A stretch of 64,000 nt of DNA from Diphasiastrum complanatum. Lineage: Eukaryota > Streptophyta > Lycopodiopsida > Lycopodiales > Lycopodiaceae. The notes below the pieces were generated by a model, which searched no databases, was not told where the DNA came from, and saw only the letters and a list, made by a program, of their open reading frames with translations. Below, piece after piece: positions 1-64,000 of the stretch; position 1 is the first letter of the stretch, and the number at the start of each line of letters is the position of its first letter. Made by a program: the position numbers and the translations under genes. The stretch lies in assembly GCA_029204225.1 (NCBI GenBank), contig CM055109.1, positions 5,587,053 through 5,651,052 on the forward strand, written 5' to 3'.

Positions 1-619
1 TGAAGAATGAAGAGCTCTTCCATTAGTGGTCAGGTCAGGACAATTATCTAGGGCTCAAGATGTTCGTAGGCGAGGGTTGAGGGTAAGGCATGGTGGTATG
101 GGACACCATGGCTTACAGGAGATCTGAGCTTGCTTGATGGTGGTCTGTACCTCTAGTGCACGATGGGTGAGGGGGTAGTACCTCTACGGTTGGACCTCTA
201 TGGTTGGGCAATAACATAACGTTCGTCACCTATTTGTGCTTTAGCAATGTCCAGCATGACGATGAGGATTTTAATAAGAGGGCAAGCTGAGAACCAGCTA
301 TGAAAAGGGACTCCAATCGACACCATAGCCAGAGGGCCACCCACCAGGCTAGATCCTACTCAGTCCACTCCATCCTCAAGTATTCCTAGAGTGCCATATG
401 TTGACAATGACTCGGAAGAGGTGGATTTCCCAACAGCCAGTGCTCTTTCCCATGCCCACGACCATTTCCTTGAGACTGGAACTTCAACTGAGAGAATAAC
501 CACGGAAACACCTAGAGGCAAATAGAGGATACAGACCTCCCAGAAGATAGAATCTTCCAAGAAACCAAAGATGAAACCATCAATGGCAGATACAAGTGAC
601 AAAACAAAGAGACACATTG
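1..619. other. Unassigned sequence
   Basis: No gene is supported here. A 196-codon open frame on the minus strand (360-950) runs into the dispersed repeat that begins near 620. It resembles no family I know, so it is not called as a gene. Confidence 0.5.
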
Positions 620-1960
620 AAAGTACTCGAGCATGCAAGTTGTGAAGCTGTTGAGAGCTATCCAACTTTGAGAATGTCTTCCAATTGCAGCAATAGGACA
701 TTCTGGTTAAACTGTGGCAATTCGTGAAAAACAGTTTTTGTGATAAAGACTGGCGACAATAAGCACTTGGTTTTATGTAAGCGAACGAGGATCTACGCTT
801 TTCCAAATGACGATCAAAGGTGCTAATGCAAAGCAAAGCGACATCTTCCAATATGAGTTGCAGTGGGTCTTGCAACACATTAGGGGTGGGATGATGTTGG
901 CTGATTCTGACGAATCCCCAAGATACTCGGACAGAGCAACTCAAGAGCACCTCTCACCTTAGACCGAGGAGGTCTCTGAGAAGATGAGATGAACGAAGAC
1001 TGAGAGCCAAGAAATTCTAGTTAGGAATGGCAAGCAAGAACTGTGTAAGCCTCGTGGTGAATCCCGGAAGATGGAATGACCATGTAGGAACTAGTATTTC
1101 TAGGAAAATGTAATAAATGCAAGTGGAACCCTCTTAAAGAAAGTAGAGTGAGCCACCTTTTGATGGTGACCACTAGTGGAGAGTATTATTCCACTTGTAA
1201 TTTGTGAAATGTGAAAATTCCACTAGGATGCCACCTAAGAAGCTCTCTTGCTTATTTAAGAGACTCCCTCTTTGTGTAGAGGAGCTTTTTGCATTGTATC
1301 TACTCAATGCTTAATAAGAAGATTTCCCATGAGTTTGATGCTACAATAAGCTCCTTGATCATGATGGTTTTCTTGAGTGATGCCCCTATGATCATGCCCT
1401 TCCATTCATATTGTGTGTGGTTGTGGATTTAGAGTGGATTAGTTTCCTGCTAGTTGTGGATTAGATTTCAAGTTTTCTTGTGGATTAATGTAGGAGCCAG
1501 CATTCAAGTAAACTAAATAGGCTAGAAATGTGGCATAAATCTTGCATATTCTCTAACATTCTAGTTCTTGATGTTCTTGGGATGTCCAAGAATCAAAAGA
1601 CTGGCTAGTTTCTTGATTCTTGGACTTCTAACATGCTGTAGATTAGTTTTTGTTTCTTGTTTTGTCAATTTATGCAAGTAAAGTAGTGTAGGATCTAATT
1701 TTAGCTCATTTTGCAACAAAGTTGAAGTAGGAATCCATCGTTGTTCAATTGAGCAGTAACGTAGATCATTTGTTGAATGCATTGGCTTGCATTTTGGTTG
1801 ATTATGCATGTGCATTCACTTCAAGAGTGACCCATCCGGATGTCCTCTGACAGGTAGGACATAATACTACAACAAGAACCCGTCCCTTCTGCTTGATTTT
1901 GGGCTTGAAACGAGAAAGAACATTAAGCAAGAGCCCACCGTCTCTGCTGATAGGCCGAAG
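620..1960 (+). repeat. Dispersed LTR-like repeat, copy A
   Basis: Two blocks recur elsewhere in the window at moderate identity. The part at about 750-1110 matches 46095-46400 (copy C), sharing for example TTGGTTTTATGTA, GCAGTGGG and ACCATGT. The part at about 1325-1960 matches 40480-41060 (copy B), sharing GTGGATTAATGTAGGA, TTCTTGATGTTCTTG and GTCCTCTGACA. A TATA-like TATTTAAG lies at 1253-1260, just before the conserved cytosine-rich stretch, which suggests an LTR promoter. No flanking duplication or polypurine tract was found, so the exact ends and the parent element are unknown. Confidence 0.55.
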
Positions 1961-2014
1961 AAGTAAGAAAAAGAACTTTTACAAAACCAACAGATCCTCT
2001 GGAGCAGGGGATCT

Positions 2015-3633
2015 GTCAACAAATAGTGAATTCGATTCCATGAAAATCCAAATGATCGAAATGGTATGTTTGCTGAAAAGAGATTTTTCAACTTCCTTTT
2101 TGGATATACAAGTTCATCTTCTAGTGCATTTGGTCGAAGAAGTATCAATTGCAGGACCTGTGCACACGAGATGGATGTTCTACCTTGACCGCTCTATGAA
2201 AGTTTTGAAGGGCTTTGTGAGACAAAAGGCAAGGCCAGAAGGTAATCTCACAATTGCATCCTGCAAGTCCAAAAATGTGGTGTGAAGAAGAAGATGAACA
2301 TGTTAAGGGTGAAGTACCACAAGGAAATGGTGTGCAAAAAAAACTTTCACCTCAATTAAAAGAGAAAATTGACACATTCATCATATATAATTGTGGACAA
2401 ATGGAAAAGTGGATTTCAAGGTATGAAGAAGCCAAAAAGGAAAGAAACATAACATTGAAACGAAGAAGAAATATCAATTGAAGAAGAAGGAGGGCGTTGG
2501 AGAACGACGAATCTTTGGAGCCTTTACCTTCAAAATGCTCTTGTAAATGAGTTTTTGATACGATGCTAAAAGCATCCAAAAACGGAAAAGAAGTGACTGA
2601 ATTAGAATGAAAATTTGTTCGCGAATGTGGATGAAAGGTTAGTGTAATATTGTTTTTGTGAAGTTTTGTTTTTGTACTACTCAATATAGTATTTCTAATT
2701 ACACACATTTGTTTTTTTTGTGTTTTAGTATACATCATACACTGCCATGTGGGCATATGGACACCATTACCGTGTTGAGAGAGTTGACAACAAGCGACGT
2801 ACATATGATTGTGGTATAATGGCCAACTTTCAACAAGAGAGTCGTTCTAGTGCGAGGGACCCTAATGTCATTTCGGGCGACCTAGTCTATGTCGGCACAT
2901 TACAACATATTTATGAAGTCGATACGAGACTAACGACAAATACTTTATTTTTGACGTAAAATGATTTAAGGTCATCTACCGTGGAAGCAACGCCACGATT
3001 AGAAATAATAACTCAAAGTTTTTTCAAATCGACTCAACAAAATGTATATCGATGGACTCTCATGACACTTTAGTATTGCCACGACATTGCAAACAAGTGA
3101 GACTCTAAAATTTCAATGTCATTAATATTCGCAATCCAATTATTTATGTATCAATCTTATAAGACTAACTTAATTTTTTTTTAAATCTTTGGCATATTAT
3201 ATTTCATCCAGATTGAATAGACCCAAGATGGTGGTATGTGATCCAACTTAATGCAAGAAAATGACACGTGTCTGAAGGAAAAAATATTGTTGAATTGGAT
3301 ATACATGACGAACCACCACCCAATTTTGGCGACGTTTTGGAAGAACCTGAACCACTCATCCAAACTCCAAATGATGTCGAAATGATGGGAGAAGAAGGTA
3401 CAAATGAAAATGATGAGATTCCTACGATCGTACAAGACCAAATTGGGGGTAATTTGAGGCCCCCACTTTTGGATGAGATAGAATCAGAAGAAGAGGAGAT
3501 TGAATATGAGGGTAGCTCACATCATCAAAGAGACATGATAAAAAATTTAAGATTATATCTAGACCTAGATTCAGATGAGTGTCAAGACTTGTGTGATGAC
3601 GAAATTGTTGTAAATGATGAGAATGATCTATGA
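2015..3633 (+). pseudogene. CACTA (En/Spm) transposase TNP2 C-terminal relic
   Basis: Translated pieces on the plus strand match, by recall, the C-terminal half of plant CACTA TNP2 transposases. The first piece (about 2029-2243) contains HLLVHLVEEV, GPVHTRWM and a KGFVRQKARPEG-like run, typical of DUF4218. The second (about 2747-2930) contains DNKRRTYDCGIM and GDLVYVG, typical of DUF4216. The last (3268-3633) is a very acidic tail rich in Glu and Asp, as expected at the end of these proteins. The pieces lie in different frames with stops between them, and the catalytic N-terminal half is absent. It is a dead fragment. In intact elements the protein cuts and pastes CACTA-ended DNA in the nucleus. 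Domain order and direction agree between pieces, so the family call is fairly safe; the ends are not. Confidence 0.7.
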
Positions 3634-4228
3634 TTATCTATCATTTTTTTTTATATTCATCGCAATACTTTTTATGTATTTATAGATAGAGTTGAATGTG
3701 ATAATTATAATACCCGAACCTTGAGATTATGTCCTATTTCAGAATGTCACCACATATTCCCTCCCTGCGGCTTGTAGGTTTTTCCATGCAAGTTGGAAAG
3801 ATTAGGACCTCGCCTTTAACGGGAGAAAAGTAAGGGCTACACACCTTCCTAGGATTGGGAATTTTAATTATCTACATTTCACCTTTTGCATATTAATTAA
3901 TTGCTAGTGTATGCGATAAAATACGATATTGCTTTGAACAAAATGAAAACATTTAATTTCTTACTATGTTAGATAATGTATTCTAATAATAAAACAAATT
4001 AAAACAACACAAACTCACCGGTAAACTCACTTGAAGCTTAAGTGCAAACGTGCAATTACTCGCTCTTTAAACGCTTGCTCTTTTTTTATTGAATATTTTT
4101 GTCACATGCACAAGCAATTAAAAAATAACACTATATTACACAATTAAATCATTATTATAAGCAAATTCAAACATACAATTACCACCAAACACTATCTAGT
4201 CATCTACTACTCTAAATCTTGATCAAAA
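3634..4228. other. Gene-free AT-rich spacer
   Basis: No coding signal. It would be the natural place for the 3' terminus of the CACTA relic, but I find no clear TAGTG end with matching subterminal repeats. It grades into the satellite region. Confidence 0.5.
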
Positions 4229-5660
<1,432 letters not shown>

Positions 5661-5763
5661 CAAATCTAATAATCCTAAATCTACTATCCTAAATAATATT
5701 TATAATCTATTACAAGACCATTCAGAGAACAAGTTTTAATGTCTTAGTGATCTAAAAATTGTT

Positions 5764-6423
5764 ATGAACCAATTAAGAATAAATTGGTTGTTTGATCAAA
5801 TGAGTGAACCCGGATTTTGGAAGAGCAAGAATGAGTTAATCACTCATTGTTTTGAAAAATGTGTTTTTTCTTTTGGAGAGGCAAATTGTAAGCTTCTTAT
5901 GAGAATAAGTGAAACATCCTTGAAAGACACTTATATCCATAAGCAAGTATGTAGCCTCATGAAGTTCAAGATCACTTGTAATTACAAGAATAGGAAAATC
6001 ATGCTTACTTTTGATGGTTTGTGGGCTAGTCATTCTAGCATGATAAATCTTGGTAGTAGTAGCAAGTACATGTTTTGTGATCTTGATCAATGTACTTTTC
6101 ACAAGACATGGAGACATCAGATTTCCTTCAAATAGAAGCATCAAGATCAAGGAGGAGCAAGGTTCAAGTTCATGCATCTTCAGTCAACATGGAAGAAATC
6201 AAGTGCAAAGGTGCAAGGAAGAATCAAGACTCTTCAATTAATCTTGGAGGAGATCAAGATCAAAGAAGCTCTATCTTGGATATGGTGATAGATCATGTCC
6301 TCATCTTTGGGGGCTCATTAGTCATCTTCTAAACTTGAATATGATTCATTTTTTATTTTAAGATTAGATCTTAGAATTGTATATAAACACATTATTGTTT
6401 CCAAGGCTAGATTTGAGGAGGAG
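5764..6423 (+). pseudogene. 3' internal remnant of a copia-type element
   Basis: This stretch has a 123-codon frame (5764-6135) I cannot assign to a domain, then non-coding sequence ending in the purine tract GAGGAGGAG (6415-6423). That tract directly abuts an LTR-like start at 6424, the expected arrangement of polypurine tract and 3' LTR. The rest of the element is missing to the left, where the microsatellite region begins. The polypurine tract supports the call; the coding content does not. Confidence 0.4.
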
Positions 6424-7102
6424 TGTGAAAAATAGCCTATTTTGGCAAATCTAGCCATGTAGAACTTTGTAAATATTGTGTATAATTGGGTTCCACACAT
6501 GTACGGCCAAAATGCCACGTAAAAACCCACTCCTAATGTAGTCTAGGTCAAGTCAAGAGAGTTGGTCATGTCTATTTGGTGGTCATCCCTACATTATAGG
6601 ACCTGAACCTAAGTTTAAGGTGAAAATTTGACCAACTAGCTACCTACCAAGCATAACTCTATGATCTAGGCTAGGGTTTCATTTTAGGGCAAGAAAGTTA
6701 ACTTATTACATGCTGGAAATCCACCTAACTTCAAGAAGGAAGTTGAATTTGCTATGTATTCCAAGCTCCCATAGTGAGAAGATAGAATATTTCTGGAGCT
6801 CAGTGGCAATCTCAAGCTAATTCACTATGTACATTGAGTTTTTGTGATCCAAATAAAACCAAATCAATTTCTACTTGTTTCTCAAGTTGAAGGCTGTACT
6901 ACATCCTGTAGTACACATGTGTGAACTCATATTTCAATGTTGATCAATGCTTTTGATTGTTGATGCTTGTTGTTTGTCAAATTGCCAATCTAGATCAACT
7001 TTTTTGTGTTTACTGTGTTTATAGATTGTTAAGCAAGCATCCAATCACTCTTGTGGATCTTTTGTAGATCCATTTATGGTCCTAAAGTATAGCACTTTCA
7101 CA
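6424..7102 (+). repeat. Copia-type LTR (3' LTR or near-solo)
   Basis: The 679-bp block starts TGTGAAAA and ends TTTCACA, giving short terminal inverted repeats, and is preceded by a polypurine tract. It is of the same general type as the LTR of the intact copia element at 10228, but a different family. It abuts the gypsy LTR at 7103, where the partner LTR (near 26950) continues without it, so it was inserted into the gypsy LTR or truncates it. No second copy was seen in the window. Confidence 0.6.
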
Positions 7103-8236
7103 CGTTCTTCTTTGAGTGTTTCTATGACTGTCGGAATCTGTTACTAACGTCAAGTGTAGAGGTTGGCTCTTCTACAGTTGGGGTTGGATCTTCTCAAGGT
7201 TGGATAATATGTCTAAGAATGGTTGTCAAATCTTCATCAGTAGAAGCTGGTGGGGGAGGCTGGCGGGGTATCACTAATTCCATATATCAGATGGTTGTAA
7301 GGCCTACACATACTTCAGTTCAGATTTTCTACTAGCTCATACATATTTAAAGTACTTTCGTTTGCTCTATGTATGACTCGAAACAATCAATCACCTGGGA
7401 TGAGAAAACGTTGGACATAAGAGCTATAGAAGTAGTAATAGGCTCCCCCTTGTTGCACTACCTGATAGAATTCCCCTGGCAGGGGAAGGTCTCTTAATAT
7501 TGTACTGATCATGGAAAATCTACTAGGGTCAATGCGTGCTCAACAGGTTGCAATTGTAACGGTCATGTAGTCACTAATATCCATTGCTGATTTATTTTAA
7601 TATATAGTGTGGCCCTTACCCGAAATTCCTCGTTGTCAATTTCAAGTGCTAAGTCTCCAGTTCAAAGGCAACATACTGTAGTATCGAGTCCTATTATGGT
7701 CATAGAGTCCGGTGAAGCAAAGTATAGGACAATATCATCATGGTCAACGTTCATCAGTCATGCCCTCATTGTGTGATGTTATATAGTGGCACTGTTCTAG
7801 TAGCAAAGATTCCCTCTCAGCTTGGGTAAATAGTTTAAGATTCTCAACAACTCTAGAAGTTGTGGATCTTGTCCTAATTCAGTCTCATAGTTATCATGGA
7901 TTTTATTGAACTTTTAGAACATTCCACTCTCCAATCCATTCCTCTCTACACTCAATAATTCCCGTGATGACATCACTAGACCCCTTAGATTGAACACTCA
8001 CTTGCTTGGATATCCTGGTGGAGCAAGTAGAAAATATACATTCCTGTCATCTAGGTCTTATGTATCCCGACTCGGTTTTGGTGACGAGAGATAGTACAAA
8101 GGTTGACGACCCATTCAAAGTTTTGGTAAATCCTCTCTTTAAAATCACTCATGATAGCAACTGTTGTTACGTCTATTGGTGATGCTTATCCATAGTCGTA
8201 TCTCTCTCGGAATTCAACCACATCACAGTAGAATGG

Positions 8237-9726
8237 CATTAGGAAAAATATGGGCTCAAAATGGGCCCTTTAAGAAGTTTGACTATAGAGAAAGATTAAC
8301 GAGAGAGAGAAAACTTCCGGCAACATCTATGCTCGTTTTTTATGATTCTGGAACTGCCCGCCACCCAACTTATATGGTAAACATGTAGCCTTAATTTCCA
8401 TAAGCAAATGTGATAATATTGAACATTTTCCCCTTTGAAAAGCACTTTGAGGCGTCCCATGCCCTTGGAAAAATGTGCAACTAGCGTTTGGAACTGGCGG
8501 GCGTAATTGTGCTACTGTGTGCTCATTCACTTCTCCTTTGTATTTCCAGGTGATGGTGCAAGAGCTTTCCAATTCCTAATATCGGTTTAGCGCACAGATG
8601 TGCTATTTGACTGGTTAAACAGGCCATTCGCGCGTTGAATCGATATTAGGTTTTTTTTTTTTAGTCTAAATTTTTAACTGTAGCTCCACTTGAGACGAAC
8701 ATGGTGCCATTAGAAAGAGCTAGACGAGAGCTTTGCAACGACATCCTAGATGATCTGGTTCCGAGTTACGGTTAAAATGTTATAGGTAGTCAAAGTTTGT
8801 AGAAAATCTCTCATTTAAAAAAATATATATCTCAAAAAAATAACCCTAATATTGAATTAGTGTGCGCCCCTAGGGTTTGAGTCCAGTCAAACCCTAAGAG
8901 CGCATGCTGAACCGATATTAGGGTTTTGAAATTTGTGTTTTTTTTGGGAAAGAGCCCCAAAACTTTGTCTGCCTATACCTTTTGAACCGTAAGTCAGAAT
9001 TAGGTCATTTTGGTGCCGTTGCAAAGCTCTCGTCGAGCTCTTTAATAGAAAAAAAAAATTCCGAACCCTAATATCGGTTCACCGCACACCCTTAGGGTTT
9101 GACTAGGCTCAAATCCTAAGGGCGCGTGATGATTCGATATTAGAGTTATTTTTTCGAAATATATATATTCTAAGATGAGAGATTTTCTATGAGCTTTGAC
9201 TGCCTATAACTTTTTAATCATAACTCATAATTAGGTCATCTAGGTGTCATTGTGAAGCTCTCGTCGAGCTCTTTCTAATGGCATCATGTTCGTCTCAATT
9301 GAAGCTACAGTTAAGAAGTTAGACTGTTTGAAAGGCTCTCGCACCATCACCTAGAAATGCAAAGGAGAAGTGAAGCCCGCCGATTCCAAGCGCCAGTTGC
9401 ACATATTTTCAAGGGCATGGGTCCCCTCGGAGCACTTTTGAAAGGAGGAAATATTCAGGAGAACTATAGTTTAGAAAAACTAATGCTAGTTAAACTATTC
9501 GGGTAGATATTTAACATATGGGCAACACATATTGTCCAATGAAATATTTATCAAGAGTTCTTGAAATAATAAAAAGTAACCTGAAAACATGAACACTTTT
9601 TCCTTCCGGTGAGCACTTGTATAGTGTTGTTATAAGATTATTGGTCCATTTGGAGGCTTAAAGCATGTGAAGCCAACAAAAGCATCTTTACAAAGGGCCC
9701 ATTTTGAATCCAAACTTCCCCTAATG
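8237..9726. mobile_element. Fold-back element with CATTAG termini
   Basis: The 1490-bp insert starts CATTAGG and ends CCTAATG. Its termini form an inverted repeat of about 35 bp that includes AAAATGGGCCCTTT on both sides. Much of the interior is also inverted: 8400-8575 pairs with about 9335-9455, and 8690-8745 pairs with about 9258-9320 (shared GAGCT, CATGTTCGTCTC and similar). Three internal modules begin and end with CCTAATAT/ATATTAGG-like arms (about 8576-8650, 8852-8927 and 9063-9147). The other gypsy LTR reads straight through the site (28406-28407: AGAATGG then TAGTTCAG), giving an empty site with no target duplication. It encodes no protein; its short frames are artefacts of the repeats. 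Confidence 0.8.
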
Positions 9727-10222
9727 TAGTTCAGATATAGTCAGCCTAAAATGAGCTTTTAAAATATCATAGTATAGGGATAGTATGATATGCTGACACT
9801 CTGATAGTTAGCATACAACCATTCCCACGTGATTATGGTATAATTTCTTGTGTGCTTGATAAAAGTGCTTTTCTCAAAGCTTTCCCTTTCAAGTGAACTC
9901 AGAAAAACAATCATGCCATCAATGCTTGTTACAACAGATATAGGTTGTGATCATTCTCAAATTTCTCACTTTTACGAACTCCGACTAAGGCAATTTGGTA
10001 CTCTTAGTTGAAACAATGGTGTATCTTGGTTTTTTTGAAGATTTTTGTGTTTTGTTTTTCAGTTTGTTTTTTTGTTTTTTCAAATAGTTTTATATACACT
10101 AATGTACTCATGCTAATGCGTGACCTAGGTTCCAGGGGTCCGTGAATCCTATAGTGCCTGTATATTCCGACGATGCACTAAGGATTGTGTTCTATATGAG
10201 AAATAAAAAAGATTCAGTGTTG

Positions 10223-10227
10223 ATTCC
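10223..10227. repeat. Target site duplication (left), ATTCC
   Basis: ATTCC directly precedes the left LTR and is repeated at 16659-16663 right after the other LTR. The intact target sequence with one ATTCC survives at 28928-28932 in the partner gypsy LTR. Confidence 0.95.
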
Positions 10228-10881
10228 TGTGAAAAATACAGATCCTAAGTGGATCTAAACTCCAAGATCATTGGCTTGAATGCTTGCACTCCAAACTACA
10301 TAAGCTAGGAATTGGCAACACATTCTATGCTACCTAGAATGCAAAGAACTTGATCAAAAAGCATTTATCACAAATGGAAACTTCCATAAACATCAAGTGC
10401 GGCCCAAAATAGCATTATACAGTCCATAATACATCAGCCTATCACTTTTGGAAAGCACCTAAGATCATACACAATAGCTTGAAGACAATACACACAACAA
10501 TGCTCTCAATGGAGGAAGAAACAATGACAATGATCTATTGATCTCAATGAAGCATACAAAAGGTTTCTCCAACCTGTTCTCCACGACTTCCCTACTATTT
10601 ATGGATGAGGAAGATGACTCTCTCTCCTCTCTCTAGAAGGTACTTGACCCTAGATATTCCCTATATAGGAAAAATAGCTAAAAATGGCTTATATGACCAA
10701 AATACATCAAAATGGTCTCATTTTGAAGGGTATGAAGTTTGACACTTCATCATACTGAAAAAATACAGTAAATAAAAACATTGTGCCTGGTTCACACGTG
10801 CAAAACTCCAGAACCAAAACTATTTACAATTTTAGCCAATTTAGGCCTCAAACTAGCTAGGAAATGTTGACAATTTTCACA
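10228..10881 (-). repeat. Copia 3' LTR (element on minus strand)
   Basis: 654 bp, beginning TGTGAAAA and ending TTTTCACA. It matches 16004-16658 throughout by eye except for one G present only in the right copy (near 10787; TTGTGCC against TTGTGGCC). Near-identity of two LTRs made equal at insertion implies a recent event. The minus strand has a TATA-like CTATATAGG near 10664-10672, a plausible core promoter. Confidence 0.95.
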
Positions 10882-13800
10882 CTCCCTCTTCAACATTGGA
10901 TGCTAGTTTCAACATAGTCTTTGAGCACATTCCAAGATTAGATCTATGCATTAAATATAGGTCCTTTCCCAATGGTTTGGTGAAGATATCAGCCACACAC
11001 TCCTTTGAAGAGACATGTTGAAGCTCCACCTCTTTGGCAATGACTTGATCTCTCACAAAATGGTGAGCAATCTCAATGTGCTTGCTCCTTGCATGAAAAA
11101 CAGGATTGCTTGCCAAGCTTTGGGCTGAAAGGTTATCACAAAGTATGATTGGAGTCTTCTCTGGTTCCAGCAAGTGAAGATCCAATAACATCCTCTTGAT
11201 CCAAAGAATCTCCTTGTTGCATGTTGTTAATGCCTTGTACTCGGCTTCGGTGGAAGATAGAGAGATAGTTGGTTGCTTCTTTGATAGCCATGAGACCACT
11301 CCATCTCCAAGATAGATTGCAAAGGCACTTGTTGACTTCCTATCCATTTGATCACCTGCAAAATCTGAATCTGAAAATCCACAAAGGTTAGGTGTAGTAC
11401 CTCCATACAAGATGCCAAAATCTCTAGATCCCGAGATGTATCTAAGTACTCTCTTTCCTAGCTTCCAATGAGCCTCACTAGGATCTTGCATAAATTGACT
11501 TAGTTTACCAACCACAAAGCTTAGATCAGGTCTTGTGATGGTTAACCATATAAGAGATCCTATTAGCTTTCTATAGAGAGTAATGTCCTTGAAGGATCTT
11601 TCATTACTTCTTGTAGTTAGCTTTACATTTGATTCCATAGGAGTAGAAACAACTTTACAATCTTCCATATGAAACCTTTTTAGAATAGAGTTAACATACT
11701 TTTCTTGACATATGAATGTAGATTTAGAAGTTCTAATAATCTCTATTCCTAAGATATAATGAAGTTTGCCAAGATCTTGAATTTCAAACTCTCTTTTGAG
11801 TGCCATCTTGATTTCATCTATATCTAGATTGTTACCACCACTTAAGATAATGTCATCAACATAGATCAAAAGTAAAGTGATATCATTTTCATTCAATCTA
11901 AAGTAGAGAGAATGATCATACTCACTCATAACAAAGTTTTGAGAAAGTAAGAAGGAATTGAGCTTAGCATACCAACTCCTTGGTGCTTGCTTTAGCCCAT
12001 ACAAACTCTTTTGGAGATAGCACACATGATTAGGCTCATCATGTGAAACATAGCCCTCGGGTTGCTCCATGTAAATATCTTCTTCAAGATCACCATTCAA
12101 GAAGGCATTAGTAACATCCATTTGCCACATATCCCAATCATAAAGAGTTGCAAGAGAGATTAGGATTCGAATAGTTACCATCTTTGCCACGGGTGCAAAG
12201 GTCTCATCATAGTCAATACCATATTCTTGAGCATACCCCTTTGCCACCAACCTTGCCTTGTACTTGTTGATTGATCCATCTTGATTTGTCTTGATCTTGA
12301 AGATCCACTTACAACCAATTGCCTTCTTGTCCTTTGGAAGCTTTACCAACCTCCATGTGTTGCTTTTGATGAGTGCTTGATGCTCATGATCCATGGCTTG
12401 GATCCATTCCTTCTTTTGAATTGCTTCACCTACACAAGTTGGTTCATCAAAAGAGGTAAGAAAAGCAAAGTTAGAGTTGTCCACCACTTGCTTTCCTTTT
12501 TCATCATAGGTTAGCCTTGATGGCTTAGCCCTTTGCCTTTGAGTCTTCCTTGAAGTTTGCTTTGGAGTGGCATCTCCATCTTCATCCAAGACATCTTGCA
12601 CATCATGATGATTAGTAGGCACATCAACATCAACATCAACAACATTGGAAACATTCTCTTCATGAAAGATGACATCCCTACTTATGACAACTTTCTTTGT
12701 AGAAGGAATGTACACTTTGTAAGCCTTGCTTACTTCACTATAGCCAACAAACACACCCTTCTTTGATGAAGGATCTTCTTTAGTTCTATCATCAAGTGTG
12801 ATATTGACAAAACATGTACATCCAAAGATCCTACAATGCTTGACACTCGGCCTTCTACCATAAAGAACCTCATGAGGAGTTTTACCATCCAAGGAAGCAC
12901 TTGTCCATCTATTACATAGATAGTTAGCACATGCTAAAGCTTCCCCCCAAAAAGACTTAGCAAGATTAGCATGTAGTCTCATTGCCTTGGCACATTCACA
13001 AAGGGTTCTATTCTTCCTCTCGGCCACTCCATTATGTTGTGGAGTCCTAGGACTAGACATCTCCCTCTTAATCCCATGTGCTATACAAAAGTCTTTGAAC
13101 CTATTTGAGGTGTATTCCCCTCCATTATCAGATCTTAAGCATTTGATCTTTGTATTGAATTGGTTTTCCATTTCATTCTTGAACTTGACAAATGCAGCAA
13201 ACACTTCATCCTTACTTTTAAGAAGATAGATCCAAGTATACCTACTAAAGTCATCAATGAAAGTTGCATACATCTTTGCCCCACCATTGCTAGTTGTACT
13301 AGAAGAATGAATATCAGAATGCACAAGTTGAAAAGCTTCTTTAGATCTAGAAGTAGATCTAGAATAAGCAAGTCTATGAGATTTGGACAAGGCACAATGT
13401 TCACAAACACTATTGTTTGCAACAAGACTTTTAGGGAGACCAAGAACAAGCTCTTTCTTTGCCATTACCTCCAAAGATTTGAAGTTGGGATGGCCCAACC
13501 TCTTGTGCCAAACTTCTTGGTTTGTCAATTGCTCCCTAGCCATACATCCTTCATGATTAGAGATCACACATGCATCAAGCTTGAAAAGTTTACCATGCCT
13601 CCTACCTTGAGCAATCAAGGATCCACATTTACTTATCAAACATGCATCTCCAATGAACTCCACATCAAGTCCTTTGTCAATCATTTGACTTACACTAAGC
13701 AAATTCTTAGTGATTGAAGGAATGTACAAAACATTTTCAAGATTTGCTTTCCTATTTGTTGAAAGGGAAATAGGAATAGTGCCTATGCCTTTGATGTCAC

Positions 13801-14830
13801 ATTGACCATCATTTGCAGTGTAGATGATGTTACCTTCTCCCTCATAAGACAATAAGGATGTAAAGTATTCCTTATGTCTTGTCATGTGAGATGAGGCTCC
13901 ACTATCAATCCACCAAGGATCATTATCATCTATGTTGGCTAACAAACTTGAAGTCATAACAAGTGATTCACATGTGTTATGTTCTTCCTCATCTATTGTA
14001 AGATTTCCTTGCCTCTCTCCTTGCTCTCTTTTCTTCTTATAACATTCATTTGCAAAATGACCTTTTATCCCACAATAAAAGCACTTGAACTTTGACTTAT
14101 TGTTCTTAGTAGAAGAGGAAGAGGAAGAGTGATCATCATGATCAAAGTTACCACCTTTGGACCATTTCCCTTTGCCTTTACCTTTGCCCTTGAATTTGCC
14201 TTTTGTGAAGAAAGCCTCTTCACCTCCACCTTGCAAGGATGCACCATCAAGCTTTGATTGCAACCTATGTTCTTCAGCCAATAAGATTTCTTGCAAGTCA
14301 ACCACACTTGGCAAGACTCTTTGAATGGCAAAACTTTGCACAAGGTTAGCATGTTCATTTAGCAAACCATTCAACATAACTTGGACTATTTCACCATCTT
14401 TTATGTTCTCATCAATGCATGCTAAATCATCACTTAGGGACTTAACTCTCAAGATAAATGCATGAGCACTTTCACCCTCTCTTTGCCTACTAGAAAATAT
14501 TTGTCTCCTTAGGGTCAATACCCTAGATGTGGACTTTGATTCAAAGAGCTTCTTTAAGGCATTCCATGCCTCACTTGCACTTTGACACTTTCCAACTTCC
14601 TTGAGAAGTTCATTTGTAACATTCATTTTAATGATATGAAGAGCCCTTTTGGCCTTCTTATCAAACCTTTGTTGCTCTTGAAGTGTGAGAGGTCTCTCTT
14701 CAATTTCTGCAACTATGTCCATGAGTTCATTCAACTCAAGTAAGGACTCCATCCTCACTTTCCAAGTAGAGTAGTTTGATGAACTCAACCTTTCACTAGA
14801 CTCTAGCATGATCCCACCATTGGAAGCCAT
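10877..14830 (-). CDS. Ty1/copia gag-pol polyprotein, intact
   Basis: A single unbroken frame of 1317 codons encodes all copia functions in the order gag, protease, integrase, reverse transcriptase, RNase H. Visible landmarks: UBN2-type gag over about 20-190, a lysine/glycine-rich linker (206-227), a CCHC zinc knuckle (250-263), protease DSGA (309-312), integrase HHCC (H442, H447, C476, C479) and catalytic D506, D568, E604, RT motif YVDD (990-993), and RNase H acidic residues in DSDFAGD (1154-1160), STEAEY (1193-1198) and CDN (1231-1233). The start at 14830 gives MASNGG and is the first ATG after the leader. The stop TGA at 10879-10877 lies within the first five bases of the 3' LTR. In the cell the polyprotein forms cytoplasmic virus-like particles and its integrase acts in the nucleus. 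With a full frame, all key residues, a primer site, a polypurine tract and near-identical LTRs, it looks competent or very recently so. The clade within copia is not assigned. Confidence 0.97.
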   Translation of the reverse strand: MASNGGIMLESSERLSSSNYSTWKVRMESLLELNELMDIVAEIEERPLTLQEQQRFDKKAKRALHIIKMNVTNELLKEVGKCQSASEAWNALKKLFESKSTSRVLTLRRQIFSSRQREGESAHAFILRVKSLSDDLACIDENIKDGEIVQVMLNGLLNEHANLVQSFAIQRVLPSVVDLQEILLAEEHRLQSKLDGASLQGGGEEAFFTKGKFKGKGKGKGKWSKGGNFDHDDHSSSSSSTKNNKSKFKCFYCGIKGHFANECYKKKREQGERQGNLTIDEEEHNTCESLVMTSSLLANIDDNDPWWIDSGASSHMTRHKEYFTSLLSYEGEGNIIYTANDGQCDIKGIGTIPISLSTNRKANLENVLYIPSITKNLLSVSQMIDKGLDVEFIGDACLISKCGSLIAQGRRHGKLFKLDACVISNHEGCMAREQLTNQEVWHKRLGHPNFKSLEVMAKKELVLGLPKSLVANNSVCEHCALSKSHRLAYSRSTSRSKEAFQLVHSDIHSSSTTSNGGAKMYATFIDDFSRYTWIYLLKSKDEVFAAFVKFKNEMENQFNTKIKCLRSDNGGEYTSNRFKDFCIAHGIKREMSSPRTPQHNGVAERKNRTLCECAKAMRLHANLAKSFWGEALACANYLCNRWTSASLDGKTPHEVLYGRRPSVKHCRIFGCTCFVNITLDDRTKEDPSSKKGVFVGYSEVSKAYKVYIPSTKKVVISRDVIFHEENVSNVVDVDVDVPTNHHDVQDVLDEDGDATPKQTSRKTQRQRAKPSRLTYDEKGKQVVDNSNFAFLTSFDEPTCVGEAIQKKEWIQAMDHEHQALIKSNTWRLVKLPKDKKAIGCKWIFKIKTNQDGSINKYKARLVAKGYAQEYGIDYDETFAPVAKMVTIRILISLATLYDWDMWQMDVTNAFLNGDLEEDIYMEQPEGYVSHDEPNHVCYLQKSLYGLKQAPRSWYAKLNSFLLSQNFVMSEYDHSLYFRLNENDITLLLIYVDDIILSGGNNLDIDEIKMALKREFEIQDLGKLHYILGIEIIRTSKSTFICQEKYVNSILKRFHMEDCKVVSTPMESNVKLTTRSNERSFKDITLYRKLIGSLIWLTITRPDLSFVVGKLSQFMQDPSEAHWKLGKRVLRYISGSRDFGILYGGTTPNLCGFSDSDFAGDQMDRKSTSAFAIYLGDGVVSWLSKKQPTISLSSTEAEYKALTTCNKEILWIKRMLLDLHLLEPEKTPIILCDNLSAQSLASNPVFHARSKHIEIAHHFVRDQVIAKEVELQHVSSKECVADIFTKPLGKDLYLMHRSNLGMCSKTMLKLASNVEEGV
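10882..10891 (-). promoter_or_regulatory. Polypurine tract
   Basis: On the minus strand GAAGAGGGAG directly precedes the 3' LTR. This is the expected position and composition for the plus-strand DNA primer of reverse transcription. It lies inside the reading frame and encodes its last residues. Confidence 0.9.
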
Positions 14831-15988
14831 GATTCTAATGTTTCTTCAACTTTTAGGTTTTGTCCTAAAGCACTTAGCACTCACTTTTCTCTCAACAAAT
14901 GATAGATAAAGAGATCTATGAAGATTTAGGACCCTAAAACACTTCTATCTTGAACCTAGATGGTTTCCAAGCATAGAAAGGAAGATTGAAACACATGCAA
15001 CACTTTGCACACACTAAGAATGGATTACAAAATCAAACCAACCTGAACACACTCTTGCTTAAGCTCTCAAACTTTCCAGCAAGTGACCAAATCAAGTTAT
15101 GGTGTGAAGAGTTACTTGCATTCTTAGAAAATACCCAAAACTAGGATGCCAAGATTACCTAGTAATGAACAAACTTGATCAACATATGATCAACACACTA
15201 AGATATTGATTCAACCTGTAAAACCACATGTAAACCACACTTCTAAAAGTTTATAAACTCCAGCAAGTGATAAATACAAGATTTAGAGGTGAATGAATGA
15301 GCACACTTAGTGAATCACAAGACTAGCTTCACTATCTTGTCAAATCTTGGTGTTTAGATGTAGATCTAAGATCACTTCACATGAGAATGTTCCTCAACCT
15401 GTTAAGAACCTGAAAACACACTTGCATAATGGTTAACACCTTCCAGCAAATGCTCCAATCAAATTACATAAGGAGAGTTACTTACATGCTCAACAAAGTA
15501 CACCAAAATTTATGCCAAAATTGATGACAATCTTTACAATATGCTCTTCACAATGGAGCTTACAATATGTTCACCCAAAAAAAGGGGATCTTTCATCCAA
15601 ATGGGAGCTTTGCTCAGCCTTTAGGAGAATTACAACTCACTCAAAAGAGCATTTGTCATCCACTTAAGGAGAAGTTTCATCCACTTAAGGAGAGTGTTCA
15701 TCCAAGAATGGAGATTGTCAACAATAGGATTGAAAAGAACATTGTTAGTATTGAATATGCACAAGCCTCACAATCACAAATGATTAGGTGTTATGATCTG
15801 ATCCAAAATAGTTTCTTTTCAGCCTCTGATCTTCAATAGACCTGAAATATGCTTTTGATCCACAAGTTCAACTCACAAAACAAAGGTTATTAAGATTTGA
15901 TCAACAAAGCAATGCAAAATCATGCTAGAACTTGATCAAACATCCAAATATCACCAAAAATGGAATACTTACTGTAAATAGAAGCCAA
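14831..15988 (-). other. Copia 5' leader with internal repeats
   Basis: This is a long untranslated leader between the primer-binding site and gag. It holds three imperfect copies of a block that starts near AACCTG and contains TTCCAGCAA or CTCCAGCAA followed by a purine-rich run, at about 15040, 15213 and 15396 (spacing about 171 and 183 bp). A short minisatellite with CATCCACTTAAGGAGA units lies at about 15590-15715. The 90-codon plus-strand frame at 15567-15839 crosses this minisatellite and is not a gene. The leader may hold packaging or translation signals, but that is inference. Confidence 0.7.
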
Positions 15989-16003
15989 CCAGCTCTGATA
16001 CCA
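15989..16003 (-). promoter_or_regulatory. Primer-binding site, tRNA-iMet type
   Basis: On the minus strand TGGTATCAGAGCTGG directly follows the 5' LTR. It begins with the TGGTATCAGAGC complement of the 3' end of plant initiator tRNA-Met, the usual primer of copia elements. Confidence 0.95.
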
Positions 16004-16658
16004 TGTGAAAAATACAGATCCTAAGTGGATCTAAACTCCAAGATCATTGGCTTGAATGCTTGCACTCCAAACTACATAAGCTAGGAATTGGCAACACATT
16101 CTATGCTACCTAGAATGCAAAGAACTTGATCAAAAAGCATTTATCACAAATGGAAACTTCCATAAACATCAAGTGCGGCCCAAAATAGCATTATACAGTC
16201 CATAATACATCAGCCTATCACTTTTGGAAAGCACCTAAGATCATACACAATAGCTTGAAGACAATACACACAACAATGCTCTCAATGGAGGAAGAAACAA
16301 TGACAATGATCTATTGATCTCAATGAAGCATACAAAAGGTTTCTCCAACCTGTTCTCCACGACTTCCCTACTATTTATGGATGAGGAAGATGACTCTCTC
16401 TCCTCTCTCTAGAAGGTACTTGACCCTAGATATTCCCTATATAGGAAAAATAGCTAAAAATGGCTTATATGACCAAAATACATCAAAATGGTCTCATTTT
16501 GAAGGGTATGAAGTTTGACACTTCATCATACTGAAAAAATACAGTAAATAAAAACATTGTGGCCTGGTTCACACGTGCAAAACTCCAGAACCAAAACTAT
16601 TTACAATTTTAGCCAATTTAGGCCTCAAACTAGCTAGGAAATGTTGACAATTTTCACA
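16004..16658 (-). promoter_or_regulatory. Copia 5' LTR
   Basis: 655 bp, TGTGAAAA to TTTTCACA, with one extra G relative to the left LTR. As the 5' LTR of a minus-strand element it should hold the promoter; the TATA-like CTATATAGG is at about 16435-16445. Confidence 0.95.
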
Positions 16659-16663
16659 ATTCC
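16659..16663. repeat. Target site duplication (right), ATTCC
   Basis: Second copy of the 5-bp duplication made by the copia insertion. Confidence 0.95.
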
Positions 16664-17345
16664 TAGACCCAAGAGGTTGGGGTACAACATTCACACTTGT
16701 GTACTATATACAAAATCGACATTATGCTTAAAAACCCGAGTTTGCATTACTAGTAGTAGTAGTATGAATTCATGAGCCATTCCTATAGACATTTCAAAAT
16801 CACTACCACTTTGGTTACTCACGAAACACACGCAACACCTTCATAACTTCTATCTACAGATCTTACAAACAACTTTTCAAAAAGCATCAAATTAACTAGT
16901 AAGTACACAACCTTCCAATTATTACTTAAAGTACCCATACTTCAGAATCACAACATAAATTTACAAGAAGAGCATTACGTATCTTAGTCAGACCTCCTTT
17001 TCTTCACTAAAATGAGTAGCAACCACATCTCAAACATACTTAATGATTGTTACGAGCACTTTTTCCATCAGCAATTTATGAAACATGAGTCCATAACTTA
17101 AATCTAGCTTAGCTAAGTTAGCAATTCCAATACATACATACAATGAGTAGAGTCCTCCCTTCATTTGTATGCCAACTAGTAAAACCAAATATGACGAGAA
17201 TGTACCTCTAATGGTCCCAGTGTTGTGCTCAGCTAGAAAGGGAGAGCTCAATCACCAATGATAAGAGTGAACCTTTGTTTGAAAAATGGTTTTGTGAGTC
17301 CACCTCTCAAAAAAACTTTGGTTCTGGGGCTCCCTTTGTGCCCTA
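16664..17345 (-). repeat. Ty3/gypsy 3' LTR, right part
   Basis: This continues the gypsy LTR after the copia insertion and is collinear with about 28933-29780 (shared AAGAGGTTGGGGTACAACAT, CACTACCACTTTGGTTACTC, AGAAAGGGAGAGCTCAATCA). It lacks a 51-bp segment present in the other LTR between two CCAAGAGG words, and a stretch of about 120 bp before CTGGGGCTCCCTTTGT. Similarity is lost after about 17345, which marks the approximate inner end of the LTR. Confidence 0.7.
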
Positions 17346-19314
17346 CTTCTGACTAACAGCAGTTGCCTACAACTCACCTTTCTAGCTCACATCTGTTGGT
17401 AGCACGGCCCCTTCATCACGCATTTCTAGTCTAATTTTTTGGGGTTCTCTGATTGCAGCTCCACAACTTCTGGTAGTGCTTTCTCTTCTCAAACACCATT
17501 TTTCATACTGTAAGGATGAAAAATGAGGGTGATTCATGACCAATCAAGCAGAATGGAAGTGCGGCCTCCTACACCATGTGCACAGTTGTAAGGATCAGAC
17601 TCCATTCATTGGAGTTCGATAGAAAGAGACAATGCCATTATAGCATCAACATACACGGGAGATGTCAAAACAGTCTGAGTCTAGTGTTCATGAATTCACA
17701 AAAGAGAGCTAAGCAGCATCACTTCCTAACCCATAACAGAAACAATTAGCAATCTTGTAGAGACTCAAAATCTAGAGGAAGATATAGAATTCTACCAAGG
17801 AATGACAATCTTAAAATCACAAGGAGTTCAAAACCACAACTATATCACCAGAGAATATACAAAATAGAGGTAGATTATCAAATCTTTGAACACACTCAGT
17901 AGTGTGAAGATCACACCAAGAACCTGCAACATCTAGTGAAAAGGAAGGGGCTTGAACCCATTGCACACAACCAAAACTTGAACCTCATAACAACCTCATT
18001 CAACAGAGCATTTGCCCATTTTTATAGGCTTGGAGCCCACCCATTTTCTTCACTTTGCCATTATGCTCTTCTTCTTTCTTTTCTCAGCTCGATTGTAGTC
18101 TCTTCTAAGACATTGAATGTTGATTTAACATTTCAGCATGAGCCTATGTAGAATAGCCTCTCATGCCTATTTGCTTTTCTTGATATGGGGTCTTTTAAAT
18201 ACTTGAACCCCCAAATCCACAAGTAAGGCCTCCTCATGTATTAGAACTCATTTGGCCTTTTTGGCATGTGGCTAATAGGTTTGGCCTCATGTCTAGTGCC
18301 ATGTGTTTTTCTTTTTCTTTTCTTTTCTAGCTACTTAATGAGGCCCCTCTTTGATTTTGCCCATGTGGCTATTAGGAGGCCCACAACTATATTTCTTAGA
18401 TTTTGGTCTTTGGTCATCAAGCCATGCTTCCTTTTTTCCTTGTCATTGGCCCTCCTCTTAATTTTTGCACTTTGAGAACCCCTTTCTCTTAATCATCTGA
18501 TTTTTTATTCCGAAAGTTTGGTGACTGAGCCCTCTCTTCCACTGAGCGGCAACCTGAAAACACAGTACTTCGGTATTTGTATTAGTATAAAAAATCACAG
18601 TACATTGCAATATTTTGGCACAGTGGCCGAAATTATACTATAGGCCAATTTTTTAAAGGTCGTAAAATTTTTTTAAAGGCCAATTCTAAGTCCGTAATTT
18701 CTCTAGTCACATTACGAGCGGGATGGGACCCCTGACTATTGCAATTTTTAGCCATTTTACATCAAAATTTTGCGGCTTTTACATGCCGATTTCTATATTA
18801 TAGCAAAATTAAGCTCCAAAATTAGCCCGGTTTTTTGTGTGAAAAATTTGGCTAACATAGGCGATCTCCACTAGGTCGCATGGTCCCCATGCGACGGATC
18901 TAGAATCTCTGGTTTTGAGTGTATCAGCTTCTTGTGTTTGTTGTAGAACCAATATGGGATCAACACCTCTTTTAGGGATTGATGCTAACCATCTTCCTTT
19001 GTTGAACTGCTAGTGAGTTCAGCTATCCATTACTTTATTTGCATCAGTCTTCTTGATAAAAGGTGCCTTCATTTCTGCATAAGACATCCCAACCATTTGT
19101 TTCTAATGTGGCACATGCACCCACTCCCATCAGTATTATGAGATATGCCTGATTTCAGACCCATGCATAGAAAGACATGCAAATGCAAGATCTTGGAGTT
19201 ATGGAAATGAATGCAGTCTCAACGGTGTGTCTATTGTATGTGAAGATGCAAGGTGGATACAAGATACACCCAACTCCTGTCGTAAATTTTTGTAGGTACA
19301 TCATATGGCTCTTT

Positions 19315-19360
<46 letters not shown>

Positions 19361-19854
19361 CTGTATAAACATTATATACATCACTCTCCTTTCCCTTTGT
19401 ATTTTCCCAATCCTTTTTCTCACCCTTGTCCCGTTGATGTTCCTAAACAATCACATATATGCCTGTTTTTACAATGCGAAAGATATGCCCATTTTTCTCT
19501 CAGAGTTGATGCATACTGAAAAGCATGAATGCAACTTGTTCAAGTTTGTAACATATGATGTATACACATTGTGTCTACATGGTGCGTCAGTGGTGGGTGA
19601 AAAAGAAAAATGCTTGTCACTCATAAGACTTGTTACATGCTTTGATTTGGGATAAAGACTTTTAGATCCATCCATAAATGTGTGATTTGTTGTCATCAAT
19701 GGCCATTGTAGATGAGATTGGCGACTAGTAGATGGCCGCAACTCGAATTCCTGGTAGGATAACGGGAACTCCATATCTGGTATATATAGGATGTAAGAAT
19801 CTAAATCTACTCTTTCATCTTGGGTGAAAAATTAGGGATATGCCCTCTGGCTGC
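17346..19854 (-). other. Non-coding 3' region of the gypsy element
   Basis: About 2.5 kb between the last coding frame and the 3' LTR with no recognisable domain. It contains a run of more than 40 T at 19320-19360 (A on the element strand). Short open frames (17936, 18266, 19177, 19469) show no motif I can recognise and are not called. A long 3' untranslated stretch is common in large gypsy elements of the Tat group. Confidence 0.5.
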
Positions 19855-20232
19855 TCAAGACTCCTCTAGTTCTCTAATTTTTTCTTGTGACTTATAAGTG
19901 GCTACTTCCCTTGTTAATGAGCGGATTGATATCTCCTTTGATGTTGTTTCTGAAATGAGTCGACCTATAGTTCTTTCTTGGCTTTCGATATGTGCAAGTT
20001 GTTTGGCTTGTTGTATTCTTTTCTCTTCCTCTATTTGTTGATGTCGTTTCTTCCAGGTATCTAAACTGAAGATCTCATTGCTTTTCCGAACAGTTAGGTT
20101 CCTTGCAATTTTCAGTTCCTTATTCAGTTCATTGATTTCTTTTGTATGTCTCTCTTGTTCCTTAGAAAGAACTTGTGCCAATGCTTCCCATGATTTTGGT
20201 GGTCCCTGATTACTAGTAGTTGCATCTCCCAT
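19855..20232 (-). CDS. Coiled-coil open frame of the gypsy element
   Basis: About 125 codons without a stop, starting at an ATG at 20232-20230 (MGDATTSNQG). The protein is highly charged and predicted helical by composition. Heptad-like runs such as SKEQERHTKEINELNKEL and EEEKRIQQAK suggest a coiled coil over most of its length. It lies downstream of the second RNase H on the same strand. I do not recognise it. It may be an accessory protein of the element, a C-terminal piece of the polyprotein, or a captured fragment. Being free of stops among frames full of them is notable, although the length is modest. Confidence 0.45.
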   Translation of the reverse strand: MGDATTSNQGPPKSWEALAQVLSKEQERHTKEINELNKELKIARNLTVRKSNEIFSLDTWKKRHQQIEEEKRIQQAKQLAHIESQERTIGRLISETTSKEISIRSLTREVATYKSQEKIRELEES

Positions 20233-20440
20233 GATGTTGATTTCCTGATACACACGAGTGGTGTGCATACTCAGATGATTTTCCTAGTGCCAAGGTATGT
20301 GTGCTGCTTCAAGAGGTGTGCATCAATCCTTGTACTATGTCATGTTGATATGTCCAAAAACAGGTTTTGGCTAGTTCTTGGCTCATTAGATGTTGTAGGT
20401 CTTGTAGGACACAAGATGTTTGAGATAGGAGATAGGTGTT

Positions 20441-20986
20441 CTACCCATTTGATGCCATATATATGGACTTAGTCTTCATTAGTACCCATAATTTAAAAGC
20501 AGTGTCAGGGAATTTAGGAGTAGATTTTTTGGGTCTGAAATTATGATAGACGTCTTGATTGTATGATAAGTTGGCTAATTCGTCAGCTCTCACATTCTCA
20601 CTATGCAGGATATGCATCCATTCCACTATGGTAAATTCTTGTGTCAGTTGAGGTATGGTTAAAACATAGGCCTTTAATTTTTTGTCTTTTAGACGGTACC
20701 TATTGTTCATCCCATATATTAACAACTACAAATCCCCACACACCCTAAGATGGCTCTCTTTTGCTATCATCTTTGTTGTCATGTTTAGTCCTAGTATGGC
20801 ACTTTTGAACTCTACGGCATTGTTCATAAAATGCGTTCCCAAATATACTCCCATGCTAGCTATCTCTCTACCTTTTGAATTTGTCAAACTTATCCATACT
20901 GCTTCTTCTTTTGTAGGATGCCTACATGCCTCGTCAACTATTAGGGTGCATATGTCTAATCCAGATGTGGTTTTCATTATATACAA
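20441..20986 (-). pseudogene. Second RNase H domain (plant-type aRNH) of the gypsy element
   Basis: Two pieces in one frame, separated by a single stop at about 20726-20728, fit a type I RNase H fold of the kind added to Tat-group gypsy elements. Landmarks in order: NNAVEFKSAILGL (equivalent of the NNxAEY-ALI motif with its catalytic acid), LRVCGDL, where the conserved aspartate lies just before the stop, then a KAYVLTIPQL helix and HILHSENVRADELANL, the usual C-terminal N-ADxLA motif. The domain would degrade RNA in the RNA:DNA hybrid. It lies after the integrase rather than between the first RNase H and integrase, the order I know from Ogre and Retand elements. Its first catalytic aspartate is not obvious in the decayed N-terminal part. 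Confidence 0.65.
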
Positions 20987-21595
20987 CTATTTCTCTTTTT
21001 TAACTTTTTTTTTCTAGTTGTTCGAGGTCGGGCCTCTTTTGGATAACATGTGGGGTTTATCCCATGTCAAGGATCCCCCCCAATCTAATCCCCCAAAGAA
21101 ATTGGTAATCCGTGATCGGTATCAAGCTAGGAACGTTACGTCAAGATGGTGAAAAATATAGATAGATTGTCCGATGGGGTGGAATGGCTACGGCAATATC
21201 ATCTAGAACTCATTCATCTATGATATCTATGTTCATGAATGGACTGTCGAGATCATAATGTGAATGACAAGAGGTATTGTATTCACAATCAACAAGTATA
21301 CGACAGATGGTTTTGTGTTTCCATAAAAATGCTTAGAACGTCGGGTCTTCATTTCCATTCCATTCTCACATTAGTCGTGACTCTATCCACAGTTCTGACT
21401 CTTGGGGTTCCCACTCAAAACTTCTCAGATAAGGATTAATTGCTTGTACTAGAGGTTCAGTCAGTTCAGGCCCTCTTTCTTGAATCACTCTGATGGATCC
21501 TGATTGTTCTTGTGCCATAGTTGCACAGACTCAGACCCTCCTTCTTTTGTCTATTATAACTGGGTACCTGAAACAAAACAAAAAGCTATTATACA

Positions 21596-22909
21596 TTATA
21601 CATGAGTGTTGAATTTTGATACATAGTAGGCCATTAACTTGTTCAGGTTCACATGATACTTGAACACTTTCCCACTTAACTTTGTGAGCGTAACGATGTT
21701 ATTGTCATACGATTTTTGGATGATGTATGTCTCTTCCCATCTCATTCCGAACTTATGCAGCATCAACTCGTTTCTCGCATCATAATACAGTACTAGTTGT
21801 CCCTTAGTGAACTTGTACTTTGACATTTTCCTATCGTGTATGATTTTCATCCATTTTTTGTATGTTTCTTGGTGTGTCAAGGACGTCAATCGTTGTTCGT
21901 CCAATTCCTGTAGTGTATCAATGCATTTTTGTAGCGCCTCTTTCTCCCCTTCAATCTCTATGGATAGGAAGCATTCTTCTCCATAAACTAGGAAAAACGG
22001 AGTATGGTTAGTGCTAACTTTATAGGTGTTATTGTAAGCCCATAAGGCAACATATAACTTACGGTCCCAATCCCTTTTGTTGTCAGCTACATTTTTTCAG
22101 AGAATGAATAGTAACTGTTTGTTTGTACTCTCGGCTTGGCCATTGGTTTGTGGGTGATATGGGGTACTTTTCCTGTGTCTAATCAACAATTGTTCTATCA
22201 AAGCCTTAATAGTCTTGTTAAGGGAATGTGTTCCTCTATCAGACACTAACTCTTTGGGTGCTCCAAATCTACCTATCACTTGTTCCAGTAAGAACCATGC
22301 TGTCTCTTTGGCATTATGTTTTGCTACCGCTCTGGCTTCTGCTCACTTAGTAAAGTAGTCAGTGCCTACGACTATGTAGTGTTTCCTGCTTGACGATGCA
22401 GGGTGGATGGGTCCCATGAAGTCTATTCCCCATTCCTCAAATGGTAGCATCACTTGTATTGGCACTTAAGAATGTGTTTTGGCAAATATCACAATTATGC
22501 ACATATAAATGAGCATCATGAAATATAGTAGGCCACTAGTATCCTGCCCTAAGTACCTTCTATGTTGTTAATTGTCCAGCGAAATGGCCTCCACATGCTA
22601 AATCATGACATTCTTCTAAAACAAATTGACCTCTCCTGGTGTAATACATCGTCTATACAATCCTTCTATACCTCGTCTGTATAGGACACCTCCTATTAAT
22701 GAGAATCTCAAGGCTTGTAAGTGTAGTTTTCTCTTTTCTTGATGAGACATGGATTCTGGTATAGTAAGTATTGAAAGATAGGTGGCTATATTGGCGTACC
22801 ACTCAAGTATCATAGTTGTGTCTATTCTCATCAAGTCTTTTACTTGGTTAGTCTCCCAATCACTATCCTTAGTTTTTATATTACCTAGTTTGCAAATGCA
22901 ATCGTTCAA
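21596..22909 (-). pseudogene. Ty3/gypsy integrase, broken
   Basis: Fragments of one integrase lie in order on the minus strand. 22616-22909 holds the region before the HHCC finger (WYANIATYL and a RRGIEGLYRRCI run). 22097-22279 holds the end of the catalytic core, with LVSDRGTH and PYHPQTNGQAES around the second aspartate and the catalytic glutamate. 21596-21904 holds the C-terminal module with KFTKGQLVLYY and KFGMRWEETYII. Stops and frame changes separate them, so no integrase can be made. The PYHPQTNGQAE form fits the Tat/Athila branch. No chromodomain is seen. Confidence 0.8.
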
Positions 22910-22981
22910 CCCCTGTCAGCATGGTGGTTTGCTTTTGAGTTTGTAGTCAAATTATTGAAGGGTAAGGATCGATTTTATCAA

Positions 22982-23272
22982 TCAATCTGGTGGTTCCAAC
23001 TTGTTCATCATCATGGTCACAGCCTCGCTTTTGGTGTAGAATGTTACCTTTCTATGCAGTAAATAGTGTCTAAATTTTGTAGCGGCATAGGCTACTCCTA
23101 AGCATATTCTTTCAGCTTTGGAATAGTTTAGTTCGGCTGCTTTCAACTTTCTCCCTATGAATATTATGGGGTTATAGACTTTATCCCACACTTGGGATAA
23201 ACAACAGTTAATGCAAGTAACCGTGGTGTTAGTGAACACGTGAAATGGTCTATCGTACATGGGCGGTTTCAA
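22982..23272 (-). pseudogene. Ty3/gypsy RNase H (first), fragment
   Basis: 96 codons carry the RNase H-like region that follows gypsy reverse transcriptase: VFTNTTVTCINCCLSQ, PIIFIGRKL, then LNYSKAERICLGVAYAATKFRHYLL. The usual Asp at the start of the domain is replaced in the VFTNTT segment, so it is probably inactive. It ends at a stop just before a segment resembling the usual linker (QFDYKLKSK). Confidence 0.75.
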
Positions 23273-23583
23273 ATTGGTGCCTCAGCTAATGCTTTTTTTA
23301 AGTCGTTAAATGCTTGCTCACATTCACTGGTCCACTCCCACTTTGTATCTTCTTGAAGTAAACTAGTAATGGGATAGATACGAGATGCATTTGCCATCAC
23401 ATATCGCTTACCTAGGAAAGACTACAATGGTTCCATCTTGGTGGGTGTCATTATAGCTAACAACATTGTGATTTTTTCAGGGTCAGTAGCCATCCCATAT
23501 TGACTGATTACATGCCCCAGTAAGACTCTATAAGGGATTCCAAATAGACATTTGTTGGCATTCAAGGTCACGCACATTGTTGC

Positions 23584-24075
23584 TCATTTCTCAAAACAAT
23601 TTTCTAGTACAGCTAGATGTTTTGAAAGAGACGAGGCCCCACAAAGATCATGAACAAATTTTTTTAATTTGGCATCTAAAATGTCCTCAAAGTGGTGATT
23701 CATAAAACGTTGATACGTAGCGGGGGCATTGGTTAGTCCAAATGGCATGATGTGATAAGCGAAGGTTCCAAAAGTTGTTGTGAAGGCAGTTTTCAACTTA
23801 TCCTTCTCATCAACGGCTACTTGATTATACCCTGCGAAATAGTCCATAAACGAGTATATCTCTTTCCCTGCCAACTCTTCTAGTATCTGATCGATAAATG
23901 GTAGGGGGTAATAATCCTTCTTGGTGTGTTGGTTCAGCTTCTTGTAGTCTACGCATATGCGAATTTGAGTGGAATTCTTCTTAGGACGTGGGACTATTGG
24001 TGAGGACCATTTAGTATTCTCTACTGGGAAGATTAATCCGGCCTTCCTTAGTCTCTCCAATTTTGTAAATACCAC
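23584..24075 (-). pseudogene. Ty3/gypsy reverse transcriptase, partial, altered active site
   Basis: 163 codons cover fingers and palm of a gypsy reverse transcriptase: LRKAGLIFPV, WSSPIVPRPKK, RICVDYKKLN, FMDYFAGYNQ with the first catalytic aspartate, MPFGLTNAPATYQRFMN, then FVHDL. The last motif is normally FVDD; here the first aspartate of the pair reads His (CAT at 23652-23650). Enzyme activity is therefore not expected. Upstream, between the gag tail (24662) and this domain, no protease motif is seen, so protease is deleted or decayed beyond recognition. Confidence 0.85.
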
Positions 24076-24165
24076 GGCTCTTAAGTGTAATGGTAACCTC
24101 CGCTATCTCTGTCGTACAAGTTTACTTCCCTCAATGAGTGGTATGCTATGAGTAACTAGGGATGG

Positions 24166-24661
24166 GAGTATTCCTTTCAAATCATCATAATCCCAAGACA
24201 AAGAATAAGTTTTTAAGAAGCTGTGATAAAATTGACAAGCTAAGTTTGGTACAAGCTAAAACATCTTATTGAATGAACGAAAATAATCAAGAAACAAGAA
24301 AAGCAAGTGAGTCCAATGTGTTTCATTCTCAGATCAAACATGGGTGAGGTATGGAAATTGGTCTAGTCCAACTACATATGAAAAATACATGATATTCGAG
24401 AAACATCAATCTGACATCTAGGAATATTAGATTTATAAGCCCAAACTCTTCTAAGAGAGAAAAAGTGAAAAGTTGTCTCATTAAAAATTTAACTGAAAGT
24501 GCTTGTGTTTAGCTTTATTATTATCTATTAAAGTTTTCTATGTCTTTTAACCCTTTCTGCAGTTCGTTAGTCCAAAGTTCTTTATGTTTCATTCTCCTCG
24601 TAGTCTTGGGCTTTGGTTTCAGTCTGGGGTTTCATGGTGCAAGTGATGGTCTTACTAGCTG
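24166..24661. other. Region expected to hold protease; none seen
   Basis: On the element strand this 0.5-kb AT-rich stretch should carry protease (a D-S/T-G motif), but no such frame is readable. It could be a deletion joint or an inserted fragment. Confidence 0.4.
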
Positions 24662-26105
24662 TCAGTCATATGAATGGGGTATCTTCTTCCCTTCCAATTT
24701 TGAGACTTCTCCCTCTTTCTTTTCTATGTGCGTATCTTCTTTATCTTTCTCTAATCGTGGCGAAGTGACTGGCCATGGTGTAGCTATCTCCTTAGGCTCT
24801 TCAGATTTTTCTGGCTGTTTTTCCTTTGGTTGAGTTCTCAGCCCACTCCGAATGACTATCAATACCTCTTCCCTAGGTTTTTGTGTTCCTAGGGTTTCTA
24901 TTTCGATAAGATTGACTGGTGGTCGTTCCTCATGTATGTTGAACTTTCCTTTTCCAACCACAGTAACTTTATGGTCTTTTTGTAAAAAATTTGCTTGCCT
25001 TAATAGACCCTCATTACTAGGATCTGGAAATTTATGGTTGATCGGCCCTGGTATTCGATTCACATTGTTTAAGGCTTCTCTTCTATTCCAACATCTATCC
25101 TCCAAATGGCCTGTTTTTTGACAATGTCAACATATCGTGTTGGGGCAGTTTCGACACCAAACTTGGTGGAGCATCTAAGAGACGTCTTTGTCCCATCATG
25201 TTTTGTTGTCACTTCAGGAAGTTTACATTCGCAGCTAAAGTCAAAATGTTTTCGTGCATCACATCCATATATCATTTTAGCATAGGTTTCACATTGTCGA
25301 TTTCTGTATTAGATCCCGTGCCTTCATATCCTTGTTCTACATGCATGTTCCTGGTGACTGGTGCAACTTGCTTTTGGTTTAATGCATCACTCTAGTAGTT
25401 CATCGGGATGGCTCTATTTTGCTATGTGTGTTGTACTATCAGTGGTGTGTGTGGTCCATAATGACCAGGTCTCGTATTCAGGGGTGTTTCCCATATATCA
25501 CTTCCAAGGTTCAAATTGTTTACTACAAAAAATATTTTTGATGCTTGAGCCATCGTTATCTATGTTTCCACGACTATTACTGCTTTTTTCACAGTTTCTT
25601 CTAAAGTTTGAGGATTAGTATGTCTCACTATCAGCTACAGCTCACTTTTCAATCCTCGTAGAAAAAATTTCAATAGGAGTTTCGAGCTAAGAGCTACCTT
25701 GACTCCTACATGGCGAGGTAATTCGGTTAATTGTCGCAAATACTGCCTTACACACTCACCCTCCCCTTGTTGGATGGAGGTTAGTGTGAATAATAGGCCA
25801 TCAGTTGTTCGATGAGGGACTAATACTTCTAAGAACAACTTATGAGGGACTAATTCTGCAATGAATTCTTTGGAAAGGCTATAATACCACTTCCTAGTTG
25901 TTCCGATCAAGGTGATCGCGAAACACATCATTAGATGGCATGGGTTCAAAATCCTATTTATATGACACGCTGTCCAAAAGGCATTTATATGATTTTCAGC
26001 CCCTTCATATGGTGCCCCGTGGTATTCAAGGGTCGTACCTCTGAACTTAGGCAACAACTCTAAATTGGCTGGTATAACTATAGGTTCTATTACTCTTGCT
26101 GCCAT
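24662..26105 (-). pseudogene. Ty3/gypsy gag, broken
   Basis: The frame at 25635-26105 starts MAARVIEPIVIP and contains FRGTTLEYHGAPYEGAENHINAF-type capsid sequence, a WYYSL segment and an LRQLTELPRHVGVK run, typical of gypsy gag capsid helices. Further on, a CCHC zinc knuckle (25132-25091, ending GHLEDRCW) is readable but contains an in-frame TGA between its first two cysteines. It is followed by a charged tail (24662-25105) rich in Glu, Lys and Pro. Stops and frame shifts break the gene. The ATG at 26105 is the likely gag start, about 370 bp after the putative primer site. Confidence 0.75.
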
Positions 26106-26477
26106 GATTGTTGTGGGAGTAATCTCGCTTATAGCCGCTAGTTCTTCATTGTTGGCTATACTATGTTCCAGAAGTTGGCCTGATTCGAATGAGTCTCTCC
26201 CTCTTCTAATACAACGTCCTCTATCAAGTTTGGTATTCTAGATCTCAAGGGATATTTTGTAGAGGGTGATCCTATCTGCCCACAGAGTTGCTGCTTGGGA
26301 CCTATGTTTACTTGTCATTTTGTTATGTTTGGTGGAATTGTGGGATCAACACTCTTCATGCGATGCTAACCACATTCTAGCCATAACGCTTATTTAGACT
26401 CCATTATATTTCATCGACTCTCTCAGTGTGAGTTCACCATTAGTCATTTGTAGCTAACACACGTCTTTTTAATTTTC

Positions 26478-26495
26478 TCCCGGAAGACACACCAA
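26478..26495 (-). promoter_or_regulatory. Putative gypsy primer-binding site
   Basis: On the minus strand TTGGTGTGTCTTCCGGGA directly follows a CA dinucleotide that may end the 5' LTR (26496). The position is right and the sequence resembles a tRNA 3'-end complement, but I cannot name the tRNA. Confidence 0.4.
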
Positions 26496-27988
26496 TGTTT
26501 GGGCAAATTTTGGCCAGGGATTCGTCAGCCAAAACACCTTAGCGAGGGAAGAACCAACAATATCCTTACATGAGTAATCAGAGTCTAACCGCTTCCAATC
26601 CCGGGGGCCCCACTGATTCCTCCGTACTCCTAGGTCAACGAGAGTTTTTCAGGATCTCAAAGATGTGACCAGCGGGAGATTGTTCGCATCTTAGTGCTCA
26701 CACAAATCCATGACCGGCTAGCATGTTGTTGATTTGCAGTGAATAGACACCTTGTGCTACCCAACGATGATGTTCTTATGTGCACAATGGTTAGGATGAG
26801 GAATCCATGAGAGTTTATCTCTACGACAATGTCTCCAATATGAATCTCTCTAGCTGTGGTGTCAAATGCTATGATATCTATATTGGCGGGCCCTAAAACA
26901 CGTAAAACCAAATAGAATTTGCGTGGGCTAAAGTGTACTCCGTTCATAACATGCTTCTTTGAGTGTTCTATTATTGTCGGGACCTTTTTCTAACATCAAG
27001 TGTAGAGGTTGGCTCTTCTATAGTTGGGGTTGGTTCTTCTAAAGGTTGGGTAATACGTCTAAGGATGGCTGTCAAATTTTCATCAGTAGAAGCTGGTGGG
27101 GTAGGCCGACGAGGTATCACTAATTCTGTATATCGGATGGTTGTAAGGCCTACACATACCCAGTTCAGATTTTCTGCTAGCTTGTACACATTTATATTAA
27201 TTTCATATGCTCTATGTCTAACTCGAAACCATCAATCATCTGGGATGAGAAAACGCTGGACATACGAGCTATAGAAGTAGTAATAGGTTGTGCCTTGTCG
27301 CCATATTGATCATGGGAAATCTACTGGACTCAATGCTTGCTCAACAGGTTGCAATTGTAACGTCTGTGTGGTCACTAGTATCCCTTGCTGATTTATTTTG
27401 ATATATAATGTGGCCTTACCCCGTTGTCAATGTCAAGTGCTAAGTCTCCAGTTCGAAGGCCACGTACTGTAGTATCGAGTCCTATTATGGTCACATAGAG
27501 TCCGGTGAAGCGAAGTATAGGACAATATCATCGTGGTCGGCGTTCATCAGTCATGCCCTCACTGTATGATGTTATACAGTGGCACTGTCCTAGTAGCAAA
27601 GATTCCCTCTCAGCTTGGGTGAATAGTTTAAGATTCTCAACAACTCTAGAAGGTGTGGGTGTTGTCCTAATTCAGTCTCATAGTTATCACGGATTTTATT
27701 GAACTTTTAGAACATTTCACTCTCAAATCCATTCCTCTCTACACTCAATAATTTCCGTGATGACATTATTAGACCCCTTAGGTTGAACACTCACTTGCTT
27801 GGATGTCCTGGTGGAGCAAGTAGAAAATATACATTCATGTCATCTAGGTCTTATGTATCCTGACTCGGTTTTTGTGACAAGAGACAGTACAAAGGTTGAC
27901 GACCCATTCAAAGTTTGATAAATCCTCTCTTTAAAATCACTAATGATAGCATCTGTTGTCAAGTCTTTAGGTGATGCTTATCCATAGT

Positions 27989-28367
27989 CATTAGAGGAGT
28001 TCTAAATCCAAAAAAGACCCTTTGTGAAGATTCTTTTTATATTTTTTTCTCAAATTTTTCTTACACATGGACCAATCAAAGCACTCAAATTTGAAATCTA
28101 CGTAACGTAACTTTTTGAGTCCACATTTTGATTCCATACTAAAAATGGCATAACTTTCTAGTAGTAAGTCCGAATTTAGCGAAGTTCGGTGCATTGGAAA
28201 GTGCTCAACAAGGGCTTTCCAATGATATGTTAGATGACATACTCTTGAACTACGATTAAAAAGTTATGGCAAGTCAAAAGTATTAGTGTTATAATATTTT
28301 AATAATAAAAAAGGCATCTTGCACGAATTCTTAAAGGGTCTTTTTGGAACTCAAAACTCCTCTTATG
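27989..28367. mobile_element. Short TIR element, CATTAG/CTTATG ends
   Basis: The 379-bp insert starts CATTAGAGGAGTT and ends AACTCCTCTTATG. The terminal inverted repeats are about 38 bp, imperfect, and include AAAAAGACCCTTT on both sides. The partner LTR has CCATAGT joined to CGTATCTCTCTCGG at 8197-8198, the empty site with one base difference. Its interior (ATTGGAAAGTGCTC, TTTCCAATGATATGTTAGATGA) resembles a module in the fold-back element at 8700-8800, so the two belong to one wider family. It has no coding capacity. A TTA or CAT duplication could be argued, but the empty site fits best with no duplication. Confidence 0.7.
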
Positions 28368-28934
28368 CATATCTCTCTCGGAATTCAACCACATCATAGT
28401 AGAATGGTAGTTCAGATATAGTCAACCTAAAGTGAGCTTTTAAAATATCACAGTATAGGGCTCATAGGATAGTATGATATGTTGACACTCTGATAGTTAG
28501 CATACAACCATTCCCACGTGATTATGGTATAATTTCTCGTGTGCTTGAGAAATGTGCTTTTCTCAAAGATTTTCTAATATTGTTAGCCCCTTTCAAGTAA
28601 ACTCAAAAAAACAATCCTCACATCAATGTTTGTTACAACAGATATAGGTTGTGATCATTCTCAAAGTTTCTCACTTTTACAAACTCCAGCTATAAGAATT
28701 TGGTACTCTTAGTTGAAACAGTGGTGTATCTTGTTTTTTTTGAAGATTTTCATTTTTTGTTTTTCGGTTTTTTTTTGTTTTTCCAAATAATTTTATATAC
28801 ACTAATGTACTCGTGCTAATGCGTGGACCTAGGTTCCAGGGGTCTGTGAATCCTATAGTGCCCGTATATTCCGATGGCGCAGTAAGGATTGTGTTCTATA
28901 TGAGGAATAAAAAATGATTCAGTGTTGATTCCTA

Positions 28935-28965
28935 GACCCAAGAGGATATTTTGCCTCTTTGGGTC
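28935..28965. other. Perfect-stem hairpin in the gypsy LTR
   Basis: GACCCAAGAGG and CCTCTTTGGGTC form a stem around an 8-base loop. The copia element in the partner LTR inserted two bases from the equivalent arm. The segment from this loop to the next CCAAGAGG is absent in the partner LTR. Confidence 0.6.
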
Positions 28966-29929
28966 TCAGTTATCCCTCCCTCTATATTCCAAGAGGTTGG
29001 GGTACAACATTCACACTTGTGCACTATATACAAAATCGACATTATGCTTAAAAACTCGAGTGTGCATTACTAGTATGAATTCGTGAGCCATTCCTATAGA
29101 CATTTCAAAATCACTACCACTTTGGTTACTCACGAAACACATGCAACACCTTCATAACTTCTATCTACAGATCTTACAAACAACTTTTCAAAGAGAATCA
29201 AGTTAGCTAGTAAGTACACAACCTACAAACCATTACATACAGTACCCATACTACAGAATCACAATATGAATTTACAATAAGAGCATTACGTATTTTAGTG
29301 AGACCTCCTTTTATTCACTAAAATGAGTAGCAACCACATCTCAAACATACTTACTGATTGTTATGAGCACTTTTTCCATTAGCCATTTATGAAACATGAG
29401 TGCATAACTTAAATCTAGCTTAGCTAAGTTAGGAATTCCATTACATACATGCAATGAGTAGAGTCCTCCCTTCATTTGTATACCAGCTGGTAAAGCCAAA
29501 TATGATGAGAATGTACCTCCGTAATGGTCCAAGAGTTGTGCTCAGCTAGAAAGGGAGAGCTCAATCACTGATGATAAGAGTGAACCGTCATTTGAAAAAT
29601 GGTTTTGTGAGGCCACTTTTCAAAAAACTTTGCTCTTACTCTTCATAACATGACTTTAAAAGAGAGGTGTAAACTTGTGGAACTGAAGCACGCTGGTTAG
29701 GGAAGTTGAAGGGTGCTCATTTGCTTGGCTTCTCTGCTCGCTGCTCGCGATCTACTGGCCCATTCTGGGGCTCCCTTTGTATAAAAACCCTAAAGGATTA
29801 CCGCCCTAAGATGAGGATATATGAACACAATAAGAGAGACTATGGAGCCAACCGCCCCACTAAACCTAGATCATAACCTGGATCTAGCCCCCAAGCCATG
29901 CCATGTGAAGCAAGAGGAGAAGAATACGA

Positions 29930-31779
29930 CACTAAGCCCAAAACTGGCTAGTAAAAACAATTCACGTGGACGTTGAATTCTGACATCCACGTGGCGGTGG
30001 TTTTGTTTTGCCACGTGGATGTCGGATTCCAACGAATCGGCCACGTGGACGTCAGATTCCGACATCCACGTGGCGAAAAAAAAAGCGGAATTTTTTTTTT
30101 TTCGATTTCTTTTGCCACGTGGATGTCGGATTCCGACGGCTTGGCCACGTGGACGTCGGATTCCACGTGGCAAAAAAAAAATTGGACATCTATTTATTTT
30201 TTTTCATTTTTTGTTTTTTTTCGGAATCCAACGGATTTTAAATGTGTCGGGAGTTCGACATTGCTGAAAAATAGAAATTCTAAAATTTCATGATACGAAC
30301 TCTTACAAATCGATTCCATGATACGAACTCTTATTTCAATGTGGAGATTATGACAAGAACTACAAACATACTATATATGGCATATAGTACTACAAAGCAA
30401 CTAATATAACCTCTTACAATCATTTCAAACACGTTGAATGAATATTTACATCAACTATGATTCACAATATTAATCAAGTCACTAATACCTACAAACCCAT
30501 TCGTTAATTGGTATGGAAATTAGCATAATTACAACCAAACATACTTCAATTGACAGGAAGTGCATATGGAAAATAAATGATTACGGAAAATGACATAGAT
30601 GAAACGATCTGAAAATAGATAAAGTCATACCTATTTGTGAGTGCATATGCATGTAGGCGGAAAGTGAAGAAGTGCTACTCATGAATGCTTCAATTAATAT
30701 TACTATGTAGACAATCGATCACTTAGGTAAGCAGATGTTGTAGGGTTTGTAAATCACCATAAAACCCTTACAAAGGGCCACAAGCAGATGCCATATGTCA
30801 CAGGTCTGTGGTTGCTTTCTGACTAACTATTTACAGATTTGTAAGATTGGCCTCCTAACTAGCGATGGACAGATTGGATCTACTTACAAATTAGTGGTCC
30901 TATAGTACTAAAAATGCACAAAAATAGACAACTAAAAGATGCCCAAAAATGTCAATAATCAACGATTTTAGGGCTTGTAGATCTGTGACTATCAAAGCCT
31001 AATACATGGCTTACTTTCCAGCATCCTACAGTTAGGAAAAATGCCCTGTAGACAAGTGATGGATTGTTAGGAGATAGTGTTGTTAGGATAGCGTGTAGAA
31101 CTGGCCGTAGGTAGGGTAACATGACTGGGTAAGTACATGTTGTAGAATAGACAAGAACTGCAACCAAAAGCTCAGAACAAATTACCTAGATTATGATTAC
31201 AGATTGATTGGCTACATTGCTATTTCACTTCCATGGGGAGCCGCTACCGTGCATATGTGGCTACATTGAGATAATATACAATACAAAAGAAAGAGAAAAC
31301 AAAATATATAATACAAGGAAGATAGTATACAAGAAAAAGTTACAAAGAAAGAAATCTTAGTTGCACATAACAAAACAAAAGCATCGTACTTGGAATGAGA
31401 CAAATGAAATTGATAGAGTTTAGAAGAAGTGCCAAAAGCCGATCTCCAACAATCTCCCGCAAGAATAAAAAATGAGAAAACCCTAGAAAAATTAACGCGG
31501 CTTTGAGAATTCAGTCACGGACGGCGGATTCCAACATCTGTATTCTCCGTCGGAATCCGATGTCCGCTTTATGCTTTTTTTTGGATGTCGGATTTCGACA
31601 TATTTATTATCCGTCGGAATTTGACATCTGTAAAAAAAAAAAAATTCCGACAATTTTTTTTTTCTTTTTTTAGTCGGATTCTGACATATTATTATGTCGG
31701 ATTCCGACGGATTATGCAATTTTTTTGAATCCGTCGGAACCTTGTGTCGGAAATCGCGCATTTTGTTGTTGTGCTAGTG
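29930..31779. mobile_element. CACTA-like non-autonomous element (putative)
   Basis: The right end is convincing: it reads inward from 31779 as CACTAGCACAACAACAAAAT, followed by several GTCGGATTCCGAC-type subterminal repeats (31505-31755), as in CACTA transposons. The left end is weaker: CACTAAGCCCAAAAC at 29930 resembles the right end with gaps and is followed by the same GTCGGATTCCGAC words mixed with CCACGTGG (29971-30170). No shared 3-bp flank was seen (CGA left, TTG right). The interior (30240-31480) has no coding signal, so the element would depend on a transposase made elsewhere. Confidence 0.5.
29971..30172. promoter_or_regulatory. Cluster of CACGTGG (G-box type) motifs
   Basis: Eight CACGTGG words occur within about 200 bp, in both orientations, alternating with GTCGGATTCCGAC-like palindromes. 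CACGTG is the core bound by plant bZIP and bHLH proteins, but here the repeats sit where CACTA subterminal transposase sites are expected, so a transposase-binding role is equally likely. Confidence 0.55.
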
Positions 31780-33072
31780 TTGATCTAAAGTGTATAAGCT
31801 TTGCTTAGGAGATCATTCACACGCATTAGGGCATTCTCACACATGAAATTTCACAGTCTCATACTATGTGGATGATAGTTTTGGATTGTGGATGCATGTT
31901 TGTGTGCTCTTGCCTTGACGTTGTCTAGATAGATTGTTTGCATCAAAAAGCAAAGCAAGGAGCTAAGCAATAGGTACTCTGGCAAGGAACAAAGCTTTGA
32001 GTATACATAATCTAGGTAAGTAAAGGATGATGGTGTAGTAATATAAGGTTTAAAGTACATAGAATGAAATTGTTTTCTTTTTTATCAAGAAAATTAATGT
32101 TACACAAGATTGATCTGCTAGTTTGATGGCAAATCTTGCTGTCCTCAACAATTTTCAGTATTTAGTTCTATCACATATTAGTTTCCAATTCAAAATCAAG
32201 AAAAAAAAATTGTTATTATTTGTATACTATAGTCACATGGGGAAGTGGGTGATACGAACCTGCAATGATATGGTTATCAAGTTGCAGCATTGATTTGAGA
32301 TAATGCTTTTGCAAGCTAGCTAACATTCGAATATTTCTACAATCACGCTGACTAGTTTGGGTTTGTTTCTAACATTTGTTATTCCAAAATATAGTAAAAA
32401 TTGAACTTCTTATTTTGATTGCCATCGAAGAGATAGATGGAAAGCTTTTCCCAAAAAGAAATTTGTCTGGCCAATCTGTCTACCCCCTGAATCCCAGTAG
32501 CAATTAAAAAAAATTCATTTGCTCTTGATGCTCTGTGATATTCCCTTACCAGCTCAAGAAGATTAATAGATTTGAATGTACTATGCAAATTCAGTGTTCA
32601 GAATTGTGACTGGCACTTACAGGATTCCATTAAACTTTCAAACGAGTTTTATCATTTGAACGGACAATTGTGCTACACTGAAAAGAGTCAATGCAGGATG
32701 AATCAAAGTAGAACATTTATGATCATTCTAGTCTCAAACTCCATGAAACACTCTCCATTTCTTATCTGAGATTTTGCATGAACAGTTGTTTTTACCGGCC
32801 GTACATAGGCTACAACAGTCACACTAGACTTGGACAAATCTCACCCTGTTCCGTATTATAAGTGTTACAAGAACATAGAAGATATTAATGCACAAGCAGT
32901 TGTTCATCCTCTGATGGCAATGTAACAAATACATAGTTATAACAGAAGAACGTGCATACCGTAACCCCTTTGCCTGACGGCTACTTCTAATAAGCTCATT
33001 GATTATCTGCTCTCAGATTCACACGTTGTCAGTTCTGAATGGCAAGATCATGTTCTAGTGCCAACCGTTGGC
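31780..33072. other. Intergenic region 3' of the aquaporin gene
   Basis: No coding or mobile-element signal is evident. The first few hundred bases before 33073 would contain the 3' untranslated region and polyadenylation site of the minus-strand gene. Confidence 0.5.
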
Positions 33073-35355
33073 TTACCTACGAAAACTTCTAACGGACCTT
33101 CCAGTCTCAGGATCTTTCAAACGTATCACTGAGTAGGCTCCAGCCCCAAACTGCATACCCAATATGGGCGCTAATATGTACAACCAGATGCCTTTGTAAT
33201 TGCCAGCAGCAATGGCTGGACCAAGAGTGCGAACAGGATTCATAGAACCGCCTGTGGTTGATCTGCAATGGAGGCCAATATAAACATATAATCAGTCTCG
33301 TTACGTAGAAGGAATTGAAAAGTCCGAGGAACCTTTGAGCAATATAGGAAGAAGACAAAGAATTTCATGTTTCCCTAAAAAAATTTGTTTCTTCTCTTGC
33401 AATTACTTCCAACATAAAGGGTGTGATCGTTTTTGGGTAAAAGCTTGGCTGGTGAAATACATGAAATTGCAAATACATTGGTTAACAATATATGGGGCTT
33501 TCTTTGCAATCAGTGCATTTGAAGTCGTTTTGATAAGACAGAATAAACCTCTAATTCTAGCAGATCACATCAATAACTTCCCTAGAAAAAAGAGATTCAG
33601 TTAGCTGGGGTCGACCATAGACCACGAACATCTAAAAAGGACAATCATTAATGACTTAGGTTGTCATGAAACATTTTACATAAGTGCTACCTAGTGAGTA
33701 AGAAGCAATATTAGTGTTCCATCATCCCAGACAAGACTCAAATTAACCAGCTTCTATCAAGCTAAGAACCTTGCTATGACTTGCAGAATATTAGCAAAAA
33801 GGTGAATCCGTCATCAAGCAGATTGAGCGATTGTCACCATAAGGAGAAGCATTAGGAAGCCGATTTCATGTTTTCCTGTTGTCTTCAAAGCTATAATATG
33901 TAATATATCCTCTTTGAATTTCTGAAGCTACATAAAAAACATGGAAATTCACTAGCAGTTGCTCTCAAGATTTGAAGTCTTACCCAGAGATTAAAATATT
34001 TAGGAGAACCGTCACTCCCACAGCTATTCCAGCTAACTCTCCCACCTGCAAGTTGGATATGGAAAGCTTGAACATATAGCCATCTCATACCATTTTAGCT
34101 TGTCTATTCTGAAGGAATAAGATACTTCTGGAACTACACCTCTATGTTTCTGCTCACGCAACTTATCAACTCAAGTCATGAATTTTTTTAAAAAAAATCA
34201 GAAAACTGACAAGAGTCCTCTGTCAGAAAAGAAATAACAGAAGAAGAATACAAGAAACAAACTTCAGCAAGTTACAAAAATGCAGCATCTATTGGCCTAT
34301 AAAGGAAGATGATTGCAGCTGAGGCCTTCTAGAGTCTTTGGATTTACCGCACGAGTGTCTGTTGCAACAGCTGTAATCACAAACATGAGAATGAATGAGA
34401 TCACAAATTCAAGGGCGAACGCTTCCCCATAACCTCCATGAGGAGTAGTCACCCCACCGTGCAGATCTGGGTGAAAAATCCCTTTCAAAGCATACGAAGC
34501 ACCGATGGATCCTCCCACTTGAGCAATTATGTATAAAGGAACCTGTCCAAAAGTAGCACTTGACTAGTGAATCCTTTCAATAAGAACGTGTGAAACTTGC
34601 TTGACAGGATCTATATGCTGTGCACTGCTGACCATACCGTCAACTATGCAATATAGCGTAAAATGAAAATGTGAGAAAGTCTAACATACCTCGGCCCACG
34701 GGAAGTGACGCAATGAAGCAAAGGAAAGAGTTACTGCTGGATTGATATGAGCTCCTGATATATGTCCGGTTGAGAAAATGACGATCATTACTGCAAAGCC
34801 CGCTCCTGCTGCGCATCCAAGGATGGTTAAACTTCCCCCTGTCTTCTCGTTCACTACAGCTGTGCCTGCTGCAGCAAACAGCAGTACGAATGTGCCAATG
34901 AATTCCGAAAGTACCTTTTCATCCACAGCAGCAGAAGAACTCCTGAGTTAGCTTGTCAATTGTCCACAGCTAGTAAGGGCATCAGTATTGCCCACAATAA
35001 ATATGACTGAAAAAAAAAAAATTAAGGACAGACTCAGCAATTTTAAAGGTCAAACAATGCTAGGATTTTACGTATGCATCTCTAAGTTCCCAAGCTTGAT
35101 CTTCTTGGACATCTGAATCATTTGAATATTGCTAACCTTTCTTGTTAGAGAAGAGCAGGGTGAAAGAGTAATGGGTAGTTCGCTTAGAATCCCCTCCTCC
35201 ACCATACATTGATCAACAGGGAAGCATTTGTTGTAATGGCGAGAACTCCTCCCCATGCTGGTGGCACGGTCGGTTATTCCAGCCTGCATGAAGCTCCCAC
35301 TTTGGGCGCTATTGCCTTGAGCTGGCTCTGTTCGGGGGTTTTCTTGGTCCTCCAT
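33073..35355 (-). CDS. NIP subgroup II aquaporin, boric acid channel type
   Basis: Five exons give 296 residues: 35355-35137, 34914-34690, 34542-34348, 34045-33984, 33262-33073. All introns are GT..AG, and the exon sizes 225/195/62 are those usual for plant NIP genes. The ATG at 35355 (MEDQENP) is chosen as the first in frame. The protein is a six-helix plasma-membrane channel for small neutral solutes. Motifs: first pore motif NPA (131-133, in GHISGAHINPAVT), second NPV (242-244, in GGSMNPVRT). Selectivity filter by alignment: Ala111, Ile230, Gly239, Arg245 (A-I-G-R), that of subgroup II NIPs such as Arabidopsis NIP5;1, known boric acid channels. NIP5;1 itself has NPS/NPV and NIP6;1 has NPA/NPV, so this copy mixes the two. 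The N-terminal CFPVDQ segment and C-terminal RSFRR also fit. No stops or frame shifts; splice phases agree. The next gene-like units are all transposons. Confidence 0.93.
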
Positions 35356-35953
35356 AAGTTTGACACGCAAACTTGAAGAATCTATATCGAAAAGAGTATG
35401 ATGATTTTATATCGAAAAGAGTACGAGTGATGATTGACTGTGACTATCACGCACTTGAAGGATTGCCACCTCCTGGATCTTCCGTGAGATCTCAGTTTTT
35501 ACACAATGCTAGTCTTTTGTTACCTCGAGATTACACAGTTGCAATTGGAGGGCTAGATCAAATAGGAAAAGAGAAAAAAAATTAACAAACTCGGGAGAAA
35601 GCTGAGGATTGTAGGTGCTATGATGTGTACGGAACTTAAGGTGTACACTACCTTCAAGCGAGCTTGCTCTCTATAGCTACGAAGAGGAATGACATGAAAA
35701 CTGCATTTATTTCTCTTTAGCAACAAGGAATGACATCATTTCTGTTAAAGAATCTATATGCCTAGGCGCACCACAGAAGGCTGCAGCATGCAACTAATTG
35801 TTGTTAGCAACTCTGATTAGCTTGCTTTTAGTGCAAACTAATTTCAACGATTTATAAGAGCTAGAAGGCGATATTTCTGCCAATAAGTGTCTATTTAATC
35901 CTTGTTGTCATGAATAATGATCATAAGTGTAATAGGGATCTTCCGGAATCTCT
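35356..35953 (-). promoter_or_regulatory. Proximal upstream region of the aquaporin gene
   Basis: About 600 bp upstream of the start codon. I saw no AUG-UAA minimal upstream frame of the kind that gives boron control in Arabidopsis NIP5;1, and no strong TATA box. The transcription start is not determined. The 70-codon plus-strand frame at 35373-35585 has no family match and contains a small internal duplication; it is not called. Confidence 0.4.
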
Positions 35954-35966
35954 ATCTCTCACTCAC

Positions 35967-36058
<92 letters not shown>
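35954..36058. repeat. (TC)n(AC)n microsatellite upstream of the aquaporin gene
   Basis: A (TC) tract to about 36006 is followed by (AC) to 36058. It lies about 600 bp upstream of the NIP start codon and reads as (GT)n(GA)n on the coding strand. Confidence 0.95.
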
Positions 36059-36060
<2 letters not shown>

Positions 36061-36640
36061 TGAAGTAAAATGATTGTGTATCATTGGATACATTTACAGG
36101 AGCTGGTGGTGGATGTTGACAAAAATACAGGAAAGCAAAAGTGTTGAAACCATTAATCTGTAGGAGGAGATCATGTCAAATCTTCGAAAGTAGGTTTCCA
36201 CAATTGATGCAGTGAAACATTCATTTTTTCATCAGGCACAATATTGTATAGATAAGGGTAATTCTATTGCACCTTTTCTGGTTATCTCGGAGTTAGATTT
36301 TGGAATCTGCGAGTAATGATACATTTGTTGACCAAATTGTGCATATGGTGGGTCCGATCTGGCTAAACATAGTTCTACCTTCTTGGTTGAAGGCTTGAAG
36401 CTCAGACAACATTAGCCGAAGACATGCAGCTTATCTAGTCTAATCTACCTCCGGATTAGTCCAGAGTGACAAAGCTCACGCCTGTGGGAAAAAAGCTATA
36501 ACATTTAGAATATAGAGGTTCAAACTTTATAGATACATAAATCTTAAAAGTAGAATGTATGATATTTTATTTCAATCGTGCCGTCAAGTGTTTCCCAGGT
36601 AGGTACGTCCATGATCTCCTGTATGTCACTCATGATCGGC
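36059..36640. other. Gene-free spacer
   Basis: No coding or repeat structure recognised. Confidence 0.5.
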
Positions 36641-36810
36641 ATGGAAGCTACAAATTCATTACCCTTTGCGAATGGGCATTATCTTTTTATCTGCTTTCAT
36701 CTATTTGTACATTGATGGTTTTCCCATGGAAGCTACAAATTCATTACTCTTTGCGAATGGGCATTATCTTTTTATCTGCTTTCATCTATTTGTACATTGA
36801 TGGGTTTCCC
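36641..36810. repeat. 85-bp tandem duplication
   Basis: The unit ATGGAAGCTACAAATTCATT onward at 36641-36725 is repeated at 36726-36810 with about two base differences. The open frame spanning it (36559-36822) owes its length to the duplication. Confidence 0.95.
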
Positions 36811-39800
36811 ATCCTTCAATAATCAAAGCAAGAGATCTGAAATTACTTCATTGCTGAGTATGTTATGCGGTAGGTGGCACCAGTGCTCACAAAGAACCGG
36901 CAAAGTCTTACAACTAACCGGCTGATTTTGAAATTTACTGATTGATCTTGAAAACAAGTAGGAAGCCAAAAGTCCAAAAATCAGCTAAAAAAATGAGTAG
37001 CATGAAAATCACCTCCTGTTGTTGATGCAAAAATAGGAAGAAAATTTTTAGAACATTTTGACATTTTTCATTTAATCACTTACATTTTATGTTAACTTTT
37101 AGAAAGTAGATATACATGTTACAATAAATAGCATTACTTTTTACATTTTTTTAGGCAAACTTAACTTAAAGTACTTCAAATTTATGCTTGTTATTTGAGG
37201 GTTGTTTCAAATTGCACAAAATTTATTTCATAAAAAAATTCAATAAACAATTTGCAAGTGCATTTCTAAACTTGAAGGCAAATTAGCTGCCCAGCTTTGA
37301 ATTTTGTAGGACCGGTTGATTTAAGAAACTGTAGGAGACCAACCTACTTGCAAAAAAAAGAGCTTGATTAATGGATTTTGCTGCTCCAGATTTTTAAAGC
37401 TACATGCAACTCCCGAGATTAAATGTTTCTTCTTAAAATATTAGCGTCAATGATCTTCTGCTTCATCCGCTTAGCAGCGTAATTACTGGTGATAAGAATA
37501 TCTTTAAGGGACCAGCCAATCATCAATGGGACATATTTTGTTAATGCTGCAATTGATAGGATGAATTATTGTTAAACCTTCTGCAGTTATCAATTTCAAA
37601 TGTTGAATAAATTCTTAGAAAAGTGATTTTCTGCAACTTGGTTTCCTCTACATATCTAAAATTCCTCTCCAATATCGAAAAATTTCAGCTTACTAGTCAG
37701 TGAACACTACCAAGCTGACGTATGATTGTCAGCAGGCAGTGTAAAAAGTAAATTATAGGTATGGGACATGGCCTTCAATAATTGGTCATGAGGTCAATGC
37801 TGACCTTTATGAGGTCAAAAACTGTCGCACAAATGAGGACATGCAAAATAGATATCAAATGATACTTATCCCCTATAGTGTTGGGGGTATTTCTTTTCAT
37901 TTTGGTTAGTGTCAAGTCAAATAATCAAACGGCGTGGCAGACTAAATTAAACTAAAATGTTTGACAAACACCCCACGTCTATGCAACTGATTGAGGCAGG
38001 TTGAACAAAAAATAATGCGGATGAACAGTCACCAGTATCTCAGTATCCAGGCTTCTGCTGTAGACAAAACTGAAAATGATTTTTTAAAAGGCCTAGCTGA
38101 GAGCATGTGCACAACAATCAAAATCATGCATCATAGCATGAAACTAGGAACATGATTGATGATCCATACAAGGTGGAGCCTACCCTGATCCAAGCCTCTT
38201 CTTTTCTCGACACCCAATGGTCGTTGCTTAATCAAGCTCGTGGGTGCTCGCCATGAGGACAAGCTTCAGCCGCGGGCTGGGGCAGCCGCAGCCTTATGGG
38301 TGGGCGCTTTTTCTTGTACATACAAAATATTACAAGACTGTAGATCACCTGCTGCTTTCACATTAATTAATGTGTTGCCTTGGAGAACCAATCTGCCTGT
38401 CAATATCAAATCAGCAGATGCTGCAGGCTACAGATCGTATCAGCTGGTTGGAAATTGGTGAAGGTGAGACTGATCGCTGGATGTACCTGTAGGGTGGCCC
38501 TGGTGTACAGTGAGGTTCGTCCCATCGTCCATGCATGCACAATCTATTCTCGGTGCTGCTCTTAAAGAATTATTTTTCTCTTTGTTTTCTTTGTATTTGT
38601 TTATAAAGCACAAAAGTATTCTTGTTTATTCTTTGTATGTGGTAGGAGCTATAAAGCACAAAAGTATTCTTGTATGGGCAGAGAACATTATGCTCAGTTT
38701 GGCTTCCCAAAAAATTTTAGGCTCGAGCCGAGCTTGAAATTTTTTGGAAAGTCTTACCGGGCATAAGGACCTATGCTTGGCACATAATTCCATTGCGTAA
38801 TGGTACCTTGACTTTTTTCACATGTATATTATGAAGCATAATAAGCAGTTTGACTTTGACTAACCACGTTGGACATGCCATGTGGTAGCTTTACTACGGA
38901 CGCGCAGGGCAGAAAGCGTAGCACCTCCATTTGCAAAGAAGTACATACATATTTTGCTTTTTAATTTGTTCAAAAAATGGGCTTAATAATCAAAAGATAT
39001 ACATTGCATACTAGGTATCCCTTGAGCCGTTGGAGCATGAGGGTGGCTATAGCAAGTAGTACACCGTTGGTTGAACAAGACCATACATAGCATTTGTAGA
39101 TCCATAGTGGAGACTCAAAACATTTTAGAAACGTTGCTATGGCTCAGAAGTGGGCTATTCTTGATCAACCCGATGATGCCACATGTCCGTTATCACTCCT
39201 CACAAATGCTACATGTTGGGGAATGGTCTATGTAATGACCTCTACAAAAGGTTCTTAGAGTCATGAAAAGGGATGAGCGTATTTTGCACCATCACTCACT
39301 AAGAGTGATCAACATATTTTGCACCATGACGAGGGATCAGTGTATTTTGAACCATCACAAACAAGTTAGTGATGGTGCAGACACCTGCATCCAAGGGTGG
39401 TGGCAATGGGAGCTCCACCACCTCCTTCTTCTCCCCTCTCTCCTTGTCCCCATCGAGTGATGGAAAGGCCCTAGCACTGCCACAACAATAGCAGTTATAC
39501 ATTGATCCCATGAAAGAGCACATAAAGCACCGTTAAATATTTGTTTTTATTTGCAATTAAATGGCATAATCACACTTGCTTAAAATAGATTTGAGTAAGG
39601 TGCACCTCACAAATCTGTAAGGTGTGTTCATATAGATAGAAATAAAAAACATCCCTTATAAATTTGTAAGGCACATTTAGGATGAATAGAAAATTTGAAT
39701 TCTTAGGATATACTACTTTTAATATTTTTTCAATGGTGCTTTATGTTAGGGTAGACCCCATTTCTTGTCGGTGAAATGTAACTTTGAACATCACACGAAC

Positions 39801-40269
39801 ATCCCAAAAGTTACTAAAGATACCATAATTCCCTTATGTAAAGATTGAACTAAAGTTTTGTTTAATCTTAGCCAAAATGAACATAAGATGGGTGTACCAA
39901 AATTTCAAGCGTACATTATTACACAACTAGTGGTTGTTATATACAACTTGGCCATGCCATTTACAGAGCTAAGCTCTTTATATGTCACTACACACTTGTT
40001 CAGTGGTAGTCAACAACTCTACCCATATACCCCAATGTGATAACATTTGATTATGAACTTCTATAGATTAAAAGCCAAGTGAATTTGGTAGAAGAGATTG
40101 GCCTTTGTACGATGAACTTTTATCTATTGGAGAATGGTTTGTGCGTGCGATGAAATGGCCATAAATTCATGGCAAGGTTGTTGGGCCGAGCCATAATTAA
40201 ATAGTCGTTGAACTGGGTGTTAAGGTCATTAAAAAGACTTTTATGAGTATGTATGCACCTCTATAGTTC
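36811..40269. other. Gene-free region
   Basis: Anonymous AT-rich DNA without a supportable gene. Small features: a 24-bp direct repeat TATAAAGCACAAAAGTATTC at 38601 and 38650, a short hairpin with CCAAAAAATTT arms at about 38706-38744, and three loose repeats of GTATTTTGCACCATCA-like words at 39277-39352. Short open frames lack recognisable motifs. Confidence 0.5.
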
Positions 40270-41060
40270 TTTTTGTAATTGATAATCTCTTATTATTTTT
40301 TTGATAATTCAATGTTTTATGTTTGGCTATGTAATCACTTAGTTGCTAGCGATTTCAAATTTAGTTGCTAAAGATTGAACATGATTTCTATTACTACTTT
40401 TTGTTCAATATTGATAGGCATAGTAATGCACAGGAAATAAGGTTTCTTCTGCCGTGCTTGATGAAGTCGTTTACCTTCTTGCTTCCATGAGTTTGATGCA
40501 TCCTTTTTTATCATTCTTGTTTCTTGAGTGATGCATTAATGATATAGCCCCTCCATCTCCTTTGTGTGTGGTTGTGGTTCTAGGGAGGACTAGCGTTCTT
40601 GCTTTCTTTCATTTATGCTTTGTGGATTAATGTAGGAATCAACATTGTAGTAAACCATCATGGATTGGATTGTGGTGTAAGTCTTGCAAACCTTGTGACA
40701 GTCCTTTCTTGATGTTCTTGAAGTCCAAGAATCAAGAAATGTATGTTTCTTGATCCTTGGAACTTCAATATGTTGTTAGATTAGTCTTGTTTTCTGTTTT
40801 GTGGATTAATGCATGTGTAGAATAGTTTTAGTGTTTAGGATCTGATTCAGTTTAGTTTGCAGCATATCGAATCATGATTTGTTCATCTAGACTATATGTT
40901 GGTCTATAGGTTGAACATTTCGATTGCATGTTTGGTTCTGAATGCATGTAATATGATTCAAGAGTGGCTTCCCTGAGTTGTCCTCTGACAAGCATGACAA
41001 ATACTACAACAATTATCAGTCTCCCTCTGTCTGATTTGGGCCTTAAACAAGAACATTAAT
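40270..41060 (+). repeat. Dispersed LTR-like repeat, copy B
   Basis: The segment at 40480-41060 matches copy A (1325-1960). The segment at 40280-40430 (TTTATGTTTGGCTATG, ATCACTTAGT, GCATAGT) matches the end part of the LTR at 62540-62690. This links the repeat family to copia LTRs. Ends are not defined. Confidence 0.5.
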
Positions 41061-42027
41061 CTTTAAGGCGCCCAAGAAGTCTGGTAATAGGTAGACAGAT
41101 CTGTAAACAACATGCTAATAAAAAGAAACCAGTAAACAAATTCTACAGATAGAGAATCTGTCAACATTTGATGCACGTTGCCGCTTGAACACATCCGCGT
41201 CTTTAACCATGCCTTCTGCAATGTCATTCCATGAATAGATCCACTCCCCACATTCTACATTTCTAGATTTGTTCTCATCTATGGTCTAACCTGCAAACTA
41301 CCTGTAGGAACCACAAGTTTATGCAAACAGATGCTCCCCAACACATGATCTACCTCCAGCCCTGCAACACCTCTCCATAGTGACTACACACTCCCTCCAT
41401 GACTGAACCACCTGCAAAACCATGCTATCCTCCATCGCCAACTCAACCAGGCTGCCCTACTTTAGCCTCTCCTTCATGCTTTTTCACACTTCTCCCTGAA
41501 CTCACCTGCACCTTCCTGCTTCAACATCTCGACCAACAGCCTCCATCGCCATCTCAACTGAGCCTTCTTCCCCTTACCATCTCGTCTGAGCCCCTTCACT
41601 CACACTTCGCCCAAGCCCTTCACTCACACTTGACCTTAGTCCCTCCACTCAAACTTCATCCAAAGGCCAAGAGACCTATCCTATGACAATATAAATACAT
41701 GTACACTTACTCATTGTAAGTACAATAGACATATAAAAGCAGAGAGAAGAATCAGAATCAATAGATTGATTTCTACTTCATTTGGTATTCCATACTTATT
41801 TCTACTAGAATTTAAGATCAAACATCATAGTTGTTCTAATTATATGAAATTATCTATCACACTCATACACATGTATAAATTTGTACGTTTTATTCAATCA
41901 TAATAGAACCTACTCTATGAGTAAATAGTCTAGATTAAGACATGATTAAAGATGCTGATATTCGTTTGATTTATTTGAACTTTTATCGCGTTCTCTGATG
42001 AAAAATTCCCAATGTTTTTCCTATAGC
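41061..42027 (+). other. Putative LTR and leader of the decayed copia at 42-45 kb
   Basis: It precedes a primer-site-like sequence and so probably contains the 5' LTR, but I could not fix an LTR start and no 3' copy was identified. A proline-rich open frame at 41399-41686 comes from a pyrimidine-rich stretch and is not called. Confidence 0.35.
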
Positions 42028-42038
42028 AGTATCAGAGC
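42028..42038 (+). promoter_or_regulatory. Degenerate tRNA-iMet primer-binding site
   Basis: AGTATCAGAGC at 42028-42038 matches the copia consensus TGGTATCAGAGC apart from its first bases. It sits just ahead of gag remnants. Confidence 0.55.
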
Positions 42039-42085
42039 ACTCTTCAACAGCCGTATCTGAACAACCATCTAGGTTACTCGACAAG

Positions 42086-45000
42086 ATGTGTTCGAGTGTT
42101 AAAGCTCAACAACATCATTGTGCTGTCCAAAAGTTTATTTATAGAAATTTAGAAGATTTGAAGATAACTTCAATCAACAGCATTCAGTCTAAGATCAGTA
42201 CGATCTTGGATGTAGAAGGTTCAAATTATCTAATCTGGAAATTAAAGCCTCCACTCCCACCAAGGTCATTCGACACAACTCGAACTTTTACTAGCGAAAG
42301 ATTCGTCTATGATGCTTGAAAAGGCAATAGATGGAGTCAAAGAGGAAGTAGAAGCTCGCGGACACTATGACGACAATGGTGATTCGAAAAAAACTCTATT
42401 TACTCAGAAAAATCAATCTTCAAAAAAGTCGCAGTCTAAGAGGGAGTCGTCTCAGAAGGCTGATAGCAATTGAAGAAAGAATGGAAATCGTTCAAATAAA
42501 TCCAGGACAAATGATCTAGAATCAAGTAAACAACACTCAAGAGATTCTGGTGATTAAAAAATCTGCAACAGATGCAAGAGATCAGGTCATACCTAAGACA
42601 AGTGTTGATTGAATCCAAAGATTGATTGTATTCATTGTCATAAACGGGGTCATGCAGCAATATTATCAAAATCCCAAGAATAAGGAGCAAAATCAAAGTG
42701 AACCTTTAGATTCAAATTTTGTCAAAGACAAAGCAGAATGCTCTAGAGCAGCAGAAGAAAGGACGACAAGAAACTCAACAACATATGTTTCTGCTGATCT
42801 ATGTTGTTCATCGAATTCAAAAATTTGAGAAGTAGTACTTGATTCGGGAGCCACCTCACATTTTGTTTTCTCAAAACAAATTATATCAGACTATAGAGAT
42901 ACATTGTGCTTGGAAATGGTTCTAAGCATGAAATTGATGGAACTAGTGTACTGTGGTTGGACACGAATCAGGGTGACAAGAAACTAGAGGAAGTTCTCTA
43001 TGTTCCTAGTCTCGATAAAGATCTTCTATCCATAGCAAAGATAGTTGACACAAGGATGTCAATAACCTTCACAAAGGATTCTTGTAAGTTGTTCGATGAA
43101 AATTCTATTGACCTAGTTACTAAAGGTAATAGAAATGAAAATTTGTATCACTTGAGCATTCAAACTCGAGTCGAGCAAGTGAATCAAGCTCAACATTTGA
43201 CAAATATTTTGTGGCACAAGAGGTTATGTCACATGAACATAGAAGTCTTGTACCGATCCAACAAGAGCCAAAGAATTGAAGGATTGAAAATCAAAAGTTG
43301 AGATATTCAAACTACCTACGAATCTTATCTTAAATACAAAATGACTTGTACACCTTTTAGTAAATATGTTTCTAAAGCAACCAAGGTACTGGAAATTGTA
43401 CATTCAGATATCTGTGGACCATTTGGAGTAATGTTTTTAGGTGATGCAAAATATTTCATTACGTTTATTAATGACTTTAGCAAGTTCGTTGTAGTATACT
43501 TTATTCATACAAAATTAGAAGCTTTCGAAAAATTCGTTGAGTATACCAATTGGGCTGAGAAGTAGACAAGCAACAAGTTGAAGCAAATTCGCACAGATCA
43601 TGGAGGTGAGTACCTTTCCAATGAATTTGAAACTTTCTGTACTGATTGAGATATTATGCATATGAAGACTACATCATACACACCTCAACACAATAGAATT
43701 GCGGAACGAAAAAATCGTATACTAATGGAAGCTGCCAGGTGTATGATGGCTCATGCAAAAGCACCAAAGTAGTTATGGGCGAAAGCAGTGGCTACGTCGA
43801 ACTACATGTAGAATTGAATTCTGAAATCCAGATTACTGGACAAAACTCCTCATGAATTATGGTGAAACTCGAAGCCAAATCTGGCTCATGTTCGGACATT
43901 CAGATGTGCAGTTTATATGCACATACCAAACAAATTGAGAAAGAAACTCGATGAAAAGATTGAACAAGGTTTTTTGGTAGGATTCGAGTTACATTCTTCA
44001 TATTATTGAGTCTACATACCCGAAACTAAAAGAATAAAAATAGTTCGAGATGTTAAATTTGATGAGTCAAAGTACATAGTAGACAATGATTTAATCGGCT
44101 ATGAAATTCTTAAGACTTATTATGAGTTACCAACAGGAGAAGTAAAACAAGCAGATGATGAACTGGAATTACCATTTGGACATAGGAGTGATTCAAAAGG
44201 AGTTCAAATTCGAGTACCCAAAAGGCTCGAATCACCTGTTTAAATTCAAGTAGAACCAGTCGAACCTGAAAAAACAGAATTGAATTTAAAACCTATACAA
44301 GTTGTGAGAAGATCTACAAGACATAGAATTTACCAATAAGATTTGGTCAAGATGTTTCAACAAACATAGCTAGCAAATTTTGTAGTTTTCGCGGAAGAAC
44401 CCCAAACATTCAATGAAGCTATTGATGGGCCAGATAGAGATTATTGGATTCAAGCAATGGAGGACGAAATGTCATCAATGCATAAGAACAAGAACAATGT
44501 ATGGACACTTGCATTGTACCTAATGGAAGGAAACCAGTTAAATGCAAGTGGATCTACAAAATCAAAACAGGTCCTAATGGAGATATCATCATATACAAAG
44601 CAAGGATGGTAGCGAAAGGATTTTTAGGTCCTAATGGAGATATCATTAGATACAAAACAAGGTCGGTAGCGAAAGGATTTTTACAAAAATATGGTATTGA
44701 CTACACTGATACTTTCTCACCTGTAGTCAAACACACATCAATTCACTTGTTATTTGCTTATGCAGTAGCTCATTATCTCAAAATCCATATTGTGGATGAG
44801 AAAACTGCTTTCTTGCATGGAGAGTTAGAAGAAGATCTATTCATGGATGAGCCACTTGGTTTTGTGAGTCAAGAATATGCAAAATTCGGATGTCATATGA
44901 ATAAGAGCATCTATGGTCTGAAACAAGCAGCCAGACAATGGTATAAAAATATGGACGAAGCACTATGTTCTTTAAGCTTCGAACCTTTGTTCGTTGAGTC

Positions 45001-45240
45001 AAATGTCAAACATGTCGAAGATGAAAATATCATTCTAGCTGTTTATCTAGATGACAATCTTATCTTCTCAAGAAAAGATAAGCTAATTTTAGATGTCAAA
45101 AGAGACATTTCTGGAATATTTGAGATCACTGACCTAGGAGAAGCAAAGGCTATCTAGGCTTACAGATCGAAAGAGACTTTGAAGGTGGCAAGTTGTATCT
45201 TCACCAACAAAAGTATATTCAGAAAATCATCGGAGATTCG
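42086..45240 (+). pseudogene. Decayed Ty1/copia gag-pol (truncated before RNase H)
   Basis: Copia domains occur in order over several frames with many stops. Gag tail with two zinc knuckles (about 42560-42660; the second reads CIHCHKRGH). Protease LDSGATSHF (about 42840-42870). Pre-integrase LWHKRLCHMN (about 43208-43240). Integrase core with VHSDICGPF (43401-43425), RTDHGGEY (about 43592-43612) and TPQHN...AERKNR (about 43681-43711). Reverse transcriptase from about 44400, with CKWIYKIKTG (44543-44572), DETFSP-like TDTFSPV and YLDD in place of YVDD (near 45045). Sequence becomes unrelated near 45240, before any RNase H. At least a dozen stops lie within otherwise readable frames, so it is inactive. 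It is a different family from the intact copia at 10-16 kb. Confidence 0.85.
44571..44684 (+). repeat. 57-bp in-frame tandem duplication in reverse transcriptase
   Basis: GTCCTAATGGAGATATCATC onward (44571-44627) is repeated at 44628-44684 with a few differences. It doubles 19 codons (GPNGDII...VAKGFL) in the finger region without changing frame. Confidence 0.9.
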
Positions 45241-46079
45241 ACGTGATCGAATGCAAAGGTGTGCGTACTGTCATCTTCCCAAACTGCTTAGAAAAGTGCT
45301 ATGATACCAAGTTATGAATACAATTTACGGTTTAGGGTCTATGCTCATCACACTGTCATGACCGTGTTATATAGAGGCCTTTTGGCAAAATGTCAGAGCT
45401 GTAGATATCTAGACCCGGAACGCCCTATGCATCATATCTATTGTTGATGCACTGATCAGGATCATTTGGATCAACTTGGCTTTGAGAATAGGATATGTAG
45501 ATCAGATATCAAGAGCATGCGTCAAGCAATATGATTCCATACATGCACACATTGATATGCATACGCTCAAACTTGATTTTGCTTCAAGATTTTGTAGTCA
45601 CTCGGTACCTCCATTCAAGAGAATGGTCAGACATTTTTTTCCATGTCTACAAAACGTATCGGTTTTTAAAAGTGTTTGCAAATTTCTTGAAAACTTAATT
45701 TCAATCTAATGAAATAATAACAGTCTAAACCTAAGGAAGCGACCCCTGCGTCTGAACGCGCGTCCGCGTCCGGAACCTTTGCAAACAGAAGATGTGCATC
45801 TAATGTTGGCAAGACTCTATTTTTGAGCTGCATTTTTCTACAGTCAGTACGTACAAATGATCGAGAAGTAGTATGAAAACAAGTTTATACTTGGAATAAA
45901 GTCGTACTTTCCTATTCCATTGGGCGCAAAGACAAGATTCATCACATTTGAAACCATCTGAAAGAAGGTCGACTACAAGAAATCTCTTGATAGAAGAAAA
46001 GCTGAGAAGGACAAACAAGAGACTCTCAATTATGCAGGGCTATCTTGATAAGCTGATGTGACATTGAAATTTTTGCCAA
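45241..46079. other. Gene-free region
   Basis: No domain recognised. A locally GC- and CpG-rich stretch lies at 45738-45778 (CGCGCGTCCGCGTCCGGAAC), unusual for this AT-rich area. Open frames at 45476 and 45800 have no recognisable motifs. Confidence 0.45.
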
Positions 46080-46640
46080 GACGCATGGCAATGAAACTAA
46101 TAAGTTCTTGGTTTTATGTAGCCAAACGCTGATCTATGCCTTTCCAAGAACCACACATCCAAGCTGAAGAAATGCAGTGGGACCTGCAACACTATAAGAG
46201 AGGATAATGTTAGCTGATGAAATGCCCTGAGGTGTTGATACAGAACCTCTCCACTCAAAAGCGCTTCTAGTAGAGATGAAGTTGAGAGCCAAGTCTGAGA
46301 GCACGAGAATTATTAGTGCTAGGCTAAAATGTACAATTTGTGAGCCCCATGGTAATTCTCAAAATATGGATAACCATGTGGGAGCTAGTAATTTAGACTC
46401 TCTCAACTTGAGTTATGTTTTTTAATAAAGAGGCCTCCTATTATCATGTAAGGGATGGAACCCAAATCTTTGTAGAATGGGGTTCACTCATTTGTAAGAG
46501 GTGGAATCCAAATAGTGATAGAATTGGATTCACCAGCTTGTGGGTATATATAGAGGCCTCCTCCATGAGTTTCAAATCATGTGTTATGTATGTACTGAAA
46601 TGTTGCTCTTTGAATTGAAGATTCTACTATTTACATTTCC
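46080..46640 (+). repeat. Dispersed LTR-like repeat, copy C
   Basis: It matches copy A over about 46095-46400. A TATA-like GTATATATAGAGG lies at 46543-46555, at the position equivalent to TATTTAAGAG in copy A. Promoter-like architecture in two diverged copies supports an LTR origin. Confidence 0.5.
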
Positions 46641-47222
46641 TTCCATGCTCCATCTTCATGCATTTAGTTTGGATACTGATGTATGAATCTGATTGTTGTT
46701 GATTCTTCTCTTAAGGTTTGATTTGGGATTAGTATCAGGCAGATGTGCAAGGCTTGGAGGCTGATCCACCATTCCACTCAGTTCTTATGCTTTCCTATTC
46801 TTGGCTTCCTGAGGAGTTTTTATTATAAGTGTTGAGTGACAGTTGTAACAAGCACTCTGTAGGATTTCCATTTGCTTTAGTAAGATTTTGTGTTGTTGAT
46901 CTCTGAATCTAGTAGGACTAGATTCAATTTGATTCCATGTTTCTTGTATAGTTTAGATTAGTAATGCAGATTGTAAAAAAACAAGAAGAACTCCGAAGCA
47001 GAACTGTAGAACTGCAGATGAACAAGTCATGATAGATCTTATAACCAAGATGAGCTACCATTGCCAATAAAGGACCAAAATTAGATTGTAGGTGTGCCAT
47101 AGTAACATGCGGAACACACCACCATTGTACTGCAGAGAGAGCGGAATAGAAAATTAGCAGAACTGTTGCCAAGCAGAATTGTTGAAAAGCGGATTCTGTG
47201 TCAAACAGAATCACTGCTAACA

Positions 47223-48176
<954 letters not shown>

Positions 48177-50341
48177 TCACAACCACAGTTTGCTATAATG
48201 GTGGACAAACTCGATGGTATTTAAGAAATGGGAATAAGCATAGATGAGAATATCTGTTGACAAAGAACTTTCTTGAGATCCAACATCCTCTTCCTCAGTT
48301 GTTGCAAGGACAATTTTGTGGCCTTTGTATGGCATCTCAGTTGTACCAATCGGTAATTTTCCAAATTGTTTCTGCTCAACAACTGGTGGTTTCAGAGTCT
48401 TCAGTTCACACAAAACTTTTGCCAAAGCTTGCTTGGTAGTATCTATGTCGTCTCCAATTAGCTATCAAAATGTATTATTTGACACTGAGTGGTCAAAAAT
48501 GTTGGTGCCATTTTGCAATCTCAGTAATCCTGCCAGCATCTCATCCTCTCGTAAGTTGAAAAAATGTTGCAAGTCATGCAGAAACAAATATTTTTGCCCA
48601 TTAATCATCATTGGGATAAGGTTTCATATTCGCAGCATCTGATCGGAGTCATCCACGTTCTTCGGGTGAGCGGATGTTGATGCCACTGAAGACATCTGTC
48701 ATGCAAGCTCTGCTTTCTTCTCGGGGGTTCATTCCTCTTCTGCTCCCTGCTCTTCCATTTCACTGACCTTCATACTAGTTAGGATCATATTTTTCTTCAA
48801 CGGTATTTGCATGAAATTCATTCAGCAAAAATATCATAGTAATTTCACCTGACAAGAACTTCTTTCCTACACTTTTGAAATTAGAATTTACTTGTTGAGC
48901 ACACGTTAACTCCAAAAAATGGTCGTTCCCCAGGTGGCTAATAAATCTGTTGAGTCTAAAAACAAAAGGTCTATCTCCTTTCCATATATATGTTAGCAAA
49001 TTATATGGAATCCAAGGAATATCATAGCCAAGAATTCTTATTGAGTAAGGCATCAAGTTCTCTTCTATATACTCACTTACAAAATTGAAATCATCATTAT
49101 TTGCCCATAGAGTTGCAAGCGTATCTATTCTGGCAATGAACATAGCATAGTTGCGATTTATTTGATCGCAAAATTTTATGTCGCCAATAAATTTGCCAAC
49201 TTTGTCTTCGAAGGATGCATTGTGAATGTAATAAGACAATATGAAAGACTAAAAATATAAGCGCAAGTGAAAAGTATTTAAATAGAACTAAGAAATCCAA
49301 GAGAGCAAGAAAAATATGTGTGCCTCAAAATGAGATAAAGTGGTCTTATATAGGGAGAAGTTTTTCAGAAATAGACATGATTGTAAAATTAGACCAAATA
49401 AAATCTATTTATAGTAATGAAGCAAATTATGCTACCATACTTCAAACAATGTAATATTCTCAACAGATTCTATTCACTCATTGTGTGCTATTTGTGAAAT
49501 GTTATCATCTTCATTGGATGTTCCTTGTTGAGGTACCCACTGCTTCCCTACACGAACCCGAGACATCCTCCATTCCCTATGCCTTGCATTAGTTGTGGAT
49601 GATTGCCAAGCCGCTCTTCTAGCTAAATTTGATGAAGAGATCATTGAAGTCAACCCTAGATCCCATGTGTCTTTGATATTGTGTCTGCTCAAAACTCCTC
49701 TATAAAACCATTGAAATATCTCTACCAAGGCATTGCTAAGACCTGCCATGTCTTGGATTTTTGAAATACACAGTCTTGGTCTTGTAAGACTCTTCTCCAT
49801 CCCTTGGGTGTTCCAAATAGCCAAGGATCCATATGTCTTATTAAAACAAGGTGCATGAGCGTCCAAAATGTGTTGTTAGCAAAAGAACCTAATTAGTAAA
49901 ATTCATTTGGATAGAACTTACAAAGACAAAACACTCACCATATAATGAGTGACGTGTGTTTCTCCCCATGCATCAATCATCAATCGAGTGAATGCTTGTA
50001 CTTTCGTCTGATATCTATCATAATCTTTCTCCCTCAAGTCTTTTTATTGATAGTCAGTGACAAAGCATCAAATGCTTACCACACCTTTTCATGTGTTGCA
50101 GCCATATGGAGATCTGAGCCAATATTTGTTGTGCGTTCACACACTCTCTTCCAATACTCCCATTGAGGACTACTTTCTCATCCAGTATAAAATGCCTTGC
50201 TTTTGTGCCTCCCATGGAAACTTTTGTCAACAAGTCGTGAGTTTTTTCACTCAACTCAATGTCCTTGGAAGAATTCACATGGCCTCCATGTAGTCCCATT
50301 TCTGATACCACTATCTCTAGATTTCGAATGCTAACATCCAC
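48177..50341 (-). pseudogene. Unrecognised multi-part coding remnant
   Basis: Four open frames on the minus strand follow one another: 50341-50054, 49866-49474, 49239-48775 (overlapping 49300-49097 in another frame) and 48425-48177. They do not look random. The second reads YGSLAIWNTQGMEKS near its start and ends with a basic HREWRMSRVRVGKQWV stretch. The third reads VSEYIEENLMPYSIRILG and has IPWIPYNLLTYIW and LNRFISHLGNDHF. The last has a KPPVVEQKQFGKLP run. I do not recognise the family. The pieces may be exons or fragments of one transposon-encoded or host gene of about 600 or more residues, broken by stops. No TIRs or LTRs were found around it. Confidence 0.4.
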
Positions 50342-50940
50342 TCATGATTTGGATTGCATATTCCATGCATAGTGACAATGCAAATATAACAACTTGTCCA
50401 ATATCCGCAATTCACCATGCATCATGCAAAAATGGACTCTTTCGAGAGGAATATCTAATACGAGATTTTAGGTAGTGTCTAGATTGTGCCTGTTTGGTGG
50501 AACTTCTTGGTTGCAATGCAACACACCTTTATTTTGGCCACTTTCAGACATACATTACATGCAAAAAAATTTGACATTCGCACCGAGCCCACAACCAAAC
50601 ATGCATTTTAGGGTCTTCAAATCGGCAACTCCCACTTCAACACATCGTGAGTCTCTTTATGAACTTCGAATGCATCTATCTACTATATATGATTTTCAGA
50701 TTGCACACTATATTTATTGGGCTCACTTCCACTCGGCTACTGTAATGCTTGGTTCATCAATATGATTGTGACACATTCAAGTTTGCGACCTTTTACGATC
50801 TCCACTTCATCCAACTTAATGACAAATATAACTTTGCATCCAGAATCTGCAATACTAAATTCTAATCGAAAATGTTGTGAAACGAACTCACCATCTCCTT
50901 TGACATCGCAATGTCATATCATCATTGCTTGAACCTCTTG
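50342..50940. other. Unassigned spacer before copia fragment
   Basis: No supportable gene. It may include upstream sequence of the unknown minus-strand remnant. Confidence 0.4.
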
Positions 50941-52730
<1,790 letters not shown>

Positions 52731-52849
52731 CATGCTTATACATGGTTCTCTTGGGTTCTACTATCCATTGGTGCACCATACTTGTGATATCTTGCAGTTC
52801 TATTGTCGCCAAGGTGAATGAATTTCTGGGTACTGTAAGGTGTATAGGA

Positions 52850-53445
52850 CTGTAATATTAAAGGTGAAGGAACTGTAAGATTATGCTTTGCAAATGATCA
52901 ATCTAAGCTACTCTCCAAAGTTCTAGATGTACCTAAGTTATCCACGAATCTGCTCTCTGTAAGCAAAATCATAGATCTAGGACACAGAGTAGAATTCGAA
53001 TGTGATCAATGTAAAGTAGTTATAGGATAGGCAACATCCTAGCACTCAGAAAGAGACATGGATACTTGTATAAATTAAGTCATTGCTTTTCTAGCCTCTA
53101 GTCAGGCTCTCAGTACTTCAATTCAATCAAATAAAGGTTTATTTTGGCATTATAGACTTGGTCATTTAAATTATGATGTTGTACAACGAATGTCTAGACA
53201 ATCTATTGTTCTTGATCTCAACTATCCTCGTGAAACAGTCGAGCTACCTGTTTGTCAAGACTGTCTAGTTGATAAACAGACTAGAAAGCCATTTAAGTCA
53301 AGCCATCAGCATGTTGCTAGAGGATTGCTAGATTTTGTACATTCAGATATTTGTGGCCCGATGAAAAATCCTTCGTTGAAAGATGCCAAGTATTTTATAA
53401 CCTTTATTGACGAATTCTTGAGAAGAACGATGGTGTACTTCAACT
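52850..53445 (+). pseudogene. Ty1/copia protease-integrase fragment, second family
   Basis: Readable pieces include LSTNLLSVSKIIDLG (near 52935-52980), FWHYRLGHLNYDVV with the HHCC histidines (53140-53185), CQDCLVDKQTRKPF (53254-53295), VHSDICGPMKN with the first catalytic aspartate (53336-53368) and DAKYFITFIDEF (53383-53418). Similarity stops abruptly near 53445. No protease motif or later domains remain. The wording of the motifs differs from the adjacent fragment, so it is a separate insertion or family. Confidence 0.8.
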
Positions 53446-54014
53446 GCTTCAGGGCCACTTTTGTTTGTGTTGTGTTTTCTTGTTGTTTCTACAATACCAT
53501 GAAGAGGGTGTACTAGTGCATCAGATTTGGTTGCTACCGAGCGATGGATGGCAGATAGATCGATCGACAACACGAGTTAAGAAAACATGAATTGATGTGG
53601 CTTAGCGTTTGGCAGTGGTGCATGTTGGCAGCTTGTTCTTTAGCAATTGTGAATCGAGGCGATTTAGAGAAATTTGGAAAAGTAGGAAGTGTGAACAATA
53701 ATTGGGACTATTTGCTTAGATTTGTTTAGAATTTTAGATTTATCATATTCGATTGAATTGTGCGTGTCAATTCTGGATATGGTCGTGTGGTTGCAGAATC
53801 ATTATTTTAGATTTTAGCTTGGAGAGAATTATTATTTTTAATTTTTGTGAAAAACAATTTTCAAATGAGGATTGTAGACAACACGAGTTAAGAAAACATG
53901 AATTGATTCAAAATCTCAGCCTAACAATAACAAATTCTTCAATCTAAGAGAGGATTTACCTTCAAAACAATACTAGACTGAAGTGGGGCAGGGAGGATTT
54001 ACCTTAAACACACT
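53446..54014. repeat. Spacer with 31-bp direct repeats
   Basis: A 31-bp sequence (GACAACACGAGTTAAGAAAA onward) at 53566-53596 is repeated exactly at 53877-53907. The 280 bp between them has no coding signal and no terminal repeats. Confidence 0.85.
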
Positions 54015-54334
54015 AAACTGAACCGGGATAGGGCTTGCGCCAGAGCAAGCCCTACCCGGGCTCTATTTTCCTGCTCGCTATTCATGATAAAAAAATACAA
54101 CTGAGCCGGGGTAGGGCTTGCGCCAAGCCCTGTCCCGGCTCTATTTTCTCATTAAAAAAAAAAAACACAACTGAGCCGGGGCAGGGCTTGCTCCACCCCG
54201 GCTCTATTTTCTCATTAAAAAAAAAAACACAACTGAGCCGGGGCAGGGCCCCGGCTCCATTTTTTGTTATGTCAGTAAAATAATGGGATGGGGCAGGGAT
54301 TGCGCTGGCGCAAGCCCTGTTCCAGCTCAATTTA
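54015..54334. repeat. GC-rich tandem hairpin array
   Basis: Five units begin AACTGA or a variant, contain a GC-rich inverted repeat based on GAGCCGGGGCAGGGCTTGC, and (for the middle units) end in TATTTTCTCATT plus an A-run. Approximate units are 54015-54099, 54100-54169, 54170-54231, 54232-54282 and 54283-54334. Over the first four the centre of the inverted repeat becomes shorter, ending in GCCGGGGCAGGGCCCCGGC with almost no loop. Short open frames across it on both strands arise from the repeat. Confidence 0.85.
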
Positions 54335-54539
54335 GCTGGTTGTTTAAGATGTCCAAGTTAGCTTCTGATCACAGATACAAACCTGGGAGTAACATCGATT
54401 GATTTTGAGAATAGAACAGCGAGTAACAGCCATTGATTTTGGAAATAGAACAGCGAAACGATCAGCCGTAATGGTCGATTCATATTGATCCTGCAAAACG
54501 TGATTTCAAAACATGATTGCAAATGAGTGATTCACTAAT

Positions 54540-54705
54540 CCAGCTTTGAACTCTGATTTTGCGACTCTGATGATCCTATGACTTTGATTCAGCTACGACT
54601 CTGATCCATCCGCGACTCTAATCCAGCTTTGATCCACCTGCGACTCTGATCCAGCTTTGATCCACCTACCTATAACTTTGATTCAACTTTGATCCACCTG
54701 CGATT
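54540..54705. repeat. Minisatellite, GACTCTGATCCAGCTTTGAT-type units
   Basis: Degenerate copies of CGACTCTGATCCAGCTTTGATCCACCTG-like units are arranged head to tail. Confidence 0.75.
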
Positions 54706-56954
54706 GAAGGTAAATCGATGCGCTCAAGAAGGTCAGTGGAGGACAAAGGCTGGAAAAAAGAAAAATAACAATGAAAATAGGGTTTTTTGTTATGAGGTAG
54801 CCATTTGAAATCTTAAGAGCCGTTGAAAAAAGGGGCCCGGGGTTTAGGTGCCAGGTTTGAACCGTTTGGGCTCCTAGGGTCCATTTTTTAAACACTTTTT
54901 AAGTGTTGTCATTGTTCAAAATTTGTTCTATGTATTACCGGGATCCACACACAGCACACATTTCTAAAACTGCGTCCTGCACTCACGACTCTGAACACGA
55001 CAAGAGCACTACAACTTTTTCAAAGGACATGGTGCAAGGAATATAACTCGTATGATTTCTGTCAGTTTTTTATTGTTTGACGCTCATTTTTTTGAGATGA
55101 CTTGGATTGGGACCTCTGTTGTTTTGTCGCATTGGAAAGCAAACCATTCTTGATCAAATTTTCTTAATTATAGAGCAAAGATTTTAGATTTTGCTCTGTA
55201 TTTTTATTTCTGGAGATGGCTCTCTTCTCCAAAATAAAGGCTTCTAATAATATGTCCCACCGTTTTAAGTCATATTTTGTAGGAACATAGACTTGTACAA
55301 AGTTCCAAGTATCAAATTCAAATTCATTTGCATGTTTAGCCATTTCCTACAGCTTGTTAAGGTGGTTTATATGTTAGTCCTAGGTTGTACCATGTTTTTA
55401 GAGAACCGTTGCTAGTGCTTTGTTGAAGTTTTTTGACATATATGATGGTCATTGTTAATAGCCCATCTAAGTTCTCATTTTCTGCCCAAAAAATTGGTTT
55501 TGATATAGTGTGTTATATCATTTTGGCTTATAAGTATCTCTGGATATCAGTATTGATCAACCTAAAATATTTCTCATATATATTTGTTGCCAAAAGTTTA
55601 GGAAGACAATATAGCGACAACCTAAAAATTTAACAGATGTTTATCACGAAACAAATATTTCTGATTTATGAATTGAGCATTCCAACAAAGCATGCCAACT
55701 CACATTATCATCAGATTGAATTTTCCTGGACAATTCATTGCTTAACATTGTATTTTTGAATAAAAACATATCAAATTATGGAAGTTCAAGATGCGAACAC
55801 TGATGAATGTGCACGACAACTTTGAAATCATTCTAAGGATAACACATTATTTTACAATAAAAAATTAGTATGCATTAATAGAGAACATGGATTTGTATTG
55901 CATAATGTTTGAGAATAATGAACGTGAGTGTTTGAGAATGTTTTTTCTAGCTTACGTTTTCCCTGGTATAATAAAAGAAGAAATCGGCGAACTTGTTAGA
56001 GCAACTGTCAAAACGAGATCATAAATTGAGCGGGATATGAGCCAGTTGATTTAGTTGTCATTAGCCCAGGGCTTGATCAATAGTCAATATACAAGGGTGA
56101 GTACACACTAGAACTTAGATTAGATGATGAAAAATCAGATACTCGGAACTCTATTTGTTTAGAAAGATGTTTTTACTTCATCAAACATACCTATTTTACT
56201 TGTCCAGAGTTCTCATTGATCTCGGTATGTGACAGTCACATCCAATTTAGGTGGCCTCTTATTCCAATAGTTGACACTTATACTAATGCAGGTGAAAGTA
56301 TTATCAGTTTGCCATCTTGGTCAAAAAGAATGGAGTCAATACCTTTAGTAGAATAGCAGGACACGTTGCTCAATGCAAATTGAGTGGATAGAGTGAACTC
56401 CCTATATATCAAAAAAATGCGTAATAAGAGATTATCAAAACATCACACTTAGGCGAAGTATATAGAACTATGATGATCTTGAATTTTTAACTTTTCTTGA
56501 AATTTATTGTATGGATTCTGGTTTCCTCACATAATTCACTTCTCAAATAGCTTGTTGTCTGCTCGGGCCTCCAAAGACGACATGATCAAATTTTCATTTT
56601 CCTAGGGACCTACTACAAAAGCTTTGTCCATTTTGTGCTTGTGCTCTATCCCATTAGACCTTTGGACTCTCACCTTTTCTTCTTTCTTCGAGCGTTTTCT
56701 TCGAACTGGCATTCTCTTCCACTCTACTTTTGAAGAATGAAGCCAAAACAGTATCTATTGCCAAATAGAGCTTGAATTCAAATTATTTTGTTGCAATCAT
56801 TTTGAATTCTGATTAGTTTTGGTTGTATTGTTGTTGTGCTTTCTATAAGCTTTGTATCTGTAAGTATCTAGTAATGATAAGGATCTATATATTCTAGTAT
56901 CTATAAGTTTTTGTATCTTTCTGGAAAAAGTTTAGTTTCAACAATGGTGTGCAG
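54706..56954. other. Gene-free region upstream of the SWIM-type gene
   Basis: No domain recognised. It could include earlier exons or the 5' terminus of the following gene-like unit; a splice-acceptor-like GTGTGCAG ends at 56954. I found no terminal inverted repeat matching sequence after 60733. Confidence 0.4.
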
Positions 56955-58661
56955 GTTGTTCTTGTTGCATGCAGAGTTCCACTAAATTGTGTGATGGGCA
57001 AGAAAATGGAGGCAACAATCGAGTTTCCCATGAGTACAATTGCACCTATTACGTTCCCCTTGTTAGATGGCAAATATGTTATCGACAAGGGATACCTAGA
57101 AAAGAGGCTAGGGGCTTTATATAAATTGGGTAGCTTCAATGTCGTTGTATCAGTAGATGGTGATGTACCCTTGTTGATTCCAATGAAGGAGCACCTGGAC
57201 ATAGAGGGCAATGTTCAGTTCATAGTGGATGCATCAATATCATGCCATTACAATGTAATTAGCCAAGAAAAAATAAATGACAAGATAAATAGTACAGCTA
57301 TCCCCATAGGCAGGTTTGGCATAAGAGGACACTCCCACCAACCAACCTATGGTCTGCAAAATCAAAATGGAGCATCACAACCTATTTTGTTGGACGGAGA
57401 AAGTACTGATGCCGAGTTTGATTTAAACACACCACTTTTTAGAGAGCATATGTAATTAGCAACATTGTCAGTAGAATCAGATAGTCCAATAAAATGCTAT
57501 GAACAAGTTTCAGTTTTAGTTGATGATGATTGTGCATCCATTGAGACCAATAAATCTACTAGATTAGAAGGAAGTAGTGTCATTCCCATGATTATCTCAC
57601 AAACTCGATCCAAGCTACTTTCTAGACTGATTAAACAAATACTGACACGAAATCCCTAGATTTTATGATGGAGACATCATGTTTGAATTTTCTCCCACAT
57701 TCAATAAAGTCAATTCGATGAATGGCATGGAGCAAAAATTCGACGGACACACGTGGATCGAGTGAGTTATTGCACTGGGGTCCTCCAGTGTTTAAGTGTC
57801 TCTTGTCCCCACAAGATAAACAGTGGCCACCACAATAGAACCTTCTTTCAAGGTTTGCTAAAGAAAAAATGCCCATTAGGCTACGTGGCAAATTTTGATG
57901 GAAGCATTACTTGCCATTTCTGTAACTGATATGCAACATGTGTTGACACTTGCTCTTGCATTTTTACTATGTCATGCCAAACAATGACACACTCACCAGG
58001 TTAATGATACACTCTAGAAAACATTTACATGATGTGCAACACGAGACCTCGAAGAGGAGTATTGAAAACACTAGACTACTGGTTGAAAGGGCGGTAAAGG
58101 CTGACAAAAACATTGGACCACGAAAAGTGCAGATGATGATTGCAAGAGATTTGATCTCATCAACTCTAAAAAAGCCTGATCACCTACCAAACGAGGTTGT
58201 CGGAGATCTAGAACTTGGAAACTTTTTGGATGAGTTGATTCCTCTTGTCCAAAATAGAAGGTACATCATCCTTAATAAATAAAATCTCTGTTTTAGGATT
58301 TCTTTTTTGGACCCCTAAAACAAGTTCCAATCTATGGTGTATGTGTCAGATTATGTCAGATGGTTTCCAAGGCAAAGAACACAGTCATGCCTTTAGGAGA
58401 TGGTTTGGACAGACTTCTACACTTAAAAAAGAATTCAATGTATGACTTCTTTCATGGTAGCAGATTCCCAGGACAAGGTTCTTTAGAAGATCGTTGCTTT
58501 GTTTTCAAAATGTCAATGATGGGACCTGCTTCAGGAGTGGATCTAGTAAATCGAATGTGACAAACAAGCAATGGATATCTCAAGTATGCTTGGGTTCAAT
58601 TTGATCACACCAGAAGAGTAATTGGATGGTCAACAATGGCATGCCACGTTTATGACCCAAG

Positions 58662-58751
58662 GTATCTCTTTTCTATTCCAACAAAGTTGGACAACACTTT
58701 TTCCAATTTGAAGAAAAACTAACGAACGTGCTCTTGATTGTTTTGGTTCAG
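58662..58751 (+). other. Spliceosomal intron in the SWIM-type pseudogene
   Basis: 90 bp, donor CAAG|GTATCT and acceptor TTGGTTCAG|TG. Removing it joins YDP to a codon completed across the junction (phase 2) and keeps the frame. Confidence 0.7.
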
Positions 58752-59229
58752 TGTACAAGAGTTGTTGAGCATAGCTACGTGTGAGATGAAAGAAGAGGAT
58801 ACTAAGGCACAAATTCTATTCTAGGAGATGCTCAACATAGTCATGAAGCGTTCTTGTCATGACCATGCTGACTTTCATGGATTCATGATAGATGAGGCCC
58901 AAGCGTACTGGAGGGTAGTCCGAATAGTGTATAACGGGGGCACAGATAATGTCATGAGTGGTCATGAAGGGTCATGCCTATTTCATTGGGAACAAAGCCT
59001 TGTGAGACACACCAATGCATATGTTCCAAAGGAACAACAGGCTCAACACAAGTTATTATGTGAAAATTGGAGGACTTCTGCAACCAGGGACGAAGCATTG
59101 GAACACTACAAGTTGATTAGGCAGTGGTGGCGGATAGCAAAAGTGAAGGAGTGTGATGTCCTAGCTTTGGATAGCTGGTTGAGCTGGTGGAATGTCAAAA
59201 TTGCTCATTGGGGCGATTTCATGGCAGCA

Positions 59230-59350
59230 GTAAGTTGTTTATATAAAGCAAGACCGCAAATTTTAATTTATTCTCACCACAAATTCAAATTGATAATCAT
59301 AAACCATTTTTTATGTTAAATTCTAAAATATTTGTGTTTGCATTTGTTAG
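59230..59350 (+). other. Spliceosomal intron in the SWIM-type pseudogene
   Basis: 121 bp, AT-rich, donor GCA|GTAAGT and acceptor TTTGTTAG|GTG. Phase 0; the frame continues from FMAA to VLDSN. Confidence 0.75.
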
Positions 59351-60733
59351 GTGTTGGATAGTAACATCACTGCAAATACTCCACGAACCAATTTATCGGA
59401 ATCCAAACATGGTAGTTGGCTTGCTGGAGAGGGGCAAAAAGATAAAATTTCCTTGTACGATGCAGCTATCTCTGATATGGCAAATGCTCTTTTGCAAAGT
59501 GCAAAAGAACATGCATATATTATGGGAAAACATTTGGGAGTTGGACCAAGCTTGAAGAATATAATTGATAGAAGCTCATCAAAGCATCCATTCAAGCCTA
59601 CAACAGTAGCACAAATAGTTCAACAAGTTGTCACCGACACTCCAATGTATCACAACATGGTCAATTTAGAGGGAGAGAGAGAGACCATGCGACAGAAGAG
59701 GAGGCCTTCCTTGGTTGTGGATGTAGAGGATGATAGTAGTCACATACCTGAATTTGTTCATGTTACCAAGGAACGCAAGGAACGGGGCTGCCCCAAAAAA
59801 ATTATATTTCAAGCAGGGGGAAGTGTACATGGGCAAGGTATAGAGGCACCATCGACTTCAAGGGTTCCCCCACAAGCAGGTGACTCTGTGTCCCAAGATA
59901 ACCAGTAGGTGGTGGAACGTAAACTACACGACACCTTTTGGGCAATAAGGAGGACTAACATTGGTAGTCGTGTGAAGTGTCTCGGCTGCATATCCAAAAT
60001 TGAAAAATGTAATCTTGCAATAACCAATTCATTGAAAGGTACCCCTGCGCCATGTTTTTTTTCAACATGAAGCCATCCAAGTGGGAAGTCCCAACAAATG
60101 ATGTGGTTTTGTAATACTGATTGCACCCATTCTTGGAACCCAAACAAGAGCACTAATCCAACACTAGCAAAACTGCCGAGCATATGGCCTATCACTGAAG
60201 GAACAAAATTGGTGCAATTAGAGGTGGACATGTTGACTGCTACAGGATTTCAATTGGAAGTGAAGTCTGTTAGTGTGAATAGTGTTGCTGGTGTTTTTGG
60301 CCCCAAACAAGAGGCAAGTCCTAGTAGAGTAGAAAATTCCAAAACCCACAAATACAAGCAACCAAGGCATAGGACAAAAGTATCAAAAATAGCACAAGCA
60401 CGTATAGAGAAAGCCCTAACCATGAGTGCTTCTGTGCTGACAGAGAAGGTAGTTAAAGAGTCATAGCATGAGATTTTTAAAATTGAGACTGAATCTTCTC
60501 TGCAAGCAGGACTTCGTTACGATGTCCATATAAATATGAATCCCTCATGCACTTGTCTAGACTTCCAAAAAAGGCTGGCTGAGAGAAAGCCATGTATGGC
60601 TTGCAAGCATATATATTTCATATTTTTAAGAATTTTGGGCTTTGATCAGCTAAGCAACATGTTTATTCATCAAGCCAATTTGAGTGAAGCAGAGGTCTTC
60701 CAAGCACTTACTCGTGGGAGAACATACCCATGA

Positions 60734-62210
60734 ATAGGACAATGGTCAACTATTGTTATGTTGTTGTGGTGTTTTGCATAATCATACGTTTACCATTGCT
60801 TATGTGAAAAAGCCCATGATAGCTTATGTGAAAAGCATCATATGACATGGTATGAAATGATGAAAAAAAGGGTTGTTACTGGCAACATGGGCCAAAATTT
60901 AGAAAAATAACTCTGTTATTAGGCATATTAATATTCACCACCTTTATTTTTATTGTTTATCTTGCGTAGTCTCTAAAATAGTATATTTGATTTCCTTATG
61001 ATTCCTTGAATTTAAGAGTTTTAGATCATACTGAATTCTACTTTTTTCCTGTTACATAGTTGTTTTGTATTGTCTAAAATCATTTCCTTTGCACAAATGT
61101 AAAAGGTTATTATAGGTTGATCTATTGGGTCCATGAATGTTTCTGCAGTCTATTTTCAGTAGGTTTGGAGGTAGCAACATGAGCAACTTCATAGACAAGC
61201 GATGATTCCTAAGCCTAGCCATATTTTTTGCTTCACACACCATGAAAACAAAGACTACCATTGCAAAAGATGCTTATGTGCTAAGGAATGCAAGATTGAC
61301 AAGAGACTAGCAACAAGACGAAGAATGTCATTTTTTGTATCTGAAAGTTTTGTGTCTTGAGCATACTCAAGCACATTATAATCTCACCAACACAAGCTTT
61401 GATGCCTTTGTATGAAGCATGAAATCTCCATAAGTTTGCTCAGTGTTTGTACCATTAAACATTGTTGCCATCTCATATCCAAGCTATCCACTTTGGGGAA
61501 CCATGACCTTTGAGGCATACAACGAAAGCATACATGAAAATTTTCAAACCCATGTAAGTGTACATTTTTAATATTATAAACTCATTGCAAAATAATCAAT
61601 ATGAACAAATTCACATCTATGGGAAATTGACAGTTGATAGGCCATAAGCAATTATCAAGGCAAGCCTAGACTCTAATATCTAGTAACAATACCCATGGGC
61701 AACCTCAATGGTTTCTCCAACTTATGGGTTATATGTACAGTGAAGAAGTTTTTAAAGAAGGGAAGATGGAAATCTATTTTCTCGCTTTCTAATTTTTGCT
61801 TTTAGACTAAATTAGACAAATGGAAATGTAACCCCTTTTATTCTATAGTGTGAGCAGGTTTTGGATTTAATTTAAAATAAGTGTGAGCAAATCATCTATT
61901 TATCGTAAATTGTGCATAGTTATATCACCCTAAATCCTAAATCATGAAATATCATGATGTTCTCTTCATCTCCCATATTATATCTCATTCTTCCAAGTAA
62001 CTGAGCTAATTTATATTAGACTAAGAGTTGTATGCGACCAATTGTGTTTAGACATTTACTTATGGGCTTAGACTTCTGTTTATGCTCAAATATTTTGAAG
62101 AATCATGCTAAATGATAAAGGCTTGATGTGGCTAGTGGCATAATATGTTTCCAATTTTAAGGACAACTTCTAATGCATTATCATCCTTAAAATGGTGGGG
62201 GCCTCTTTGT
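60734..62210. other. Gene-free region
   Basis: AT-rich DNA without coding or repeat signals that I can support. A short direct repeat AGCTTATGTGAAAA-like occurs at 60798 and 60821. Confidence 0.5.
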
Positions 62211-62727
62211 TGTTAGAAAATACATCTATTTCTCATAAACCATTTCTTGAAGACATGGGTATCTCAATAGAGTTACACTACTTTTAGATGTGAAGTAATG
62301 TTACATTTCATTGGAGTAGACATACCCTAGACATGTTATATTTCACTGATATAGACATACCTTATACATGCATGTAGAATGGAAAGATCATTTAATAATA
62401 TTGCCAAAAATAGCTTATAGTGGGTGGACTCTACTAGTGGAAAAAGCTCACTTCGAACACATAAAAGCTCGCCTAGAAAAGCTCGCTGCAAAAAGCTTGC
62501 CAAAAAATCACACCCGTCAGAATGCATGCATCTCTGTATTGCTTTTGTAATTGATTGGAATTTTTGAGAATTCAATACTTTATGTTTGGCTATGTTATCA
62601 CTTAGTATCTAGCAAAGTTATTTGCTAAAATTGAATGTGATCACTACAGCTTTGTTCAATTTGATAAGCATAGTCATGCATTGGAAGTAGGAGTTTTCAT
62701 TGCAATTTATCCATCCTATTTCTGACA
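62211..62727 (+). promoter_or_regulatory. Copia 5' LTR (putative start)
   Basis: The end at 62727 (TCTGACA) is fixed by the adjacent primer-binding site. TGTTAGAAAA at 62211 is the best start, because TGTTAGA and TCTGACA form near-inverted ends, giving 517 bp. The part at 62540-62690 resembles 40280-40430 in copy B of the dispersed repeat. The 3' LTR would lie beyond the window. Confidence 0.55.
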
Positions 62728-62739
62728 TGGTATCAGAGC
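62728..62739 (+). promoter_or_regulatory. Primer-binding site, tRNA-iMet type
   Basis: TGGTATCAGAGC exactly, directly after the LTR end CA. Confidence 0.9.
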
Positions 62740-62985
62740 ATGATATCAGAGCTTTCTAGCATGGTATTAGATTATACCCTTTCATTATTAGAGCTTCTAT
62801 TATAGTATCAGTGCTAGATCACTATTTCCTATATCTGAATTGTCATGGTATCAGATTTGTGATCTCTATCAAGGCATGATACTATTTCAATATCAGAGTG
62901 AAAGCTCTAATACTTGATATCTTTTGTGATATCAAATTGATATCACACTCTTCAGTTTCATTCATCCTTTCAATATCAGAGAATT
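62740..62985 (+). repeat. Iterated primer-site-like motif (TATCAGAG)
   Basis: Variants of GGTATCAGAGC recur through the leader: GATATCAGAGC 62742-62752, TGGTATTAGA 62762-62771, TAGTATCAGTGC 62803-62814, TGGTATCAGA 62846-62855, AATATCAGAGTG 62889-62900 and AATATCAGAGA near 62971. They are irregularly spaced. Confidence 0.75.
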
Positions 62986-63050
62986 GTTTTCCTATTGATG
63001 GCATTACTACATCTTAGCGTCATCGATACAATCGACAGACTAAGTTCCAG

Positions 63051-64000
63051 ATGGATTCTCAAAGTAAAGCTGGTCTTATCGCAGACAAGCTGAATGGATC
63101 AAATTATCATTTGTGAAAATTTAAGATGAAGACTTTGCTGATAGCCAATGAGTTATGGGGTGTTGTTACAGGTACAGAAGTAAAGCTTCAAGACGACACA
63201 AAAGACTCAAAGTGAAAATTGAAGGATGGTAAAGCTTACACACTCATCATCCTTAATATATCAGATACTCAAATTGGACACATAGCTGAAGCTAAAACTT
63301 CAAAAGAAGTTTGGGACATCCTAAACTCACTATATGACGTGAGGGACGTAACTACCAAGTTACATTTGCGAAGAAAAATCTTCACTTTCAAGATGTCTAA
63401 TGGTGATTCTCTCCAGAGTCACATCAACCAGTTTAAGAGTTTCTTGCAATAGATGGCCGCTGTCGGATCAGTCATAGATGATCAACACAAAATCATGACA
63501 TTGCTTTCAAGCCTTCCCTCTACATGTGAGAATTGGGTGATGATCATATCGACACACTCAGATCTAACTCTTACCAGAGTTATCACTATGTTGTGGCAAG
63601 AAGATAATCGAAGAAGTCAAGATGTTTCATCTACTTCCTCCTCTCAAGCTCTATATGTCAACAAAGGCTCTAAGCGACAGAAACAGAAAAGCTCCAAGAA
63701 GGCTACAACGAATCAAAAACAGATCAAAGTCAAGCACAATCATCAGATGCACAATCGAAGAAGATGTTTTGCAGGTATTGCAAGCAAAATAACCATGAGA
63801 TCAAGGATTGCCGAATTCTCCAAGCGAATAATGCAACCAAACAGCTTGATTAACAAGCAAACATAGTCTCATCATCTCCCCAGGTCGAAGGGGATGAAGA
63901 CGCATTTATGGTCAAAGACCAAAATGCAATTTTGGATGACTCATGGTTTTTGGATTCTAGAGCAACTCAACATATGACCAATCAACGTGAGATTTTCAAC
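63051..64000 (+). pseudogene. Ty1/copia gag and protease start, broken, runs off the window
   Basis: It starts at ATG 63051 (MDSQSKAGL), followed by a UBN2-type gag: DKLNGSNYHL, AKTSKEVWDILNSLY, KLHLRRKIFTFKM and LLSSLPSTCENWV are all usual words for copia gag. In-frame stops occur at 63114 (TGA), 63213 (TGA) and 63450 (TAG). A frame change between about 63740 and 63770 puts the CCHC knuckle (CRYCKQNNHEIKDC, about 63773-63814) in another frame. The protease start at about 63951 reads DSRATQHMT where DSGA is expected, so the catalytic motif is changed. Pol presumably continues past 64000. It cannot make its own proteins. Confidence 0.85.

What the first reader, a model, noticed from the sequence alone, without database searches (positions are those of the whole stretch)
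8237..28367. Two related CATTAG-ended elements that appear to insert without target duplication
The 1490-bp insert at 8237-9726 and the 379-bp insert at 27989-28367 sit in opposite gypsy LTRs. Each LTR preserves the other's empty site. For the first, flanks AGAATGG and TAGTTCAG are directly joined at 28406-28407 with no extra base. For the second, CCATAGT joins CGTATCTC at 8197-8198, as predicted from CATATCTC with one substitution. Both start CATTAG, have AAGACCCTTT/GGGCCCTTT-like words in the inverted repeat and share an internal module. Standard hAT, Mutator, PIF or CACTA elements leave 2-10 bp duplications. A few groups (for example Spy-type) lack them, but not with these termini as far as I know.
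Basis: partly seen in the sequence, partly recalled or inferred. Interest (0 to 1): 0.72.

Follow-up and report, generated by a model that had tools for sequence, protein, structure and literature searches.

The report
Abundant transposons inserting without target duplication
A plant-like genome carries thousands of copies of jumping DNA elements that slot into chromosomes without duplicating the few bases that nearly all such elements duplicate, and larger relatives with the same ends encode what looks like a RAG1/CACTA-like enzyme, so tools that look for that duplication would miss them.

Summary
E1 (8237-9726) and E2 (27989-28367) each have an exact empty site in the other copy of a long repeat; a copia element nested in the same repeat shows a normal 5-bp duplication. 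In the 1.74-Gb host genome, E2-type left ends occur 2,968 times and E1-type ends 1,982 times (up to 2 mismatches; reversed-pattern controls 0). None of 53 independent intact copies has a flanking direct repeat of 4 bp or more; repeats of 1-3 bp are near chance. Of 18 copies with a comparable paralogous site in the sequence held, 13 are flush. Position 3 of the target favours A (T on the other side). Two larger elements (6.6 and 8.3 kb) have the same CATTAG ends, no duplication, and an intron-bearing gene. Its product matches no Pfam, NCBIfam, PHROGs or PDB sequence, but its D, D, C(2)C, H(4)H, E layout resembles RAG1/CACTA (CMCT) transposases, and its best local alignment to RAG1 puts H937, H942 and E962 in register (weak statistics). 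CMCT elements are reported to make 2-5 bp duplications, so this is probably a new no-duplication lineage. Spy, the known no-duplication group, does not fit. One genome only; no activity shown.

The parts
8237..9726 (.). E1, 1490-bp near-palindromic non-autonomous element
   Evidence: Exact empty site in the other repeat copy; large self-inverted stretch; no long frame in 19 copies
8237..8271 (+). E1 left terminal inverted repeat, starts CATTAG
   Evidence: 83% over 35 bp with the right end
9692..9726 (-). E1 right terminal inverted repeat, ends CTAATG
27989..28367 (.). E2, 379-bp non-autonomous element
   Evidence: Exact empty site in the other repeat copy; 40 scored relatives in the genome
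27989..28023 (+). E2 left terminal inverted repeat, starts CATTAG
   Evidence: 83% over 35 bp with the right end
28333..28367 (-). E2 right terminal inverted repeat, ends CTTATG in this copy (CTAATG in most of the fetched copies)
9195..9280 (-). internal module of E1 shared with E2 28192-28278
   Evidence: 75.9% over 87 bp, E 9e-13
8703..8794 (+). second, inverted copy of that module in E1, shared with E2 28188-28278
   Evidence: 71.7% over 92 bp
28407..28408 (.). empty site of E1 in the other repeat copy
8196..8197 (.). empty site of E2 in the other repeat copy
10228..16658 (.). control: nested copia-type element flanked by ATTCC (10223-10227 and 16659-16663); the other repeat copy has ATTCC once
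   Evidence: flanks printed; its two ends are 99.3% alike
26928..29632 (.). long repeat copy B that holds E2 and the empty site of E1; copy A is 7082-10228 plus 16669-17320

Best explanation
[quoted passage not shown] Larger relatives (6.6 and 8.3 kb in the two followed end to end) encode a DDE-type transposase whose layout is that of the RAG1/CACTA/Transib (CMCT) kind. A dimer would bind the about 35-bp inverted repeats, cut at the CA/TG ends, and join both element ends to target bonds directly opposite each other (0-bp stagger), so that repair leaves no duplication. Shown: shared ends, sharp boundaries, no duplication in many independent copies, a target preference on both sides at position 3, coding relatives with the same ends. 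Inferred: that this protein moves E1 and E2, that it is catalytic, that it belongs with CMCT transposases, and that joining is blunt.
For: Exact empty sites in the window, with a 5-bp duplication at the nested copia as control. No flank repeat of 4 bp or more in 19 E1 and 39 E2 rows (34 independent); 1-3 bp repeats near chance. E2 boundary conservation 0.94-1.0 inside and 0.29-0.53 outside in 34 copies. 13 of 18 comparable paralogous sites flush. Position 3: A 55, T 31, C 15, G 5 of 106 flanks, p 1.9e-6. 1,982 and 2,968 end matches, controls 0. Two coding elements with both CATTAG ends and no duplication. D, D, C(2)C, H(4)H, E order and spacing; best local alignment to RAG1 in register at H937, H942, E962 (22 of 2000 shuffles); the CMCT motif description comes from passages of PMC12730594.
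Against: No profile match at all: Pfam up to E 10, NCBIfam and PHROGs up to E 1, PDB up to E 10. The RAG1 comparison is weak: hhalign E 0.013 with probability 3.4% locally, nothing globally, and the D1 and D2/C2C stretches alone do not beat shuffles (477 and 1231 of 2000). Codon positions show no third-position excess among copies, so they decay neutrally, and no intact source copy was shown. General dyad complementarity around the junction is not raised (103 of 424). CMCT elements are reported to make 2-5 bp duplications. Only one genome was examined, and only two coding copies were seen end to end.
Confidence: 0.72

Rival explanations
1. The elements lack duplications as found, but the source enzyme is not of the CMCT kind: the RAG1-like motifs are a coincidence and the open frames belong to another or an unknown transposase type.
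For: No profile match; weak RAG1 statistics; no sign of selection among copies.
Against: Order D, D, CxxC, H(4)H, E with D2-C 20 and D2-E 253, against 19 and 254 in RAG1 (residue numbers recalled), and the best local alignment lands on the catalytic E region in register. Even the solved Transib-type transposase matches RAG1 only at E 0.003 over the same region in one search.
Confidence: 0.2
2. They are members of an already named CMCT lineage such as Lanisha, whose target duplication has been misjudged or varies.
For: Lanisha is listed as a CMCT lineage (PMC12730594 passages); CA..TG termini agree.
Against: The same passages give CMCT lineages, Lanisha included, 2-5 bp duplications. Lanisha sequences are not held, so nothing was compared.
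Confidence: 0.15
3. A branch of Spy (PHIS superfamily), the known inverted-repeat group without target duplications.
For: Absence of duplication is shared (passages).
Against: Spy is described as inserting within AAATTT; here the bases at the junction are mixed and only position 3 is biased. The spliced candidate protein has no DDE_Tnp_4 match at E up to 10. Four of the 92 DDE_Tnp_4 matches in the genome were fetched with flanks and had no CATTAG inverted ends; the other 88 were not examined.
Confidence: 0.04
4. A rolling-circle (Helitron, HUH) or tyrosine-recombinase (Crypton, DIRS) element, which can also lack duplications.
For: Helitrons and DIRS lack duplications (PMC8969392 passages).
Against: Symmetric inverted ends that include the very first bases, no TC..CTRR ends, no A^T rule. 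No HUH or recombinase profile was among the Pfam results for five open frames and one spliced reading; the rest of the large elements was not searched.
Confidence: 0.02
5. The missing duplication is an accident: deletion, gene conversion or repair at two sites, or plain insertion/deletion differences between the repeats.
For: The repeat copies also differ by other indels of up to 44 bp without obvious transposon ends.
Against: The same boundary without duplication recurs in 53 independent copies.
Confidence: 0.01

Closest known systems
[quoted passage not shown] RAG1)
   Same: CA..TG termini; [quoted passage not shown] RAG1-like spacing and a RAG1-like stretch around the last E (description from passages of PMC12730594)
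   Different: 0-bp instead of 2-5 bp duplication; no profile match; CATTAG ends
Spy (PHIS superfamily)
   Same: Inverted repeats and no target duplication (PMC4482050 passages)
   Different: No AAATTT target; no DDE_Tnp_4 match in the candidate protein
Plant MITEs and foldback elements
   Same: Short, non-coding, high copy, inverted repeats; E1 nearly palindromic
   Different: Plant MITEs are sorted by their duplication; a survey of 207 plant genomes set the MITE Tracker minimum to 2 bp (PMC12550479 passages)
Helitrons
   Same: Usually no target duplication (PMC8969392 passages)
   Different: Symmetric inverted ends, no TC..CTRR ends, no A^T target rule

Membership tests
[quoted passage not shown]
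   CLCC/CLYC at 198 and H..H at 406 and 411 between D 178 and position 431 in the L096 reading; catalytic function of these residues is inferred
CMCT clade of DDE transposons | 5'-CA..TG-3' termini in most cases | tested here: met
   CATTAG..CTAATG in E1, E2 and both large elements
CMCT clade of DDE transposons | 2-5 bp target duplication | tested here: not met
CMCT clade of DDE transposons | transposase related to known members by sequence profile | tested here: inconclusive
   No Pfam hit up to E 10, no PDB hit; RAG1 alignment 22 of 2000 shuffles, hhalign E 0.013 with probability 3.4%
Lanisha | membership by transposase phylogeny | not testable with these tools
   Only mentioned in PMC12730594 among the 20 papers listed of 23; its sequences are not held
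Spy | no target duplication | tested here: met
Spy | insertion within AAATTT | tested here: not met
   mixed bases at the junction in 53 sites
Spy | PHIS-type (DDE_Tnp_4) transposase | tested here: not met
   no match in the L096 reading; 4 of 92 DDE_Tnp_4 loci in the genome checked, none with CATTAG ends
Helitron | TC..CTRR ends, insertion between A and T, no simple inverted repeats | tested here: not met
   definition from passages of PMC8969392
Cut-and-paste DNA transposon | terminal inverted repeats with a transposase-coding relative | tested here: met
   two large elements with the same ends and a DDE-like gene; activity not tested

The most novel reading that the evidence does not exclude
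A new superfamily-level lineage of RAG1/CACTA-like DDE transposons that joins both ends bluntly, has thousands of copies in a land-plant-like genome, and may be widespread but overlooked because annotation asks for a target duplication.
Probability: 0.55. Interest if true: 0.82.

Novelty: new variant of a known kind. Interest (0 to 1): 0.72.

Why it matters
Length of the target duplication is treated as a conserved trait of each transposon superfamily and is thought to reflect target bending and the distance between the two active sites (PMC10045372 passages). A RAG1/CACTA-like enzyme with a 0-bp stagger would break the 2-5 bp rule reported for that clade and make the geometry question testable. 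Practically, a pipeline with a minimum duplication of 2 bp, as set in PMC12550479 (passages), could be expected to miss such elements even though nearly 5,000 end matches lie in this one genome.

Tried and rejected
PIF/Harbinger/Spy as source: PF13359 has 92 matches in the genome; four loci with long open frames (L079-L082, about 4.9 kb each) were fetched; no end-like match better than E 0.07 was found in them. The other 88 matches were not examined.

Profile searches: Pfam with five open frames gave only matches below the curated cut-offs; Pfam, NCBIfam and PHROGs with one spliced reading gave none, nor did PDB with the alignment.

Literature: eight searches showed, in the listings, no description of such a family; a search for six sequence strings listed four papers, none on transposons by title. 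The library lacks most subscription papers; the original Spy paper is not held.

Selection: no third-position excess among copies. Between the two large elements the first 3.3 kb differ by 4-8% per 300-base block and the following blocks by 11-23%; not pursued.

Full report
Observation. The long repeats are 88.8% identical over the part aligned, with other indels of up to 44 bp. Copy A also holds a nested copia-type element at 10228-16658 flanked by ATTCC on both sides, where copy B has ATTCC once: the same comparison does reveal a normal duplication. E1 and E2 are related by their ends and by an internal module. E1 is largely self-complementary; the longest stop-to-stop stretch in 19 E1 copies is 65-107 codons.

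Copies. I infer a land plant from genome size and element types; this was not tested. E1 search: 288 matches, 40 of 3,550 candidates scored. Of the first 28 E1 loci, 19 were used; dropped were L001 (the same site as L002), L006 and L007 (same flanks as L005), L019 (same as L018) and L024-L028 (one end missing). Twelve further loci (L029-L040) were second copies of sites already held or lacked an end in the scan and were not counted. E2 search: 40 matches, 40 of 3,041 candidates scored; 38 were fetched, the window copy makes 39, and 34 have distinct flanks (L042, L043, L049, L053, L070 dropped). Copies were chosen by similarity to E1 or E2, not by their flanks.

No duplication. E1, 19 copies: flank repeats of 1, 2, 3 bp in 5, 1, 1 copies against 4.7, 1.1, 0.3 expected from cross-pairing; none longer. 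E2, 39 rows including the five duplicate sites: 10, 1, 2 against 10.0, 2.5, 0.8; none longer. In 34 E2 copies conservation is 0.94-1.0 just inside both ends and 0.29-0.53 just outside. Of 57 joined flanks (38 E2, 19 E1), 18 had a spanning similar site in the window or loci held; 13 have no gap column within about 12 bp of the junction in at least one comparison (L002, L004, L009, L011, L021, L023, L046, L050, L058, L064, L067, L068, L071), some at only 68-75% identity. L013, L020, L060, L063 and L072 have 17, 1, 1, 1 and 2 gap columns there. L046 has a 12-base gap slightly further left, and L021 and L068 are flush in one comparison and gapped in another. The window's own E2 site is one more exact case.

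Target. Over 53 sites, both flanks read outward, position 3 is A 55, T 31, C 15, G 5 of 106 (p 1.9e-6, 15 positions tested); position 6 has p 0.03; the others are unremarkable. A general complementarity scan gave 103 of 424 at the junction and its highest value, 127 of 424, one base away, so the two-sided signal is confined to position 3. It is what a two-fold complex centred on the junction could leave, but it is weak.

Copy number. Matches to the E1-type end pattern: 995 + 987; to the E2 left end: 1,500 + 1,468, each with up to two mismatches; the patterns read backwards: 0. 23 E2 copies of 378 bp differ by 2.8% on average from their majority sequence; they are among the best matches to E2, so this is not the age of the whole family.

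Coding relatives. Eight places with E1-type ends were sampled. Five (L083, L084, L086, L087, L090) are 89-94% alike over most of their length and carry open frames; L088 is E1-like; L089 is a 940-bp element; L085 has frames that look copia-like to me. Two of the five were followed to the other end: C3:2805663-2812267 (6,605 bp) and C1:2588394-2596722 (8,329 bp), with CATTAG inverted ends and flanks GCAAA|CTCGA and ATACC|AGACT. A search with one exon gave 150 matches, all candidates scored out of 11,727, at 85-100% identity, many with stops inside. Five more copies were read. Exon borders GTATAC..CTACAG and GTGCTA..TTGCAG recur between copies.

The protein. L096 reads 467 residues without a stop from within exon b. 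Candidate residues: D 86 (KLDES), D 178 (LAGD), CxxC from 198, H 406 and H 411, and position 431, which is K in L096 and E in A84, A87, L098 and L099; L098 lacks the second D. D2-C is 20 and D2-E 253, against 19 and 254 in RAG1; D1-D2 is 92 against 108 (RAG1 residue numbers recalled). Against the RAG1 core (letters checked) the best local alignment of the whole protein is VTHYMHILFHHATYFAKEYGSLSIWSSQG with [29 protein letters not shown], which puts H937, H942 and, continued, E962 in register; 22 of 2000 shuffles reach its score (2 of 2000 for that region alone). Local hhalign gives E 0.013 but a probability of only 3.4%; the global run, and the D1 and D2/C2C stretches alone, give nothing. In passages of PMC12730594 these motifs and CA..TG termini are shared by EnSpm/CACTA, Mirage, Chapaev, Transib, Plavaka, ESTA, Lanisha and RAG1, with 2-5 bp duplications. 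I place the family near this clade by layout and do not file it as a member: the duplication was tested and not met, and the profile tests are inconclusive.

Mechanism. Most likely a dimeric DDE transposase excises the element at CA/TG and joins both ends to target bonds directly across from each other. Shown: ends, boundaries, missing duplication, a two-sided target preference at position 3, coding relatives. Inferred: that this protein acts on E1 and E2, its catalysis, blunt joining.

Limits. Copies decay without sign of selection; no intact source copy was shown; one genome only; Lanisha could not be compared; the literature search covers the open library only.

Noticed in passing
10877-14845 (-): A 1,322-codon open frame that looks like copia Gag-Pol lies in the nested element; its two terminal repeats are 99.3% alike, so it is a recent insertion.
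   Followed up: no
44486-45157 (+): A 223-codon frame that looks like part of a second, different copia reverse transcriptase.
   Followed up: no
4228-5600: Degenerate tandem repeats with 8-base spacing, 49 overlapping copies in one family of the repeat search.
   Followed up: no
47221-47456 and 52611-52744: Inverted repeats of about 110 bases, 91-100% complementary in many registers, 5.2 kb apart; the many registers suggest simple-repeat DNA.
   Followed up: no
36640-36809: Head-to-tail duplication of an 85-base unit, 98% identical.
   Followed up: no
L087+L091 joined, 3073-4308 (-): Reverse-strand frames of 110 and 230 codons in the 6.6-kb element; the first has a counterpart of 136 codons in the 8.3-kb element; possible second gene without a significant Pfam match.
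   Followed up: partly
G000 contig C22, about 24.6-26.5 Mb: A cluster of DDE_Tnp_4 matches in one chromosome region.
   Followed up: no
E1 8703-8794 and 9195-9280, E2 28188-28278: The internal module is repeated in both orientations within E1 and shared with E2 although the rest of their interiors is unrelated; why it is kept is unclear.
   Followed up: no
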